Source: Alphaproteobacteria bacterium
Lineage (GTDB): Bacteria; Pseudomonadota; Alphaproteobacteria; TMED109
NCBI GenBank assembly: GCA_022819905.1
Contig: JAJEGJ010000071.1
Location: 1-62,291 of the forward strand
Length of the DNA stretch: 62,291 nt
Direction: 5' to 3'
A program made the position numbers and the translations under genes. This document shows positions 1 through 62,291 of this stretch, one piece after another; positions within the stretch are counted from its first letter, which is position 1; each line of letters opens with the position of its first letter. Under the pieces are notes generated by a model. The model did no database searches. It saw only the letters and a list, made by a program, of their open reading frames with translations, and was not told the origin of the DNA.

Positions 1-2
1 GG

Positions 3-173
3 ACCTACGCGCAGGAAGGCGGGAGCGTGTTCAGGGAAAACTGCGGAATCCGGATCCTGCAGGGAGAACACCGGAGCTTCATGCAGACGTTTCTTCGGGA
101 AATCGGCTCCGGCGGCTGCTCGGTGAAACCCATGCCGGGAAACTTCGGTTTCCGCGTGCTGCTGGAATCGTAG
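3..173 (+). CDS. 3' end of an unidentified gene
   Basis: An open frame enters from the left edge and ends at a TAG at 171-173, giving the last 56 residues of a protein. The tail holds two cysteines and several glycines and ends in RVLLES. I see no motif that names a family. The frame is open through the whole partial stretch and uses GC-rich third positions, which supports coding, but the piece is too short to be certain. Confidence 0.35.
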   Translation, partial: TYAQEGGSVFRENCGIRILQGEHRSFMQTFLREIGSGGCSVKPMPGNFGFRVLLES

Positions 174-226
174 GCGCCGGCGTTCCTGGTTCCTAAAGGC
201 GGCCGGGAGGCCCGGCATCCATCCTG

Positions 227-715
227 CTAGGCGGTGGCGCTGCTGCCCGTGGCCAGCGGCCGAACCGCGCCCCCGTCCTGTCGTGCGGCGAAGATGGCCT
301 GCAATGCCTGTGACGGGGCCAGCAGGTCCGCCAGCGTGTGCCGGTCCAGCACGTTGATGAAGGCCGCGAGGGCCGACTCCAGCACGTTGGTCAGCACGCA
401 CGGCCCCGCGATCGGACACGTGTTGTTCTCTTCGCCGCGGAAGCATTCGACCAGGTGGACGTCACCCTCGGTCACCCTGAACACGTCGCCGAGGCTGATC
501 TCGTCGGCCGGCATGGCGAGCTTCAAGCCGCCCTTCCTGCCGCGCGACGTCGCAATGAAACCATGCTGCCCCAGCCGATGCGTCAGCTTCGTGAGGTGGT
601 TCACGGAAATGCCGTACGCAGTGGCAATCTCGTGAATCGTGCAGCGCCGGTGAGGGTTGAGCCCGAGGTAGATCAGAGCCCTCAACGAATAGTCGCTGTA
701 TCGCTTTAGTTGCAT
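227..715 (-). CDS. nsrR: Rrf2-family regulator, NsrR-like nitric oxide sensor
   Basis: The 162-residue protein starts MQLKRYSDYSLRALIYL, the classic Rrf2 winged-helix opening, with a recognition region near residues 25-60 (SVNHLTKLTHRLG). A cysteine cluster with spacing C-x8-C-x5-C lies in VECFRGEENNTCPIAGPC, in the position where NsrR binds its Fe-S cluster. NsrR proteins repress nitric oxide detoxification genes and release DNA when NO attacks the cluster. The residues after the cluster (FINVLDRHTLADLL) also follow NsrR. No NO-detoxification gene (hmp, norB) is next to it here, so its targets must lie elsewhere. A different Rrf2 regulator (11142-11600) controls the SUF operon. Family assignment is firm; the NsrR label is likely. 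Confidence 0.8.
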   Translation of the reverse strand: MQLKRYSDYSLRALIYLGLNPHRRCTIHEIATAYGISVNHLTKLTHRLGQHGFIATSRGRKGGLKLAMPADEISLGDVFRVTEGDVHLVECFRGEENNTCPIAGPCVLTNVLESALAAFINVLDRHTLADLLAPSQALQAIFAARQDGGAVRPLATGSSATA

Positions 716-890
716 GACTGACTTCCCGACGGGCGCGCGCGGTAACCCGGGAGTGCCAATCTAACTGAAACGCTGATGCGAGTCCGTGTGCACACGTTTC
801 CTGTCTGCAAGCAGGGGCCGGTCCAAGGCGGCGTTACGCATGGTCTTCGGTGCATCGCGGCTGCCGCCGGGACGTCCGTTGATCAGTCGT

Positions 891-1638
891 TCACGCTGTG
901 CGCAACGATGTGTGTGGCGGTCGACATGACGGGCGGGGGCGCCGGGTAGCTGCTCGTGCTCCGCGGCCGCCTCGACCCTTGCCCCGTGTCCGGTGCCGGT
1001 GGCCTCTGGGGTCGAAATTGTGACCGTGCGCCCACATGCCGCGCTTCGCTTCACGGGCCTCCCGCTCGACGCGCTTGTAGCGGTCGCCGTAGGCGGCGAT
1101 TGCGTGTCCTTCCCGCACCAGCCATTCCCCGATGTCCCTGCCCTTGCAGGTGACGGTACCGAGCAGGCACCCGAAATCGTCCGTGCCCTCGACGAAGACG
1201 CGGACGCGTTTGCCGCCGATTTCCCGTATCAGCGCGCTCTTCACGTGCCTTCCGTGGTTGAACCAGTAGCCGTCCTGATCTTGCCTGCTGGTCCCATTCG
1301 GGCGCGTCGAGCCCTACGAGCCGCACTTCCTATCCGTCCACCCGGATCCCGTCGCCGTCCGTCACGTAGGCCTTCCCCTTGAGTGTGCGGGGTGCGCTTG
1401 CGAACCAGCCTGCGGGGCGGAGTCGACCGGCGGATGATTTTCTTCCGGAAACTGCTTGTCGCTGCCTTCGTCTTGCCCTTCTCCGACGGCCCTTTCGCCG
1501 GTACCGGCGGGAACGCTTTCCGAAGGCGACTGCGCGCAAGACGAAGACCGCGACACCGAACGCAATCAACCACCCCCAACCCGCGAGCTGCCCGGAGAGG
1601 GCCTCCAAGAACATGTCCTCCAAGCCGACGTTGTCCAA
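891..1638 (-). pseudogene. decayed thermonuclease (SNase-like), membrane-anchored
   Basis: Three minus-strand pieces together read as one staphylococcal-nuclease-like protein. The N-terminal piece (from an ATG at 1638) has a membrane segment near residues 20-38, then a basic stretch and GKAYVTDGDGIRVDG. An in-frame TAG at 1330-1332 interrupts it directly before VRLVGLDAPEWDQ, the catalytic region. The frame then shifts once more before YWFNHGRHVKSALIREIGG and continues through GRDIGEWLVREGHA and AKRGMWAHGHNFDP, the usual end of the domain. The basic arginine-rich middle looks unnatural in its frame, so another pair of indels may lie there. At least one nonsense change and one frameshift make it nonfunctional unless they are sequencing errors. 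Confidence 0.7.
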
Positions 1639-1814
1639 CGGTGTTGCCCCGGGCTGTCAGGCCCGCTTGCGGCGTAAGCACACTATGCAGCGGGATCGCA
1701 GCCCACGAGAAGCGTTCCGCCGCCGAACCTTCCAACAGGTGCCGCTTGACCCATGCGGGCGCACGGCCTCGACACCCATGGCCTCAGCGATTCTTCCCGC
1801 CCCGAGGCCAACGA

Positions 1815-1994
1815 CTAGATGATGCCGAGTTCACGCAGTTTCGACATATCGCCGGTCTTGCGGAAGTGCCTCCAGGCTTCCTCCTTCGGTGTGTTCGCGT
1901 CCCTGAGCTCGCCGGTGCGCATGTTGCGCCACTTCTGCAGGCGCTCGTCGAACTCCCACGGCTGAAAATCACTCTGTCGTTCTTTCGCGCTCAT
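1815..1994 (-). CDS. small conserved-looking hypothetical protein
   Basis: A 59-residue soluble protein starting MSAKERQSDF, rich in charged residues with a tryptophan-containing middle (WRHFRKTGDMSKL). A longer frame reaches 2087 but its first codon would sit on the start codon of the divergent dioxygenase gene at 2086, so I chose the internal ATG at 1994. No family recognised. Coding status rests on composition and the absence of anything better in the interval. Confidence 0.5.
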   Translation of the reverse strand: MSAKERQSDFQPWEFDERLQKWRNMRTGELRDANTPKEEAWRHFRKTGDMSKLRELGII

Positions 1995-2085
1995 GCCGGA
2001 AATTGTAGCAAGCTCGACTTGGCTGGTTTCCGTATAGTTCCAAATATTTTCGGCCAATCCCCGCGACCCCTGACGAGGACGTGCC

Positions 2086-2847
2086 ATGCTGACTGCCGAG
2101 CAAATCGGGCAATACCACGAAGACGGCTACGTAATCCCAGACTACCGTTTGCCCGACTCCGACCTTGCCGACATCCGCAGTCACCACGAACGCCTGGTTG
2201 CCCGCCACCCGGAGTTCCGAAACTACTGCCCGACGTTGCTGGCCTACGATCTCGCCTTCCTGAATTACGCGAGAAATCCCGACATCCTCGACATGGTCGA
2301 ACAGGTGCTGGGTCCGAATATCGCGCTCTGGAACTCGAGCTTCTTTGCCAAGCCGGCGCGGGACGGCTACGAGACGCCGTGGCATCAGGACGGTGAGTAC
2401 TGGCCGCTCCGACCGATGGCGACGTGCACGGTATGGATCGCCGTGGACGCTGCGAGCTCCGAAAACGGCTGCCTGCAGGTCATCCGGGGCAGCCACAAGG
2501 CGAGAAGGCTCCGCTCCCACCACACGAATGCCGACCCCGAGCTGACCTTGCATCAGGAGATCGACGACGACGAGATCGACCTCTCTGAAGCCGTGGGCCT
2601 GGAGCTCGAGGCCGGTCAGATCTCGCTGCATGACGTCTACCTGACGCACGGCTCCCTCGCCAACCGCTCGGAGCACCCGCGCCGAGGCATGACGCTCCGC
2701 TACATGCCGACGAGCACGGTCTTCGATCGGGACTTCGCGCGCCGCCTCACCGAGGAGAAGGGCGTGTCCGATCACACGAATCGCACGGTATTCCTCGTCC
2801 GTGGTATCGACGAGTCCGGCGAGAACGACTTCCGCCTTCGCCTGTAG
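2086..2847 (+). CDS. phytanoyl-CoA dioxygenase (PhyH) family protein
   Basis: A 253-residue protein of the Fe(II)/2-oxoglutarate oxygenase family. The iron-binding H-x-D is seen in WHQDGEYWPLRP near residue 103. The distal histidine is in DVYLTHGSLANRSEHPRRG, whose arginine would bind 2-oxoglutarate. GCLQVIRGSH is the strand typical of PhyH proteins acting on small-molecule substrates. The protein covers a full PhyH domain with nothing added. The substrate cannot be told from sequence; bacterial relatives hydroxylate lipids, ectoine or secondary metabolites. It stands alone, divergent from a small hypothetical gene. Confidence 0.85.
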   Translation: MLTAEQIGQYHEDGYVIPDYRLPDSDLADIRSHHERLVARHPEFRNYCPTLLAYDLAFLNYARNPDILDMVEQVLGPNIALWNSSFFAKPARDGYETPWHQDGEYWPLRPMATCTVWIAVDAASSENGCLQVIRGSHKARRLRSHHTNADPELTLHQEIDDDEIDLSEAVGLELEAGQISLHDVYLTHGSLANRSEHPRRGMTLRYMPTSTVFDRDFARRLTEEKGVSDHTNRTVFLVRGIDESGENDFRLRL

Positions 2848-2940
2848 CGCCTCGACAGACCCACGCTTGCCGGTCGACCCCTGCATGCCGGCCTGCTTGC
2901 CCGACCCCGACAGGCCGGGACCTGCAGGCGGTGGTCGTGC

Positions 2941-3450
2941 TTAGGCCGACCGCCCCTCCGTCGGTTCGATGAACACCGCGTCGGTCATCCAGCAATCCAC
3001 GTAGGGGTCCTTGGACTGGCGGGACAGGTAGAACCAATAGGCGACGCTCGTTGTCGCGTCCGTGAGAATCACCCGCTGCCGCGCCTGCGTGCCGTTCGAC
3101 TCCACCGGCCCGTAGCTCACCGCCCGAAAGTCCAGCATGAGGGCATAGGGGCCGTTGCGGATCATGCCGATGAAGCGCGGCAGCGGCCCGGTTTGGACGC
3201 GGTTGGCGGGAGAGGCGAAGCGAAAAGCAACCTCAATGCCGCGATTGCGCTCGTCGTTGTGGCGCAGCGCTTCGAGCTGAATGCGGACCACATCTTCCGG
3301 GGACAACATGGGCGCCGGTGTCAGGTCCCGGCTAAGCGGATCCCCGTCGCCGCTCTCGACTCCCTGCGCAAACACGGCGGCAGGCAGAAGCGCCAAACAG
3401 AGGAGGAAACGGGCAACCGGAATTCGTATCAACGTGGCTACCACTGACAT
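2941..3450 (-). CDS. exported DUF4864 protein
   Basis: The 169-residue product begins with a clear signal peptide (hydrophobic segment FLLCLALLPAAVFA, cut after AQ). The body starts LSPEDVVRIQLEALRHND, then AFRFASPANR and a C-terminal half ending in an aromatic-rich strand with VAYWFYLSRQ. This pattern matches DUF4864, a small periplasmic or secreted family of unknown role found in proteobacteria and cyanobacteria. I chose the ATG at 3450 because it places the signal peptide at the N-terminus; an upstream in-frame ATG at 3492 would add 14 residues. It is a single gene. Confidence 0.75.
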   Translation of the reverse strand: MSVVATLIRIPVARFLLCLALLPAAVFAQGVESGDGDPLSRDLTPAPMLSPEDVVRIQLEALRHNDERNRGIEVAFRFASPANRVQTGPLPRFIGMIRNGPYALMLDFRAVSYGPVESNGTQARQRVILTDATTSVAYWFYLSRQSKDPYVDCWMTDAVFIEPTEGRSA

Positions 3451-3697
3451 CCCCGCTTCCGTGACGATAACCGATGATACCCGTCCTCCCACCTGACCTC
3501 GAACGGGGCAAAAGGTGGGGCATCCTGTCGCTCTTCAGCGGCGTACCGTATTCCGGCCTCAGGGCGGTGCTGGGTGGTGCCCAGGCCGGTTCTGATGCAG
3601 CAACGCCAAGGCGTCTTGTGGACCTCCGTGTCCGCTGCACCATTTCGGCAGCCCAGCGACGCCGCTGGCATCGGGAAGCTCTTCCAAGAACTCAGGG

Positions 3698-4873
3698 CTA
3701 GGCGATCTCAGGAAACAGGCCCTCCTGTCGAGGATGCGCCGGCCCTCCTTCCGCAAACGGATCTTCAACTCTCTTCGCAATGCGCAAGCGCTCGCGGATG
3801 GCGGCCACAACGGGTGCTGGTCCGTACGCGCGGCCACGCTTCTCTCCCTCCGGAACGAGAAGGTTCGCGTCCACCAGCAACTTGAGGTCTCGGCTCGCAA
3901 GATTCTTGGAAACGTCTGCACTTACCCGGTAGGACGAGTTTCGCACCTTGCTCCCCAAGGCGGCCTGAAGCAGCGCCATCGCGGTGCGGTCAGGAAATCC
4001 GTTGGCTTCTACCAGTTCCGATAGCTCCCCGTAGATTCGTTCCACCTCCCGCATCCGCCGGAAGATTGTCGCAGCCTGCAGGTAATGGCCGCTCAGGCAA
4101 AAGCGAACCCACGGCTTGGCATTCCGCGTAGGATCCCACGAACCGCCGCCGACTTCTGCCAACACGTCGTAATACGCTTGCTGGTTGCGGCCGATGTACT
4201 CCTCGATCGAGGAAAATTCCGGCGCGACAAAGCCATCGCTTGCCAACACCGCAGTTTGGATACACCTGGCGGTCCGACCGTTTCCATCCGTAAACGGGTG
4301 CAACATCGCCAGGTTCAGGTGTGTCATGGAGGCGCGCAGGAAGACCGACTGCCCCGGGCCGTCGTTCACATAGTCCAAGAGCTTGCGAACCAGAGGTTCG
4401 AGCCTGTCGCGATCCACTCCCTCGTGGACCAGTTCACCGGTCCTGGAGCTTCGAACGCCGACCCATCCCGGGCGGTACTGACCCGGATTTGCCGCCAGGT
4501 TGTACTGGCAGATCATGAAATGGACGGCCAAGAGAACATCTTCCGTGATCCTGAAGGACCCGCTTTGGCGACGCTGGAGGATGTAGTCCATCGCTTCGCG
4601 GTAGCCGACGACGGCCAGCCACGTGTCCCGGTCGGTGGTCGAGGGATCTTCGCGGTCAACGGCAGCAATGGCATCTTCCTCGGAAACATTGATGCCTTCC
4701 ACGCTGTTCGACCCGGCCAAGGCGCGAGCCCGGGTCATGCGGGCCAGCAGGCCGGTCCAGCGACGTGGCTGCGTGGCAACGTAGCGACGTAGATTGTCGC
4801 GGATGCGAGCCGTAGCCTCTTCTACCCGTGTTTCCTCGTCATCCAGCGCACGATACGTAAACAGCATGATCAT
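3698..4873 (-). CDS. Fic-domain protein, probable AMP transferase
   Basis: The 391-residue protein contains the Fic active-site motif HPFTDGNGRTAR near residue 192. The histidine is the general base and the rest forms the phosphate-binding anion hole. An N-terminal inhibitory motif of the S-x-x-x-E-G type is visible in SNSVEGINVSEE near residue 55, which places it in the class with a built-in inhibitory helix whose glutamate blocks ATP. The C-terminal 100 residues look like a winged helix (ASRDLKLLVDANLLVPEGEKRGRAYG), as in many chromosomal Fic proteins. Such proteins usually AMPylate hydroxyl groups on target proteins; the target is unknown. It is a single gene with a palindromic AT-rich upstream region. 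Confidence 0.9.
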   Translation of the reverse strand: MIMLFTYRALDDEETRVEEATARIRDNLRRYVATQPRRWTGLLARMTRARALAGSNSVEGINVSEEDAIAAVDREDPSTTDRDTWLAVVGYREAMDYILQRRQSGSFRITEDVLLAVHFMICQYNLAANPGQYRPGWVGVRSSRTGELVHEGVDRDRLEPLVRKLLDYVNDGPGQSVFLRASMTHLNLAMLHPFTDGNGRTARCIQTAVLASDGFVAPEFSSIEEYIGRNQQAYYDVLAEVGGGSWDPTRNAKPWVRFCLSGHYLQAATIFRRMREVERIYGELSELVEANGFPDRTAMALLQAALGSKVRNSSYRVSADVSKNLASRDLKLLVDANLLVPEGEKRGRAYGPAPVVAAIRERLRIAKRVEDPFAEGGPAHPRQEGLFPEIA

Positions 4874-4895
4874 TTCAGGCTTGCAATTGATGTAA

Positions 4896-4916
4896 TATCA
4901 GATAATAACTGATATA
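4896..4916. promoter_or_regulatory. dyad upstream of the Fic gene
   Basis: A perfect inverted repeat, ATATCAG, seven spacer bases (ATAATAA), then CTGATAT, lies 23 bases upstream of the Fic start in the most AT-rich stretch of this part of the window. The symmetry and position fit an operator, perhaps for self-control through the C-terminal winged helix of the Fic protein. This is inferred from position only. Confidence 0.45.
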
Positions 4917-5135
4917 TAGTCAGCTAGCAACTGCAACTTAAGCACGTTGAAGTTAGTTTGACCGGCTCACGAGCCCTTCATCCGGTGTTCGCAGACCTCC
5001 CCTGAAGCCAGACTCCGCAGACCGTGCCAAGAGAACGGTACGGCGCGCCGTTCGAGAACGCGCTGCCCACTGACAAACCGGGCAAACACCCGGGCCGTAG
5101 GGCGTTAGGGTAAACCGGAGGTGGGGTCCGCGGTC

Positions 5136-5504
5136 TCAGCCGCGCTGGTCAGTCACTGCGCCGCCGAACGACACCGACTCCCCGCACCCGCACCGGGCGA
5201 CCTCGTTCGGGTTCTCGAACGTGAACCGGGACTGCAGGATGCTCTCCTCCCAACCGATCCGGCTGCCGGCCAGAAACAGCACCGCCGCCGGATCGATGAA
5301 CACCTTGACCCCGCGGTCCTCGATCACCTCGTCGGCCGGCCTCGCCTCGTCCGCGTACTCGACGTCGTAGGCCATGCCGGAGCAGCCGCCGGTCTTGAGG
5401 GCGATGCGGAGCCCCTGCGTGTCCTCTCCCCGGGCGGCAATCATGGCCCGGGCCCGCTCGGCGGCGACATCGGTCAGTGTCAGGAGCTTCGGCGCGTTGG
5501 TCAT
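5136..5504 (-). CDS. sufA: A-type Fe-S carrier of the SUF operon (SufA/IscA-like)
   Basis: A 122-residue HesB/IscA-family protein. The three conserved cysteines that hold a transferring Fe-S cluster are visible: one in GGCSGMAYDVEY near residue 38 and two in RCGCGESVSF near the C-terminus. It receives clusters from the SufBCD scaffold and passes them to client apoproteins. It is the last gene of the operon, 10 bases after sufT. The ATG at 5504 was preferred to a GTG one codon upstream. Confidence 0.9.
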   Translation of the reverse strand: MTNAPKLLTLTDVAAERARAMIAARGEDTQGLRIALKTGGCSGMAYDVEYADEARPADEVIEDRGVKVFIDPAAVLFLAGSRIGWEESILQSRFTFENPNEVARCGCGESVSFGGAVTDQRG

Positions 5505-5514
5505 CACGGTCCCT

Positions 5515-5874
5515 CTAGAAATAGCCTAGCTCAAGGCGCGCGGCCTCGCTCATCCGGTCGGGCGTCCACGGCGGCTCCCAGACGATATCGACCCTCACGT
5601 CACCCACGCCCGAGACTTCCCGAACGGCCTCCTCGACGCGCCCCGGAATGTACTGGGCTTCCGGACAGTGCGGCGTCGTCAACGTCATCGTGACGTCCAC
5701 ATCGCGGCCGTTCCGGATGGCGATGTCGTACACGAGCCCGAGTTCCCAGATGCTGACCGGGATCTCCGGGTCGTAGACGGTACCTATGGCGGCCACGACA
5801 GCCGGTCGAAGCGCTTCGGCGTGCTCGTCAGGGGTGACGGTGCCGGGCTGGGGCGGTGTGTCGTAATGGACCAT
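5515..5874 (-). CDS. sufT: SufT (MIP18/DUF59 family) Fe-S assembly factor
   Basis: A 119-residue protein with the MIP18 (DUF59) core: TVYDPEIPVSIWELGLVYDI, the V-x-V-T-M-T-L-T strand, and TTPHCPEA with the conserved cysteine. The C-terminal VWEPPWTPDRMSEAARLELG is characteristic of SUF-linked and Paa-type members. SufT assists maturation of Fe-S proteins, as shown for homologues in other bacteria. It sits between sufU (2-base gap) and sufA, as in many SUF operons. Confidence 0.9.
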   Translation of the reverse strand: MVHYDTPPQPGTVTPDEHAEALRPAVVAAIGTVYDPEIPVSIWELGLVYDIAIRNGRDVDVTMTLTTPHCPEAQYIPGRVEEAVREVSGVGDVRVDIVWEPPWTPDRMSEAARLELGYF

Positions 5875-5876
5875 GG

Positions 5877-6317
5877 CTATTCCGTCTGGACCGTTCCCGG
5901 CTCGTTGTCAAGCGCGGCCCGCAGCGTATGGAACGGCAGCGTGGCGCACTTCACCCGCATGGGGAACTCGCGCACGCCGGCCAGCACCTCGAGCTTGTCG
6001 AGACCGTCGGCCTCGGCGTCCGGCCCCGTCAGCATCTGCTGGAACCGGCGGAAGAGGTCGTGCGCCTCCTCGAGGGTCTTGCCCTTCAGCATGTCGGACA
6101 TGATGGAGGCCGTGGCCACGGAGATCGCGCAGCCCCGGGCGTCGAACGACACGTTGCGGATCACTCCGTCCTTGACCAGGACGTCGAGCGTGATCAAGTC
6201 GCCGCAGAGGGGATTGTGTCCCTTGGCCGTGCCGCTCGGCTCCGCCAGCCGCCCGGCGTTCCGCGGGTGCCGGCTGTGGTCGAGGATGACTTCCTGGTAG
6301 AGGTCGCGAAGGTCCAT
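5877..6317 (-). CDS. sufU: SufU, zinc-dependent sulfurtransferase of the SUF system
   Basis: The 146-residue protein has the IscU/SufU fold opening LYQEVILDHSRHPRN. The zinc ligand residues are seen in HNPLCGD, FDARGCAIS and VKCATLPF. The insertion before the last cysteine (roughly residues 95-125) marks it as SufU and not IscU. SufU takes persulfide sulfur from the SufS cysteine desulfurase and hands it to SufB. The start ATG overlaps the sufS stop by one base (TGATG); a GTG one codon earlier is possible. Confidence 0.9.
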   Translation of the reverse strand: MDLRDLYQEVILDHSRHPRNAGRLAEPSGTAKGHNPLCGDLITLDVLVKDGVIRNVSFDARGCAISVATASIMSDMLKGKTLEEAHDLFRRFQQMLTGPDAEADGLDKLEVLAGVREFPMRVKCATLPFHTLRAALDNEPGTVQTE

Positions 6318-7561
6318 CACGGCTGGAACAGCGCCTTTGCCTTGCCGAGACCTTCGACCAGGGCGTCGAAATCCGAAGCGTGCGTGTAGATGCCGAGCGA
6401 GGCGCGAATGGTTGCGGGCACGTCGAAGTGGCGCATCGCGGGCTGTGCGCAGTGATGCCCGACCCGGACGGCAACCCCTTCCCGGTCGAGCACGGTCCCC
6501 ACGTCGTGGGGGTGCACGTCATCCATCACGAACGAGATCGAGCCGGCTCGATGGCGGGGCGTGCCGATCAGGCGCACGCCGTCGACTGCCTGCAGGCGGT
6601 CGACCCCGTACTTCAGCACGACACTCTCATGGCGCTGGATGTTCTCGCTCCCGAAACGCTGCACGTAGTCGATGGCGGCGGCCAGCCCGACCGCACCAGC
6701 GATGTTCGGTGTGCCGGCCTCGTAGCGCGCCGGCGGCGGTGCGTACGTCGTCCGCTCGAACGTCACTTCCTCGATCATGGAACCGCCGCCCTGCCAGGGC
6801 GGGAGAGACGTCAGCAGGTCAAGCCGTCCGTAGAGCGCACCGATCCCGGAAGGCCCGTAGAGCTTGTGGCCCGAGAACGTGTAGAAGTCGCAGGCGAGGT
6901 CCTGCACGTCGACGGCCGCGTGCGGGACGGCCTGGCAGCCGTCGACCAGCGTGAGGATTCCCCGTTCACGGGCGCGGTGACAGATCTCGCGGGCCGGGAG
7001 CACGGTGCCGGTGGTGTTGGAGACGTGCGAGAACGCGATGAGCTGGGTCCGGTCGGTCACCTCCCGGAAGACCGCCTCGACGTCGACGTTCCCGTCCTGG
7101 TCGGCGGCCGCCGCGTGGATGCGCACGCCGGTCGCATCGCGCATCAGTTGCCACGGCACGATGTTGGAGTGGTGTTCGAGCACCGTGAGCACGATCTCGT
7201 CGTCCGGCTCGAGGCGACCGCTCCGGCCGAGCGTCTCGGCCACCAGATTGATCGCCTCGGTCGCCCCCCGGGTGAACACGATTTCCTCGGCCCGGCCGGC
7301 GTTGAGGAAGCGGCGCACGGTCTCGCGCGCGGCCTCGTACCGGTCGGTGGCCTGCGCCGAGAGCAAGTAGACCCCGCGGTGCACGTTGGCGTATTCCGAC
7401 TCGTAGAAATCCCGGAGTCCGTCCAGCACCGCGCGGGGCTTCTGGGCGCTCGCGGCGCTGTCCAGGAACGCGAGCGGGCGACCGTGCATCGGCCGCGCCA
7501 GCAGCGGGAAATCGTCCCGCGCGGCGAGGATTTCGGGGTTCTGGCCCGCGGGCGCGTTCAT
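6317..7561 (-). CDS. sufS: SufS cysteine desulfurase
   Basis: A 414-residue PLP enzyme of the SufS/CsdA group. The PLP lysine lies in FSGHKLYGPSGIGALYG near residue 227. The catalytic cysteine lies in RVGHHCAQPAM near residue 367, in the short loop typical of group II enzymes that depend on SufU or SufE. It removes sulfur from cysteine to supply cluster assembly. Its start overlaps the sufD stop by four bases and its stop overlaps sufU, so the genes are translationally coupled. Confidence 0.95.
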   Translation of the reverse strand: MNAPAGQNPEILAARDDFPLLARPMHGRPLAFLDSAASAQKPRAVLDGLRDFYESEYANVHRGVYLLSAQATDRYEAARETVRRFLNAGRAEEIVFTRGATEAINLVAETLGRSGRLEPDDEIVLTVLEHHSNIVPWQLMRDATGVRIHAAAADQDGNVDVEAVFREVTDRTQLIAFSHVSNTTGTVLPAREICHRARERGILTLVDGCQAVPHAAVDVQDLACDFYTFSGHKLYGPSGIGALYGRLDLLTSLPPWQGGGSMIEEVTFERTTYAPPPARYEAGTPNIAGAVGLAAAIDYVQRFGSENIQRHESVVLKYGVDRLQAVDGVRLIGTPRHRAGSISFVMDDVHPHDVGTVLDREGVAVRVGHHCAQPAMRHFDVPATIRASLGIYTHASDFDALVEGLGKAKALFQP

Positions 7562-8910
7562 GATGTGGCACTCCCCAGTGCGTGCAGTCGGTCGTCGACC
7601 AGACGCCGGATGAACTCACGCATGCCCTCGTGGGCGATGCGGTCGGCCACGGCGCCGGTGAAGGCCTCCATCAACAGGGCCCGCGCCAGCTGCTCGGACA
7701 GGCCACGGGAGCGGAGGTAGAACAGCGCGTCGGCGTCGAGCTCGCCGGTCGCGGAAGCATGGCTGCACGCCACGTCGTCGGTGAGGATCTCGAGCTCCGG
7801 CTTGCTTTCGGCGCGGGCGCCGGCGTTCAGGAGCAGGTTGCGGTTGTCGAGGGCCGCGTTGGTGCCCGAGGCATCCGGCAGCACCCGGATCCGCCCCTGG
7901 AAGGCGCCGCGCGCCGTGTCGGCGAAGATGCCCCGCCAGAGCTGCCGGCTCGTCCCCTCGCGGGCGTGGTGATCGAGGCGGGTCAGCGCGTCGATGTGGC
8001 CTGACCCCCTTGCCAGGCAGACGCCGTTGACCTCGCCGTCGGCGCCCGGCTCCTCGAGCGCAAGACGCGTCTCGGTCCGGACGGCGCCACCGGTCGCGGC
8101 CAGCACGAAGCCGGCATAGGCGGCACCGGCCCGCAGGCGGGCATGGGCGACGTCGACGTGCACGGCGGCCACGGATCCCGCGTCGGCCCGGACGTGCTCG
8201 AGGCGCGCGCCGGCGCCGACTGCGATGTCGGTGACGTGGTTGGTCCAGACGCCAGCACCGCCGCCCGCATGAACCTCGACGACGTGCGCCCGGGCACCGG
8301 CGCCAAGCGCAATCAGGGTGCGGAGGTGATGGGCTCGCGGTTCGTCGGTGTCGCGGGCGACGTGCACGATCTCGAGCGGATGGGCAAGCGCAACGCCGTC
8401 CTCGATCAGCAGGACGGCCCCGTCGGAAGCGAGCGCTGTGTTCAGCGCCACCAGTGCCTGGGGCCGGCGGTCCGTGACGCGCGACAGCCGCTCCTCGGCG
8501 AACGCGTCGGGGTCGCCGATGAGGTCGCGGGCCGCCTGCGGATTCTCCGCCAGCAGCGCGCTCAGCGTGGTGAGACGAACCCCCTTAGGCGGCTCGCCGG
8601 CGTCGGAGTGATCGCGGCTGAACCGGCCGTCCACGAACACGAGCCGATGGCGCGGCCCCTCGAGGTACGGAGCCGGCACCTCAGCATGTCGCGCGCCGTC
8701 CGGCGCCGCGGGCGCAAAGACCTGGCCGGTGAGGGCCGCCGTCGGCCCTGACCGCCACTCCTCGATCCTCGCCGTCGGCGGGCCGTCTTCCTCGAACTGG
8801 CGGAAGGCCTCTGCACGAAGCGCGTCAACCCAGGGCGTGCCCGAACCGGGCAGCGAGTCACGGCAGGCGGCAAACGCCGTTCGCTGTCCTGCCAGCCATG
8901 CGTCGGTCAT
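7558..8910 (-). CDS. sufD: SufD, scaffold subunit of SufBCD
   Basis: The 450-residue protein carries the SufB/SufD beta-helix core in its C-terminal two thirds, with the family signature ALDNRNLLLNAGARAESKPE and, further on, DDVACSHASATGELD. The C-terminal helical part ends with AFTGAVADRI. SufD pairs with SufB on the SufC ATPase dimer and is needed for iron entry. I chose the ATG at 8910, four bases after the sufC stop; an in-frame ATG at 8935-8937 would overlap sufC by 23 bases. Confidence 0.95.
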   Translation of the reverse strand: MTDAWLAGQRTAFAACRDSLPGSGTPWVDALRAEAFRQFEEDGPPTARIEEWRSGPTAALTGQVFAPAAPDGARHAEVPAPYLEGPRHRLVFVDGRFSRDHSDAGEPPKGVRLTTLSALLAENPQAARDLIGDPDAFAEERLSRVTDRRPQALVALNTALASDGAVLLIEDGVALAHPLEIVHVARDTDEPRAHHLRTLIALGAGARAHVVEVHAGGGAGVWTNHVTDIAVGAGARLEHVRADAGSVAAVHVDVAHARLRAGAAYAGFVLAATGGAVRTETRLALEEPGADGEVNGVCLARGSGHIDALTRLDHHAREGTSRQLWRGIFADTARGAFQGRIRVLPDASGTNAALDNRNLLLNAGARAESKPELEILTDDVACSHASATGELDADALFYLRSRGLSEQLARALLMEAFTGAVADRIAHEGMREFIRRLVDDRLHALGSATS

Positions 8911-8914
8911 GGTG

Positions 8915-9666
8915 TCAGGCTGGCTGGAAGGCCGCATAGCCGGCCCGTTCCAGTTCCAATGCGAGTTCGCGGTCGCCCGAGCGGGCGATCCGCCCGTCGG
9001 CCAGGACGTGCACCGAGTCCGGCACGACGTACTCGAGCAGCCGCTGGTAGTGCGTGATGACGACCAGGGCGCGCTCGGGGTTGCGCATGGCGTTGACCCC
9101 CGTCGCCACGATCCGGAGGGCGTCGATGTCGAGGCCTGAATCCGTCTCGTCGAGGATCGCGAGCCGGGGCTCCAGCATGGCCATCTGGAAGATCTCGTTC
9201 CGCTTCTTCTCGCCGCCCGAGAAGCCGGCGTTGACGTCGCGCCGGAGAAAGTCCTCGTCCATCTCGAGCCGGGCCAGGGTCGCGCGGGCGCCCTTCAGGA
9301 AATCGATCGCATCGATCGCGGACTCGCCCCGCGCCTTGCGCTGGGCGTTGAGGGCGGTGCGGGTGAAGGTGGCGTTGACGACGCCCGGGATCTCGACCGG
9401 GTACTGGAACGCCATGAAGACGCCGGTGGCCGCGCGCTCCTCGGGCTCCATCGCGAGGAGGTCCTGCCCGTCGTAGCGCACCTCGCCGTCGGTGACCTCG
9501 TAGCCGTCCCGGCCCGCCAGCACGTTCGACAGGGTCGACTTGCCCGACCCGTTCGGCCCCATGATGGCGGCGACCTCGCCGGCCGCGACGCTCAGGTCGA
9601 TGCCCTTCAGCACCTCCTTGTCGTCGACACTGGCCCGAAGGTTGCGAATCGTGAGAAGTGGTTCGC

Positions 9667-9670
<4 letters not shown>
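8915..9670 (-). CDS. sufC: SufC, ABC-type ATPase of SufBCD
   Basis: A 251-residue ABC ATPase. Walker A is GPNGSGKST near residue 38, the signature is [11 protein letters not shown] (the SufC form), Walker B is [12 protein letters not shown], and the switch histidine is in VITHYQR. SufC powers conformational changes of the SufB-SufD scaffold during Fe-S cluster assembly. Its ATG overlaps the sufB TGA (ATGA). Confidence 0.96.
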
Positions 9671-11141
<1,471 letters not shown>

Positions 11142-11145
<4 letters not shown>

Positions 11146-11600
11146 GAGGCCATCTCCGGCACGGCGGCAACAGGGGCGGCGGGCAGCGGGAAGCGCGCAC
11201 CGCCGCCGGTCAGTTCCTCCAGCGATATGCCTTCAAGGGTGGAACGGACCGCCTCGTTGATACGCTGCCAGTTGGCCGCGGACGGGCAGATCTCCATGAG
11301 ATCGCAGGCATCGCCCCCCTCCGCGCAGATGGTGAGCGCAACGGGGCCGTCGATTGCGGCGATCACGGCACCGACCGAGATGTCGGTCGCGGCGTGCGCG
11401 CTGCGGTAGCCGCCGCCCGGGCCGCGCTGCGATTCCACCAGGCCGGCGCGCGTGAGCGCCGCCAGTACCTTGGTGACGGTGGGCGCCGGTAGATGCATGT
11501 CCCGGGCCAGCGCTGCCGCGGTGAATGTGCGTGCAGGCTCGCGGGCCATACGCCCTGCTAGCAGAACGGCGTAGTCCGCGAGCCGACTGACACGGAGCAT
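11142..11600 (-). CDS. Rrf2-family SUF operon regulator
   Basis: The 152-residue protein opens [19 protein letters not shown], has a winged helix near residues 25-65 and a cysteine cluster C-x6-C-x5-C in [18 protein letters not shown]. This is the layout of the Xanthomonas-type SUF regulator family, which senses Fe-S status much as IscR does. It is the first gene of the suf operon and overlaps sufB by four bases, so it very likely controls its own operon through the symmetric site just upstream. I used the ATG at 11600 because an upstream start would add 13 unrelated residues before the conserved opening. Confidence 0.9.
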
Positions 11601-11648
11601 GGGATCCTCCTCCCCGTCCGGTAGGTCGACATGCAACACTTAGTAATT

Positions 11649-11670
11649 AAGACCAATTGAGTCAACTATT
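11649..11670 (-). promoter_or_regulatory. candidate Rrf2/IscR-like operator and -35 region of the suf operon
   Basis: Read on the minus strand this stretch is AATAGTTGACTCAATTGGTC. It contains a near-perfect dyad centred on CAATTG (GAC-YCAATTGR-GTC). Its left half, ATAGTTGACT, agrees base for base with the half-site consensus of IscR type 1 sites (ATASYYGACT). The same bases include a good -35 hexamer, TTGACT. Binding by the encoded Rrf2 protein would therefore block RNA polymerase. A convincing -10 is less clear. Confidence 0.5.
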
Positions 11671-11859
11671 GCCTGTTCGGCTGTGCTAATGTCTGACATT
11701 GCAACGGTCGGGTGCGAGTATGCCGGGCCCGTCGCTGGGCGCCCGGCGGGTGCATGTCTGGCCCGCGTGATGCGGGTGCGAAAGTTCGGCCACCCTCACG
11801 CCGCGAGCGTTGCGGGACCCTGACTGCGCTGCCCTTGCGGCGGCGTCGAGGAGGCTGAA

Positions 11860-13128
11860 TTGCCAATGATATTCCGGGCCTTGCTCCCGTTCATCCTTAC
11901 CGCCGCGCTCGCTGCCGCCTTCACGGCCCGAGCCGACACCACTGATTCCAAATGGGCGACGGAGGTCGTGATCGCCAAGCAGGGCGACCGCTGCGCCGAC
12001 GACCCGAGCTGCATGAATCGCCTGCACCCCGCGATCCCGCCGGTGGCCCATGCGAACCCGGGCGACATCATCACGATGGGCACGCGTGACGCGCTCGATT
12101 CCGACCTGACCCTGGACTCGATCGCCGACGACATGGCGGCGCTCGACCTCAACCTCGTGCATCCGATGACCGGACCCGTGCACATCAACGGGGCCAAGCG
12201 GGGCGACGCCCTCGCGGTCGAACTGCTCGCGATTGACCCCGACCAGTACGGCTACACGCTGATCGTCCCCGGTTTCGGGTTCCTGCGCGACCTGTACACC
12301 GAGTCCTACATCGTGAACTGGAAGCTCACCGCGCGGGGCGCGGTGTCCGACCAGATGCCGGGCATCACGGTGCCCTACGAGGCGTTCCCTGGCTCGATCG
12401 GCGTGCTGCCGGGCGAGCCCGAGGTCCAGGCCTGGAAGGCCCGCGAGGCGGCGCTCGCCGAGGCCGGCGGCATCGCGCTCGCACCCCAGCCCATCGGCGC
12501 CCTGCCGGCCGCGGTGTGCGGACCGGAGGGAAGCCACAGCGCCGACTGTCTCCGGACCATCCCGCCCCGCGAGAACGGCGGCAACATGGACGTCCAGCAG
12601 ACCCAGGTCGGCACGACGATGATCTTCCCCTGCTACGTGGACGGCTGCGGCCTGTTCATCGGTGACGTGCACTACGCCCAGGGCGACGGCGAGGTCTCCG
12701 GCACGGCGATCGAGATCGGCGCCGTGGTGACGGTGCGGACGAGCATCATCGAGGGTGGCGCCGCCGGCATGGTGGCACCGCAGGTCTCCGGCAACGACGA
12801 GATCCGCGACATCGAGCCGACCCGGTTCCACCAGACGATCGGCCTGCCGCTCAAGACGGCCGGCGAGGTCCCGATCTACGTGACCTACCTCGAATCGGAG
12901 AAGATCGGGGCGCTCGAGAACCTGAGCGAGGACCTCACCCTCGCGGCACGGCACGCGCTGATCCAGATGATCGACTACATCCAGGCCGAGCACGGGATGA
13001 CGCGCGAGCAGGCGTACATCCTGGCGAGCGTGGCCGTCGACCTCCGGGTCGGGCAGGTCGTCGACGTGCCGAACTACGTGGTCACCGCGGTCCTGAACCT
13101 TGACGTCTTCGACAAGTACAGGAACTGA
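11860..13128 (+). CDS. exported acetamidase/formamidase-family hydrolase
   Basis: The 422-residue protein belongs to the FmdA/AmdA family: PGDIITMGTRDALD near the start, then NGGNMDVQQ and GDVHYAQGDGEVSGTAIE, the metal-site and active-site segments. Family members split formamide, acetamide or related amides to ammonia and acid. Unlike the usual cytoplasmic enzymes this one starts with a signal peptide (hydrophobic stretch LLPFILTAALAAAFTARA), so it should act in the periplasm. Translation may begin at TTG 11860 (spaced well from GAGGAGG) or at ATG 11866. The next gene overlaps its end and is also exported. Confidence 0.85.
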   Translation: MPMIFRALLPFILTAALAAAFTARADTTDSKWATEVVIAKQGDRCADDPSCMNRLHPAIPPVAHANPGDIITMGTRDALDSDLTLDSIADDMAALDLNLVHPMTGPVHINGAKRGDALAVELLAIDPDQYGYTLIVPGFGFLRDLYTESYIVNWKLTARGAVSDQMPGITVPYEAFPGSIGVLPGEPEVQAWKAREAALAEAGGIALAPQPIGALPAAVCGPEGSHSADCLRTIPPRENGGNMDVQQTQVGTTMIFPCYVDGCGLFIGDVHYAQGDGEVSGTAIEIGAVVTVRTSIIEGGAAGMVAPQVSGNDEIRDIEPTRFHQTIGLPLKTAGEVPIYVTYLESEKIGALENLSEDLTLAARHALIQMIDYIQAEHGMTREQAYILASVAVDLRVGQVVDVPNYVVTAVLNLDVFDKYRN

Positions 13129-13738
13129 GACCGTTTGCTCCCGAGGAGCGCGCGCCACCCGGCGGGCGCTCCTCGGAGCCTTTCTCGCCGGCGCCCTCGG
13201 GGCCGTCCCGGCGAGGGCCCACACCCCCTACCGGCAGTGGCAGGTCTACCGCCAGCGCCACCTCGTGATCGGCGCGTCGCGGGCGGACGCCGAGAGCTAT
13301 CCCAAGGCCAAGCGAATCCAGGTGTTCCTCGAGGAACATCTGCCGGAGGCCAGCGCGCGGGTGGCCCGGGCGCGGACGCTGCAGCGCCTGGCCGACCTGA
13401 TCGCCACCGACCAGCTCCGGGTTCTCCTGCTGTCGCTCGGCGATGCCGCAGCGCTGATGCAGGGCGAGGCGCCGTTTGCGTTTGCGGTACCCGACCTTCG
13501 GGCAATCGCCCGGCTCGGCGACCATGTACTCTGCGTGCGCACCGACTTCCCGGACGCGCATGCCTGGATCCTGACGCACACGTTTGCGGACTACGCCGAA
13601 GCTGACGAGCCGGTCGAATTGCCGGTGCCGGCGCACCAGGGCGTCGAAATCGCCCTGGCCGGCGAGCCCATGCCGGAATTGCCGGTTGAACTGGAGGCAG
13701 ACGCGGCGGCGGAAGCGGAGGCTCCGCACCACCACTGA
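13100..13738 (+). CDS. exported protein, solute-binding-protein-like
   Basis: The 212-residue product has an N-terminal export signal with twin arginines (TRRALLGAFLAGALGAVPARA), so Tat or Sec export is possible. The body (HLVIGASRADAESYPKAK, ATDQLRVLLLSLGDAAAL, LGDHVLCVRTDFPDAHAW) resembles small periplasmic solute-binding folds, but I cannot name a family with confidence. It ends in an acidic tail and APHHH, which could bind metal. The only start is a TTG at 13100 inside the end of the formamidase gene, a 29-base overlap, which suggests co-translation and a shared role. Confidence 0.65.
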   Translation: MTSSTSTGTETVCSRGARATRRALLGAFLAGALGAVPARAHTPYRQWQVYRQRHLVIGASRADAESYPKAKRIQVFLEEHLPEASARVARARTLQRLADLIATDQLRVLLLSLGDAAALMQGEAPFAFAVPDLRAIARLGDHVLCVRTDFPDAHAWILTHTFADYAEADEPVELPVPAHQGVEIALAGEPMPELPVELEADAAAEAEAPHHH

Positions 13739-13944
13739 TCGGGTATTCGACGGAGCTCGACCAATAGTCAGCTCCGAATGTTTCTCGCCGCCTTCATGAG
13801 CGGGCTGACCGACGATGTTGTCACCGTGTAGACGGAAGGCCCGCCTGCGCCGCTCCTCACTGTTGCAAAGAATTCCTGACTCAAACCGCAGGTGCCGGAC
13901 CGGAAGCTTTGGCTAGCCGGTGCCCGCGACACTCGGGGTGCCGG

Positions 13945-14784
13945 TCAAAGGAAACGAGCCTCATAGCTCGTCGCATGGAACGCCACGTACCTTTCAAGCG
14001 GCGGGTGAAGTTCAAACGCTCGTGGTCCTCGGGCGAAGTTCCACAGGCGCATCATGCGCCACTCACCCGGTCGACTGTCTGCAACCAGACGCTCGTTCCG
14101 CGTGATGTAGAACGGGGTTCGTTCCCAACCGTTCGTCGTCTTCACTTCGATGAGGCGTGGCCGGCCGTCTTTTGTAAAGCTGCGAATGTCGTAGCCGGCA
14201 CCGTCCCCTTCTTCGTCAGATACCCACTTCACTAACTCGGCCAGATCAGCGCGTCCGGCCTGGTTCAGGACGGCCTTCTCGTGGCGGAGGACGCGTGCCT
14301 CGCCCGCCCGCCCCAGCACACGATTGCGCTCCGCTCGTCCTGCCACGTCATACCTATGTGCGATCTCGGATAGCTGCTTGAGTTCGTCGGGCGGCGGCGT
14401 GTTCCGCAGGACCGGCCCGGGTGGTGGGTCGACCGCTAGTTCGGCTGCCCCCTTTTGCCTGTCCGTCAGCGCACCTTCCAAAATCGATTTCTGGAACTCA
14501 GGATGGGAGTGGAGCCAGCGCGCCACCGCATCGCGAAGCGAATCCTGAAAATTGAGCGCCGGCTTATAGCCAAGAATCCAAGTCTCGCCTAGCCCTTGCA
14601 GTACGGCGCTGATGTTCTGGTGCTTGTATTCGATGGCGCCGCGGCCGCGGTCGATCCGGTTCCGAAGATTTCGGTTGTGTTGGGCCTTGCTGTAATCGAT
14701 CCCTTGGAGATCGGCGTCAAGCATGGCGAAGTAATCGGCGACAATCAGGTCGTTTTCTGCGTTTGTCCACGGGTCGCTCGCCAT
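13945..14784 (-). CDS. DUF3883 domain protein, nuclease-like
   Basis: A 279-residue protein. The C-terminal third contains GYDIRSFTKDGRPRLIEVKTT followed by PFYITRNERLVADSRP, the DUF3883 pattern. This is related to the PD-(D/E)xK restriction nuclease fold, with D in GYDI and E-V-K as candidate catalytic residues. The N-terminal half (WTNAENDLIVADYFAMLDAD, then NRIDRGRGAIEYKHQNISAVL) looks like a helical DNA-associated region. Such stand-alone proteins occur in defence or repair islands. It is alone between two core operons here. Confidence 0.75.
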   Translation of the reverse strand: MASDPWTNAENDLIVADYFAMLDADLQGIDYSKAQHNRNLRNRIDRGRGAIEYKHQNISAVLQGLGETWILGYKPALNFQDSLRDAVARWLHSHPEFQKSILEGALTDRQKGAAELAVDPPPGPVLRNTPPPDELKQLSEIAHRYDVAGRAERNRVLGRAGEARVLRHEKAVLNQAGRADLAELVKWVSDEEGDGAGYDIRSFTKDGRPRLIEVKTTNGWERTPFYITRNERLVADSRPGEWRMMRLWNFARGPRAFELHPPLERYVAFHATSYEARFL

Positions 14785-14994
14785 GTGACCAGGCTAGCTC
14801 GTACCCGGGCGCCGGCCAAGCGGCTATCGTGCAGAACCCCGAGCTTGACCACCATTGTTGCGCCGCACCATGACGAGGAAACGCACACCTTGCGGCGAGG
14901 AGCACCGAGCCAACCCCGGTGACCACGGCTTGCCAAGTCCCGGTCTTCCAAACCACAATCGGGCGATGGTCTGGCGGACTACGAGCGTAGCCCC

Positions 14995-16491
14995 ATGAAT
15001 GGCGAACCGGTCGGCAGGCAGTCGGTGGCCGACGGCAGCGGCCCCTCGGCGGCGAAGCGCCTCTTTGCCGACTACGAGACCCGCCCTGCGTACTACGACG
15101 AGATGTTCGCGGCCACCGGCGTGCCGCGCGCTCACTGCCTGGAACTCTGTGAGGCGCTCGACGGGATGCAGCCCGACGAGATAGCCGCCATGCAGGCGCT
15201 CGCCGAGCGCTCCTTCCTGCACCAGGGAATCACTTTCGCGGTGTACGGGGAGGAGGGTGCGCAGGAGCGGATCATCCCGATCGACTTCCTGCCGAGGCTG
15301 CTCAACGCGGCCGACTGGGACGTGGTGGAGCGCGGGCTGCGCCAGCGGCTGAAGGCGCTCAACCTCTTCCTCGCCGACGTCTACGGCCCGGGGCGGATCG
15401 TCGCCGACGGCGTCATACCGGTCGATCTGGTGCGAGGCTGCCCGCAATACCGGGTCGCGATGCGCGGGCTCGAGGTGCCGCACGGCGTCCACGTCGCGCT
15501 CTGCGGGACGGACATCGTGCGCACCAACGACGGCTTCATGGTGCTGGAAGACAACCTGCGCGTGCCCTCGGGGGTCTCGTACATGCTGGCCAACCGCCGC
15601 GCGCTGAAGACGAGCCTCCGCAACCTGTTCAGGCGGCACCACGTCCGCGGCATCGAGCATTACGGCCAGTTGCTCCGTCAGACCCTGGCCGAACTGGCGC
15701 CGCCGGGCGTCTCCGATCCCTGCATCGTCCTGTTGACCCCCGGCGTCTACAACTCGGCCTTCTACGAGCACATGTTCCTGGCGCGGGAGATGGGGGTCGA
15801 GCTGGTGCATGGCAGCGACCTGCTCGTTCACAACGGATGCGTCTACATGCGGACGACCGCCGGGCTCCGGCGGGTGGACGTGATCTATCGCCGCGTCGAC
15901 GACGATTTCATCGACCCGCTGGCATTCCGTGCGGAATCGCAGCTCGGCACCCCCGGGCTCTTCTACGCCTACCGGCTCGGCAACGTGACGATCGCCAACG
16001 CGCCGGGCACGGGCGTCGCCGACGACAAGGCCGTCTACGCCTATGTCCCCGACATGATCCGCTACTACCTCAGCGAGGAGCCGGTGCTCGCCAATGTCGA
16101 GACCCATCTCTGCCGCGATCCGGAGGAACTGGCGTTCACCCTCGACAACCTGGAGACCCTCATCGTGAAGATGGTGGGCGAATCCGGCGGCTACGGCATG
16201 CTGGTCGGCCCGCACGCGACGCCGGCCGAGCGCGCGGCCTACGCCGAGCAGATCCGCAAGGATCCGGCCAACTACATCTCGCAGCCCGTGCTCGACCTCT
16301 CCGTCTCGCCCTGCCTCGCGGCGCACGGCGCGGCTCCCCGCCATGTCGACCTCCGCCCCTTCGTCCTGCACGGCAGCGAAACACGGCTCGTCCCGGGCGC
16401 CTTCTGCCGGGTCGCCCTCGTCGAGGGCTCGCTCGTCGTCAATTCGAGTCAGGGCGGCGGCGGCAAGGACCTCTGGGTCCTGTCTTCCTGA
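14995..16491 (+). CDS. circularly permuted ATP-grasp protein (COG2308 type)
   Basis: The 498-residue protein matches the circularly permuted ATP-grasp type 2 family along its length: EQERIIPIDFLPRLL-like opening, LNLFLADVYGPG, DGFMVLEDNLRVPSGVSYML and VKMVGESGGYGMLVGPHA. The family is predicted to ligate amino acids or form amide bonds in an uncharacterised peptide-like product. It is always linked to alpha-E and transglutaminase-like partners, which follow directly here with a 4-base gap and an ATGA overlap. The biochemical substrate is unknown. Confidence 0.9.
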   Translation: MNGEPVGRQSVADGSGPSAAKRLFADYETRPAYYDEMFAATGVPRAHCLELCEALDGMQPDEIAAMQALAERSFLHQGITFAVYGEEGAQERIIPIDFLPRLLNAADWDVVERGLRQRLKALNLFLADVYGPGRIVADGVIPVDLVRGCPQYRVAMRGLEVPHGVHVALCGTDIVRTNDGFMVLEDNLRVPSGVSYMLANRRALKTSLRNLFRRHHVRGIEHYGQLLRQTLAELAPPGVSDPCIVLLTPGVYNSAFYEHMFLAREMGVELVHGSDLLVHNGCVYMRTTAGLRRVDVIYRRVDDDFIDPLAFRAESQLGTPGLFYAYRLGNVTIANAPGTGVADDKAVYAYVPDMIRYYLSEEPVLANVETHLCRDPEELAFTLDNLETLIVKMVGESGGYGMLVGPHATPAERAAYAEQIRKDPANYISQPVLDLSVSPCLAAHGAAPRHVDLRPFVLHGSETRLVPGAFCRVALVEGSLVVNSSQGGGGKDLWVLSS

Positions 16492-16495
16492 CGGC

Positions 16496-17470
16496 ATGCT
16501 GTCGCGCAACGCCGAGGGCCTCTACTGGATCGGCCGCTACCTGGAGCGGGCGCGGCACGGCTGCCGTCTCCTCTCGGACCAGCTCGCGACCATGGAGGAC
16601 CGGCCGGTCGAGGAGATCGACCAGGGCTGGCGGCGCCTCTACCGGGCCGTGCACCGGACGCCCCTCGGCGGCTTCCTGGCGTCCGGCGAGGAGGACGAGG
16701 ACTTCATGCTGGCCGATGCCTACACGATGGCCGACGACCTGACCTTCGAGCCCGACAATCCCGATTCGATCCGCAACTGCCTCGCGGCCGCGCGCGAGAA
16801 TGCCCGGCAGGTCCGCAACATCCTCGGCGTCCGGATGTGGTCCTGCCTCAACCTCGCGTACCTGGACGTCCGCGATGTCGGCATCGAGACCATCTGGAAC
16901 GACCAGCCGGACGCCTTCTACGGCCGCACCGAGGACGCCATCCGGACCTTCAGCGGCATCGCCGTCAGCAGCATGTACCGCGACGACGGGTGGCACTTCC
17001 TGTGGCTCGGCTGGTTCGTCGAGCGGACGCAGCTCCTCGCCGGGCTCGTCGACGCCCACCTCGCGCAGTACCCCACCGCCGCCCAGCACAGCGAATCGGA
17101 CTGGCGCGCCCTGCTCAGGATCTGCGAGGCGCACGTCGCCTACCGCCACCTGCACTCCCACAGCCATCGGCCCGGCCGCATGCTCGACTTCCTGGTGGCG
17201 GACCCCCTGCTCGCGCATTCGGTCCGCCATGCGCTGGCGCGGGTCACGGAGGCGCTCGACGCCATCTCCTCCGGCCGGTCGCTCGCGGTCGAGGCCGGGC
17301 GGCGCGCGGGCCGGATGGCCGCCGCCATCGACCATGACTGGCCGAACCGCGACCCCGCCGACGATGCCGCCACGCGGGCAGCGCTCCAGGGCGTCCGCAA
17401 CTCGTGCCTCCTCCTGCACGAGGACATCGCGGCCACCTACTTCCGCTACGAGATCGCAGACGCGCCATGA
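16496..17470 (+). CDS. alpha-E domain protein
   Basis: The 324-residue, nearly all-helical protein opens MLSRNAEGLYWIGRYLERA, the alpha-E signature, and continues with LNLAYLDVRDVG and HFLWLGWFVERTQ. The domain is a companion of the ATP-grasp protein upstream and of the transglutaminase-like protein downstream; its own activity is unknown. I placed the start at 16496, five bases past the end of the previous gene, because the conserved opening begins there. The stop overlaps the next start (ATGA). Confidence 0.88.
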   Translation: MLSRNAEGLYWIGRYLERARHGCRLLSDQLATMEDRPVEEIDQGWRRLYRAVHRTPLGGFLASGEEDEDFMLADAYTMADDLTFEPDNPDSIRNCLAAARENARQVRNILGVRMWSCLNLAYLDVRDVGIETIWNDQPDAFYGRTEDAIRTFSGIAVSSMYRDDGWHFLWLGWFVERTQLLAGLVDAHLAQYPTAAQHSESDWRALLRICEAHVAYRHLHSHSHRPGRMLDFLVADPLLAHSVRHALARVTEALDAISSGRSLAVEAGRRAGRMAAAIDHDWPNRDPADDAATRAALQGVRNSCLLLHEDIAATYFRYEIADAP

Positions 17471-18432
17471 CCGGCCGAACGCAGCGGCGCTTCACGGTCG
17501 AGCACGTCTCCGACTTCCACTACGGGGAGATCGCCCAGGGCAGCCTGGTGGTGCTCCGCCTGCGCCCGCGCGAGGACAGCGGTCAGGCGCTCCACGCCTT
17601 CGCGCTTGACATCGACCCGGCCGCCGCGCCGATCGCCTTCGCGGACGCCTTCGGCAACGGCTGCTACCTCTTCAACATCCATCGGGCGCACCGCCACACG
17701 CTCGTCCGCTCGCGCTCGGAGATCACGACCGTGGACCCGGCGCCGCTGCCGAAGCACCTGGAGCCGGATGCCTGGGAGGCGCTGCGGGAGGCCGCCTCCC
17801 CCGTGGACAACTGGGAGTTCTTGGGGCCCAGCCGGTTCGCGCGGCCGAGCCCGGCGCTCGCCGCGTTCACCGAGGCCAAGGCGATCCGGCGCGGGAGCGA
17901 CCCGCTCGCGTCCCTCCTGGAGCTGGCCGCCGAGCTGCACCGGACGTTCCACTACGAGCCGGCCAGCACGTCCGTCGACTCGCCCATCGAGGACATCCTG
18001 GAAACCGGCCGCGGCGTCTGCCAGGACTACACCCACGTGATGATCACCATCGCGCGGTCGTGGGGCATCCCGAGCCGCTACGTGTCGGGCTACCTGCACC
18101 TCGAAGGGAAACCGGGCGAGCAGACCCCCGCCGGCACCAGCCACGCCTGGGCGGAGTTCCTGCTGCCGGAACTGGGATGGATCGGTTTCGACCCGACCAA
18201 CGACACGCTCGCCGACCACCGCCACGTCCGCATCGCCGTGGGCCGGGACTATGCCGACGCGGCCCCCACCAGGGGCGTCGTGGTCGGCGGCGGCGATTCC
18301 CGGCTCGACGTCCGGGTCACCGTGGTGGAGGACGGCGATCCCGACCCGACCTGGGCGCCGCGCCCGGCACGGTCGAACCTTCGTGACGTGACACGGGCGC
18401 CGCTGGCCCAGCCGGCGGGCGCCAATCAGTGA
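17467..18432 (+). CDS. transglutaminase-like cysteine peptidase-fold protein
   Basis: The 321-residue protein has an N-terminal beta domain (residues 1-150) followed by the transglutaminase core. The catalytic triad is visible: cysteine in GRGVCQDYTHVM, histidine in TSHAWAEFLLPE and aspartate in WIGFDPTNDT. Members of this family sit in the ATP-grasp/alpha-E operon and may cleave or cross-link the product peptide. It overlaps the alpha-E gene by four bases and is followed by a hairpin terminator. Confidence 0.88.
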   Translation: MTGRTQRRFTVEHVSDFHYGEIAQGSLVVLRLRPREDSGQALHAFALDIDPAAAPIAFADAFGNGCYLFNIHRAHRHTLVRSRSEITTVDPAPLPKHLEPDAWEALREAASPVDNWEFLGPSRFARPSPALAAFTEAKAIRRGSDPLASLLELAAELHRTFHYEPASTSVDSPIEDILETGRGVCQDYTHVMITIARSWGIPSRYVSGYLHLEGKPGEQTPAGTSHAWAEFLLPELGWIGFDPTNDTLADHRHVRIAVGRDYADAAPTRGVVVGGGDSRLDVRVTVVEDGDPDPTWAPRPARSNLRDVTRAPLAQPAGANQ

Positions 18433-18484
18433 CGGCTCGGGGGCAAGCGGACATCGCGTCGGCTCGCGGAAGTGATGCTCGGTT

Positions 18485-18523
18485 TAGGCTAATTCAAAAT
18501 CATTTCTTGAATTGGCCTATTTT
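18485..18523 (+). terminator. probable intrinsic terminator
   Basis: A 13-base stem, TAGGCTAATTCAA pairing with TTGAATTGGCCTA (one G-U pair), with a nine-base loop, is followed directly by TTTTC. It lies 52 bases after the transglutaminase gene, where the ATP-grasp operon should end. The stem is AT-rich compared with typical terminators of GC-rich bacteria. Confidence 0.6.
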
Positions 18524-18630
18524 CTCGCAAAGCTCTCCGCCATCCTCGAACGGGATTTCGCGCCCAAGCTAACGACAGCGGCGGGACAGGCACGCACCCA
18601 CAGAGATGCCCGGTTGGCCTCGCCGCACCA

Positions 18631-19015
18631 AGAGTCCGCCGGCTCCGGCGACGCGGTACTCGTTTAGTCTGACGCCCTACAGGAGGCCGAAATGGATGCC
18701 ACCGAGCAGCAAGGCCTGAGTGAGGCTGAAGCCCGCAGAATCATCCGCAAGACCCTAGAGGAACAGTTTTTCGGGATGGAGATCGTTTCAGTCGCGGTGA
18801 CAGAAGATCAGGACGGTGATGGAGAGCCCGTATTGCGCGTCACTGTCGTGCATGACACTGACCGGGAGGAACTCGATCCGTCTCTGCTATCAGGCGTCTT
18901 GAGGCACCTACGGCCAGCGTTGTCCGAACACGGCGAGCGTCGCTTCCCCGTGGTGTCGTTCGTCCCAGCGGAGGATCGCGCTGAAGCCCGCTGACTTGCT
19001 CCGCACGGCGAGGTT
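18631..19015 (+). repeat. direct repeat, copy 1 (about 385 bases)
   Basis: This stretch and 30044-30431 are near-identical direct copies. They share about 60 upstream bases with a common CTACAGGAGG ribosome binding site, the whole 100-codon gene, and about 20 bases after its stop (CTGACTTGCTCCGCACGGCGAGGTTCC). Similarity stops sharply after that in both. Confidence 0.85.
18692..18994 (+). CDS. 100-residue protein of unknown family, first of two copies
   Basis: The protein is acidic, opens MDATEQQGLSEAEARRIIRK and contains DQDGDGEPVLRVTVVHDTDR and a C-terminal helical stretch (LDPSLLSGVLRHLRPALSEHGE). It has a strong ribosome binding site (AGGAGG). I do not recognise the family. Its stop lies inside the start of a HEPN-domain gene (18981 on), so the two look like a two-gene unit in which this protein could be the antitoxin-like or regulatory partner. 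A second copy is at 30100-30408 with only the first codons of the HEPN gene left. Confidence 0.8.
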   Translation: MDATEQQGLSEAEARRIIRKTLEEQFFGMEIVSVAVTEDQDGDGEPVLRVTVVHDTDREELDPSLLSGVLRHLRPALSEHGERRFPVVSFVPAEDRAEAR

Positions 19016-19450
19016 CCTTGCTTCAGCAGGGGGAACCGGCCTCGGGAAACGGATTTGCGTACCGCCGTCAGCAGCACGTATTACGCACTATTCCATGCCC
19101 TCTGCCAAAACTGCGCCAATGTGCTCATCGGCACGCGTGGTGCGGACCGAAGCCGGCGGGCGTGGCGCCAGGCCTATCGATCGCCGAAGCACCAGTTGGC
19201 CAAGCGGCGCTTCAGTGATCAGAAGGTGATGAAAGCGTTCCCGAAGGAGATCGAGGATTTCGGAAATACGTTCGTCAACGCGCAGATCAAACGGCACGCG
19301 GCCGACTACGATCCGTGGTTCCGAACGGCGCGATCAGAGGTATTGACCGATATTGCAACAGCGGAGGCTGCCGTGCGGAAGCTCCAGTCTTCTCCAATGA
19401 AGGATCGTCGCGCGCTGGCGGCTTGGGTGACGCTGGAAAACCGGAATTAG
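18981..19450 (+). pseudogene. frameshifted HEPN-domain protein
   Basis: The first part, KPADLLRTARFLASAGG, and the second part, DLRTAVSSTYYALFHAL..., are in different frames, with the break near 19045-19055. The two halves together give the usual small HEPN protein seen in toxin-antitoxin-like pairs; the second part contains HRADYD-like HAADYDPWF and PMKDRRALAAW. An N-terminal start of CTG (18981) or a lost ATG is implied. Unless the break is a sequencing error the gene is dead. It follows the 100-residue gene with a 14-base overlap. Confidence 0.65.
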
Positions 19451-19638
19451 GATTCACACGGCGGCTCATTCGCTGATCGCGAGGAAATGAGTGGTAACAC
19501 GGCAGAATGCCGCACCCCGTTCCCGGGACGCCCGTACGAATCTTTGGAAGCAGAGTACGTCCGGGCCGTCGCGTCGACGTCCCTCCCAGCGAGGCTCTCT
19601 GGCTGCCGGAGGTGCGTTTCTGCGAAACGTCCAGCAAG

Positions 19639-21531
<1,893 letters not shown>

Positions 21532-21863
21532 GGCCGGGGTGTACACCTCGTGCCCAGAATTACAACGCTCGGACCCGATACGCCTCTGCGCCTTGGAGAA
21601 GCAACCGTCGGGGCCGACTGCTGGCGCGAGAGACGCGGTCGCCAACCGACCAGCGCCATTCGAGCCCCGACCTTCTTGGTGCAATAGTCCGCACGAGACA
21701 CTACCGGGAACAATCGCCTCGATGCTGCAGCAAACTCGCTCTCTCGCGTTACGCAATCGCCACCGACCTTGCGATATTCCGGGTGACTGGATCTGCCGCC
21801 ATAAAAGATGAATATTCGAATCTGATGCTCGAATTATCAGCTTTCGAGTGCTAGTGTTCTCTC
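21532..21863. other. intergenic region with palindromes
   Basis: No gene is evident between the ABC-F start and the AAA ATPase start. The right end is AT-rich and contains ATTCGAAT at 21813-21820 and the inverted repeat CTCGAA (21828-21833) with TTCGAG (21843-21848), ending 16 bases before the ATPase start codon. These could be promoter or operator elements for that gene. Confidence 0.4.
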
Positions 21864-23009
21864 ATGGTCCACCTGCCTCGTCCGCGTGAGCTGGACGCCG
21901 TTGAGTCCAAGCTCCGCCGCGCCCCCATCACGGCACTCCTCGGTCCACGGCAATGCGGCAAGACCACGTTGGCTCGTTCGCTGAACGCCGAGCATTTCTT
22001 CGACCTTGAGGATCCGCGGAGCCTTGCTCGGCTGGACGCGCCGCAAACTGCCCTCGAGGGCTTGACCGGCGTTGTCGTGATCGACGAAGTGCAGCGCAAG
22101 CCGGATCTCTTTCCCCTTCTCCGCGTCCTGGCGGACCGCCAGCGCTCCACACGGTATCTGCTGCTCGGCAGCGCCTCGCTGGAGTTGGTGAAGGAGGTCT
22201 CCGAAAGCCTTGCCGGCCGGGTGGCCTACCACGACCTCGGTCCCCTGGCGCTCGACGAGACGGGGGTCGGCGAATGGCGCAACCTGTGGCTCCGGGGCGG
22301 GTTCCCGCGAAGCTACCTGTCGGAGGACAATGCCTCCTCCGCGCTGTGGCGCGAAGACTTCATCCGCAGCCACCTGGAACGGGACATTCCCGCCCTCGGA
22401 ATCGCGGTTCCCGCGGAGACCCTGCGGCGGTTCTGGGTGATGGTGAGCCACTACCATGGCCAAACACTCAACTTCACCGAGCTCGGTCGATCGTTCGGGA
22501 TTTCGGATCACACGGTTCGCCGTTACCTGGAGATCTTGAGCGGCACGTTCATGATCCGCTTGCTGCCGCCGTGGCACGCGAACATCGGCAAGCGACTGGT
22601 GAAGGCGCCGAAGCTGTACGTACGTGACAGTGGCCTGTTCCATGCGCTCCACACCATCGCCACCCCCGCGCAACTGGAGGCACATCCCAAGCTCGGCGCC
22701 TCGTGGGAAGGATTTGCGTTGGAGCAGGCGATCCGGTTCCTGGGGATCCACCACCCATACTTCTGGCGCACACACACCGGCGCAGAGATGGACCTCGTCT
22801 GGCAGGCAGATGGTGCCCTGTGGGGCATGGAGTTCGAGTACCAGGACGCGCCGAGGATGACGAGGAGTATCCGCGCGGTACAGCGCGACCTACCCCTGCA
22901 GCACGTGTGGGTCGTGTATCCAGGATCTGACCGATATGAGCTCGACGACGCGGTCAGCGTGCTGCCCGTGATCGACCTTCCCGATGTTGTAGCCCGCAAG
23001 GGCGAATGA
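21864..23009 (+). CDS. AAA_14/DUF4143 ATPase
   Basis: The 381-residue protein opens with Walker A LLGPRQCGKTTLARSL near residue 26, followed by VVVIDEVQRKPDLFPLL (Walker B) and LLGSASLELV. The C-terminal DUF4143 part includes KLYVRDSGLFHALHTI and an E-x(n)-WRTHTGAEMDLVWQ stretch that resembles a PD-(D/E)xK fold. Proteins of this type are common, often mobile, and of unsettled function; some are linked to toxin-antitoxin-like modules. It is a single gene with AT-rich palindromes upstream. Confidence 0.88.
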   Translation: MVHLPRPRELDAVESKLRRAPITALLGPRQCGKTTLARSLNAEHFFDLEDPRSLARLDAPQTALEGLTGVVVIDEVQRKPDLFPLLRVLADRQRSTRYLLLGSASLELVKEVSESLAGRVAYHDLGPLALDETGVGEWRNLWLRGGFPRSYLSEDNASSALWREDFIRSHLERDIPALGIAVPAETLRRFWVMVSHYHGQTLNFTELGRSFGISDHTVRRYLEILSGTFMIRLLPPWHANIGKRLVKAPKLYVRDSGLFHALHTIATPAQLEAHPKLGASWEGFALEQAIRFLGIHHPYFWRTHTGAEMDLVWQADGALWGMEFEYQDAPRMTRSIRAVQRDLPLQHVWVVYPGSDRYELDDAVSVLPVIDLPDVVARKGE

Positions 23010-23319
23010 CGGGCGAACGGCGCCCGGTCAGGATCGTATGATGGGCTGTCTTCGTCGAGCCCGCGGATGTCCTGTCCGGTCTTGGCCATCCCGAAGATGA
23101 ACACCAAGAATTGCCGGTTGGCGCCATCGACCTCCGCCCGAGAGGCCGATGGCATCGGGTGCCCCCGGCCCACGAGACCCGGAGAGGCAGCCAGAGCGAT
23201 GCGACTACCCCATTTCACCGAAGGCTTCACCGGGAGCATCTGACCAGGTGACCGTCGTGGATACAGAGACGCCCCACGTCCGCTCCGCCCGGACGGCGGC
23301 GGAGGGGTGCCCCGCCGCC
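23010..23319. other. gap before typA, no gene seen
   Basis: I see no convincing gene in this 310-base stretch. It may contain the leader and promoter of typA. If typA used a GTG at 23248 the gap would shrink to 238 bases. Confidence 0.4.
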
Positions 23320-25146
23320 GTGAACCTCCGCAACATCGCCATCATCGCGCACGTCGACCACGGCAAGACGACCCTGGTCGACGGTCTGCTGCGCCAGAGC
23401 GGCACCGTGCGGGCGAATCAGCCCATGCAGGAACGCGCGCTCGACAGCGGCGAGATCGAGCGCGAGCGCGGCATCACGATCCTGGCCAAGTGCACGGCGA
23501 TCGACTGGCGCGGCGTGCGCATCAACATCGTCGATACGCCCGGCCATGCGGACTTCGGCGGCGAGGTCGAACGGGTGCTCGGCATGGTCGACGGCGTGCT
23601 CGTCCTGGTCGACGCGGCCGAGGGCCCGATGCCGCAGACCAAGTTCGTCGTGGACAAGGCGCTCCGGCTCGGCCTGCGGCCGATCGTCGCGATCAGCAAG
23701 ATGGATCGCGCCGACGCCCGGCCCGAGGCCGTGCACGAAGCGGTCTTCGACCTGTTCGACGCCCTTGGAGCGACCGACGCGCAGCTGGATTTCCCGACCG
23801 TCTACACCTCGGCGCGCGCGGGCTGGGCCTCGCTTGACCCGGCGGTCGCCGGGGCCGGCATGGACCCGCTGATCGAGACCGTGCTGGCGCATGTCCCGGC
23901 GCCGGTGACGGACCGGGACGGGCCCTTCCGCATGCTGATCAGCCTCCTCGAGTCCGACCCTTTCCTCGGTCGCCTAGTGAGCGGCCGCGTGCTCTCCGGC
24001 GGGGTGGAGACCGGCCAGACCGTGACGGCGCTCGGGGGAGACGGCGCCGTCGTCGAGGTCACGCGTCTCACCAAGCTGCTCCGCGCGCGCGGGTTGGAAC
24101 GAATAGCGGTCGAGCAGGCTGCAGCCGGCGAGATCGTGACGCTTGCCGGGCTCAAGACCGCTTCCGTGGGGGACACCATCGCCTGCTCCGAGCATTGCGA
24201 GCCGATACCGGCCGAACCGATCGATCCGCCCACGATCTCGATGGTGTTCTCGATCAACACCTCGCCACTCGCGGGGCGTGAGGGAACGCAGCTCACCTCG
24301 CGCATGATCGGGGCCCGCCTGGCGCGCGAGAGCGAGGGCAATGTCGCGATCCAGGTGACGGAGACCGGCGAGGAGCACGCCTTCGAGGTGGCCGGCCGCG
24401 GCGAGCTGCAGCTCGCCGTGCTCATCGAGACGATGCGCCGCGAGGGCTTCGAACTCTCGATCAGCCGCCCGCGGGTGCTCATGCGCGACGACCCGGACGG
24501 CGGCGCGCCGCTCGAGCCCATCGAGGAAATCCAGATCGACGTGGACGACGCGTTCGTGGGCGACGTGGTGAACGCGCTCGCCGAGCGGCGCGCGGAACTG
24601 ATCGAACTACGGCCTTCCGGACGCGACAAGAGCCGCGCGCGGTTTCACGGCCCGTCCCGCGGCCTGATCGGCTTCAACGGCGAGCTGCTCGCCGTGACCC
24701 GGGGCACGGCGATCATGCACCGGATCTTTCACGGCTACGCGCCGTTCAGGGGCCCGATCGCGGGACGGCGGAACGGCGTGCTGGTCTCGAGTGCCGACGG
24801 GAAGGCGGTCCCGTACGCGCTCTGGAACCTCGAGCCGCGGGGGACTCTGTTCGTCAAGCCCGGCATGCCCGTCTATCGCGGGATGATCGTGGGCGAGCAC
24901 ACGCGACCGCAGGATCTGGACGTCAATCCGCTGAGGAGCAAGCAGCTGACCAATATCCGCGCCGCCGGCAAGGACGATGCCGTGCGGTTGAGCCCGCCGC
25001 GGCCGATGCCTCTGGAGATCGCACTCGCCTACCTTGCGGATGATGAGCTGCTCGAAGTGACGCCCACGTCGATCCGGCTGCGCAAGCGGCTGCTCGACCC
25101 GTCTGCGCGCCGCCGAGCCGCACGGGCGAAATCCGCGACACGCTGA
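23320..25146 (+). CDS. typA: ribosome-binding GTPase TypA/BipA
   Basis: A 608-residue translational GTPase. G1 is AHVDHGKTT, the switch region is [13 protein letters not shown]3 is [14 protein letters not shown] and G4 is SKMDRADA. Domain II, domain III and the BipA-specific C-terminal part follow ([56 protein letters not shown]). TypA associates with the ribosome and helps growth under stress and cold. I chose the GTG at 23320, where the conserved N-terminus begins; an upstream GTG at 23248 is possible. Confidence 0.95.
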
Positions 25147-25296
25147 TTGCTAATCGGGTGGAGTGGAGGCCTTTCGACGCAGACCGAATGCAGCGATACC
25201 TTGTGCTGTAGGCCCGGCCGTGAGCATCACCCACCGCTCGGATCCTCCACGCGCGCTGGCCATGACTGGCTTCGCGTGCCGCCCGGCCCCGACCGG

Positions 25297-25677
25297 TCAC
25301 GCCGGGCTGGAAGAGGTGGAGGTCAACACGACGTCGAGCCTCACCTGATCGTAAGGAACCCGCGGCACGAGCGTGCCGCGCTGTCCCTCCGTCAGCTCTA
25401 CCAGTCCGTAGCGCGACATGGTCTTCAGCGCCCGCGACAGGTTCGACTTGTTTCGTCCGGCCATCTCCGCGAGCTCCGTGAGCGAGCCCGGCTTCTCCCG
25501 GGCAATCGTCGCCAGAAGCTCCCGATTACGCCCCGAGAGCACCTTCGCAAAGATCTCGATGGAGGTGAACCAGACCGTCGGCTCGCCCTCGGCCGGCTTG
25601 TGCTCTCCCCGTGCGATCGCCATCGAGCGCCGCTTCAGCCGGTCGTAGCTCGCAATACCGATCCTGAGCGTCTTCAT
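25297..25677 (-). CDS. HVO_A0114-like winged-helix regulator, probable antitoxin
   Basis: The 126-residue protein has a MarR-like helix-turn-helix at residues 50-95 (LLATIAREKPGSLTELAEMAGRN, then LSRALKTMSRYGLVELTEG). Family members are usually the second gene of a two-gene toxin-antitoxin-like unit and bind the promoter. Its ATG overlaps the TGA of a short frame upstream, as expected for such an operon, but that upstream gene is only a remnant. Confidence 0.7.
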   Translation of the reverse strand: MKTLRIGIASYDRLKRRSMAIARGEHKPAEGEPTVWFTSIEIFAKVLSGRNRELLATIAREKPGSLTELAEMAGRNKSNLSRALKTMSRYGLVELTEGQRGTLVPRVPYDQVRLDVVLTSTSSSPA

Positions 25678-25751
25678 GGGACCGGTCCCCTTTCCTTCAG
25701 AACGGCGTCGACTTCATTCCAGAAGTCCTCGAGCAGCACCGCCGGATCCCG
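25674..25751 (-). pseudogene. C-terminal tail of the regulator's lost partner gene
   Basis: A 25-codon frame, DPAVLLEDFWNEVDAVLKER..., ends in a TGA that overlaps the start of the HVO_A0114-like gene (CCATGA). An in-frame TAA lies directly upstream at 25752-25754, and nothing further upstream continues the sequence. The four-base overlap and protein-like composition suggest the tail of the original toxin-like gene, whose body is lost or frameshifted. Confidence 0.35.
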
Positions 25752-25913
25752 TTACTCGTACGGCCCGATGGATCGACGCCGGTGTCGATGATCGCTTTCG
25801 TGGCGCCATCGCGTTCCCGGACCCCGTCGCTCCCTCACCGGGTGGGCGTTGTCGAAACCGGGCAGCCTCTGCACGGCACGCATCGTGCACCGCAAAGCTC
25901 GGAAGGAACCCTG

Positions 25914-26870
25914 TCATTCGCATCGACTCTCTTCCTTCCAGAGTCTCTGAGCAGAGATTCCCATTGCGGTTTCCACGGCGTTGGCCGCCCGCATGACGGC
26001 ATACAAGTTGAGGCCAGGTAAGGCGCCTTGGTAGTTCGCGAGATAGCTTTCGCTTCTCGGTTCGAGCCCGTTCCGTCTTGCAACGAGATAGGCCGTGGTT
26101 TCCGCCTCGAGCTCCGCCAACGCAAATGAGACCATGCTTCGGTCGGGAACCCGCATGCCGGGGTCGGGACCCAGGTGTCCCGAAAAGAGGTGGGCGAGTT
26201 CATGCGCAACAGTGACGAAACGCGTCGGCGCGGGATGGTTGCGGTTGTAAGCCAGCTTGTACCAGTGCTTCCCTCGTCGGGACTCGGAGCGAGACGTCAG
26301 TCGAATCCACCCTGCGTGTTCGTCACCGGCATCGAACTCGACAACGTTGATCCGATCCCGCGCGACGGCCGATACAAGCTTCGCAAAGCCCTGGTCCGTC
26401 AGGTTCCCGAACGTCGGAAAGACGAAGGCACTGTCAGGAAGCTCCTGCCCTTCGGTATCGAGGACGTCGAAGACAAAATCTACGGGCCCCATGGTGCGGA
26501 GGATCAGAAGCGGACGGGCACCCTCCTTTGGCACCCGGCGAAACCGTGTCCACCAGTCCCGTGCGGTCGCCGCGTGGGTAAGTCCAGGCTTCTGGATATG
26601 GAGCAGCATCGCGTTAAACGGGGCAAACGCCCGCAGCCGGATCGTGAATTCAAGAAGATCCTGGATCGCGTCGCTTCTGTTGTAGAGCTTGGTCGCCGCG
26701 ATCAACTGCTCGATCAACGCGCGTTCGGGCTCGTCCCCGTTCTCTGTCGTGGCGTCGAACAGTGTTGCTTGTGCAGGCACTTGCAGCGCTCCCTGAGGTC
26801 CGATCTTCCCAGTCCTGAAACCGAAGTCGTCCACGTGACGCATCGGCATTTCTGCGACAAGAGCCGTCAT
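25914..26870 (-). CDS. ArdC/ImmA-IrrE-like zinc metallopeptidase
   Basis: The 318-residue protein has an N-terminal part (LIEQLIAATKLYNRSDAIQD, then FAPFNAMLLHIQKPGL) like the ssDNA-binding region of ArdC proteins. The central metallopeptidase motif is VAHELAHLFSGHLGP (HExxH with a following histidine), and ALAELEAETTAYLVARR gives the third zinc ligand, a glutamate. ArdC-type proteins protect plasmid or phage DNA from restriction, and ImmA types cleave repressors. No plasmid or phage genes are adjacent, so its job here is open. Confidence 0.8.
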   Translation of the reverse strand: MTALVAEMPMRHVDDFGFRTGKIGPQGALQVPAQATLFDATTENGDEPERALIEQLIAATKLYNRSDAIQDLLEFTIRLRAFAPFNAMLLHIQKPGLTHAATARDWWTRFRRVPKEGARPLLILRTMGPVDFVFDVLDTEGQELPDSAFVFPTFGNLTDQGFAKLVSAVARDRINVVEFDAGDEHAGWIRLTSRSESRRGKHWYKLAYNRNHPAPTRFVTVAHELAHLFSGHLGPDPGMRVPDRSMVSFALAELEAETTAYLVARRNGLEPRSESYLANYQGALPGLNLYAVMRAANAVETAMGISAQRLWKEESRCE

Positions 26871-27164
26871 GTGTCAGACTACCCTTATCTTGCTGTATCG
26901 TACCTTCATATACGCACACTGTTGGCAACCGGAGGCGGGGAGAAGATCGACTCCGACTACCAAGCCGCCCGCGCTCGGTATCGCGCGCTCCGGTAGGGTG
27001 CAGGGATCCCGGGCGGTATGACTCGCGGGGACGTCCTAGTCCATCACCGCACTTCGAACCTGCTGCGGAGACGCCGAGACGGACCGAGCGGTTGGCGAGA
27101 ACGCCCCTTCCCGGCTCGAATACGGACCTGCTCGGCCGATTGATTTCCTTCCACCAAGGACATC

Positions 27165-27407
27165 ATGAGAAACACCATGCAAGTACCACGATGGGGAAAC
27201 AGTCTCGCCGGCCGGCTACCCAAGGCGGTGGTTGAGGAGCTCGGTTTTAGGCCCGGTGACAAGTTGGAAATCGTCTCCACCGACGCCGGGCGCATGGTGA
27301 TCGCGAGGGAAGATCAGCGGGCTCGCGCCGTCGAGCGAATGCGCGCCCGCGCATGGCCGATGCCGGAAGTGTCCGCTTTCGACCGCGAGGAAGCGAACGC
27401 CAGGTGA
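27165..27407 (+). CDS. AbrB/MazE-type antitoxin
   Basis: The 80-residue protein has a swapped-hairpin DNA-binding domain: WGNSLAGRLPKAVVEELGFRPGDKLEI, the SpoVT/AbrB pattern, followed by an arginine-rich tail that usually wraps the toxin. An AAGGA ribosome binding site precedes the ATG. The stop overlaps a GTG that starts the remains of a PIN toxin, the standard layout of a vapBC-type pair. Confidence 0.8.
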   Translation: MRNTMQVPRWGNSLAGRLPKAVVEELGFRPGDKLEIVSTDAGRMVIAREDQRARAVERMRARAWPMPEVSAFDREEANAR

Positions 27408-27560
27408 CGGCGTTTCTCGACACCAACCAGTTGATCTAATTTCCACGATGCGTTGATGTTCGCGTCGGCCCCGGGGGTTCGGTGCGACCTGCCACTGACT
27501 GAGAACCTTCAGGCCGGCCGGCGGATCAATGGGCTGGCGATCGTCAACCCGTTTGCCTGA
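27404..27560 (+). pseudogene. PIN-domain toxin reduced to its two ends
   Basis: The N-terminus, VTAFLDTNQLI, has the first PIN aspartate and begins at a GTG overlapping the antitoxin stop, then hits TAA at 27437. About 55 bases later, in another frame, LTENLQAGRRINGLAIVNPF appears, the typical last 20 residues of a PIN toxin, ending at TGA 27558. The middle, with the other catalytic acids, is gone. This is a VapC-like toxin destroyed by an internal deletion while its antitoxin stays intact. Confidence 0.75.
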
Positions 27561-27596
27561 GAGCTGCCCGGTTGGCGAAGGAGTCGCCCAGGACCG

Positions 27597-27624
27597 GGAC
27601 ATGCCGCCGCGAAGCGGCATGTCC
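27597..27624. repeat. perfect hairpin, 11-base stem
   Basis: GGACATGCCGC pairs perfectly with GCGGCATGTCC around a six-base loop (CGCGAA). It lies 36 bases after the toxin remnant. No T-run follows on either strand, so it is not a classic terminator; it could be a dispersed palindromic element or a site of end formation without a T-run. Confidence 0.6.
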
Positions 27625-27821
27625 GTCGTGTCTTGGTTGGCGGGCAACGCATTCCCTACCGGCACCGGCCGGAATCGCCGCACGGCATGGCGAGGCCCCG
27701 GCCAGCCCATGGCCATGAGCGCTCAATAGCGCTGCCTACACTGCTCAACTAGCATCCTCGATGAACCACGCGACCGGTGTCCGGCGCGAGTACCTGCCTG
27801 AACTCAACTGCGTTTCATTGC

Positions 27822-28934
27822 ATGTTCTCTGTTGCGACTGGGGATGAAGGCCTTCCCACGCTTGTGCTGATCGGTGTCGGCGCCCTCGCCCTAGTCGGCG
27901 GCTACTGGCGGGGCACCGAAGTATGGCGCCAGCGCCACTCCATCCCGATCAATGGAGCGTCGTCGAAGCTGCGCATCGACGGCAGGTTCGGCGAGTTCGC
28001 CGTGTTCGCGATGATGCTGATCGGCGTAGGGATCGTGATGGTCACCTGCCCGGACGTCGGCCTGTACTATGCGGGCGAGCCCGAGTTCGCCTACGTGCTC
28101 TTCTGGTTTGCCTGTGTCTTCGGTGCTACCGAGTTCTACTCGCGGCGGGCGGTCAAGGCGGCCGCAAAGGAGGACCAAGGCGCCGATGCCAGGCACCGCA
28201 GCCTGCCCGAGGACGAAACCACCGGCGACGGGAGCCGCGGCCAGCCGGCTACTGACGATTTCGCTACCCACCTCCAACGTGGGTACCGCATCTACAACCT
28301 CTACACCTGCGTGCTCTTCGGTTTGGGCGGACTCGCGCTTGCGAAGGTCGCACTGCAATTCCGCCATGACTGGCAGGCAAATGCGTCGGCCGCCCAGCAG
28401 CTGGTCACCAAGGCAGAGGCGCTGCTCACGATCCAGCCCGCCGTGTTCGACCTCGATGCCATTGTTGAAGTGGAAAGGGCCTACCTGGCTTTCCGGCAAC
28501 TGCTGAGCGACGTGCTGGTTCAGGTCGAGCCCATCGCCTTCATCTTTCTCTACGTCATGATGATGACGCTGCTGATATCGCTGACGCCGCTCTCCGCAGC
28601 GTTTCGTGTCGGTGCCCGCCAGTTGGGGTCGGCCGCTTCCCTGCTCATGGTGGTGAGCCTTCTGGCCATATCGCTCGCCAGCTACTTCATTCACGCCATT
28701 ACGGTCTCGCGCGTACTTGCAGAATCGTTGTCGCACCTGGAGTCGTGGTCCGCCACGGACCAACGGCATTACATGCGGTACTCGGAGATCTACCAGGACG
28801 TGAAGGCGGCGGGCTCGGTCACCGGATTCATCAGGGTGCTGCTTTCCGAAGCGGTCTTCCTCGTCATCATCGTCGGGGTCATGCAGCAAGCGGCAACCGG
28901 CATCCGCAATCTCGCGGGACGGACTCCTTCATGA
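27822..28934 (+). CDS. polytopic membrane protein of unknown family
   Basis: About 370 residues with some seven hydrophobic segments (LPTLVLIGVGALALVGGYW, FAVFAMMLIGVGIVMVTC, FAYVLFWFACVFGATEFY, LYTCVLFGLGGLALAKVAL, FIFLYVMMMTLLISLTPL, LLMVVSLLAISLASYFIHA, AVFLVIIVGVMQQA). A charged cytoplasmic or periplasmic loop of about 40 residues lies after the third. I do not recognise a family. The ATG at 27822 was used; a GTG at 27777 would add 15 residues. Its stop overlaps the next start by four bases, so it is coupled to the membrane-anchored phosphodiesterase-fold gene. Confidence 0.75.
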   Translation: MFSVATGDEGLPTLVLIGVGALALVGGYWRGTEVWRQRHSIPINGASSKLRIDGRFGEFAVFAMMLIGVGIVMVTCPDVGLYYAGEPEFAYVLFWFACVFGATEFYSRRAVKAAAKEDQGADARHRSLPEDETTGDGSRGQPATDDFATHLQRGYRIYNLYTCVLFGLGGLALAKVALQFRHDWQANASAAQQLVTKAEALLTIQPAVFDLDAIVEVERAYLAFRQLLSDVLVQVEPIAFIFLYVMMMTLLISLTPLSAAFRVGARQLGSAASLLMVVSLLAISLASYFIHAITVSRVLAESLSHLESWSATDQRHYMRYSEIYQDVKAAGSVTGFIRVLLSEAVFLVIIVGVMQQAATGIRNLAGRTPS

Positions 28935-29956
28935 CGGAAGCCGTGTCGGTCCTGCTGTGCCTGCTGCTCGTCGCGACCGTCATTGTCTTCCTGGCAAATC
29001 GGTGGAAGTCGCCGCGCTTCGGCAGCATCACGCTCGTCGGGACGGCCGAGCCGCGTGCGGCCGGCGACTCCGTGCGAATCGTCACCTGGAATGTCGGCTA
29101 CGGATCGCTCGGAGCCGGCGCGGACTTTGTCGCGGACGGCGGAACCAGCATCCGGGCCCTGGATCGCCGGAGCATCGTCACCGCGGCGCAGGCGGTCGGC
29201 AAGACCCTGGCGCACCTGGATGCCGATCTCGTCCTCCTGCAGGAGATGGCAGGCGCGGGCTTTGCCACCCGGGGCGTCGACGTCACGGCGGGTGTGCTGC
29301 GACCGCTGAACGGCTACCGCACCGCCTCCTGGGAAGATTTCGCGACGACGCTGCTGCCCCCGCCGCTCAGGATTTCGCACGGGATGATGACTCTCGCACG
29401 CGTGGCCGGTCCGGAGTGCACGGCGCACCCCCTGCCACAGGAGCCGGGCTTTCGTCTCGGCATCCTCAAGAAGCACTACGGCGCCCTCGTCACCCGGATT
29501 CCGCTTGTGGACGGCCGCGAGTGGACGATCATGAACATCCACCTCTCCGCGTTCGACGACGGCGGAGCGGTCAGGGCGCGACAGGTGTCGGCGGTGCAGA
29601 AGTTGGCGCAGGCCGAGTACCGACGCGGCGCGCACGTGGTGGTGGGCGGTGACTGGAACATGCGCCTCACCGCCACCTCGTTCCCGCACGAAACCGAGAC
29701 GAAATATCTCTCGTGGATCCACAATTTCCCCCGCGAGACGGTCCCCGAGAGCTGGGCCTTCGGCCTTGATCAGTCCGTCCCCAGCGTGCGCACGCTGCAT
29801 CGGCCCTATGAAGCGGGCGTCAACTACGTGACCATTGTCGACGGGTTTCTCGTCTCCCCCAACGTGACGATCGAACGGGTAGAGACCACCGATCTCGGCT
29901 TCCGCCATACCGACCACCACCCGGTCCTCGCTTCCCTGCGCATGAGCGGTGATTGA
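28931..29956 (+). CDS. membrane-anchored endonuclease/exonuclease/phosphatase-fold protein
   Basis: The 341-residue protein begins with a single hydrophobic anchor (LLCLLLVATVIVFLA), then the EEP fold. RIVTWNVGYGS holds the first metal asparagine, LVLLQEM the metal glutamate, WTIMNIHLSAF and GGDWNMRL the central H and D-x-N, and FRHTDHHPVLASLR the C-terminal catalytic histidine. Relatives cleave nucleic acids, phosphoinositides or sphingomyelin. Its anchor implies action at the outer face of the inner membrane. It is coupled (ATGA) to the membrane protein upstream. Confidence 0.82.
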   Translation: MTEAVSVLLCLLLVATVIVFLANRWKSPRFGSITLVGTAEPRAAGDSVRIVTWNVGYGSLGAGADFVADGGTSIRALDRRSIVTAAQAVGKTLAHLDADLVLLQEMAGAGFATRGVDVTAGVLRPLNGYRTASWEDFATTLLPPPLRISHGMMTLARVAGPECTAHPLPQEPGFRLGILKKHYGALVTRIPLVDGREWTIMNIHLSAFDDGGAVRARQVSAVQKLAQAEYRRGAHVVVGGDWNMRLTATSFPHETETKYLSWIHNFPRETVPESWAFGLDQSVPSVRTLHRPYEAGVNYVTIVDGFLVSPNVTIERVETTDLGFRHTDHHPVLASLRMSGD

Positions 29957-30043
29957 CAACAAAGCCTCTCCCGCACGTGAACAGTCGGCACACCCATTGC
30001 CACTCGACGCGGCGCGCCGGCTCACAATGCCCCGGCGCCGGAG

Positions 30044-30431
30044 AAGAATCCGCCGGCTCAGCGGTCCCGGTGTTCGTATAGTCCGACCCGCTACAGGAGG
30101 TGGAAATGGATGCCGCCGAGCAACAGGGCCTCAGCGTGGCTGAAACCCGCAGAATCATCCGCAAGACCTTGGAGAATCAGTTTTGCGGGATGGAGATCGT
30201 TTCAGTCGCAGTGACAGAAGATCAGGACGGTGATGGGGAGCCGGTATTGCATGTCACTGTCGTGCATGACACTGACCGGGAGGAACTCGATCCGTCTCTG
30301 CTGTCAAGCGTCTTGAGGCACCTGCGGCCAGCGTTGTCCGAACACGGAGAGCGTCGCTTCCCCGTGATGTCGTTCGTAGCGGCGGAGGATCGCGCTGAAG
30401 CCCGCTGACTTGCTCCGCACGGCGAGGTTCC
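30044..30431 (+). repeat. direct repeat, copy 2 (about 388 bases)
   Basis: Second copy of the unit at 18631-19015. It has the same upstream block, gene and short downstream tail. Here the sequence diverges directly after the tail, so only the first codons of the HEPN gene (LKPADLLRTARF) remain. The left part is less similar than the coding part. Confidence 0.85.
30100..30408 (+). CDS. second copy of the 100-residue unknown protein
   Basis: A 102-residue protein (start two codons earlier than the other copy can use) that differs from the copy at 18692-18994 at only about a dozen positions. It keeps the acidic DQDGDGEPVL block and the C-terminal helix. The changes include FFGM to FCGM and VVSFVPAEDR to VMSFVAAEDR. 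Because most differences are single substitutions and the frame is intact, it is probably still expressed. Function unknown; the HEPN partner is missing here. Confidence 0.78.
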   Translation: MEMDAAEQQGLSVAETRRIIRKTLENQFCGMEIVSVAVTEDQDGDGEPVLHVTVVHDTDREELDPSLLSSVLRHLRPALSEHGERRFPVMSFVAAEDRAEAR

Positions 30432-30581
30432 GGTTGGGTTCCCCGGCGTGGTGCAATAGCGAAAGCCCCACCGGAGGACACAATCACCTGGAATTGAAAT
30501 TGTGACTACCTGCCCCTCAAGGGCGTGTTCGTAAGCTCGGGACTCGTTGTGCGTCAGCCTTGACGCGGGACCAACTGCCGT

Positions 30582-32168
30582 TCAGGCCGGATCCAAATAG
30601 ATGAGCGACAGCACGGAGCGAGCACGGCTCATGGCTACGTAATAGGCCGCCACGTTTTTCGTCGTCATGCTCGGGGCAGGAAGATCCAAGACCATGACGG
30701 CCTCATTTTCGAGCCCTTTGAATTCGTCAATCCTCGCGAATCCCACCTTGTCACCCGGCACGCTTCGCATGGAATATTCGTCCAGGCGCTGCACCCTGCT
30801 CGCTGCGCCGGGAGGCAAAAAGGCGACGGAGGAATCGGCAAGATCGAACGGAGACAGGATCGTGATGGAACCCGGGGCGAGCCCTCCCGAGTCCACGAGT
30901 TCGAAGATTTCGCGGGCGGCGTGCTTGGCCGAGTTGCGCTGACTTGATGCGGTGAAACAGCGCACGGCGGGGCCTGCCCCAACCCCTCGTACCCCCAGGT
31001 CCGCATCGAGGTTATCTTGAATCCATTCAAGGATGACCCGGGTGTTGCGGCAGTTGATTCGCAACGGCATCCGCACCGGGCACAATGATTCCAGGTAGCT
31101 CTTCGCGTTCCGCTCGAAGCGGGGCGTCAGCGACTGGTTGTTGAGATCATGGAACCAGCACCAGCGCCCCTCTTCGAGTCCGCCGGTGAGAACCTCGTCC
31201 AGGGTTTCGAGGAAGCCTGCCTCGAACAGGTCCTGGCCTTCGTCGACGATGAGCGCGTCGAAGCGCTCCAACCCGGCTCGGCAGCAATCGAGGCGAACGC
31301 CGTCCACAAGCGATACCGTGAGCCCGGGCATCGATAGCCGCGAAGCGAGGAAATGCCGTAGCCAGGGAGATCGGCATACCAAGGCAACCTGCAAGCCGTC
31401 CTCAGCCCAGCGCCGGGCCAGCCGTTCGGCGAGGAAGGTCTTCCCCGTGCCCGCACCACCGGCGCAGAGTACCCGCGGATTTGCCTCGGCCACATCCACC
31501 ATACGCATCTGGTCGTCGGTGAACTCGTCAACGCGGCGCCGAACGTCTTCCACCTGATCCAGTAGCGGCACATCCGCTTTGCTCGACGGTACGTCGATAT
31601 CGGGGCGGAGGTAGGCCTGGAGCGTGCTCACCGCCTCATCGTCGGACGGGCCGCTACTTCCTTCCCTCTCTCTCCAATACGCGAACAGGCGGCGCAACCA
31701 GCCTTCGAGGTCGCGGCTTGCACGGGCGTCGGCGACCATCGCCTGGTCCCACTCGGCCCCCTCGCTCCTGAAGTCGCAGTCTGGGAACAGCACCCCGTAG
31801 CCGACGGTGAACCGGTCGAGAACTCCGCGCGGAAGATTGGCGCGCAGGTCGTCCCTCAGTCCGCGGAGCGCCGTCTCCGCCTGCCGGAACGGACCCTCGT
31901 GGGATTCGACGGTCCGACCGAAGCGATCCTCGTACTGCCACACGCCGCCCTGACAGGCGACCCTTCCGCCCTTGACCTCGAGGACGTACAAACCCTCGGG
32001 ACCGCAGATGACGAAGTCGATCTCCGGGAACCGCTTGCGGGGATGCCGGGTGGGCTTCAGCGAGTGACAGGCCACATAGCGATCGTCGAACGCGCGGCGT
32101 AGCCGGTCGAAGATCCGTTTCTCCGCCGGGCTGCCGGTTTCGTAAGGTGAGCTCGGCACCATCTGCAT
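30582..32168 (-). CDS. NERD nuclease-domain SF1 helicase
   Basis: A 528-residue protein. Residues 12-120 form a NERD domain (AEKRIFDRLRRAF, then EIDFVICGPEGLYVLEVKGG, whose D and E-V-K fit a PD-(D/E)xK nuclease). Residues 220-528 are an SF1 helicase core: Walker A AGGAGTGKTFLAERLA, Walker B DALIVDEGQDLFE, and a motif VI-like YYVAMSRARSVLSL. It is the last gene of the drmA-drmB array, eight bases after the 531-residue gene. It could cut and unwind foreign DNA. The domain calls are firm; the defence role is inferred from neighbours. Confidence 0.85.
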   Translation of the reverse strand: MQMVPSSPYETGSPAEKRIFDRLRRAFDDRYVACHSLKPTRHPRKRFPEIDFVICGPEGLYVLEVKGGRVACQGGVWQYEDRFGRTVESHEGPFRQAETALRGLRDDLRANLPRGVLDRFTVGYGVLFPDCDFRSEGAEWDQAMVADARASRDLEGWLRRLFAYWREREGSSGPSDDEAVSTLQAYLRPDIDVPSSKADVPLLDQVEDVRRRVDEFTDDQMRMVDVAEANPRVLCAGGAGTGKTFLAERLARRWAEDGLQVALVCRSPWLRHFLASRLSMPGLTVSLVDGVRLDCCRAGLERFDALIVDEGQDLFEAGFLETLDEVLTGGLEEGRWCWFHDLNNQSLTPRFERNAKSYLESLCPVRMPLRINCRNTRVILEWIQDNLDADLGVRGVGAGPAVRCFTASSQRNSAKHAAREIFELVDSGGLAPGSITILSPFDLADSSVAFLPPGAASRVQRLDEYSMRSVPGDKVGFARIDEFKGLENEAVMVLDLPAPSMTTKNVAAYYVAMSRARSVLSLIYLDPA

Positions 32169-32176
32169 GACGGTGC

Positions 32177-33772
32177 TCAGCCCCGGAGCTGCTTGCGAGC
32201 CCTTCCCTCGGCCTTGGGATCGAGCCGCGTCTCTGCAAGGAGCTCAAGGAACCGTCCCCGATCGACCTCGGGCTCGATCCTGGGATCGCCGGGCAGCTCG
32301 ATGACCGTCGAGCCGCCCTTGACGGTGAGCCGGTACTCGCCCGGCCTGAGATTGATCCGGGTGTGAACACAGTCCCACTTCTGCGTTCTGGCGAGATCCA
32401 GCGCCGCGGACATCTGGCCCGCGCGCCAGGCTGACCCGTCGCCGAGCAGCTCCCGCAGCGGACGGATTCGCGCCGGAGGGTCGCCGAATTCGAGGCCCGT
32501 GGCCGCGATGCGATGAGACATTCGAGCCATGCGGTGGGAGACCGCAGCGGAGAGTCCCGGTTGGCCACGGAGACCAAGCGGCAGGCTCATCCACCCGTCG
32601 CGCACGCCGAACAGGATCGCGGCGGCCAGCCAGTCCGCCTCCCCCAGCCGGTCGCTCCGGTAGTCGAAGAGGTCGGCGCAGTCACGGCGAAGGAAGAACA
32701 ATGTCAGGGCATGCGCCAAGGCCGTATCGTGTCGGTCGAAGAGCTCGCTAGCGGTGGCTTCGGCGAGCCCGGTCAGGGATTCGAGGGTGTCCCGGAGCTT
32801 CTTGGCGCCCGCTTGCAATCGCGGATCGAGGATCGTCGCTGCTTGCGCAAGATGGTCCAGCAACACGTTCTCCGTGCTTCCGGCACGGCCGCTCTCCCTC
32901 CATTTCACCAGACACTCGACAGCTTCCCAGAAGAGCCGGGCCTGAAACCTATTTTGAAGGGCGATCCGGTCCGACTCGGCGTCCACGGGCGGCGGGAGCG
33001 GCGCCGTACCCTCTCCAATCCAGGTTTCGAGCCCGGCGAGAATCGGATGGTCGCCAGCCGGCACCTGTTCTCCGCCGGAAGGATCGAATGCGCCCCGGCA
33101 CGCATGAACCGCCCGCTCGCCGAGGTTGCCGAAGAGGAGCAGCATCGCCATGACGCCGCCGGCGGCGAGCGGACGTTCCAGGGGGACGGCCCGTTCGGAG
33201 GGTCCTTCGCCGGTCCGCCAGGGCGTGTCCGGGGGCTTGGTGAACAACAGCTTTCTCGTTGTGCGCCTGAAATCTTCCAGCGGCACGTTGCCGAACTCTC
33301 TCGCGTCCCGTTCGCATGTCCTCTTGTCGTCACTCGACTGAAAGACAATCGACTCGATTCGGGACGTGGGGAGGGGTGCCGGCACGAGGAGCACCCGTTC
33401 CGTTCCGTCGAGCTGGTCCGGGAAGTGCAGCTCCCTTACGCCATCCTCACTGATCGCGGCCAGTTTGCCCGACAGTCCGGAGAGGTCGATACGAACGATG
33501 ACCGCCTTGAGGTGCCCCGCCTCGCCGGTGGACAACGCGACCGCATCCCTCGGCGGTTTGTCGAGAAACAGGGCGATCCAGCCCGGGAAGCACTCGAGGG
33601 TATCCCGGTAGTACTTGTCACCGAACCCCGCGGGCGGCATCACGAGGCCCGCCGCGAGCATGTACATGAGGTTCAGGTGATTGGTGACGAGGAGCCCCGT
33701 CGGTGGGACCTTCACCGGCGCAGACGCGGGCGCGGAGGTGTCTACTGTCGTAAACAGGTCTGCGGTGGCCAT
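32177..33772 (-). CDS. large unknown protein of the DISARM-like array
   Basis: The 531-residue soluble protein has no motif I recognise. It opens MATADLFTTVDTSAPASAPVK and then LVTNHLNLMYMLAAGLVMPPAGFGDKYY. The N-terminal third is rich in beta-like hydrophobic stretches and the C-terminal part is helical, with basic patches (RTQKWDCVHTRINLRPGEY). It lies 191 bases after the SF1 helicase gene and eight bases before the NERD helicase gene, on the same strand, so it is part of the array. It might be a specificity or core structural subunit; this is inference from position only. Confidence 0.75.
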   Translation of the reverse strand: MATADLFTTVDTSAPASAPVKVPPTGLLVTNHLNLMYMLAAGLVMPPAGFGDKYYRDTLECFPGWIALFLDKPPRDAVALSTGEAGHLKAVIVRIDLSGLSGKLAAISEDGVRELHFPDQLDGTERVLLVPAPLPTSRIESIVFQSSDDKRTCERDAREFGNVPLEDFRRTTRKLLFTKPPDTPWRTGEGPSERAVPLERPLAAGGVMAMLLLFGNLGERAVHACRGAFDPSGGEQVPAGDHPILAGLETWIGEGTAPLPPPVDAESDRIALQNRFQARLFWEAVECLVKWRESGRAGSTENVLLDHLAQAATILDPRLQAGAKKLRDTLESLTGLAEATASELFDRHDTALAHALTLFFLRRDCADLFDYRSDRLGEADWLAAAILFGVRDGWMSLPLGLRGQPGLSAAVSHRMARMSHRIAATGLEFGDPPARIRPLRELLGDGSAWRAGQMSAALDLARTQKWDCVHTRINLRPGEYRLTVKGGSTVIELPGDPRIEPEVDRGRFLELLAETRLDPKAEGRARKQLRG

Positions 33773-33963
33773 CTAGACTCCGTGAGCGGCTGTCATCTCT
33801 GCGGTTGAGTCAAGTTCTGCGGAGCGGACCATACAAGAGAGCAAGGGCGGCTCGCCTGCGATCGAGGGCGAGGGCAAGACTCCCTCAATCCTGGGAGAAC
33901 CCGCCGGCCGACCAAGCGCCCGAACATGCACCACATGCTTCGTCGGACCGAGGCGAAGCCTCG

Positions 33964-35127
33964 CTACAGCTCCTTGCGCCGCAGCACGTTCTCGCTCCTT
34001 GGAAGAATGCGATCGATCTCCCGGCGTCCACCCCGCTTCATGAACAGGAACACCCGCTCCCTCGCACGTGCAATCATGACGTAGAAGAGCCGTTTCGCGA
34101 CGTCTGGATCATTCCGCCGGACGAAGTGCTCGTCGATGTCGGCGAGGACCGCCGTGTCGAACTCGAGCCCCTTGCAGGCCTGCGCGTTGATGACCAGGAT
34201 GCCGCCCTCGTCGAACGCGATGTCGGGACGGTTATCCCCGAAGAATGTCTCGATGGTGGGCCGCGGGTTGTCGAGTTCCGCCTCTACAGTTCGAAGCGCG
34301 TCCAGATAGCGCTCCCTGACTGAATTCTTGGGGGCGATGACCCCGATGAGCTGGCGTGGGTCTTGGTCCGCAAGACGAAGGATGCCCCGCGCGACCGCCT
34401 CCAGATTACCCTCGTCGTAGCGGTACAGCAGTGGAACAATCCCCGGCCCGGGCTTCGGCATCTCGGGCGGCGGGCTCGCTGGGTCGCCGGTGTAGAACTC
34501 CCGCGCAAGCCGCGCCACCTGATAGCGGTTGCGATAGTTCTGCTTGAGTTCGATTACCGCGTCGGCTTCGAGAGCCAGACAGTCCTGGATTTCTTTCCGG
34601 CTGCTGTTCGCCTCCTTGATCTGCTGGTTCTGGTCGGCGACGACGAAGAACCGGTCGAATCCGAGACCGATGAGCGCGCCGTAAAACATTGGCGGCATGT
34701 CCTGGCCCTCATCGATCACGAGGAACGGCCGCCGCCCGACTTCGCCGCCGGGTAACGCCTGGACAGCTTCCTCCACGCCAGCCCAATCGATCTCCTGATA
34801 GCCATTGTCGTTGGGCTTCCGCACCGGGACCGGTTGGTCTGCCACCTCCCGGAATACGCCTCGAAACCAACGGTCCCACGTCCGGCTGACGAGACCGCTG
34901 CCGAACAACTGGCCGCTCGCCTGATCGAGGAGGTGATTGAAGACCAAGAAGCGATACTCATCCTGCTCTCGCTGGTGCCGACGGGCGCGGAGGAGCGCGA
35001 GCACGGACTTCCCCGTTCCCGGGCCGCCGATGATGAGATGCTGCCCTTCCTTCGGCAGCGCGCGCACCCGTTCCTGCTCCTTGCTCAAATCCTCGATGCG
35101 CGGAAGCTCGAGCTTGCGCTTCGCCAT
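33964..35127 (-). CDS. UvrD-like SF1 helicase of the DISARM-like array
   Basis: The 387-residue protein is a compact SF1 helicase: Walker A IIGGPGTGKSVLALLRAR near residue 32, VIDEGQDMPPMFY as motif II, RNRYQVARLAREFY, and YVMIARARERVFLF as motif VI. It has no nuclease domain of its own. I placed the start at 35127, where the ATG overlaps the drmB TGA (ATGA). The coupling to drmB makes a joint role in the array very likely. Confidence 0.85.
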   Translation of the reverse strand: MAKRKLELPRIEDLSKEQERVRALPKEGQHLIIGGPGTGKSVLALLRARRHQREQDEYRFLVFNHLLDQASGQLFGSGLVSRTWDRWFRGVFREVADQPVPVRKPNDNGYQEIDWAGVEEAVQALPGGEVGRRPFLVIDEGQDMPPMFYGALIGLGFDRFFVVADQNQQIKEANSSRKEIQDCLALEADAVIELKQNYRNRYQVARLAREFYTGDPASPPPEMPKPGPGIVPLLYRYDEGNLEAVARGILRLADQDPRQLIGVIAPKNSVRERYLDALRTVEAELDNPRPTIETFFGDNRPDIAFDEGGILVINAQACKGLEFDTAVLADIDEHFVRRNDPDVAKRLFYVMIARARERVFLFMKRGGRREIDRILPRSENVLRRKEL

Positions 35128-36989
35128 CAGCCGGCATCCTCCACGAAGTCCGTCAACGACGGGATGTCGGGTGGGGCCCCCTTGACGAAGACCCGGTCGA
35201 GGAGGACGTTGCCGTGGGCGCAGCTCGGTTCCGGTACGAGGGCGCAGGCGTGACAGGCGGCCCGGTTGAGAAGGTCCGGACCGTGCCCTTCCTGCTCTGC
35301 GCACACTGGATCGAGCGAGCACCAGGAGGCCGCTTCGAATGCCCCGGTCAACAGACGGAGGAACCGGTCGGGCTTTGCTAGGTCCATCAGGCCACCGAGG
35401 GAACCCTCCTCGTCAGCAACTGCCACGTAGATGAGGATCCCCGCCATGGGTTCCTTGCCGGTCGCGCAGTAGATGCGTTCCTTCAGCGACGCGGCGGGGT
35501 AGCCCGCCTTGGCCTCGATCTCCCGGATCATCAGGTGGGCGAGCGTATGGCAGAGCAGGAAACGGGGCGTCACGTCGACATCGAACTCGGCGAAGCCCTG
35601 TCCGGCGCGATGGACATACCGTCGTGCAAACGCGTCTGCGCGTTCGCGGAGGGCATCGCCGGACTCCCAACGTTGCAGCACTTCTTCATCGAGGGTGAAG
35701 AAGAGGCCCTCTCCGTAAAGCTCAAGGGCGGGAAACCAGCCGCTCTCGCCCGTGAGATCCGGGGGCGCCTGCCGACCGCCCGCGCGTTGAAACCCGGTGA
35801 ACACCATGATTTCCTTCAATCGGTTGAGCCCAATGAGGCGTGAGACTGTGGTCGCAGTACGCCGGAGAAGCCCCGTTTCGAGCGCGTGACGGCCGGTTAT
35901 CCAGTCGCGCGTGTGGTGCTCGGTTACGAAGTCCTCTTCTTCACCGAGATTGGGAATCTCCTCGATCAGCGCCCGGTATTCGTCGATGAGGAGATCCTCC
36001 GAGGTGACCGCTCGGCCATAGAGGGGGTAGCCCCGGTCGATCTCCGAAATTGCCTCTTCGATATCGCCGTGAGTGCATCGATATTCGCCGGCGAGCCGTG
36101 CGATGACGTTCCGCCGCGCAAGCGGGCTTCGGGCACTCCGAATCCGCTGCTGGTTCCTTGAGCTCCCGTACAGACGGTCGAGGACAGTGCCTCGCCGGAT
36201 CCGCGACTCGGGCGGAATCACGAGCGCGGTCCGCGTGAGGGGAGAGTGCACTCGAACATCGTTGACCTCGATTAACCAACCCGGAGCTTCCGGAGATTGC
36301 GCCGGAGGTTCTCGCATCCAGGGTTGCTGCCAGGTGTGGGACGGAAACGGGATCAGGGGCAACGCGCCGGATCGGAGGCTTTCGTTCGATCCGCAGCGAG
36401 TACAGCGAAGCAACCGGCCCGTCCCCGTGTCGGTCAGTCGCAGGTAGGGTTGCGTCCAGTCGTGACTGCATTGACGCTGTTCCGGGTTCCGGGATTTTCC
36501 GTGGGCGAGATCGTGCCAAGGAACGTCGGCGAGATAGCCATCTTCGTGAACGAGAACCCAGGGCACTTGCTCGAGCCTGCCACCGCAATCGTTGCATTCG
36601 CCGGCGCTTCCTCCGCTCGTGCCCTCCTCTCCTTCCCGGCGGGCATCGCCTCCTGCTCGCAGGCTTCGCCACGGCGCCCGATGTAGCAAGCCACAACTCG
36701 AGTTCAGGCAGCGCATCCAGGTCGGAAAACGGAGCGCGGGGACCCACCCAACGACCGTCCCGTTCCGCCGCGCCGAACGAGGCGGGGCACAGAGCGCCTG
36801 TTCGATTCCAAGCGCGCTCCGCACCCGCTCCACATAACGAATCTCCCGGTCCATCGGATCGCTCCCCGGCCGGTCCCAGGTGCGAATGTCCTGGACCACC
36901 ATCAAGCTGTCTGGACCGCGCACGACAGCGCCTACCGCACAGTCGCGTAGGAGGTGCGAGAGCCGGACAGGAACGTACTCTTCAGCCAC
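35127..36989 (-). CDS. drmB: DUF1998 protein, DrmB-like
   Basis: A 620-residue protein with the layout of DrmB. The N-terminal part includes zinc-finger-like cysteine pairs (RCLNSSCGLLH; ECNDCGGRLE; RCTRCGS), and the DUF1998 domain in the last 200 residues has LLCHTLAHLMIREIEAK and SLKERIYCA, followed by CSLDPVCAEQ and a cysteine-rich end (AACHACALVPEPSC). DrmB is a core subunit of DISARM and forms a complex with the DrmA helicase. It follows drmA after 56 bases. Confidence 0.85.
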   Translation of the reverse strand: MAEEYVPVRLSHLLRDCAVGAVVRGPDSLMVVQDIRTWDRPGSDPMDREIRYVERVRSALGIEQALCAPPRSARRNGTVVGWVPALRFPTWMRCLNSSCGLLHRAPWRSLRAGGDARREGEEGTSGGSAGECNDCGGRLEQVPWVLVHEDGYLADVPWHDLAHGKSRNPEQRQCSHDWTQPYLRLTDTGTGRLLRCTRCGSNESLRSGALPLIPFPSHTWQQPWMREPPAQSPEAPGWLIEVNDVRVHSPLTRTALVIPPESRIRRGTVLDRLYGSSRNQQRIRSARSPLARRNVIARLAGEYRCTHGDIEEAISEIDRGYPLYGRAVTSEDLLIDEYRALIEEIPNLGEEEDFVTEHHTRDWITGRHALETGLLRRTATTVSRLIGLNRLKEIMVFTGFQRAGGRQAPPDLTGESGWFPALELYGEGLFFTLDEEVLQRWESGDALRERADAFARRYVHRAGQGFAEFDVDVTPRFLLCHTLAHLMIREIEAKAGYPAASLKERIYCATGKEPMAGILIYVAVADEEGSLGGLMDLAKPDRFLRLLTGAFEAASWCSLDPVCAEQEGHGPDLLNRAACHACALVPEPSCAHGNVLLDRVFVKGAPPDIPSLTDFVEDAG

Positions 36990-37045
36990 GGATCTTCGCT
37001 GTCCTCCCGTTCACCGCCGGAGCTTCGCACTGCCGCATCGCCGGG

Positions 37046-40000
37046 TCATCGACCGAGCGGCCAATCATGGACCTTGAGCGACCCGGTGCCTTCCACGTTC
37101 CGCATGGAGTGCAGGGTTGCCCACAGACCGGGGCGCGACTCTCCGTGCGTGTAGAGCAGCCGGTCGGCGGCCTTGTCGCGTTCCGGTGCCTCGTAGTTGA
37201 GTTGCCGGCTCCCCTCCTCGCAGCGCCGTGCCTCGTCGTGCCACTCTTTGGCGAGACGGTCGACGTGAGCGGCGACGTCGGGGCCCAGACCCATCCCGTC
37301 CACGGCAAGCTCGCAACGCCGCTTGAGCCCGGCGACGACCGATAGGATTGCTGGTGAACTCCGGTCGAAATTTCCCGCCGACTTGTTGCTTCCCAGTCCG
37401 GGGCAGGCATGCCGGATCGCAATGACAAGGGCGGCGTGGAGGGCGCGTGACCGAACCTGGTGGGTAAAGGGGGTCACGCTGCTCGGCTCCACGAAACGGT
37501 AGAACGATTCGTGGTAGGGACGAAAGCTCTCGTAATGGGAAAGGCTCCGGGCCTGGTGGCGGTAGTAGTTGGCAAAGACCAGACCCGGAACGTCGGCTCG
37601 GCCGACCCGGCTCGTCGCCTGGATGTACTCCGCAGTGGTGAGAGGCTGGCCGTTGACGATCATGAGCGCGAGGCGCGCGACATCGAGGCCGACGGACACC
37701 ATGTTTGTCGCCAGCACCGCGTCGAGACAGTTCTCGTCGTCCTGAGAAAGCGCGAGCCGCAGGAACGTCTCCGCGTTTTTCTCGGGGGTGGGGTGGCTCG
37801 TGAGCTGGGCGATTCGCGTGTTCAAGAACCGTTTGGCGGTCTCGTCGGATACGCTGTCGTGGGCGTCCGATCCGCCGCCGGCTGCAATGTCGCGCCCCTC
37901 CTCCCGCTCGCCGGCGAGCCATCGCCCGAAGTCGCGTACGTCGGTCACGAAGGCGTTGTGGCTGTTGCCGACCCCCTTCAGGCTGCCGTGATACACCACC
38001 TGCGTCCACCACGCATCGAGCAGCGTGTCCCGGTCTGCGTCGCCCTCGAACACCGCGCCCGGGGCGGCAAGCAGCACGGCGGCGAGCGGTGCGAAACAAT
38101 GCTGCTGATCGAGCATGGGGGCGAGGTAACCGACGTAGCGCCGCCCTGGTCGCTCCCGATCCGTCCGCGCAAACCAGGAGTCGTCGTGGGACAGCCCAGG
38201 CGGCGGGAACACAGCAAGGTCCCGCGCGTAGAGGCGCCGCACCTGCTCCTTCGCCATGCGGATGGTCGCGGTGGACGCGACGTACTTGGGGCGAACGCCC
38301 CGGCGGACAAGCAGGGTCTCAAGTCCTGCCTCGTACAACCCGGCGACCGAGCCCAGGGGGCCGGTGATGAGGTGCAGCTCGTCCTGGATGACGAGTTCCG
38401 GCGGACGCGATCCGGTGCCAACACCGAAGAATGCGCCGGTCCGTTCTTCCCAAGCGACTCGCGCGAACTTGTCGATAGTGCCGATGAGGAGCGATGGCGG
38501 GTGCTGGTACAGCGCCTCGTCCACCACGTTGCAGGGAAGCGGCCGCTCGTCCGCGCCGAATTCGCACCCCTCATCGACGCAGTGGAAGTGGAAATCGTCT
38601 TCCTCGGCACGGTAGCCGCGGTCGGCATCGAACGGTGACCCGCACCAGGGACATCGTTCCAGCAGCATCCCGTATCGCGCCTCGGCATTGCCGTTGCGGA
38701 TCTCCTCAACGAGTTCCCTGGCCTGATGGATGCCGTTGGGGCTGATCTCGCGGCCGACCCAGATGCCGATGTCGATGGGGGCTTCGCCGAGCCGGCCGGT
38801 GTCTCGCCGGCGGATCAGCTCCAGGGCGCACACCATGCGCGCGGCGCGTTCGAACTGCTGGCGGGTCAGCAGGCGCAGCGTGTAGCGCATGAACGCAACG
38901 GTTCCACCTCCGGTGTCGGGGTACTTGAGGCGCCGCCAGACAATGAGGAACGCGATGAGGCCGAGGTACGCCTCGGTCTTGCCGCCGCCGGTGGGAAACC
39001 AGATGAGGTCGAGCACGTCCCGATAATCGTCGTCCTCGCGAATCGCGGACTCCATGGTCGTGAGCAGGAAGGCCAGCTGGAAAGGCCGCCACCGGTGGCC
39101 GCCAGCCCCGGTCTCCTTGCCGGCAACACGGTCGATCTGGCCCATCTGGTCGAGCATCGCCCGGTTCGCAAGCCGGAACGACTCGGCCGCGATTGGGTCG
39201 GTGCGCAGCATCTCGATGCACCCGCGCATCCGCTCGAGGGCGGTCTGCATCCGATCGCAGATTCGATCTGCGGGAGCCCGTTCACCCGGAGTCGGAAGCG
39301 TGGCGGCGGCTCGCCGCTGCTCCGCGACCCAGTCGGAGTAACCGTCGGCGAACCGGGCAAGATCGTCCGCCATCGGTGAATCGGCGAGCCTGGCAAGGTC
39401 GAATACCGAGTCGTCGCCACCCGTGTCGACGGTCATCATCGGCGCCTCGGCCTCCGGCATGAAGTCGGACCAGACTCGCGCCGGACGGCCCGGACCCACC
39501 GCCCAGTCCGCAGCCGCGCCGTGGCCGACGGCGTAGATGCGCTGCTCCCGGTACTGGAGTTCGAGTTCCTGCTCTTCGTCCGTGAGCAGACTCGGATCAA
39601 TGCGTGGATACTCGACGAGTTCGCCGCTCTCGACCACACACTCAACCCGCGCCTCGAACAGCGACTTCCCGACCCGGTCGCGGGTCCGGCTGTACGATGG
39701 TGCGTCTGGGTCCAACACTCCGCGATTGCACAGGGTGATGGTGAGAATGAGGCCTTTTCCATGCGATCGTGCGCGAACGTCTATTCCGGCACGCCCGTCC
39801 CAGAACGGCTCCCCAGAAATGCCACGACCCGCGCCCGCCGACCATGTGACGGTGTGCTCCGGAAGCGGGGTTCGGACGTACTCTCGAAGCACGAACTTGC
39901 CCCCCTCGCCACGCTCCCCGGTGCCCCTATAGGCGGCTGCGGAGGCGGTAATCGCAAGACGCGCATTGCCGCGAACGTAACAAGAGAAACCGACCGCCGA

Positions 40001-40261
40001 CGGTGGTACGTACCGGCGGCGGCGGGCCGGCCGTGCAAGTGGCGCCTCTTCGGATCCGTCATTCCCGAACGGTGCGTCTTCAAGCTCGTCGAGGAGGGCA
40101 GGATCAGCCTCTTCCTGGCCTGAGGAAGCGGGATCGATTGGATGCAGCACACCGATCGGATATCGATCCAGCGGGGATACCCGGAGACTCCCCTCGTGGG
40201 TCGGACCAATGAGCTGGCGGCGCGACCAATTGACAAGTCCTTTTCTGGCTTCGACGTACAT
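37046..40261 (-). CDS. drmA: DrmA-like SF2 helicase of a DISARM-type system
   Basis: The 1071-residue protein has an N-terminal region of about 370 residues (starts MYVEARKGLVNWSRRQ) and a helicase core. Motif I is WFPTGGGKTEAYLGL near residue 420, a DExH-type motif is VIQDELHLITGPLG, motif III is VASTATI, and motifs V and VI are ATNMVSVGLDVARLALMI and QATSRVGR. This matches DrmA, the translocase that partners DrmB in anti-phage DISARM. Length and order fit. The methyltransferase and the separate DrmC phospholipase-D protein of classic DISARM are absent from this operon. Confidence 0.87.
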   Translation of the reverse strand: MYVEARKGLVNWSRRQLIGPTHEGSLRVSPLDRYPIGVLHPIDPASSGQEEADPALLDELEDAPFGNDGSEEAPLARPARRRRYVPPSAVGFSCYVRGNARLAITASAAAYRGTGERGEGGKFVLREYVRTPLPEHTVTWSAGAGRGISGEPFWDGRAGIDVRARSHGKGLILTITLCNRGVLDPDAPSYSRTRDRVGKSLFEARVECVVESGELVEYPRIDPSLLTDEEQELELQYREQRIYAVGHGAAADWAVGPGRPARVWSDFMPEAEAPMMTVDTGGDDSVFDLARLADSPMADDLARFADGYSDWVAEQRRAAATLPTPGERAPADRICDRMQTALERMRGCIEMLRTDPIAAESFRLANRAMLDQMGQIDRVAGKETGAGGHRWRPFQLAFLLTTMESAIREDDDYRDVLDLIWFPTGGGKTEAYLGLIAFLIVWRRLKYPDTGGGTVAFMRYTLRLLTRQQFERAARMVCALELIRRRDTGRLGEAPIDIGIWVGREISPNGIHQARELVEEIRNGNAEARYGMLLERCPWCGSPFDADRGYRAEEDDFHFHCVDEGCEFGADERPLPCNVVDEALYQHPPSLLIGTIDKFARVAWEERTGAFFGVGTGSRPPELVIQDELHLITGPLGSVAGLYEAGLETLLVRRGVRPKYVASTATIRMAKEQVRRLYARDLAVFPPPGLSHDDSWFARTDRERPGRRYVGYLAPMLDQQHCFAPLAAVLLAAPGAVFEGDADRDTLLDAWWTQVVYHGSLKGVGNSHNAFVTDVRDFGRWLAGEREEGRDIAAGGGSDAHDSVSDETAKRFLNTRIAQLTSHPTPEKNAETFLRLALSQDDENCLDAVLATNMVSVGLDVARLALMIVNGQPLTTAEYIQATSRVGRADVPGLVFANYYRHQARSLSHYESFRPYHESFYRFVEPSSVTPFTHQVRSRALHAALVIAIRHACPGLGSNKSAGNFDRSSPAILSVVAGLKRRCELAVDGMGLGPDVAAHVDRLAKEWHDEARRCEEGSRQLNYEAPERDKAADRLLYTHGESRPGLWATLHSMRNVEGTGSLKVHDWPLGR

Positions 40262-40739
40262 TATGTCGGGTGTGGAATGAGCGATCGGGCGGCTTCCTGA
40301 CGTGAACTATCGACAGCCAGCTCCACAAGCATGATTTTGCGTGAATTACATTGGCTCACGGTCGGATCGCTCCCCAGCTTCAGATCTTCTCGGAGTGATG
40401 TCGAAGGGTTTCTCACGATTGCAGCCCAGAGAGGACGGCCGCCCCACGCGACGCGAGACCATACTGAAAGAACCTGTCACCAATGAATGACGCTCGGGTA
40501 CTACGGTGACGTCAGCACTGCGCAATAGCGTGTTGCGCCAGATCTGACAAACTCAGATCGTCGTCGACCCCGGCACCCTGAACGGACTGTAGGCCGCCCC
40601 GCCCCCAACGGGCAAACCCATGATCAGGAATCCACAGCCGAATCAGCTCGATACTCCTCGGGATGACCCCAACACGAGATCGGCCAGCGTAATCGGCAAG
40701 CCGGGACCGGGCGACTTAGGGCGACCACCCATGAACACC
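40262..40739. other. intergenic region upstream of drmA
   Basis: No gene is supported in these 478 bases, which separate drmA from the phospholipase D-helicase gene on the same strand. A small perfect inverted repeat, GATCTGA and TCAGATC with a five-base spacer, lies at 40541-40559. The drmA promoter should be here, but I cannot point to clear -35 and -10 boxes. Confidence 0.4.
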
Positions 40740-43700
40740 TCAACCCGCGACCACTTTCCCCGCCTGATAAAGCCATCCGGGCATGGGGCGTTCCAGCTCC
40801 CACAGTATTTTCATGGGCCGTTCCGATTCATGACTTCTGTAATGGGCACGGCCAAGGCAGTGGTATGGAAGCGTAACCCCCCGGCCATCCCTTTTGCGTT
40901 CGCGCACGAACAGGATGACATTCGTGCCACGGACCGGTTGTTCGACGTAGCGGCGTCCGGTTGGTGTAGCCGGTGACGCGGTATTCTGCGACTCCCAGTG
41001 AAACAGGGTCGGCGAGATTGGGTAGTCCGCATAGCGCGTCGTCGGAGAGTAGTCCCTGTCCGACTTCTCCAGCGTGACAAACAGCAGATCGGTTTGCGTC
41101 GCCTCGTTCCAAAGGACGCCACCCTGGGGATAAACCAGCGCACCGCGCTTATCGGTGTGCCCGTGTGCAGCAACGATCTCCCCAAGGGAATAGGTGGAGT
41201 GGCTTGCTAGGGGAACTTCGCCGGCAGGATCAAGTGGTTGCGAAACCGTGCGGATGCGATCGGCGAGAATTTCCAGGAGGTCGACGATCTCACGACGAAA
41301 ATCCGGAGACCCACGGACCCTTTCCAGGATCTGGTCCGCCTCGTCTATCGGCTGACGACGACCACCCAGAACAGCAAACAACATCAGGCCCAGGCGATAT
41401 TTGCGGCCAGAGAGTCCTGAGAATTGGTCGAAATGATCCGCCTCCAACATGTCCCGCCACGCTTCGATCCGCTCGCGATCGTCCACGTGGATCAGCCGAC
41501 CGATTGCGCTGAGGAGCAAGTCATCCACAACGCTCTGCTCGAAGCCTGCGCGCCGGCGAAGCTCGGTAAAGCAGTGTCCTGAACCGGGCCGTGCGTAGAT
41601 CTCTTCGAGTTCGACACCGGCGTCGTCCATGAAGCTGCGGAGCCGTGATTCAGGTCCGAGGGCACGCAAGTCATCGGCGAGACGTCTACGGGCATTTTGC
41701 ACCGCGTCGCTCAGATTGCGTAGTACCGTCTCCTTGGCAATACGGTCGAGCTTGAGCGCACATCCCGGTGGGAGCAAGGGGAAATCCGCCTCAACGGCGC
41801 GCCTGACCTGATGGCGAGTGCCCCCCAACAGGGCCCGATAGCGCACGTCGTACCGGTACTCACGCCGCACTTGGCCCACGAAATCGAGGACGGTCAGGAC
41901 CCGCTTCCCCTCGGCCCAGCGCAGCCCTCTTCCCAGCTGCTGGAGAAACACTGTGGCGCTTTCGGTCGGCCGCAGCATGAGCACGGTGTCGACTTCGGGA
42001 AGATCGACACCTTCGTTGAAGAGATCGACCGCGAAGACGGCTCGAATTTCGCCCCGCCGCAATCTCGCGAGCGCTGATCGCCGATCATCCCGCGGTGTGC
42101 TGGCGTCCAGCGCCACCGCCGGGTAGCCAAAATTCGTGAACTGCCCCGCCATGAAGTGGGCGTGACCGATGCCGGCACAGAATCCCAGCGCCCGCATTTC
42201 GTGCGGGTCCGTCACAAATTCCTCAACAGCCTGGCGGACCCGAAGCGCTCGAACATGATCGCCCGTAAACACGTTATCGAGCTCACCTGGCACATATCGT
42301 CCACGCGCGAACCGTACATTCGAGAGATCGGTCGCGTCGTTCACCCCGAAATAGTGAAACGGGCAGAGCAGTCCCTGGTCGAGGGCATCCCAGAGCCGGG
42401 ATTCCGACGCGATGCGGCCATCAAACCACTCCAGCACCGACTGGCCGTCCGCGCGCTCGGGCGTAGCCGTGAGCCCGAGAAGGATCTTCGGCTTCAGACG
42501 CGACAGCAGACGCGCGTAGCTGGCAGCTGCCGCATGATGAAACTCGTCCACAATGACCACGTCGAAATCGTCCGGATCGATGTCGTCGATCCGATTGGCA
42601 AGGGACTGCACCGAGGCAAAGACGTGGCGACCAGCGCGTGGACGCTCGCCGGCGACCAACAGCTCGCCAAACCCCGGCTCGCGCAGCACGAGCTGAAACA
42701 CCTGCTGGCTTTGACGGAGGATCTCTTCACGGTGCGCGACAAAGAGCAGGGAACCGCCCACACCCTGGTCACGCAGCTGCTTGAAATCGAATGCCGCGAT
42801 CCAGGTTTTGCCGGTGCCGGTCGCCGCGACCACGAGATTGCGGTGATATCCGCGCAGGCGCTCCGCTTCGAGGGCCTCCAGGGCGACAGCCTGGTGAGGC
42901 TTCGGTGCGACATCGACCAGAAGAGACAGCAGGAGTCCGTCGTCTTTGCCGGTTCCGCCGCGCTGTCGCGAGAGCGCCCGGTCGAGCCGCTCACTGTCAC
43001 GCTGGGGCGCATAGTCCTCGAACTCGGGCTCTTGCCAGTACTGGTCGAAGGTCGCTGAGAACCGCTCTATCACGTCCGGATTCTCAGCCGCGCTCACGCG
43101 CACGTTCCATTCGAGGCCGTCGACCTGTGCCGTATGAGTCAGATTTGAGGAGCCGATATAGGCGGTGTGCAGACCGCTGTGGCGATGGAACAGCCACGCC
43201 TTGGCATGAAGCCGGGTCCGCGCGATTTCGTAGGAGACCTTCACTTGCGCGCCGAGCTCGACAAGTGCGTCCAGCGCGCGACGTTCGGTCGACCCGGTAT
43301 AGACGCTTGCGATCACGCGCACTCGTGCACCCTCGCGCACGCGCTCTTCGAGCTCAGAACGGAACAGCCGCAACCCTGAGTGACGCACGAACGCGCAAAG
43401 GAGTTCGATCCGATCAGCGCTTGGGATCTCCCGTGCAATCTCGCTCGCGATCTGGACGTCGCGCCGTCCGTTTACGAGCAGCCCGGTCTGACGAAGCGAG
43501 AGCGTTGGGCGGGAGATTTTCGATTGCGTTCCGCCCAATACTCGGTGTTCGACAGCTTCCAGGAGCAGGCGCGCGGCGTCTGCGACACGGTCATCTGCCA
43601 TCACGCCATGTTCTTCGAGCACCTCCACCAGTCGATTGGCCAAGGCGACCTGATTGGCCGCCTGAGTGCCCTTTCCTTCCGGTATCCCTTCGAGTGCGCG

Positions 43701-43865
43701 TCGCAGAAGGTGATAAATGTGGCGAGCTAGGAACTCTGGACGGACAGTTGCGTCCGCCGCTGCGACATCCACCCACCAACCTTCCGCGGCACGGGCATCG
43801 ATTTCTGTCTCCAGAGCGGAAGTCAGCAGATCTTCGTAAAGCCCGGAATGCAGTCGACGCGTCAT
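40740..43865 (-). CDS. phospholipase D - SF2 helicase - DUF3427 fusion
   Basis: A 1041-residue protein. Residues about 170-330 form a phospholipase D domain: TRLHAKAWLFHRHSG with H-x-K, followed by YIGSSNLTHTA. Residues 370-760 are a DEAD/H helicase: VVAATGTGKTWIAAFDF, VIVDEFHHAAAASYARLL, LGLTATPERADG and FAVDLFNEGVDLPEVDTV with QQLGRGLRWAEGKRVL. DUF3427 follows to the end. Stand-alone relatives are known in defence islands. The start at 43865 overlaps the preceding small gene (ATGA). It may supply the PLD activity that drmC gives in DISARM. Confidence 0.9.
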   Translation of the reverse strand: MTRRLHSGLYEDLLTSALETEIDARAAEGWWVDVAAADATVRPEFLARHIYHLLRRALEGIPEGKGTQAANQVALANRLVEVLEEHGVMADDRVADAARLLLEAVEHRVLGGTQSKISRPTLSLRQTGLLVNGRRDVQIASEIAREIPSADRIELLCAFVRHSGLRLFRSELEERVREGARVRVIASVYTGSTERRALDALVELGAQVKVSYEIARTRLHAKAWLFHRHSGLHTAYIGSSNLTHTAQVDGLEWNVRVSAAENPDVIERFSATFDQYWQEPEFEDYAPQRDSERLDRALSRQRGGTGKDDGLLLSLLVDVAPKPHQAVALEALEAERLRGYHRNLVVAATGTGKTWIAAFDFKQLRDQGVGGSLLFVAHREEILRQSQQVFQLVLREPGFGELLVAGERPRAGRHVFASVQSLANRIDDIDPDDFDVVIVDEFHHAAAASYARLLSRLKPKILLGLTATPERADGQSVLEWFDGRIASESRLWDALDQGLLCPFHYFGVNDATDLSNVRFARGRYVPGELDNVFTGDHVRALRVRQAVEEFVTDPHEMRALGFCAGIGHAHFMAGQFTNFGYPAVALDASTPRDDRRSALARLRRGEIRAVFAVDLFNEGVDLPEVDTVLMLRPTESATVFLQQLGRGLRWAEGKRVLTVLDFVGQVRREYRYDVRYRALLGGTRHQVRRAVEADFPLLPPGCALKLDRIAKETVLRNLSDAVQNARRRLADDLRALGPESRLRSFMDDAGVELEEIYARPGSGHCFTELRRRAGFEQSVVDDLLLSAIGRLIHVDDRERIEAWRDMLEADHFDQFSGLSGRKYRLGLMLFAVLGGRRQPIDEADQILERVRGSPDFRREIVDLLEILADRIRTVSQPLDPAGEVPLASHSTYSLGEIVAAHGHTDKRGALVYPQGGVLWNEATQTDLLFVTLEKSDRDYSPTTRYADYPISPTLFHWESQNTASPATPTGRRYVEQPVRGTNVILFVRERKRDGRGVTLPYHCLGRAHYRSHESERPMKILWELERPMPGWLYQAGKVVAG

Positions 43866-44164
43866 GGCCGGTCCGAACGGACGAGTGTGGTTTGCTGCAC
43901 TCGTGTCACCATGAGCTCTTGAAGCGTTCCTTCGTGGCCTGCGTCCTCCCCCAGGGGTTCGCCGGGCATCCGATCGATGAGCATCGTGAACACGCGGCGA
44001 AACGATCCCATTATCGCGTCTTCCGTCAAGACTTCCGATCGAGCGACCGAGAGCAGAGGGCGCGCGTCGAGCAGGAGGCGCGAGCAGGCACGCTTGGCGA
44101 GCTTCCACTCTTGGGTTTCCTCGTCTTCGTGCTCATCGTCGATGCCCTGCAGTAGTGTTAACAC
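43862..44164 (-). CDS. small partner gene of the PLD-helicase
   Basis: A 100-residue acidic protein, MLTLLQGIDDEHEDEETQEW at the N-terminus, with a helical middle (SFRRVFTMLIDRMPG). It begins at a GTG (44162-44164) and ends in a TGA that overlaps the helicase start by four bases, which argues it is translated together with the helicase. I do not recognise the family. Confidence 0.55.
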   Translation of the reverse strand: MLTLLQGIDDEHEDEETQEWKLAKRACSRLLLDARPLLSVARSEVLTEDAIMGSFRRVFTMLIDRMPGEPLGEDAGHEGTLQELMVTRVQQTTLVRSDRP

Positions 44165-44284
44165 GCCCTAGTCAACCAGATTTGTCTCCCGCGTCCAAAG
44201 TAGATGCGTGCTTTGTGGACGGTACCGCCGTTTTTTGGCGACTTGTCACTGCAGCAGCGCGCTACACACTCCACGAGAGTTCGG

Positions 44285-44312
44285 TTGAATTTGATGTTTT
44301 GTGGTGCATAAT
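44285..44312 (+). promoter_or_regulatory. sigma-70-like promoter of the ssp operon
   Basis: TTGAAT (44285-44290) and CATAAT (44307-44312) are separated by 16 bases, close to the consensus boxes. Transcription would start near 44319, just before the regulator gene. This 170-base region also lies upstream of the divergent phospholipase D-helicase operon, so regulators bound here could affect both. Confidence 0.55.
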
Positions 44313-44335
44313 GGTGTCATTTTATGGGGTGTCGC

Positions 44336-44557
44336 ATGCCGCGTCCACGGGGAAAGAGGACACCTGTGCGGCTGTCGGTCGGTCTAGATCCGGCGAGTTA
44401 TGCAAGGCTCTCTCGGCTGGCTGACAGGCATGGAGTGTCTTTGGCTTGGATGATTCGTAGGGCGATCGCCGATCTCATCGAGCGACAGCAGGAAAACGAT
44501 CAGATGGAGTTGCCATTACAGCGGCGCGCGGAAACCGACCATCCGGGACGGACATGA
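44336..44557 (+). CDS. ribbon-helix-helix regulator upstream of sspA
   Basis: A 73-residue protein with the CopG/Arc fold: TPVRLSVGLDPASYARLSRLADRHGVSLAWMIRRAI gives the beta strand and two helices. It would bind DNA as a dimer. I chose the ATG at 44336, preceded by GGGGTG; an ATG at 44324 would be nearly at the predicted transcription start. Its TGA overlaps the sspA ATG (ATGA), so it is the first gene of the ssp operon and probably its repressor. Confidence 0.75.
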   Translation: MPRPRGKRTPVRLSVGLDPASYARLSRLADRHGVSLAWMIRRAIADLIERQQENDQMELPLQRRAETDHPGRT

Positions 44558-45714
44558 GAGAGCGCATCTACCTCGATTATCAGGCTACAACGCCGCTCGA
44601 CTCGCGAGTTCTTGACGCGATGCTCCCATATCTCGAAGACAGGTTCGGAAACCCACATTCGGAGCATCTCTTCGGCTGGGAAACTGCTGAGGCGGTGGAG
44701 GAAGCGGCAAGAAATGTCGCTGCCCTCATAGGTGCCGATCCCGGCGAGATCATCTTTACCTCCGGTGCGACCGAAGCCAACAATCTGGCAATTCAGGGAA
44801 TCGCGCGAAGTAACGGGCGACGCGGCAATCACATCGTCACGACGGCGATCGAACATAAGTGCGTGCTCAACACAGCGCTGTCCCTTTGCAATTCGGGCAT
44901 CACGGTAGACGTTATTCCAGTGGACGAGCGTGGCTTGGTCGATCTGGCGGCATTGAAGACGACGGTGACGGACGCCACCGCCATGGTCTCGGTGATGACA
45001 GCAAGCAACGAAATTGGAACCGTGCAACCGATCGCAGAAATCGGTGCCTTCTGCAGAGAACGCGGGGTCGTGTTTCACACGGACGCAGCGCAGGCGGCAG
45101 GCAAACTTCCGATCGATGTCGCAGTGCTCAACATCGACCTGCTCAGCCTATCGGGCCACAAGTTCTATGGGCCGAAAGGGATCGGGGCGCTCTATGTTTC
45201 TCGACACTGCCCTGTTCCTCTTGCGCCCCTCATAATTGGGGGCGTGCAGCAGCAGGGATTAAGGGCTGGTACGGTCGCTCCGTTCTTGTGCGTCGGTCTT
45301 GGAGAGGCTTGCCGTATCGCTGGTACAGAACTCTCGCAGGAACGAGCCCATTGCGAGGCCCTACGCGACTCGTTCTGGTCGATCTTGTCTTCGTATCTGC
45401 CGGACGCCGCGATCAACGGTGACATGGTCCGCCGGCTCCCGCACAACTTGAACATCGTTTTCCCGGGGACCGACGCGGATTCGCTACTGGCGTCCGTACA
45501 GGGAGAAATCGCTGCTTCGACTGGGTCGGCCTGTAACGCAGGGTTGATTGAGCCGTCCTACGTGCTCCTAGCGCTCGGTTTGACGCTGGAAGAAGCCAAC
45601 AGCTCGATCCGCTTCGGATTTGGCAGGTTCACGTCCATGGACGATGTGGAACGGGCCGCCATGCTTCTTGCCGACAAGGTAGGACATTCTCACCGAACCT
45701 TCGCGGTTGCCTGA
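44554..45714 (+). CDS. sspA: SspA-type cysteine desulfurase (phosphorothioation)
   Basis: The 386-residue PLP enzyme is IscS/DndA-like. The PLP lysine is in LSGHKFYGPKGIGALYV near residue 203, and the catalytic cysteine is in STGSACNAGLIEPSYV near residue 327 on the long group I loop. In DNA phosphorothioation such enzymes supply sulfur to the ATP-pyrophosphatase-like subunit. The gene order here (sspA, DUF4007, ATPase, PAPS reductase-like) is the reason for the ssp name, since the sequence alone could be any IscS-type enzyme. Confidence 0.85.
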   Translation: MRERIYLDYQATTPLDSRVLDAMLPYLEDRFGNPHSEHLFGWETAEAVEEAARNVAALIGADPGEIIFTSGATEANNLAIQGIARSNGRRGNHIVTTAIEHKCVLNTALSLCNSGITVDVIPVDERGLVDLAALKTTVTDATAMVSVMTASNEIGTVQPIAEIGAFCRERGVVFHTDAAQAAGKLPIDVAVLNIDLLSLSGHKFYGPKGIGALYVSRHCPVPLAPLIIGGVQQQGLRAGTVAPFLCVGLGEACRIAGTELSQERAHCEALRDSFWSILSSYLPDAAINGDMVRRLPHNLNIVFPGTDADSLLASVQGEIAASTGSACNAGLIEPSYVLLALGLTLEEANSSIRFGFGRFTSMDDVERAAMLLADKVGHSHRTFAVA

Positions 45715-45772
45715 GGTGTATGTCGATGGAGAGTGTAACTCGCCATGGGCATGACATGGCTCAATCTTGAAC

Positions 45773-45789
45773 CTGGACGACTCGTCCAG
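45773..45789. promoter_or_regulatory. near-perfect palindrome before sspB
   Basis: CTGGACGA, one base, then TCGTCCAG, placed two bases before an AGGAG ribosome binding site and 12 bases before the sspB start. In RNA this would fold into a hairpin next to the ribosome binding site; in DNA it is symmetric enough for a dimeric regulator. It may set sspA and sspBCD levels separately. Confidence 0.5.
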
Positions 45790-45801
45790 TAGGAGACACC
45801 C

Positions 45802-46749
45802 ATGCTACGCGGGCCCCTCGGCGAACCCGATTTCAAGGACCAACAATTTTCAGGACATGAGACCTTCCCGCTCCGACACCTCTGGTTGCGGAAGGCCTAT
45901 GACACTGTCGCCAAATGCGAGCGGGGTGCTCCAAAGAAAATTTTCTCGGAGCCCGAGGCGATTATTACGTTCGGCGTTGGAAAGAACATGGTCGCGTCTA
46001 TCCGGCATTGGGCCATTGCCTGCGAGATTATCGAAGAGGATGGCGACAAGTACCGTCCGACCGAAATTGGGACGTTTCTGTTCGACAAAGGCACCGGGCG
46101 CGATCCCTTCATGGAGACCCCGGCGACAACATGGCTGATGCAGTCGATGATCGCCGGGACCCCCGCGCGGACGACGACTTGGTATTACGCCTTCAATCAC
46201 TTTGCAGCCCAAACCTTCGAACGCGATTCTATCACCACGCCAATCGGAGAACTGTGCAAAGAACGGGGATGGCAACGGACATCGACGGCCACGATCAAGC
46301 GGGATGTCGAATGCTTCATCAGAAGCTACGTTCCCCGAACCACCTCAAGGTTCTCTGACGACAGCATGGAACCAGTGCTCGCGGAACTGGGCTTAATTCG
46401 TCCCGTGAGCAGCAAGTTGTTCGAGTTTCGCAGGGGTCCTAAACCAAACCTGCCCGACGGGGTATTCCTGTTCGCGCTCGCCCGGTTCTGGGATGCGCAC
46501 GCACCCACCCAAAATACTATGGCTGTCGAGAGCCTAGCTTACGAGCCAGGCTCTCCCGGGCGCGTGTTCAAGCTCGATGAATATTCCCTGATCGAGCGGC
46601 TAGCACGAATCGACGATAGTTCTCGCGGACAATTCGCTTGGTCGGATACTGCGGGGGTACGCTATGTCGCCCGGAGGGTCGAGGGCGTGGAGCCGATGGC
46701 ATTGCTCGACCTAGCGTACCAAATTGGCACGCAAGGGAGGGTCGCCTGA
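45802..46749 (+). CDS. sspB: DUF4007 protein, SspB-type
   Basis: A 315-residue DUF4007 protein. Conserved blocks include FSGHETFPLRHLWLRKAYD, FGVGKNMVASIRHWAIA and TWYYAFNHFAAQTFERDS. In SspABCD systems SspB is a DNA-nicking subunit that makes the break at which sulfur is placed in one strand; that role comes from published family knowledge and is not visible in a motif here. It is followed one base later by the ATPase gene, so sspB and sspC are coupled. Confidence 0.85.
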   Translation: MLRGPLGEPDFKDQQFSGHETFPLRHLWLRKAYDTVAKCERGAPKKIFSEPEAIITFGVGKNMVASIRHWAIACEIIEEDGDKYRPTEIGTFLFDKGTGRDPFMETPATTWLMQSMIAGTPARTTTWYYAFNHFAAQTFERDSITTPIGELCKERGWQRTSTATIKRDVECFIRSYVPRTTSRFSDDSMEPVLAELGLIRPVSSKLFEFRRGPKPNLPDGVFLFALARFWDAHAPTQNTMAVESLAYEPGSPGRVFKLDEYSLIERLARIDDSSRGQFAWSDTAGVRYVARRVEGVEPMALLDLAYQIGTQGRVA

Positions 46750-46750
46750 A

Positions 46751-49700
46751 ATGATGCTCTCCGACCAGGTCAACGTTGCGCGCCGGTTTCAGCGTTCGAT
46801 ACGGGTGGACACGGACTTGGGCAGGGCCGCTGCTCTCAACGGCTTCGTCTGTCACGGCTCCAACAAGTTCGCCCTAGAGACCATGGCTAGGCTCATGGTG
46901 GAGACCGAACAGAGGGCCTTTACCTGGACCGGCCCATATGGCGGCGGCAAGTCCAGTTTGGCGGTCGCACTGTCCGCCTCGATCAGCGGCAACGCGAATT
47001 CGCGGGGCTGGGCCCACTCGCTACTTGGCGACGTACCCGAATTCGACCGGGCCTTTCCTGTCGAAATGGAAGGCTGGCTTGTGGTCCCCTTGGTCGGCCG
47101 GCGAGGCGATCCAATCGAAGACCTCCGCGAGGCGATTGCCATCGCGGTGGCTTCGGAGAGGGGTGCTCCAAGGACTCGGCGCCGCAAGACCGACAGGTCC
47201 GGCCGCGATGTGATCGAGCGGCTCCAGAGAGAAGCAGAGGCACGTCCGAAAGGTGGCGTGCTCGTTCTCCTCGACGAGATGGGCAAGATACTGGAGGGCG
47301 CCGCTGCCGGAGGAACGGATATCCACTTCTTCCAGGAACTCGCGGAGGCGGCCGGGCGATGCAAGGGACGACTGGTCATTCTCGGCATCTTGCATCAGGC
47401 GTTCGAGCAATACGCTTCGCGGCTGGGTCGAGAGGTACGAGACGATTGGGCCAAAGTTCAGGGACGCTACGTCGATATTCCGATCGTGACGGCCATCGAC
47501 GAAGTGATCGACCTTATCGGACGGGCGGTCATCTCAAGAGGCAAACATCCGGACAGCATGGCGGTTGCCGAGAGTGTGGCCAAAGCCATCAGCCGACGCC
47601 GGCCCGGCACCCCCGACGACCTGGCGGTACGTCTCGATGCCTGCTGGCCATTACACCCGGTAACGGCCACCCTGCTGGGGCCGATGTCCCGACGCCGCTT
47701 CGGTCAGAACGAGCGGAGTACGTTCGGCTTCTTGGGATCGAGTGAACCCGACGGCTTTCGCGAGTTCCTTCGCGCAGTCCCTGCGGCTAGCGGAGAGACT
47801 TACGACCCTGCGCGGCTGTGGGAGTATTTGAGAATCAATCTTGAGCCTACAATTCTCGCTTCGCCAGATGGACACCGCTGGGCGCAGGGCGCCGAGGCAG
47901 TGGAGCGATGCGAAGCCAGGGGATCGCCGCAGCATATCCGCCTAGCTAAGACCATCGCCCTTGTAGATCTGTTCCACAACGGCTCCGGCCTGGTAGCGGA
48001 GCGGGCTGTCCTTCGCGCCAGTGTCAACGACGTGGCCGAGAGCTTGGTTGACCAAGCGCTCGAAGATCTTGAGAGCTGGTCGGTGATCATCTTCCGGAGA
48101 CATTTGGATGCATGGGCGATCTATGACGGGAGCGACTTCGACATAGTGGAAGCCGTCGAAGTCGCGATCGCAAGCGCATCGGGCCTGAACCTGGACCGGC
48201 TTTCGCGTCTGGCGGATTTGCAGCCTCTGTTGGCGAAGGAACACTACTACCGGACAGGCACACTCCGATGGTTCGAAACGGACATCGTTCCGCTCGCGAA
48301 CGCATCCGCGGCAGTTCGGTCTTTCGAGCCACAGAACGGAACGTCAGGTAAATTCCTTCTGGCAATGCCGGAGGGCGACGAAACGCAGCGGGAAGCAGAG
48401 GAAATGTGCCGCGCCCTCTCGGAAGAGGCGGGAGACTGGCCCGTGGTCATTGGCATGTCCCGCAACCCCAAACTTATTCGCGAGCTTGGAGGCGAGTTAG
48501 TAGCCTTGGAATCCGTGCACGCGAATCGGCCTGAGCTGGAAGGCGACCATGTGGCACGGCGGGAAATCTCGGCTCGGATTGCCGCGGTGAGCGCACTGTT
48601 GGAGGAGGAACTAAAGACATCTTTCAACGAAGCGACTTGGTATTTACGCGGAAAGTCCCATGACGAAGCGGATACGCCGACATTGGCGCGGCTCGTGTCA
48701 CGCATCGCAGACGATACCTTCCCGGAGACGCCAATCGTTCATAGCGAACTGGTCAACCGCGAGAGGCCGTCCAGCAACAGTCAGGCCGCCGTGCGGCAGC
48801 TTCTTCACGCGATGGTCGGTCAAGGCACCGTAGAGCACTTGGGGATCGAGGGCTTTCCGGCTGAACGGGGCCTCTACAGCACCATTCTAGAAGCAGCCGG
48901 TCTACACGGTCCAACCAAGACAGGACCGGATTTCAAGGCACCGAGCGGGCGCAGTCCTGTCGGCAGAACCTTTCTCCCGATGTGGCGGAAGGCCGAAGAA
49001 CTGCTGGAGACGGCAGAAGAGCCTGTACCTTTGTCCGCGCTCTATGCGATATGGACGGCACCTCCCTACGGCATCCGCCGCGGTCTGCTTCCCATTCTCG
49101 CCATGGCCTTCATATTGGCGCACCAGTCGTCAGTGGCCGTGTATGCCCAGGGGGTCTTCCAGCCTAACGTCAACGACTTCGTGGCGGATCGCCTACTTCA
49201 AGACGAAGGGCCAATCTCTCTGCGTTTCGTTGTTCGCCGGTCGGATAACGAGCAACTCATGGCCGACCTCGCGCAGACGGTTGGCAGCATTACGGGAACG
49301 ACACCGGTAGCGGAGCCCTTGGCGGTCGCCCGTGCGTTGGTCGAGTTCGTGTTCCGGCTTCCCGCCTGGACGCGACGAACATCTTCCCTGACCAAGCCCA
49401 CGAAGGATGTGCGACGGGTGTTGCTGAATGCGAGCGACCCGCATCGGACTCTCTTCGTAGACCTGCCTCACGTCGCGACAGCTTCTGCAGGCTATCCGCC
49501 GGCAATCGCGATCCGTGAGGCGCTCGGTGAGTTGGCGAACGCCTACCAAGGCATGCTGGAAGGCCTACGTGATCGAATGTTGAATGCCCTGGGACACAGA
49601 GACAGTGATCTCGACGAGCTTCGCCATCGTGCACGCGTCGTGTCGGGAGTAAGCGGCGATCTTCGGGTTGAAGCCTTCGTTACACGTATCTCCGAATTTT

Positions 49701-50101
49701 GTGGCCGTCAGGAGGATATGGAATCTATCGCGGGACTCGTCGTCCATAAGCCGGCGCGCGACTGGTCCGATATGGAACCCACTCAAGCGGCGTTGGAGTT
49801 GGCGGACCTGGCTCTGCGTTTCCGACAGGCGGAGATGCTGGCGCGTGTACAGGGCCGGGAGCCAACACAACACGCCATGGCCGTGGTGTTCGGGACCGGT
49901 GAGGCAGAGCGCTCCTTCATCAAGAGTTTCAAAGTGCCAGAGGCGGAGCGAGTTGAGATCGGAGAGCTGGCCGAAAAGGTCATCTCCATGCTCAATGAAG
50001 CCGGACTGGACGCTGACCTGCTATTGGCGGCACTCGCCGAGGCCGGGCTCCGGGCTGCGCAAGCGGGCGAAATCCACACCCGAAAGGTGGCCACTTCATG
50101 A
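46751..50101 (+). CDS. sspC: large P-loop ATPase, SspC-type
   Basis: The 1116-residue protein has one clear Walker A, FTWTGPYGGGKSSLAVALSAS near residue 60, and a Walker B-like VLVLLDEMGKILEGAAAG near residue 167, resembling the AAA+/STAND-like ATPases of BREX and Ssp systems. The rest is helical with no recognisable nuclease motif. SspC is the ATPase of the phosphorothioation complex. Start 46751 was preferred because it follows the sspB stop by one base; an ATG one codon later is equivalent. The stop overlaps the sspD start. Confidence 0.85.
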   Translation: MMLSDQVNVARRFQRSIRVDTDLGRAAALNGFVCHGSNKFALETMARLMVETEQRAFTWTGPYGGGKSSLAVALSASISGNANSRGWAHSLLGDVPEFDRAFPVEMEGWLVVPLVGRRGDPIEDLREAIAIAVASERGAPRTRRRKTDRSGRDVIERLQREAEARPKGGVLVLLDEMGKILEGAAAGGTDIHFFQELAEAAGRCKGRLVILGILHQAFEQYASRLGREVRDDWAKVQGRYVDIPIVTAIDEVIDLIGRAVISRGKHPDSMAVAESVAKAISRRRPGTPDDLAVRLDACWPLHPVTATLLGPMSRRRFGQNERSTFGFLGSSEPDGFREFLRAVPAASGETYDPARLWEYLRINLEPTILASPDGHRWAQGAEAVERCEARGSPQHIRLAKTIALVDLFHNGSGLVAERAVLRASVNDVAESLVDQALEDLESWSVIIFRRHLDAWAIYDGSDFDIVEAVEVAIASASGLNLDRLSRLADLQPLLAKEHYYRTGTLRWFETDIVPLANASAAVRSFEPQNGTSGKFLLAMPEGDETQREAEEMCRALSEEAGDWPVVIGMSRNPKLIRELGGELVALESVHANRPELEGDHVARREISARIAAVSALLEEELKTSFNEATWYLRGKSHDEADTPTLARLVSRIADDTFPETPIVHSELVNRERPSSNSQAAVRQLLHAMVGQGTVEHLGIEGFPAERGLYSTILEAAGLHGPTKTGPDFKAPSGRSPVGRTFLPMWRKAEELLETAEEPVPLSALYAIWTAPPYGIRRGLLPILAMAFILAHQSSVAVYAQGVFQPNVNDFVADRLLQDEGPISLRFVVRRSDNEQLMADLAQTVGSITGTTPVAEPLAVARALVEFVFRLPAWTRRTSSLTKPTKDVRRVLLNASDPHRTLFVDLPHVATASAGYPPAIAIREALGELANAYQGMLEGLRDRMLNALGHRDSDLDELRHRARVVSGVSGDLRVEAFVTRISEFCGRQEDMESIAGLVVHKPARDWSDMEPTQAALELADLALRFRQAEMLARVQGREPTQHAMAVVFGTGEAERSFIKSFKVPEAERVEIGELAEKVISMLNEAGLDADLLLAALAEAGLRAAQAGEIHTRKVATS

Positions 50102-50937
50102 CCGAGAGACACGTTTTGGGGTTGTCAGGAGGTAGAGATAGCGCTGCGCTGGCAGTATTCATGCGGCAGACCTACCCGGAGCTAGATGTCGGATACTTCT
50201 TCACGGACACCGGCAAAGAACTACCCGAGGTCTATGAATTCCTCGGGCGGCTCGAAGGGTTTCTTGGCAAACGGATCGCGTACCTCAACCCCGACCGGAA
50301 CTTCGACTTCTGGTTGCGAGAATACGGTAACTTTCTACCGTCGCCGCGCACGCGCTGGTGTACGCGCCAACTTAAACTCCGGCCCCTCGAGCGGTGGATC
50401 CGGGATGACTTGAACGCCGGGACAAGTGTGATGAGCTATGTGGCCATTCGCGCAGACGAACCCGAGCGCATCGGGATGCACGCGACGCATCCGAATCTCC
50501 AAGTGCGGTTCCCTCTGCGAGAACACGGGCTCGACAGAGCTGCCGTCGTCGACTTGCTTGAGTCATCAGGACTTGGCCTGCCGACTTATTATCGATGGCG
50601 CTCAAGGAGCGGCTGCACCTTCTGCTTCTATCAGCAGAAGATCGAATGGGTCCGATTGAAGCGAGAGCATCCCGATGCGTTCGAGGAGGCCAAGAGGTAC
50701 GAGAAGACGGCGCTGGAGAGTGGTTCGCCGTTCACATGGAGCGACCGCGAATCCCTAGCTGAGCTTGAGCGTCCCGAGCGCGTAGCGGAGATTGAGGCCG
50801 ACTACGAAGCCCGGCTCGCCCGCAAGAGGCTCCGCCGACCCAAGAACCCTCTGCGGACAGGGCTAGAGGACATCGAGATCGATGAGGCGTACGGCACCGC
50901 CGAGGTCGCGGCTTCATGTGTCATTTGTCACAAATAA
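50098..50937 (+). CDS. sspD: PAPS reductase-like ATP pyrophosphatase, SspD-type
   Basis: A 279-residue protein of the DndC/PAPS reductase group. The PP-loop SGGRDSAALAVFM lies near residue 11. Cysteines that could hold an Fe-S cluster or carry sulfur are visible in RTRWCTRQLK, RSGCTFCFYQQK and ASCVICHK. It activates the DNA backbone for sulfur insertion in phosphorothioation. It overlaps sspC by four bases (ATGA) and is the last gene of the operon. Confidence 0.88.
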   Translation: MTERHVLGLSGGRDSAALAVFMRQTYPELDVGYFFTDTGKELPEVYEFLGRLEGFLGKRIAYLNPDRNFDFWLREYGNFLPSPRTRWCTRQLKLRPLERWIRDDLNAGTSVMSYVAIRADEPERIGMHATHPNLQVRFPLREHGLDRAAVVDLLESSGLGLPTYYRWRSRSGCTFCFYQQKIEWVRLKREHPDAFEEAKRYEKTALESGSPFTWSDRESLAELERPERVAEIEADYEARLARKRLRRPKNPLRTGLEDIEIDEAYGTAEVAASCVICHK

Positions 50938-51198
50938 AGACATCGGCTCGATCAGAGATACTTGGAACTCGCCGGATTTGTGGCAGAATTTCACAGATTT
51001 CTTGGCGATTTCAGGATGCTTCTCGGCGAGGCGCAGGATGGTCTCCGCCAGAGCGTCGCTCCCTAGGTCCTCGAACTCTTCGGCCAGCCTGTTTTCTAAC
51101 GCCTGAGGGATCGAGAACACGGTAAGTGGTGTTTCCTCTGTATTCGAATCTGAAGGCAGTGCACAGTATGAAGCCAATTCATATAAATGCTGCTGCAC
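50914..51198 (-). CDS. small hypothetical protein convergent with sspD
   Basis: A 94-residue frame whose middle (FSIPQALENRLAEEFEDLGSD, then ETILRLAEKHPEIAKKSVKF) is amphipathic and protein-like. Its end overlaps the last 24 bases of sspD on the other strand. No family recognised and the ribosome binding site is weak, so I regard it as possible only. Confidence 0.35.
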   Translation of the reverse strand: MQQHLYELASYCALPSDSNTEETPLTVFSIPQALENRLAEEFEDLGSDALAETILRLAEKHPEIAKKSVKFCHKSGEFQVSLIEPMSLFVTNDT

Positions 51199-51341
51199 CG
51201 CACTGCAGGTTCCGGCCGCCTATGAAATAACAGCGCAGTCTTCGTCGAACAACAGAACGTGCATCGTCGCGTCGTTGCTCATCAGGCGTTTCCGCCATCA
51301 AAGTGGCAGATTGCGGCAAGGATCGTTTTCGTCCGATCCGA

Positions 51342-53780
51342 TTAAGCCTCCAGCGCAGCGATCAATTCTTGTGTATCAAAGTTCAGCAGGAACTGCGCAT
51401 AGAAGGTCCGGAACAGGTCCGAAATATAGTCTGTGACCTCGACACTTTCTTGGGCGTCCTCCTCCTCTTTCTGTTGGACGATCCCGAACTTACGGTTCTT
51501 CGTAATCGTGTAGAGAAACAGGGTGTGGAAGTAGACCGCCGATACATATCGTTTTTCAGCAGTAGCAATCGCCTCCTCTTTGGTTAGCTTCGTACGATGA
51601 GACAGCAAGGCATTGCTATCCATGTTGATATAGACCGCGCTCAGCGTGTCGCCCTCGACCAGCGGATAGACGACAACATCGTGGTTCATTGAAACGCTGG
51701 CCTCCTCCAAGCTGTCCCATGTAGGTTTGCCACGGCTCTCATCCTTGTAGACCATGTGGAGTTGGGGAAGGCCGAGCCGCGTGTCGGGCTGGTCGCCCTT
51801 TTTGGGGTCGGTGTTTTTCTTTTCCGGCGCGCCGATCCGCACCATGAAGATCTGCTCCAGTGATCGCTCCGGGCTGGACAGGGATGCTTGGAGTTTGATG
51901 GCATCGCCGACCTTCACCTCCCCGGTCGGTTTCACCACGACTCGAATCGTCCCGTCTTGAGGGCTCGACTTCACCACGTTGAGAACGGTTTCAACATCCC
52001 GGGGCTGGCCTGGACCGTCTCCTCCACCATTGTCGTTGGAGCCTGGCTCCAGCAGGCCGATCTGTAGCTCTCCCGCATCCTGCACCCTGTCGAAGTACTG
52101 GTCCTCCACGTCCGTAGAAAACCTTATCGTGCGCTCGCCTCCGAGAGGCACTTGCACCATCGGAAACGCCTCCCCATTGACCTGCTTGGCCGCAATGTTG
52201 AAGTAGCTTGGATACCGTTGCGGGTGGAACGCAGGCTTTTCCCTAGATTTCTTCCGGGAGGTCTCTCTCGCTTTTTCGTTCCGCTTGCCGTCGCGCTTGT
52301 CGCCGATCCTGAACGTCTGCCCGAGCAGGTCCGCTAGCTCATCACGGATTGGAAGGTTGCGCGTAAGGTTGCGCAAGAGCTCTTCGGCGTCCCCACTTTC
52401 CACGGTAATCGACGCCTTCCGCTGCTTGTGGACATCCTTCAGCCGGCCATTGGCCAGTAGGTTGGCAAGCCTCCGCCGAAGATTCCGGGATTCCGCGCCA
52501 TCCTTGAGTCGATCACGCGAGGCCATGAAGAGTTCGTTGCGGAACTCGATGTGAAGGTCGGTGCAGTCCACATGGACCAGCAGGTAATCTCTCAATAGCG
52601 GGAATTTGAGCGACCGCGTGATGAATTCGGACGTGTAATGCCCGTGGACCTGGCCGTTAACGGAAAACAGGACGGACATGTTGTTCTTGAAGAATTCCCG
52701 TTGGATCGTGTCGCGGGTTTCCCTCACGCTGCGGTTTTCCGTCCGCGGCTTGAACACATAGCAGGTCACACTGATCCGACCGATTTCTTGGTCGACCACA
52801 TGCTCGGAAAAGAACTGCTCGACGTATCGGCTGCCGTCTTCCTCAAGGCGCCGTTTCAGCCCGTACAAATCACGTTCGAGGTTGCGGTCGTCCGGGTAGC
52901 GATCCGCGTTGTCGATCGTAAAGACCGGCAAAGCAGGATCGAAAAGGTACTCGTTAATGCTCTGGTTCAGATCGCGCGAGATGACAGATCGCGACCCAGA
53001 CGGAAGATCGTAAGAGTAGAGTTTGATAGCAGTTCCGGTTGTAAATTTGCGGTTATGTAGCCCAAGCTCCAACGCCCCGCAGGAAAAAGCAGGGATCCGA
53101 CCGTCAACGACCAGGTACTCGTACCAGGTCGCCTTCTTGCGCTTTTCTTCATCGGCCGTCAGGGGATGGCGACGTACAAGCGTGAAACCCAGTTCGTCGC
53201 TGCCGTCGAACCGCTTGGAAGCAATGAGCTGATAGCGGTGGCGGCCGCAAAACACAACTGCGCCAGCGCCACCCATATTGTATTTACCCTGCACGAAATG
53301 GATGTCGTTCTTGTTGCCGCGCAGTAGCGACAGAAAGGTCTTCTCGAAATCCTCTGGGGCCTGACCTTCACCGTCGTCATAGATTACTAGCGAGGTCTCC
53401 ATTCGCGGGCCGTCGGCGAGAATCTGCAGCCGCTCGGCAAGCTGGCGTCTTCGTTGCCGCAGGTCCCAGTTCTTGTGGTCGGGGAAGAAGCGGTTCAGCG
53501 CCTCGCCGATAGAGCGCGGCGCTTCCTCCGAACGGGGGTCGACACCATGTTCGACGCAAGCACGCATCAGAATCGCATCGATTCCGTTCGTGATTTTCTC
53601 GATCATCGCTGGAATGGGTGAGGACTGCTGATTCTCCACAACCCCGAAATTGCTCTCGTTCCCCCCGTAAGGGCGCCAACGCGCGGGATTGTCGGCAAGA
53701 TCATGCCGCTCTAGCACGCTGTGAACTTTCCGCTCGGTCGGTGCCTTATAGAGGTCCCAGAAAAGCCTCTTGAGGTTCAC
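51342..53780 (-). CDS. GHKL (Hsp90-type) ATPase, possible Ssp-linked effector
   Basis: The 812-residue protein has the Bergerat ATP fold. The N box is AMIEKITNGIDAILMRA near residue 65 (E and N for magnesium), G1 is VIYDDGEGQAPEDFE and G2 is VQGKYNMGGAGAVVFCG. The C-terminal 350 residues are beta-rich with a charged linker near residues 495-520. GHKL ATPases with large C-terminal regions act in several anti-phage systems. It is convergent with sspABCD with no other system between, so it may be the restriction partner of the modification genes; this is inference. Confidence 0.82.
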   Translation of the reverse strand: MNLKRLFWDLYKAPTERKVHSVLERHDLADNPARWRPYGGNESNFGVVENQQSSPIPAMIEKITNGIDAILMRACVEHGVDPRSEEAPRSIGEALNRFFPDHKNWDLRQRRRQLAERLQILADGPRMETSLVIYDDGEGQAPEDFEKTFLSLLRGNKNDIHFVQGKYNMGGAGAVVFCGRHRYQLIASKRFDGSDELGFTLVRRHPLTADEEKRKKATWYEYLVVDGRIPAFSCGALELGLHNRKFTTGTAIKLYSYDLPSGSRSVISRDLNQSINEYLFDPALPVFTIDNADRYPDDRNLERDLYGLKRRLEEDGSRYVEQFFSEHVVDQEIGRISVTCYVFKPRTENRSVRETRDTIQREFFKNNMSVLFSVNGQVHGHYTSEFITRSLKFPLLRDYLLVHVDCTDLHIEFRNELFMASRDRLKDGAESRNLRRRLANLLANGRLKDVHKQRKASITVESGDAEELLRNLTRNLPIRDELADLLGQTFRIGDKRDGKRNEKARETSRKKSREKPAFHPQRYPSYFNIAAKQVNGEAFPMVQVPLGGERTIRFSTDVEDQYFDRVQDAGELQIGLLEPGSNDNGGGDGPGQPRDVETVLNVVKSSPQDGTIRVVVKPTGEVKVGDAIKLQASLSSPERSLEQIFMVRIGAPEKKNTDPKKGDQPDTRLGLPQLHMVYKDESRGKPTWDSLEEASVSMNHDVVVYPLVEGDTLSAVYINMDSNALLSHRTKLTKEEAIATAEKRYVSAVYFHTLFLYTITKNRKFGIVQQKEEEDAQESVEVTDYISDLFRTFYAQFLLNFDTQELIAALEA

Positions 53781-53831
53781 GAGTTATTCCCTTGCATCGG
53801 TATGTATTCCTCGTTGATGCGTCTAGACTTG

Positions 53832-54101
53832 TCAGCCGGTTGCTGCGCTAGCAGGGTTATGCGGCTTCAAGCGCTCCTGCCTGTTCGGCGTGTACCTTGG
53901 CATCATGACGGTGAAAGAATTGCCTTCCATTGGATGCGGCAGGTCATCGATCTCGCCCTTCGTGCCGCCGGAAACCAGCCAGGCCTCCATGCCATTCCCA
54001 CGGGCATCATTCAACAGCTTCCAAGTGACGAATTTTCGCCCGTCACTGATGCGGTCTGTCGCAACCAGATAGCAGACCAGAGCGGCCATGCGACGCCTCA
54101 T
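53832..54101 (-). CDS. small hypothetical gene upstream of the GHKL ATPase
   Basis: An 89-residue frame, MRRRMAALVCYLVATDRISD, with central VTWKLLNDARGNGMEAWLVSGG. It lies 51 bases upstream of the GHKL gene on the same strand and could be its operon partner. No family recognised. A start at the second methionine (four codons later) is equally possible. Confidence 0.5.
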   Translation of the reverse strand: MRRRMAALVCYLVATDRISDGRKFVTWKLLNDARGNGMEAWLVSGGTKGEIDDLPHPMEGNSFTVMMPRYTPNRQERLKPHNPASAATG

Positions 54102-54262
54102 CTCCGGTCCGGCGTTGATTGCGCCGCTCGCCTTGGTAATGAGAATTATATAGACAACTGCGCAGAACCGTGCGTGACTACGTGCGACTGTGAAATCACA
54201 ACCGAAGAGGGTAGATTCGCCCAGCCCTTAACCAACTGTCTGATTGTCCCAAAGGAATCTCA

Positions 54263-54607
54263 ATGCAACTCTCGTGGATGAAATGTGCGGGAGACGTTTG
54301 GTGTCCGCTCAACACCTTCGATGTAACCGCCGTGACCAACAGAATTGGTGTGTACATCATCTGGCATCAAGGAGACCCGTCCCGAGTGGTACGAGTGGGT
54401 TCCGGCAACATCCGAAACAGGCTCACGGAGCATCGAAGCGACGAAGAAATTCAAGCCTACGAACATCTCAGACTAATGGTCACATGGGCAGAGGTACCGA
54501 ATTCCCAAGCTCCAGGCGTTGAGAGGTATCTTGGCAATCGGCACAAGCCGCTAGTCGGAGAACGTTTCCCAGACGCAACTCCAATCGCAGTGAATGATCC
54601 GTGGTAG
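54263..54607 (+). CDS. GIY-YIG nuclease-like protein
   Basis: A 114-residue protein with features of a compact GIY-YIG fold: GVYIIWHQGD stands for the GIY strand, RVVRVGSGNIRNRLTEHRSD for the YIG strand and the catalytic arginine region, and PGVERYLGNRH provides the metal-binding glutamate. The C-terminus (VGERFPDATPIAVNDPW) agrees with a family of short stand-alone GIY-YIG proteins. Its role is unknown; its place in the island suggests DNA cleavage in defence. Confidence 0.65.
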   Translation: MQLSWMKCAGDVWCPLNTFDVTAVTNRIGVYIIWHQGDPSRVVRVGSGNIRNRLTEHRSDEEIQAYEHLRLMVTWAEVPNSQAPGVERYLGNRHKPLVGERFPDATPIAVNDPW

Positions 54608-55179
54608 TAGCGAGACGACCATCAGCGATGGCGCTTAATTGCTCAATTTGCTTCATGTGCCGATACCGCACCTAGGTCGGATTCTCAGCACGCAACAGAG
54701 TATGCGCCCCTTCGCGAACTCTTTTCGGTTCGGCATCAGTTATATTCATCGCATCGCATCGCTCCTAACGCATCAAAGCATATTGGTCCTGCCCGCCCCA
54801 GCCCTGCGACAGATCTGTAACAGAAATATCCGCCGTGCATCTCAGAGTTTTTCGAGTTTGCTGGATGCTTAACATCCTGTGGGCGCTCGAAGAATAACTC
54901 AGGCAAAGCACGCAGATCATCAAATACTCCATCGGCCACCTTAAGTTGAGAGTACCGATGAAGACGCTCTTCCAGCCAATCTCGTCCTCTATTCGGTGCA
55001 CACGCTGCGGATTGCACCCAAAGATTTCGGCTTCCCCCGTCATATTAGAGTGTTTAGGGGTACCCGACGTACTTCGCCTGGACACGGCACCTTTGAAATT
55101 CATTGCAATATCTCCCTAAAAGTCGTCAGGTAATCGCGCTTATACGACCCTTAGTTCTCCGGGAGTCCTCTCCGCTGAC
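54608..55179. other. gap with no firm gene
   Basis: In these 572 bases I see only competing minus-strand frames near 54736-55103. The stretch is AT-richer than the rest of the island. No RNA gene or repeat was recognised. Confidence 0.4.
54736..55017 (-). CDS. uncertain minus-strand frame
   Basis: A 93-residue frame with protein-like middle (WLEERLHRYSQLKVADGVFDD, then LPELFFERPQDVKHPANS). Another frame overlaps it over much of its length and looks about as plausible, so at most one is real. It may be a decayed remnant. No family recognised. Confidence 0.2.
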   Translation of the reverse strand: MQSAACAPNRGRDWLEERLHRYSQLKVADGVFDDLRALPELFFERPQDVKHPANSKNSEMHGGYFCYRSVAGLGRAGPICFDALGAMRCDEYN

Positions 55180-55617
55180 ATGGGCACGAGCAACGAGGCC
55201 TACGGTGACCTGATCCGCCTCCCCCTTGGTGTCGCAAGCGCGGAGGAAATGTTGCGCCGGATGCCACTCGGCGTCCCTGCTTCCCAGGGGGGCATTGACG
55301 AATCCACGCTACGGGATCTGCTGTTCCGGTACCCGAAGACGCTGCCCATCGCTTCGATCGATGCAGCCTATGTCGGCACCGTGCCCGTCTGCCGGGAACT
55401 AGCCACGCAAGCGGGGTTCGTGGACGCACTGTACGCCAACCCGCAAGGGCGCCTGACGCTCGCCGAATTCAAGCTCTGGTGCAATCCGCAGGCGCGGCGG
55501 TGGGTCATCGGTCAGATCCTCGACTACGGCAAGGAGATCGCGACCTGGAACTACGAAGACCTGCAGCGCGAGGTATCGAGGACGCTTCCGTGAACCGGCA
55601 ACGTGACCTATGAACTA
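55180..55617 (+). pseudogene. PD-(D/E)xK nuclease-like gene cut by an IS element
   Basis: The first 137 codons read as a restriction-nuclease-like protein: LRDLLFRYPKTLPI, FVDALYANPQGRLTLAEFKLW (the D and E-x-K pattern) and NPQARRWVIGQILDYGKEIA. A TGA stops it at 55591-55593, but the same frame continues afterwards with TGNVTYEL, which looks like the natural continuation. The IS630 remnant then interrupts it at 55618. The C-terminal half is not found on the far side. It is therefore truncated by a nonsense change and an insertion. Confidence 0.6.
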
Positions 55618-56183
55618 GTGTCCTGATCGAGAAGTTTGTTCGATTACTTCCGCGTCCTGTGTGGGAGTATGGATCATGGGGAGACCAGCGGTTGCGATTA
55701 CCTTGTCGCCGGCGGAGCGTCAGGAGCTGGAGGGGTTGGCGCGGCGCCGGAAGACGGCTCAGGGCCTGACACGCCGGGCGCGGATTGTGCTGGCGGCGGC
55801 CGAGGGTCTGGAGAACCAGAGGATCGCGGAGCAGGTCGGCGCCGATGCCAACACCGTGGGGAAGTGGCGCCGCCGGTTTGCCGAGCGCCGGGTGGACGGC
55901 CTCCACGACGAGCCGCGCTCGGGTGCGCCGCGGAAGATCGGCGATGAACAGATCACCGAGGTGGTGACCCGCACGACAGCTGCGCCACGGTGTCCATCGC
56001 TCCACGCGCGAGCTTGAACAGGCCATCCGGGACTACATCGACACCGTCAACGCCAACCCGAGACCCTTCCGGTGGACCAAGTCCGCCGACGATATCCTCG
56101 CCACCATCAAACGCTTCTGCCTGCGCACCCTCGACACTGCTCAACGGCAGCACGAACTCGTCACAACTTCAGAATCAGGACAC
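55618..56183 (+). mobile_element. internally deleted IS630-family element
   Basis: The ends are perfect terminal repeats, GTGTCCTGAT and ATCAGGACAC, flanked by TA on both sides (55616-55617 and 56184-56185), the target duplication of the IS630/Tc1 group. At 566 bases it is about half of a full element. The transposase inside has lost its middle. It could still be mobilised by a complete copy elsewhere. Confidence 0.85.
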
Positions 56184-56186
56184 TAG
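55676..56186 (+). pseudogene. IS630 transposase, middle deleted
   Basis: The N-terminal part (AITLSPAERQELEGLARRRK, then the helix-turn-helix AEQVGADANTVGKWRRRF) is intact to about 55975. The C-terminal part appears in a different frame, with a run of ELEQAIRDYIDTVNANPRPF and FRWTKSADDIL, ending in SGH at the TAG 56184-56186. The catalytic DDE core between them is missing. Confidence 0.8.
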
Positions 56187-56247
56187 GGACATTTCCGATG
56201 TTGTGGCAATAGTCACGTTCTTTTCGTCACTTGTCACAACGTACAAC

Positions 56248-56853
56248 CTAACCTGCCGCTACATTTAGGTGATCCAACAACATATCTGACCACGTTTCAA
56301 GTTGCCCCCGGCAGCGCTTCAACTCATCAACAGAGCAAAGCGTTAACGCATCCAATGCCTTTTCTGCAAGTTCCTGTGGCGGTGTCCGTAGTGTCCATAT
56401 TTCCACCAGCCCAATGTGCACTCGACCTACCTCAGTCCCATTCTCGACCAATATCCCTTGCCATTCATGGTCAATGTAATCTAGGTCACCAAGCTCTTCT
56501 TCCATTTCCCTGACAGCTGCGCGACGTAGCGTTGCCTTCAAATCCACAACATTTCCGGCGGCTACAAGATCTGGAAGATCAACATGACCTCCAAAGCCAA
56601 TGGATTTGAGTTGATGTAATCTGGTTTCCCCGCTATCACTCGTCCGAGTGTACCGAACAAAACGATCGCCCACTCGAATCAGGACATAAGGTATCAATTG
56701 CCTAAATCGCGGATCCTCCTCAAGCATGTCACGAGGGCCCATCCAAAGCCCAGCCGAACTTAGCTTTTCGATCCCACTCAACGAGTGACAGGGATAAAAA
56801 CCAGTTTCACTGAAATGGCAATTTATTTTTGACGCAGTTACCGCAAGAATCAT
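56248..56853 (-). CDS. Nudix hydrolase-like protein (operon gene 6)
   Basis: A 201-residue protein with a Nudix-box helix RRAAVREMEEELGDLD preceded by a glycine-rich strand (IGFGGHVDLPDLVAAG) with a longer-than-usual insertion, so it is a divergent member. Nudix enzymes hydrolyse nucleoside diphosphates linked to another group. A GGGGAGG ribosome binding site is seen 12 bases upstream of the ATG. It is the last gene of a six-gene minus-strand operon and lies 28 bases after the ThiL-like gene. Low GC for the window. Confidence 0.75.
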   Translation of the reverse strand: MILAVTASKINCHFSETGFYPCHSLSGIEKLSSAGLWMGPRDMLEEDPRFRQLIPYVLIRVGDRFVRYTRTSDSGETRLHQLKSIGFGGHVDLPDLVAAGNVVDLKATLRRAAVREMEEELGDLDYIDHEWQGILVENGTEVGRVHIGLVEIWTLRTPPQELAEKALDALTLCSVDELKRCRGQLETWSDMLLDHLNVAAG

Positions 56854-56881
56854 TTTCGCTTCCGCCTCCCCAGTCGGCGCA

Positions 56882-57991
56882 TCACTGCTTCCTCAGAGGA
56901 TGAAACAGTTTTGTCTTGAGGATAAAATCTAGATGGCCATCCAAACCTGCGTTGAACCCACTAGTAACAAAGTTCTCGTTCCTGAGTGCTGTAACACTCA
57001 CTCTCTCTCCGGTGTGGAGTTGAGCTTCGATGCAACCCGTATTCGTGGTAGCGTGTCCCAAAACTGTGTACTCGATTTGTAGGTCCTCACAAACAGCACT
57101 AAACCGACTCATGTCCCGTGACTGTACACCAATCACTACAGACCAATCGCCCCAAGCAAAGAAAATGTTCCAAGGATCGATGCCAGTGCTGTGTGCAGCT
57201 TCTTGAACTAACTTAGGTAGCAGTGCCTCGTCCAGCTCAAGTTCAAACCCGCAATGAGATCCTCGAACAAGATTATCAATTGCGCCCAGAAGCCCGTCTG
57301 AAGTGTCCGAGGCAGCAACCACCAACCTCGCTTCCACAAGTCTTGCCATTTCCTTCAACTTTGGGCGTGGGTACTTCAAGACACTATCGCATAGTTTACT
57401 GTGCAAATACTCGGATTGAATTCCGTCTCTGGCTTCGGCCGCCACCAACAAGTATGCTGCCATGAATTCCCCAGTCGGACCGACAACAATTATGCGATCG
57501 TTCTCGCTAATACCAGTTCGTCCTACGCGACAACCTTCCCGGCAACTACCCACTGCGAACACTCGCGCAGCCAGTTTCGGACCATGACGAAGGTCCCCAC
57601 CCCCATTCCGAAACCCGAACTCCGAGCATGCCCGAAAGTAACCTCTCAGGTAGCTTACCAAGTCGTCAACAAGCATGCTTGGTGGCGCATCTATACAGTT
57701 GGCCATGCAAAGCGGTTTAGCCCCAGCTGTGGCAATGTCACTGGCACTTGCAACAACTGCCAACCAACCTGCGGCCTCTAGGTCATTTTGATACTTGTCA
57801 ATTTGCTGCAATAGCGGGGCCGGGCCGACATCCGCGGTTATTGCTAGTAGGGTCGTGGCTGAAGGTACAAACGCGCAGTCGTCTCCTACCGTGGTTTCGA
57901 CATCGAGCTCTCGCGCCAATGGCAACACAATTTCGTCAAGAAGGCGCAGTTCGCCAAGATTTCCCAACGTTAGCCCATCATACGATTGCAT
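56882..57991 (-). CDS. ThiL/PurM-superfamily protein (operon gene 5)
   Basis: The 369-residue protein has the AIR synthase-related fold. TTVGDDCAFVPS near residue 35 is the conserved G-D-D motif; ASASDIATAGAKPLCMANC and FGFRNGGGDLRHGP match the metal and nucleotide regions of ThiL-like kinases; and ASDTSDGLLGAIDNLV is the C-terminal GDG-like block. ThiL phosphorylates thiamine phosphate and relatives act in purine and hydrogenase assembly. No thiamine gene is near, so it is probably a specialised phosphotransferase. Its start overlaps the kinase stop (TAATG). Confidence 0.75.
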   Translation of the reverse strand: MQSYDGLTLGNLGELRLLDEIVLPLARELDVETTVGDDCAFVPSATTLLAITADVGPAPLLQQIDKYQNDLEAAGWLAVVASASDIATAGAKPLCMANCIDAPPSMLVDDLVSYLRGYFRACSEFGFRNGGGDLRHGPKLAARVFAVGSCREGCRVGRTGISENDRIIVVGPTGEFMAAYLLVAAEARDGIQSEYLHSKLCDSVLKYPRPKLKEMARLVEARLVVAASDTSDGLLGAIDNLVRGSHCGFELELDEALLPKLVQEAAHSTGIDPWNIFFAWGDWSVVIGVQSRDMSRFSAVCEDLQIEYTVLGHATTNTGCIEAQLHTGERVSVTALRNENFVTSGFNAGLDGHLDFILKTKLFHPLRKQ

Positions 57992-59274
57992 TAGTTCTCC
58001 CCCGTTTCAATCCACCGGCCAAGATAGTCTCCTGCCGCCAACACCGTTGCAATCAGTGCTGCCTGATTACGGGCATTGTCGAGATGCACTAACAACCCGT
58101 AGGCTATCACGAATAACGGGCCAAGATATTCTTCTTCCCAGTTTTTGACTACCTTATGCTTTTGCAGTTTACACCAGATCTTTTTGATGATCCTTGCATG
58201 TTGTCTAACGCTGGATGGCAATGACGCAGCATCTTGGTTAGGATCCAGGAACTTTGAAAGGCCAAGAATGCTCTTCTCATCAACTTGCGAGGGCAGAGTC
58301 ATGCTTCGTACATTAATGTCCAGCAAAATATAGTCTATAACTATTGGCGCGCGCTCTCGTGCCCAACCAAAATCAATAACCGAAGGAGTATTGGTCTCGT
58401 CCAACACGATATTCTTAGGGTGAAGATCTCCGTGAATTTGTCCTAGCGACGTCTCAAACGGCCTCTTCGTATCGATCAGTTTATCAACTATTTGTGCCGG
58501 ATTGGTCCATTCATGCCCGAACACGTTTATTCGCTGCGCTGTACCAAACAATCGACGAGGTATTGCGGCACGAGGTGCCTGGCTGTCGTTACACAAATGA
58601 GTGCCTCTAAGGTACTTCCATAATGCTCCGCAATATGTAACCTTGTCCCGGAGGGGAAGTGCAAGCTCGCCCGTGTGGATTGCGTTCATCCGCCGCAGCA
58701 CTATATTGATTACGTTACTAATATCCTCAAATTCCTGGCTGCCCTCATCTCTGGGCATTGACTCCAAAAGCTTCCACAAGTCATTAAGTTCAAGACGATA
58801 CTTGCCGGGGCGGTCAGGATTTACAAATCGTTCAATCCTGCCCGACTTGAATGGGGCAATCAACACTGCGTGCTCAGCACCATGTACGTATTGGTGAACC
58901 GGTATCGCAAAGTGACGTGCTAGTTCATCGCCCATGGTCCTCCACGCCTGAACAGAACTAAATTCCCTACCAATGCTTTTGGGGACGCCGATCTTTACCG
59001 TTAGCGGAAGTGACGGCTTAATTCCCTTTGCACCCGCCGTCTTGGTGTCCGAATAGTAAACGACAAATACCTCGGCACCACTCGCCCCTGGCGGGGCTCC
59101 GATTCGCTCAAGAGGTAACACGTTAAGTTCTGCGTCCAGACAGGCCGCCCCTTGGGCAGCCGGCCATATTTTCTCAACGTCCTTATTCAAGTATTCATCT
59201 AGCGCAGCAGTTAATGCATCTTGGTGATCGCGTGTCATCATGTCGAAGATGACCGTGGTGCGTATTTCAGGCAT
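57991..59274 (-). CDS. aminoglycoside phosphotransferase/kinase-fold protein (operon gene 4)
   Basis: A 427-residue protein with the kinase-fold catalytic loop GQIHGDLHPKNIVLD near residue 288 and the DFG-like VIDFGWARE that follows. A candidate nucleotide-binding lysine is in LPLTVKIGVPKSIG. The N-terminal half has a long region of unknown fold. Proteins of this shape phosphorylate small molecules or proteins; some relatives sit in nucleotide-activated conflict systems. The ATG directly follows the stop of the previous gene (TAGATG). Confidence 0.78.
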   Translation of the reverse strand: MPEIRTTVIFDMMTRDHQDALTAALDEYLNKDVEKIWPAAQGAACLDAELNVLPLERIGAPPGASGAEVFVVYYSDTKTAGAKGIKPSLPLTVKIGVPKSIGREFSSVQAWRTMGDELARHFAIPVHQYVHGAEHAVLIAPFKSGRIERFVNPDRPGKYRLELNDLWKLLESMPRDEGSQEFEDISNVINIVLRRMNAIHTGELALPLRDKVTYCGALWKYLRGTHLCNDSQAPRAAIPRRLFGTAQRINVFGHEWTNPAQIVDKLIDTKRPFETSLGQIHGDLHPKNIVLDETNTPSVIDFGWARERAPIVIDYILLDINVRSMTLPSQVDEKSILGLSKFLDPNQDAASLPSSVRQHARIIKKIWCKLQKHKVVKNWEEEYLGPLFVIAYGLLVHLDNARNQAALIATVLAAGDYLGRWIETGEN

Positions 59275-59895
59275 CTAGTCATCCTCTGGATAGGGCAGCG
59301 TATAAGGCAGCTGGAGGCTCGGTACAGAACCAATCAGCCACAGCCCATCATCTGCGGCGACGGTTGCATGTTCTGCCGCATCCCATGACACGTCAATTAC
59401 GCGTGGCTCACATTCTCCAGAGTCGTCGAATAACGTTAACGTCGATTGCTCAATTGAAGACACACGAAAAACGTGCAATGGACGTTCGCCTGACTGCTGA
59501 CCGGAAAGTATAGAATAGTCAACTCCAATGCCGACAATCACTTTTCGTCGCAAAGCTTCCCTGAGCACATCCTCGCACAAACCTAATGTAATTTCACACA
59601 AGCGAATATGACGGAACCGTAACGTCGTTGCATTGTTCCGCAAAAATATTTCAATTGCCTTGGCGGCGCTCGCTGCGGAAATACCAGCGGACTCAGTGGT
59701 TTCTGCTGTCAGCAGCCCAAAAGGATTGGCTTCATTTCGGACAACACGTACGCCGAGCATAGCCGGTAATTGCTCTGGTTTGTCGAACGGAATCCCCAAC
59801 TCTATGATAGCCGCATACAAAAATGCCGGGACACAGCATTGCGGGGGCCAGCGGAGGCCGTCTACGGTTAGACTTGCGTTCTCAACCATGGCCAT
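59275..59895 (-). CDS. papain/C39-like cysteine peptidase-like protein (operon gene 3)
   Basis: A 206-residue protein. RWPPQCCVPAFLYAAIIELG near residue 15 has the Q-x-C pattern of C39-type and papain-like peptidases; RPLHVFRVSSI provides a histidine and LTLFDDSGE an aspartate, so a triad is plausible. The family is not certain. Start at ATG 59895, overlapping the end of the dCTP deaminase-like gene by 14 bases; ATG 59889 is the alternative. Its stop is adjacent to the next start. Confidence 0.6.
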   Translation of the reverse strand: MAMVENASLTVDGLRWPPQCCVPAFLYAAIIELGIPFDKPEQLPAMLGVRVVRNEANPFGLLTAETTESAGISAASAAKAIEIFLRNNATTLRFRHIRLCEITLGLCEDVLREALRRKVIVGIGVDYSILSGQQSGERPLHVFRVSSIEQSTLTLFDDSGECEPRVIDVSWDAAEHATVAADDGLWLIGSVPSLQLPYTLPYPEDD

Positions 59896-60472
59896 CAGAT
59901 GTCGGAACCTGCCACTCTTCAAAAAGAAGAGGCGCAACTACTGGATCGGCTCCTTCGTAAATGCTTTTTTGAACTGATCGTTCACTTGAGTCCGCTATTA
60001 GTTCTAGCTGCAAATGAACCAACGGCGCACCCACTTCCAATATTAATGGCGACGGGTTACGATTGCACAATTCCAATGTCAACGCTGATGGCTCTGAAGT
60101 ACCAAACCCAGGATTAACCAGATTGGCATTGCCACATACTTCTAAGCCAAAACGGGCTATATGTGATATTGTAGAAATGTGCCCCACCATGTTGGCAGGT
60201 ATAGCTAATTTCTCGTGCGTACATCCTAATATAAACTCTCCGGGCCTTAGCGCCAATCTGTCAGCTTCTTCGGGATCTTCGAGATGCTCCCTTGCGGCAC
60301 ATGAAGACCATAAGACAATCGGCTCATTCAAACGGCGCCAGCGGCGAAATCTACGTCCAAGAGACAACACATAGCTAACCGATCTAACCCGCCGGCAATC
60401 AAACGGTTTTATGACCAATTGTTCGTCTTGGATTGCGCGAACGATCTCTTCACGAGTGACTAGCATGAGCAT
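59882..60472 (-). CDS. dCTP deaminase/dUTPase-like protein (operon gene 2)
   Basis: The 196-residue protein matches the dCTP deaminase fold: LRPGEFILGCTHEKLAIPAN, then GHISTISHIARFGLEVCGNANLVNPGF and SALTLELCNRNPSPLILEVG, where the glutamate of LTLEL is the equivalent of the deaminase catalytic residue. Bacterial relatives deplete dCTP during phage infection. Start 60472 (ATGCTCATGCTAG) overlaps the HIT gene by 23 bases; ATG 60496 and ATG 60466 are alternatives. Confidence 0.8.
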   Translation of the reverse strand: MLMLVTREEIVRAIQDEQLVIKPFDCRRVRSVSYVLSLGRRFRRWRRLNEPIVLWSSCAAREHLEDPEEADRLALRPGEFILGCTHEKLAIPANMVGHISTISHIARFGLEVCGNANLVNPGFGTSEPSALTLELCNRNPSPLILEVGAPLVHLQLELIADSSERSVQKSIYEGADPVVAPLLFEEWQVPTSDGHG

Positions 60473-61115
60473 TGCCGTATGCTTGGATTGTAGCAATGAG
60501 ATCAGGTTCTGGTGTCGTATATTCGCGCCAATTCCAAGGCCGGCTCACACCCAGGTACTCGGTCAGGATCCGTCTAAAATATTGCGATTCTGGGTACTGC
60601 ACCATATCCTTAACTTGGGAGTAAACTACTTTATTCTCATACCCAAAGAGCAAATAGTGATCGCTATTAGAAAGGTCTCGGAGGGCGCAGCAAAGATCTT
60701 CCGCCGAACTACGATAATCAGGAAGGACTGTCGTCACAGGGATGCGGTGCGGAAGCGGAACCAGGTGCAAATGAGCATGATAAATACCACAGCTACCACC
60801 AGTATAGCTTTGAGCTCCGTGTTCAAAAAACGCCGGGTATCCAAATTGTTGGGTAATGTCGAGTAGGTCTCCCAGAAAGTCGCAAAGTAGCAACTTTTGT
60901 TGAAGCGGTAGCCTTGCACAGCTCTCCACATGGTTTTCTGGAAGAATCAACAAGCTACCGGGAAATATCTGGCCCAAAGTAGGTAGCGCGACAAATCCGC
61001 GGTTCCGCGCGATAATCCGACTGCCAACTTTAGGGTACATCACGTTAAAGCGGGAACGTGATTCCCCCATCAATTCATCACAGAATTCGCACGCTGGTTC
61101 TTCAAGATTGGCCAT
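60450..61115 (-). CDS. HIT-family protein (operon gene 1)
   Basis: A 221-residue histidine-triad protein. The triad is CGIYHAHLHLVPLPH near residue 115; an N-terminal CEFCDEL could bind zinc, as in other HIT hydrolases. HIT proteins hydrolyse or transfer nucleoside monophosphates. It has a strong GGGGAG ribosome binding site and is the first gene of the low-GC operon, so the promoter should lie just upstream of 61115 on the minus strand. Confidence 0.85.
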   Translation of the reverse strand: MANLEEPACEFCDELMGESRSRFNVMYPKVGSRIIARNRGFVALPTLGQIFPGSLLILPENHVESCARLPLQQKLLLCDFLGDLLDITQQFGYPAFFEHGAQSYTGGSCGIYHAHLHLVPLPHRIPVTTVLPDYRSSAEDLCCALRDLSNSDHYLLFGYENKVVYSQVKDMVQYPESQYFRRILTEYLGVSRPWNWREYTTPEPDLIATIQAYGNAHASHS

Positions 61116-61418
61116 GACCTACTCCCCATGAACGTGTTCTCCTCACAATCTCTCCCATCCCAACCACAAATTGGCGGAACGTGTGATGGAAGGCGGACCA
61201 TGATACTCCAGCGGCGCGCGTACACATGGGGATCAAGAAACCTCACTTCATTGATCTGCGGGCAGGGTAGTCCCTCGTCCAAGATGCACATAATCCTAAT
61301 GCTTATCAAATCTGGAGATCGAGTGGATGCAAAGCTAGGCGGAGAAGACGGCAGGATCCTCGAATGGACCCGAGGCAGGGACAAGCGCCGACGCTCTACC
61401 GTCCGTGTACCGGAATTG

Positions 61419-61649
61419 TCGGTCTCGGTGGTCGTGGCGGCGGGCGTTGAAACGCACGAGAGCCCCGACGGTCCGAATGTCGACCTTGAATCCACAGGCG
61501 ACGTGGTCGGTTTCGATATCGACCATGCGGCCCGGCGTCTCGATCTCTCGACGCCGGAGATGGAGGCATTGCCGTTGCCCCAGTTCAGCGTCGGTTGTTC
61601 CGTGGCGCTCGGGTTCTTCGGGATACGATGGGCGAGGAACGGCCGGTGA
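61419..61649 (+). pseudogene. DUF2283-like remnant
   Basis: The frame contains GVETHESPDGPNVDLESTGD, followed directly by VVGFDIDHAARRLDLSTPEM, which is the C-terminal two thirds of a DUF2283 protein. The usual N-terminal YDxxxDxLYI strand is not found in frame upstream, so only the end seems to be left. DUF2283 genes often accompany toxin-like partners. The 300 bases before it (61116-61418) hold nothing I can name. Confidence 0.45.
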
Positions 61650-61936
61650 GCCGAGACGAAATGCTCGCCCTACTGCGGGCACACAAGGCAACCCTCGCGC
61701 AGTGCTTCGGCGTCACCGATCTCGCCCTGTTCGGTTCCTTCGCCCGCGATCAGGCGGGCGAGGGCAGTGACGTCGATGTCCTCGTGCGTTTCGACGGACG
61801 AGCGACCTCCATTCGCTACTTCGGCAGGCAGTTCTGCATCGAAGACCTGCTGGGTCGCTCCGTCGATCTGGTGACCGACGGCGCCGTGCGCCGAGAACTG
61901 CGTCTCTACGTCGAGCGCGGGGCGATTCCTGTCTGA
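61628..61936 (+). CDS. MNT-type nucleotidyltransferase antitoxin
   Basis: A 102-residue minimal nucleotidyltransferase with LALFGSFARDQAGEGSDVDVLV, the GSx10DxD motif, near residue 33. In HepT/MntA pairs this protein adenylylates the HEPN toxin and silences it. It begins inside the DUF2283 remnant and its stop overlaps the probable start of the HepT gene. Confidence 0.82.
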   Translation: MGEERPVSRDEMLALLRAHKATLAQCFGVTDLALFGSFARDQAGEGSDVDVLVRFDGRATSIRYFGRQFCIEDLLGRSVDLVTDGAVRRELRLYVERGAIPV

Positions 61937-62291
61937 GCGGGAACGGGAACCGCGGGGGCGGCGTTTCTGTGTCGAGGACATGATCGGGTTCTGCGAACGG
62001 GGCCGGGACTATACCGCTGGGCTGGACCAGGCCGTGCTCATCGCAAGCCCCATGCTCTGCGACGTCACCCTATGCAACCATGAGCTCGTCAGTGAAGCGG
62101 CAACCCGGATCCCTGAAGAAGTACGTGACGCCCGTCCGGAAATCCCCTGGCAAACCATCATCGGGACACGCAACCGCCTCAATCACGGATATCTCAGCAT
62201 CGACAATGACATCGTCTGGGACATCACCTGCAACGACGTTCCCGCGCCGCTGGCATCGCTGCGGGAACTGTTCGAGGCGACAAGGCAGCGA
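61929..62291 (+). CDS. HepT-like HEPN toxin, cut by window edge
   Basis: At least 121 residues, open to the right edge. The sequence RRFCVEDMIGFCERGRDYTAGLDQ and WQTIIGTRNRLNHGYLSIDND matches HepT; RNRLNHGY is the R-x4-6-H RNase motif of HEPN toxins. The frame begins at a CTG (61929) where relatives have ATG, overlapping the MNT stop; a later ATG at 61979 is the alternative. With the upstream gene it makes an MNT/HEPN toxin-antitoxin pair. Confidence 0.75.
   Translation, partial: MSEREREPRGRRFCVEDMIGFCERGRDYTAGLDQAVLIASPMLCDVTLCNHELVSEAATRIPEEVRDARPEIPWQTIIGTRNRLNHGYLSIDNDIVWDITCNDVPAPLASLRELFEATRQR

Follow-up and report, generated by a model that had tools for sequence, protein, structure and literature searches.

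The closest described relatives of the locus analysed here are the DISARM systems (classes 1 and 2) and, beyond these, ARMADA type II and TALON. The DrmAB complex of Serratia DISARM is autoinhibited by a trigger loop and activated by 5' single-stranded overhangs; it needs ATP and contacts a base through V1296, and DrmC is reported to be dispensable in the same system (PMC9142583). In ARMADA type II a YprA-type helicase is followed by a GajB-like UvrD helicase, and in TALON a YprA helicase is combined with a NERD-type nuclease (PMC12458937).

The array considered here consists of five head-to-tail genes on the minus strand at 40261-30582, encoding DrmA, DrmB, an SF1 helicase, a protein that we call X, and a NERD-SF1 helicase fusion. 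It lies in a window (the whole stretch of DNA analysed, 62,291 nucleotides) that is part of contig 16 of a 3.6 Mb draft genome. With DISARM it shares DrmA and a separate zinc-binding DUF1998 protein, DrmB, in one operon and with the same motor motifs. Unlike DISARM, it has neither a DrmMI or DrmMII methylase, nor DrmC, nor DrmD or DrmE; it adds the SF1 helicase, X and often the NERD-helicase, and its DrmA is shorter and falls under the equivalog cut-off. The succession of a YprA-type and a UvrD-type helicase recalls ARMADA type II, but that system combines a BrxHII helicase and a PglX methylase with a YprA encoded by one gene, and its GajB carries a RelE-like domain (PMC12458937), whereas the array has none of these and keeps DrmB separate. 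The combination with a NERD domain recalls TALON, but domains of the TALON signature genes TPR-CSD and TBP (PMC12458937) do not occur in the five array genes, and the NERD of the array is fused to an SF1 helicase. That fusion has the same architecture as the DRT-associated protein described by the PADLOC model RTasNERD-Hel, but the array contains no reverse transcriptase. Finally, the predicted fold of X would unite the halves of a DarTG or ART-ARH toxin-immunity pair, DarT-like ART and ARH, in one chain; in contrast to such pairs, the catalytic motifs are degenerate, there is no macrodomain antitoxin, and X is tied to DrmAB. A reading made earlier from the sequence alone (the sequence-only reading) had proposed a distinct DISARM-related system, and this is borne out: methylase and DrmC are absent, the genes are co-conserved, no model in PADLOC-DB 2.0.0 covers X, and no description of the gene set was found in the openly searchable literature, so that an earlier description elsewhere is possible.

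Gene content of the array

Table 1. Features of the array and its neighbours, in window coordinates
Feature	Position	Strand	Basis
DrmA-like YprA-family SF2 helicase, 1071 aa	37046..40261	-	PADLOC, NCBIfam and 7s9v matches
DrmB, DUF1998/MZB partner of DrmA, 620 aa	35127..36989	-	DrmB_fam cut-off passed
UvrD/GajB-like SF1 helicase, 387 aa (likely start)	33964..35127	-	motifs, homologue alignment
X, 531 aa, predicted ART + ARH fusion	32177..33772	-	AlphaFold model and replicate
ART-like domain of X (predicted), residues 18-182	33227..33721	-	VIA, replicate Foldseek, hhalign to Deinococcus X
ARH-like helical domain of X (predicted), residues 196-426	32495..33187	-	VIA and replicate
Small C-terminal beta/alpha domain of X (predicted), residues 465-531	32180..32380	-	predicted secondary structure
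NERD domain fused to SF1 helicase, 528 aa	30582..32168	-	Pfam, PADLOC
HKD/PLD nuclease - SF2 helicase - DUF3427, 1041 aa (neighbour, not array part)	40740..43865	-	
SspABCD phosphorothioation genes (neighbour, not array part)	44554..50937	+	

The identification of DrmA and DrmB in the sequence-only reading stands. DrmA matches the PADLOC DrmA profile (E = 1e-195) and the solved Serratia DrmA 7s9v (1.6e-120), with the motor motifs GGGKTE, QDELH, SATI and SRVGR intact. It scores below the cut-offs of the NCBIfam DISARM_DrmAS equivalog (785.6 bits vs 950) and of DrmAL (500 bits vs 999) and is still a clear homologue. Its similarity to the Serratia protein starts at residue 218 (Serratia 370), past the trigger-loop region. 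The idea that the methylation-contact valine has been lost was rejected: V1056 aligns, by inference, with Serratia V1296, and the valine is kept, so that this position argues neither way. DrmB exceeds the NCBIfam DrmB_fam cut-off (305 vs 240 bits) and conserves the zinc cysteines of its DUF1998/MZB domain. In one of the other loci described below (L016, 3639-6888) the drmA gene falls into two ORFs, through a frameshift or an assembly error, and the rest of the array is intact.

The UvrD-like helicase coupled to drmB had also been noted before, but its start needs correction. As listed, the SF1 helicase ORF begins with GTG at 35322 and overlaps DrmB by 195 bases. The ATG at 35127, which shares the sequence TGATG with the stop codon of DrmB, is likely the true start, giving a product of 387 aa, because several divergent loci align to the long version only from about residue 60-73. 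The Walker A (GGPGTGKS) and Walker B (DEGQD) motifs are present and, with KGLEFD, are conserved over 25 homologues.

As the sequence-only reading had stated, methylase and DrmC are missing. Pfam, PADLOC and NCBIfam profiles find no methylase among the five genes and PADLOC profiles no DrmC; the DrmC profile PDLC02595 finds no match in the whole draft genome of the window, and control genomes gave matches. No methylase was seen beside DrmA or X in the scanned flanks of other loci.

Conservation and mobility of the cassette

Used as the only query against 84,980 species genomes, X recovered 20 other distinct loci in Alphaproteobacteria, Gammaproteobacteria and Acidobacteriota, at 42-92% identity. 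DrmA, DrmB, the SF1 helicase and X are collinear on one strand in all 20, with the first three immediately upstream of X, a count that takes in two loci with DrmA cut by the contig and one copy broken by insertions, and the genes are mostly joined by overlaps or short gaps. Since this arrangement accompanies X at every locus that the query fetched, the co-occurrence of the four genes is far beyond chance. Such co-conservation of the 531-residue gene with drmA and drmB in other genomes had been proposed as a check on the sequence-only reading. For the five genes taken as one set it is the four-gene core that held, while the NERD-helicase proved inconstant (see below).

When 347 Acidobacteriota genomes were searched by profile, seven proved to carry X. 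Three of these had come up in the scan above; among the newly found ones, the three loci fetched with their flanks have the same four genes. Among 289 genomes of the window's class the X profile has no match beyond the window itself, and neither tblastn nor a pattern scan found X in plasmids, phages or viral contigs. In a phylogeny based on DrmB rather than DrmA, whose tree is distorted by a mistranslated row (L088), the X-carrying loci form a single clade with support of 100/100.

The flanks differ between loci and contain mostly ordinary genes (amidase, LptD, DNA ligase, trehalose enzymes) or other defence genes; being unrelated, they indicate that the cassette travels as a unit. The window and the nearest relative (L002) have 13.3 kb in common, 92% identical as DNA, and this stretch takes in the HKD-SF2 helicase gene that lies upstream of DrmA. 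One closed genome (G297) carries a broken second array copy with insertions in DrmB and X (L020) beside an intact one (L011). A gene for a PIN-domain (VapC-like) protein stands directly upstream of drmA in several loci (3156-3584 in both L005 and L007, 2802-3206 in L012, 7321-7734 in L105), and is found there both in this cassette type and in a classic DISARM operon.

On plasmids the wider family can be followed through the SF1 helicase, which occurs in just four of 72,556 records, always directly after DrmB. These four, with the order DrmA-DrmB-SF1 helicase, come from Deinococcus gobiensis, Photobacterium (two) and Streptomyces, and none of the operons holds a methylase or DrmC. Plasmid P4 of D. 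gobiensis has the order NERD-helicase, DrmA, DrmB, SF1 helicase and a 576-residue homologue of X. Its NERD-helicase matches the profile of the window family (HMM 5.2e-90) and the ART domain of its X aligns with that of the window (hhalign E = 5.7e-8), so that all five parts recur in another phylum. The two Photobacterium plasmids continue after DrmA, DrmB and the SF1 helicase with a protein of 467-483 residues in the position of X, a barely recognisable homologue of marginal similarity (hhalign E = 0.013), and the Streptomyces fungicidicus plasmid has the first three genes (DrmA, DrmB and SF1 helicase). NERD-helicases also accompany DrmAB in other plasmid arrays (Rhizobium rhizogenes, Azospirillum, Rhodococcus opacus), whereas classic DISARM records have DrmD, a methylase and, in some, DrmC.

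Predicted folds of protein X

The sequence-only reading had called X a protein of unknown family. It is right that X by itself matches no Pfam, PADLOC or NCBIfam profile, but structure prediction now offers two folds. The Pfam family 2CompART is weakly matched by 10 of 19 X homologues (best 8e-4); in 200 genomes the same profile gave zero matches, controls included. Profile comparison of X with PDB sequences gave chance matches only, and a search of a viral structure library no match below E 0.001. An AlphaFold model of X built with 19 homologues (pTM 0.82) resembles known structures in two parts, the first domain matching Thermus DarT 7omx/7omw (VIA Z 10.1, rmsd 3.4 over 148 residues) and the second ARH3 6g1q (VIA Z 14.6, rmsd 3.8 over 211 residues), with the ARH family occupying the first rows. 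A model of a homologue 43% identical to X repeats both matches, that to DarT with Foldseek E = 6.8e-5 and that to ARH3 with VIA Z 10.9; it shares most of its alignment rows with the first model and so is not fully independent of it. These are matches of predicted models at 8-16% identity, and the ARH assignment is somewhat less certain than the other, ARH being a helical fold and easier to match. X is thus predicted to join a DarT-like ART fold to an ARH/DraG fold, and it seems unlikely that two halves from ADP-ribose metabolism would be found twice in one chain by chance. The family link rests on the fold, because direct hhalign comparison of the X domains with DarT and ARH family alignments gave nothing significant.

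The residues expected for catalysis are degenerate in both folds, which suggests that X may be a pseudo-enzyme, a sensor or adaptor whose domains bind or gate without catalysis. At the position of the DarT catalytic Glu, placed by motif alignment and not by superposed coordinates, V, L, A or G stands in 19 of 19 members; at position 125, 16 members have an acidic residue and three have P or V. Of the ARH motifs, GD, TDDT and DxDT are each absent or changed: no TDDT occurs, and the DxDT position mostly reads ExDW/R/C. T30, N31, N34, L35, Y37, G51, D57 and a PAPLP stretch are invariant, which places the N-terminal domain under strong constraint, and position 53 is K or R in every member.

The NERD-helicase as an optional partner

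A fusion of NERD and helicase had been read as the last gene of the array, and both parts are recognized. The NERD domain, at about 31830-32135, scores 1.8e-9 in Pfam (38.6 bits vs a cut-off of 22.1) and its PD-(D/E)xK-type residues E49, D51, E64 and K66 are invariant; the SF1 helicase part matches PADLOC RTasNERD-Hel at 2.5e-35. The gene follows X in 11 of 20 loci, and also in the window. In two further Acidobacteriota (L086 and L087) a homologue (E about 1e-34) instead precedes DrmA, as it does in D. gobiensis, and in at least five loci with both flanks covered (L008, L012, L014, L016 and L017) it is locally missing; at others the contig ends too early to show it. The NERD-helicase has thus switched from one end of the array to the other and is a frequent but optional partner, which leaves four genes as the obligatory core. 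The proposal that NERD is the nuclease of the system therefore survives as far as a plausible nuclease is concerned, and fails for NERD as the sole one. In one locus (L010, 11572-13152) the NERD-helicase has kept the NERD residues and lacks Walker A and DEGQD, leaving a nuclease minus its motor.

Neighbouring genes

The HKD-SF2 helicase gene at 40740-43865 adjoins DrmA in the window and in the nearest relative only, where the copy (91%) occurs in a genome without SspD. It is a candidate phosphorothioate-linked or type IV restriction enzyme, and would be a better candidate than the array for a phosphorothioate-linked role, because HKD-SF2 helicase fusions are known as phosphorothioate-linked nucleases (PMC10853773).

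Two related stretches of the window, 18630-19100 and 30000-30431, hold paralogous genes of about 100 residues, one apiece, and both match the same part of the nearest relative at 80-91%. They bracket about 11 kb beside the array and may be a duplication or the edge of a mobile element. At the level of whole regions, 1-30000 and 51000-62291 match PADLOC candidate models (PDC-S36 at 1e-111, PDC-S01 at 7e-80, mad3, SoFic and AriA), so that putative defence genes are plentiful in the region. In 43000-62291, starting near the Ssp genes, GC drops from about 65% to 50-57%, which suggests a separate acquired segment; beyond SspD, at 51342-53780 on the minus strand, it holds a gene of 812 residues with no Pfam match.

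Discussion

With a little more confidence than doubt, we read the array as a mobile, methylase-free DISARM-related defence cassette in which X would act as a gate and the NERD-helicase as an optional nuclease module. The scheme takes gene set, order, co-inheritance, the motor and NERD residues and the lack of methylase and DrmC from sequence and the folds of X from prediction, and infers every biochemical step and the anti-phage role. By analogy with Serratia DrmAB, DrmAB of the cassette would load on single-stranded or frayed ends and on replication intermediates of incoming DNA, and translocate, and the co-translated SF1 helicase might extend the unwinding. X could be the gate of the complex, with DNA ends, NAD+/ADP-ribose or ADP-ribosylated DNA as its ligands, and would then replace methylation and the N-terminal loop as the control point. 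Where present, the NERD domain would cut the exposed DNA; in loci that lack it, a replication block or a host nuclease would have to serve. A more specific proposal, that ADP-ribose chemistry or the sensing of ADP-ribose or NAD+ by X replaces methylation as the self/non-self or activation signal, seems to us doubtful; the cues for such sensing could be, for example, ADP-ribosylated phage DNA or changes in NAD+ during infection.

Other explanations start from parts of the same evidence. DrmA and DrmB are clear DISARM relatives and broken copies such as that in L020 exist, as would be expected of an ordinary DISARM decaying after loss of its methylase and DrmC. Decay, however, would not put the same two new genes in place of the lost ones, and the same four genes recur with intact motifs in at least three phyla, with the X-carrying DrmB proteins forming one supported clade, so that a decaying locus is quite improbable. 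A cassette devoted to DNA repair or directed against plasmids rather than phages is less strained, and we nevertheless think it unlikely: the repair proteins MrfAB belong to the YprA family of helicases (PMC12458937), and classic DISARM also hinders conjugation according to work cited in PMC9142583, but the DrmA and DrmB profiles put the cassette on the DISARM side of the family, DrmB is separate as is typical of DISARM, and the surroundings are rich in defence genes. X might also be an active ADP-ribosyltransferase-hydrolase that marks or attacks DNA, in which case the cassette would link a toxin of the DarTG kind to the motor of DISARM. The DarT-like fold in two models, the invariant T30, N31, N34 and Y37 and the constant K or R at position 53 would fit, as would an Azospirillum plasmid (L100, 13270-15671) in which a gene annotated as DarT-family, with its AE motif and with no annotated DarG, comes after DrmA-DrmB-NERD-helicase. 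What makes activity improbable is the uniform V, L, A or G at the catalytic Glu position, the P or V at residue 125 in three members and the loss or alteration of the ARH motifs.

The sequence-only reading had also suggested that the array takes the phosphorothioate marks of the neighbouring SspABCD genes as its self-signal. In the window the start of these genes is about 4.3 kb upstream of DrmA, and of the 18 other genomes with X eight have an SspD homologue. In each of the eight, however, SspD is on a different contig from X, so that linkage to the array is found in none of the 18; most of these are drafts, where the absence of SspD is the weaker evidence, but the closed genomes G295, G297 and G303 likewise give weak matches or none. 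The nearest relative has no SspD either, and its DNA identity to the window stops at 43985, between the array and the Ssp genes, which are further separated from the array by the HKD-SF2 helicase gene. Self-recognition through phosphorothioate marks is therefore highly improbable, and this part of the earlier reading is not supported.

The favoured reading, a mobile cassette with X as gate, brings in one new element, the predicted DarT-like ART and ARH folds of X seen in AlphaFold models of two divergent members. Such a fold tied to a DISARM motor would join two defence themes that are unlinked in the searchable papers, and the map of YprA-family defence would be widened by a type with its own SF1 helicase pair. 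Because the DrmAB motor is retained here without a methylase and with one conserved protein in its stead, the cassette would be a natural system that separates the question of self and non-self in DISARM from methylation, and in which gating by a single partner can be tested.

Follow-up and report, generated by a model that had tools for sequence, protein, structure and literature searches.

A rare, probably horizontally mobile operon of six enzymes beside a bacterial defence island, and its possible role in the metabolism of an unusual phosphorylated small molecule

The dCTP deaminases are known defence enzymes, and those of the AvcD type are zinc-dependent proteins with the cytidine-deaminase fold. 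Nucleotides also serve as signals in defence: Clover combines a dGTPase (CloA) with a nucleotidyltransferase (CloB) and employs p3diT, and the Kongming system (KomABC) employs a dITP signal (PMC12948488). These signals are precedents for the function proposed below for an operon found in a stretch of alphaproteobacterial DNA of 62,291 nucleotides, the whole of which is here called the window. The operon consists of six intact open reading frames, all on the minus strand (56248-61115), and the features of the region are as follows.

60450-61115, minus strand: gene 1, HIT protein of 221 aa, with an N-terminal CxxC and a catalytic HxHxH (H113/H115/H117)
59882-60472, minus strand: gene 2, dCTP-deaminase-like (DCD-like) protein (PF22769, E 8.6e-24)
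59275-59895, minus strand: gene 3, predicted C39/papain-fold cysteine enzyme, triad C35-H155-D171
57991-59274, minus strand: gene 4, APH-fold kinase (Pfam TCAD9/APH) of 427 aa, with K94, HGDLHPKN and IDFG
56882-57991, minus strand: gene 5, ThiL-like kinase (AIR-synthase superfamily) of 369 aa, with GEDYEL replaced by WGDW
56248-56853, minus strand: gene 6, Nudix hydrolase of 201 aa, with a REMEEELG box
30582-50937: adjoining defence island, with NERD-helicase, DrmB, DrmA, type IV REase and SspA-SspB-SspC-SspD
55615-56186: internally deleted IS630-type element, with HTH domains and 22-nt terminal inverted repeats
61595-62291, plus strand: flanking toxin-antitoxin pair of the MntA-HepT type (NTP_transf_2 plus HepT-like), its second gene cut by the window end

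The initial annotation had described a tightly packed minus-strand operon of these six families, and the intact frames, the profile and structure matches and the invariant motifs bear it out. The gene junctions are as it claimed: the HIT gene overlaps the DCD-like gene (ATG at 60472, or at 60466 by the alignment) by 23 bases, the DCD-like gene overlaps the C39-like gene (ATG at 59895) by 14, the C39-like stop abuts the APH start (TAGATG), and the APH stop has one base in common with the ThiL-like start (TAATG). A gap of 28 bases lies between the ThiL-like and Nudix genes. The block was also correctly seen as clearly richer in A + T than its neighbours: its GC is 0.48-0.51 and its GC3 0.41-0.51, where six further genes of the window, taken for comparison, have 0.58-0.70 and 0.62-0.88. 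Its placement at the edge of a defence island holds as well, since SspABCD, a type IV REase, the DISARM-type genes DrmA/DrmB and a NERD-helicase could all be identified, and the reported IS remnant is the deleted element, assigned to IS630 by inspection, that lies about 60 bp past the 3' end of the operon.

The six-gene set is not named in the open-access literature or in the family and defence-model libraries searched, and within those sources the earlier statement that no described system has this set stands. When the proteins were compared with the PADLOC 2023 models, the APH protein gave generic short kinase-motif matches only (PD-T4-6, mad6) and the other five gave no match. The likeness to Kongming is one of analogy, in that a base-modified nucleotide signal, a nucleotide-binding protein of house-cleaning type and a separate effector could be common to both (PMC12948488), but the adenosine deaminase, HAM1 and SIR2 of Kongming are all missing from the six operon proteins. 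Clover has the nucleotide-pool theme in common with the operon, yet neither its HD dNTPase nor its CBASS-type nucleotidyltransferase is present. The AvcD type likewise places a pyrimidine deaminase in a defence island, whereas the operon has a DCD protein of the dUTPase-fold family, with an altered pocket and five partner enzymes.

The genes do occur together elsewhere, as a check for conserved synteny made clear. Both Hyphomonas oceanitis and a Marinicaulis MAG carry the complete operon with its gene order unchanged, at 36-48% identity per protein; that two further genera have all six genes in this order makes the arrangement more than chance. A four-gene form (HIT-APH-ThiL-DCD) is carried by the archaeon Methanoperedens, and its want of the C39 and Nudix genes suggests that these two may be accessory. 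Further sub-sets are found in Phycisphaerales and in an alphaproteobacterial MAG (C39-HIT-DCD-APH, cut by the contig end). All told, only three genomes are known to carry the whole set, and a few others carry part of it. The APH profile found 1 of 105 Hyphomonadaceae, 1 of 62 genomes of the Marinicaulis family and, in a sample of 397 others from the phylum of the window, none. For the C39-like protein, neither plasmids nor 288 other genomes of the class gave a match. No match came from a single-protein genome scan (P0005) whose patterns were too exact, nor did viral contigs yield a relative when scanned with P0001 and the HIT, C39, ThiL and APH alignments, a search that used few patterns. Two sets of candidates were set aside: the ThiL fragment of genome L033 is the ordinary thiL beside rib/nusB-type genes, and the archaeal APH matches L060 and L061 have no other operon members in their neighbourhoods.

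The operon is thus very rare and patchily distributed. Most carriers have mobile-element genes nearby (a relaxase; a conjugation coupling protein and an integrase), and their other surroundings include a DNA methylase and, in the window, the SspABCD/type IV/DISARM genes. Its conservation as a unit, patchy occurrence and mobile-element linkage point to an operon that is horizontally mobile. It amounts to a complete pathway of six enzymes that can be transferred and whose active sites are conserved, carried on bacterial mobile DNA and represented in an archaeon by the four-gene form.

Catalytic residues are kept across the operon enzymes, and the known motifs for recognition of the substrate are lost in two of them. 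The DCD-like protein is nearest to the solved structures 2QXX/4A6A (E 1.6e-31), of the M. tuberculosis-type dCTP deaminase/dUTPase, with which it has the catalytic residues in common; numbered in the longer TTG frame from 60496, the Ser-Arg-Glu set S111, R115 and E142 is invariant in seven members. Against that enzyme, K-S-S has become I/L-S-H, DPGF has become N/G/S/L-PGF/W, and IGQL has become xHL or xRL. Where E. coli Dcd has R110, S112 and D128, which hold the triphosphate and deoxyribose of dCTP, 7/7 members have I/L, H and N/G/S/L. The initial annotation had raised dCTP depletion as a function. In its direct form, the DCD-like protein would act in defence with the rest accessory. The retained catalytic residues and the known defence roles of such deaminases would suit it, but we consider plain depletion very unlikely, because the recognition residues for dCTP are lost in every member; moreover, the protein narrowly misses the curated equivalog cut-off of TIGR02274 (89.3 vs 92.8 bits), and the AvcD type deaminases have another fold.

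The ThiL-like protein presents a similar picture. It is homologous over its whole length to thiamine-monophosphate kinase (AIRS/AIRS_C and TIGR01379, E 2.5e-35), with the GDD and SDG motifs in common, but it scores 122 bits against a TIGR01379 equivalog cut-off of 184, and, with the pocket judged on motifs only, GPAP/DPTP and WGDW stand where ThiL has the substrate motifs GxHF and GEDYEL. It is also a second paralogue, an ordinary ThiL-level match being found elsewhere in the same genome; a ThiL search in relatives gave only ordinary ThiL-level matches. The APH kinase passes the Pfam gathering scores (PF01636 and TCAD9 PF19974, E 6e-13; 49.3 vs 40 for PF19974 and 26.8 vs 23.2 for PF01636). Its structural model has low confidence (pLDDT 64), so the substrate class is merely hinted at by its nearest matches, small-molecule kinases (maltokinase, Z 12.0). 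Two such kinases bring thiamine to mind: ThiK has the APH fold, ThiL makes TPP, and the 4-aminopyrimidine of thiamine could be deaminated by the DCD-like protein once APH and ThiL had made the diphosphate, giving an oxythiamine-type poison. Loss of the ThiL recognition motifs makes thiamine synthesis unlikely, no operon protein matches the ThiK family, and a search for a TPP riboswitch found none; a thiamine antimetabolite is therefore extremely improbable.

The Nudix protein scores 18.5 bits with PF00293, under the cut-off of 21.1; its profile matches structure 3E57 (E 7e-26), and the box REx2EExG is intact, with R115, E116, E119 and E120 invariant. Its plasmid relatives have unrelated genes around them and are uninformative. 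Single-sequence Pfam searches found no HIT domain in gene 1, and the family call rests on its relatives (Pfam HIT in 9/11 members; HIT/CwfJ/DcpS Pfam matches), among whose 11 members H113, H115 and H117 of the superfamily motif HxHxHxx are invariant. The HIT proteins of the three six-gene operons group together in the tree at 100/98. Elsewhere the family adjoins or is fused to nucleotide enzymes, including RdgB (the fusion), PRA-PH/MazG-like, HD and dTMP kinase proteins as well as PRPP synthase, ThyX and DHFR, which puts the nucleotide theme of the initial annotation on a wider basis than it had. The fusion to RdgB and the PRA-PH/MazG neighbours, together with the hydrolase character of the HIT, Nudix and DCD families, could indicate a mobile house-cleaning or salvage set that removes a damaged or foreign nucleotide and makes none. 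We think this rather unlikely, as clean-up needs neither two ATP-dependent kinases nor a cysteine peptidase or acyltransferase, and the operon is extremely rare.

The C39-like protein bears on another alternative. Its AlphaFold model (pLDDT 76) matches chains of phytochelatin synthase, CtaG and C39 at Z 11-13 over 127-154 residues, and C35, H155 and D171 (numbered in the longer TTG frame starting at 59937) are invariant, the usual oxyanion Gln not being conserved; the predicted C39/papain-like fold with a Cys-His-Asp triad is thus supported. Its structural neighbours include CtaG and CcbD, which are natural-product acyltransferases, so the fold suits equally a small biosynthetic cluster in which a kinase, a deaminase, a nucleotidyl transferase and an acyltransferase yield a released nucleoside-type natural product. 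The resemblance to these condensing enzymes, the small-molecule kinases nearest to the APH model and a Rhizobium HIT locus of biosynthetic look (PRPP synthase, PfkB, TrpD, methyltransferase and dioxygenase genes) all favour that explanation. We hold it to be doubtful, given that no copy was seen with a transporter, resistance gene or carrier/ligase, that the operon lies within a defence island and is borne by mobile elements, and that the archaeon has the minimal four-gene form.

Our preferred reading, to which we give a probability of roughly 0.4, is that the operon serves in conflict with phages or with other mobile elements, and that its enzymes produce, alter and break down a single small phosphorylated compound of an unusual kind, which is most likely derived from a pyrimidine nucleotide. 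From these data we infer its substrate, product and phage protection as follows. The APH kinase would phosphorylate a hydroxyl, and the ThiL-like enzyme, by the in-line chemistry known for ThiL, would add a second phosphate onto the first. The DCD-like protein may remove, by hydrolysis, the exocyclic amino group from a pyrimidine-like ring that is not dCTP, and HIT would cleave or transfer a nucleotidyl group. Nudix could act as a brake by removing the diphosphate product, and the C39-fold enzyme might be a protease effector or might add or remove an amide-linked group. The product could poison as a nucleotide analogue or serve as an immune signal; if a nucleotide signal or an antiviral nucleotide is made, prokaryotic immunity would gain a new chemistry beside those of cyclic nucleotides, ddh-nucleotides and dITP. 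That said, the operon has no classical sensor or membrane effector, which counts against this reading, as does the housekeeping setting of one HIT relative (L067) between pyrB- and pyrC-like genes.

A bolder extension, and one that we regard as unlikely as it stands, is a new class of immunity in which APH, the ThiL-like and the DCD-like enzymes would build a deaminated, doubly phosphorylated pyrimidine-type nucleotide as signal or poison, HIT and Nudix would form the off-switch and the C39-fold enzyme the effector, with the HIT family marking a wider group of such systems, whose synthases and effectors (membrane proteins, HD enzymes) could be exchanged. The HIT family in any case offers a sequence handle for related systems that gene-name searches overlook. 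One relative in Phycisphaerae is fused to HAM1/RdgB, and one HIT-ThiL locus includes an HD-domain protein.

Six genes lie end to end on the minus strand of the window, followed by an insertion-sequence remnant.

Genes of the operon, in transcription order, and the adjoining element
61115-60450, minus, HIT protein (first)
ATG 60472 or 60466 to 59882, minus, dCTP deaminase (DCD)-like protein (second)
59895-59275, minus, C39/papain-like protein (third)
59274-57991, minus, APH-fold kinase (fourth)
57991-56882, minus, ThiL-like protein (fifth)
56853-56248, minus, Nudix protein (sixth, last)
55615-56186, about 570 bp, IS630-type element with an internal deletion, adjoining the Nudix gene

The successive junctions are a 23-base overlap, a 14-base overlap, TAGATG, TAATG and a 28-base gap between the ThiL-like and Nudix genes, the first four just as the initial annotation had read them at 56248-61115. 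Alignment with relatives favors ATG starts inside longer TTG frames for the DCD-like and C39-like genes (residues below are numbered from the TTG starts at 60496 and 59937, respectively).

Scanning with an alignment of four HITs yielded nine loci, and in two of these, from Hyphomonas oceanitis (L028) and a Marinicaulis MAG (L029), all six genes are kept in order and strand, each operon protein being 36-48% identical there. The initial annotation had set absence of this grouping from every other genome as its refutation, and the complete set is present in both. Partial sets occur in Methanoperedens nitroreducens (HIT, APH, ThiL and DCD), in an alphaproteobacterial MAG (C39-like, HIT, DCD and APH, then the contig end; L033) and in a Phycisphaerales contig (Nudix, HIT and partial DCD; L032). 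In a tree of 18 HITs, those of the three six-gene loci form one group (support 100/98). Because the ordered set recurs in full, partial sets occur elsewhere and the six-gene HITs group together, the operon is conserved as a unit. In L032 (1890-2927) the DCD-like match ends early and the HIT is split over two frames, pointing to decay of this copy or to errors in the assembly. Two Streptomyces loci (L024 and L036) carry DCD-like and HIT genes followed by an unnamed 314-aa protein and a cysteine desulfurase; the run at 7441-10741 of L024 is on a plasmid that also bears a phage portal gene.

Third-position GC is 0.41-0.51 in every operon gene versus 0.62-0.88 in six other window genes, bearing out the description of an AT-richer block, and since the operon departs from its surroundings in this way it was probably acquired. 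The APH profile matches 1 of 105 Hyphomonadaceae genomes, 1 of 62 in the family of Marinicaulis and none of 397 further genomes sampled from the phylum to which the window belongs; in the archaeal phylum, Methanoperedens gives the only match of the full-length kind. No relative was found in 2.9 million viral contigs scanned with few patterns per scan. A relaxase lies near the operon in L028, an integrase-core fragment beside the Marinicaulis operon (L047), a conjugative coupling protein in the carrier locus L049, and a phage-type integrase and DNA methylase in L033. This distribution, with these neighbors, is characteristic of rare cargo on mobile elements. Another conflict module may lie at 5896-11928 of L047, where the genes encode a metallo-beta-lactamase protein, a protein bearing HELAHH, a 296-aa protein with no name and a member of the TauD family.

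Inward of the operon are SspA, SspB, SspC, SspD, a type IV restriction enzyme, DrmA, DrmB and a NERD-helicase, and the IS630-type element beside the last gene keeps both 22-nt terminal inverted repeats; the defence-island edge and IS remnant of the initial annotation are thus both in place. A MntA-HepT type pair flanks the opposite side. The IS remnant is a possible miniature element. Between SspD and the operon lies an 812-aa ORF (51342-53780, minus) without a Pfam or PADLOC match.

Each protein retains catalytic residues of its family. H113, H115 and H117 of the HIT are unchanged in 11 members, and its relatives match HIT, CwfJ_C_1 and DcpS_C. The DCD-like protein, whose closest structures are M. 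tuberculosis Dcd, has invariant S111, R115 and E142, with I/L, H and N/G/S/L at the positions of E. coli Dcd R110, S112 and D128, residues that hold the triphosphate and deoxyribose. C35, H155 and D171 are invariant in the C39-like protein, and its AlphaFold model (pLDDT 76) gives Z of 11-13 against phytochelatin synthase, CtaG and PCAT peptidase domains. In the APH kinase K94 is invariant and HGDLHPKN is found in every complete member; the low-confidence model (pLDDT 64) is nearest to maltokinase (Z 12.0, rmsd 4.9 over 280 residues). The Nudix box residues are invariant, with 3E57 as a fold relative. The ThiL-like protein is homologous to solved ThiLs along its length (E 5e-33), has WGDW in place of GEDYEL and has lost GxHF; a separate, ordinary ThiL-level match is present elsewhere in the genome. 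ThiL performs in-line phosphate transfer onto a phosphate monoester (PMC6416309).

Kongming (PMC12948488) and Clover attest that anti-phage defence does use nucleotide signals, but the operon has none of the membership features of Kongming, and none of those of Clover. The six-gene set is named in none of Pfam, NCBIfam, PADLOC, PHROGs and the open-access papers searched, in agreement with the initial statement that no such system is described. The six families are singly known; their combination is new as a gene set, although its chemistry may belong to nucleotide-based immunity or to nucleoside biosynthesis. Beyond the conservation, the mobility and the catalytic residues kept, we infer a defence role, a substrate and an order of steps: a mobile pathway would make and remove one unusual phosphorylated, probably pyrimidine-type molecule, with phosphates supplied by two ATP-dependent phosphotransferases (APH and ThiL-like), a ring altered by the DCD-like enzyme and phosphate bonds cut by HIT and Nudix. 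The C39-fold enzyme would be an effector or amide transferase.

The HIT family is also tied to nucleotide enzymes through guilt by association, as judged from gene neighborhoods. Its relatives adjoin ThyX, an AAA ATPase and DHFR or PRA-PH genes in Bacteroidales, dTMP kinase, PRPP synthase, PfkB and TrpD genes in Rhizobium, and a small PRA-PH-like protein in Phycisphaerae. In another Phycisphaerae genome (L068, 7436-8689) a Ham1/RdgB-type NTP pyrophosphatase domain is fused to the HIT family; a pyruvate kinase-dTMP kinase fusion adjoins it. One run (L069, 7879-13295) joins HIT, ThiL-like, a 433-aa protein with no Pfam match and an 816-aa HD plus methylase-like protein; a DNA methylase adjoins this run. 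In five proteobacteria a HIT relative is accompanied by a membrane protein of roughly 190-240 aa and by a large protein of 810-900 aa whose C-terminal part is MazG-like.

Loci of the HIT/membrane/MazG-like three-gene set
L026, 5911-9567
L034, 7911-11795
L035, 6190-10127
L074, 4422-8139
L077, 2458-6430

The HITs of these sets form one group in the HIT tree (support 96/92). PRA-PH scores above the Pfam cut-off in the Caulobacter copy only, the MazG-like call in the others coming from inspection of sequence. The set resembles a conflict module linked to nucleotides, in which the membrane protein would be the effector.
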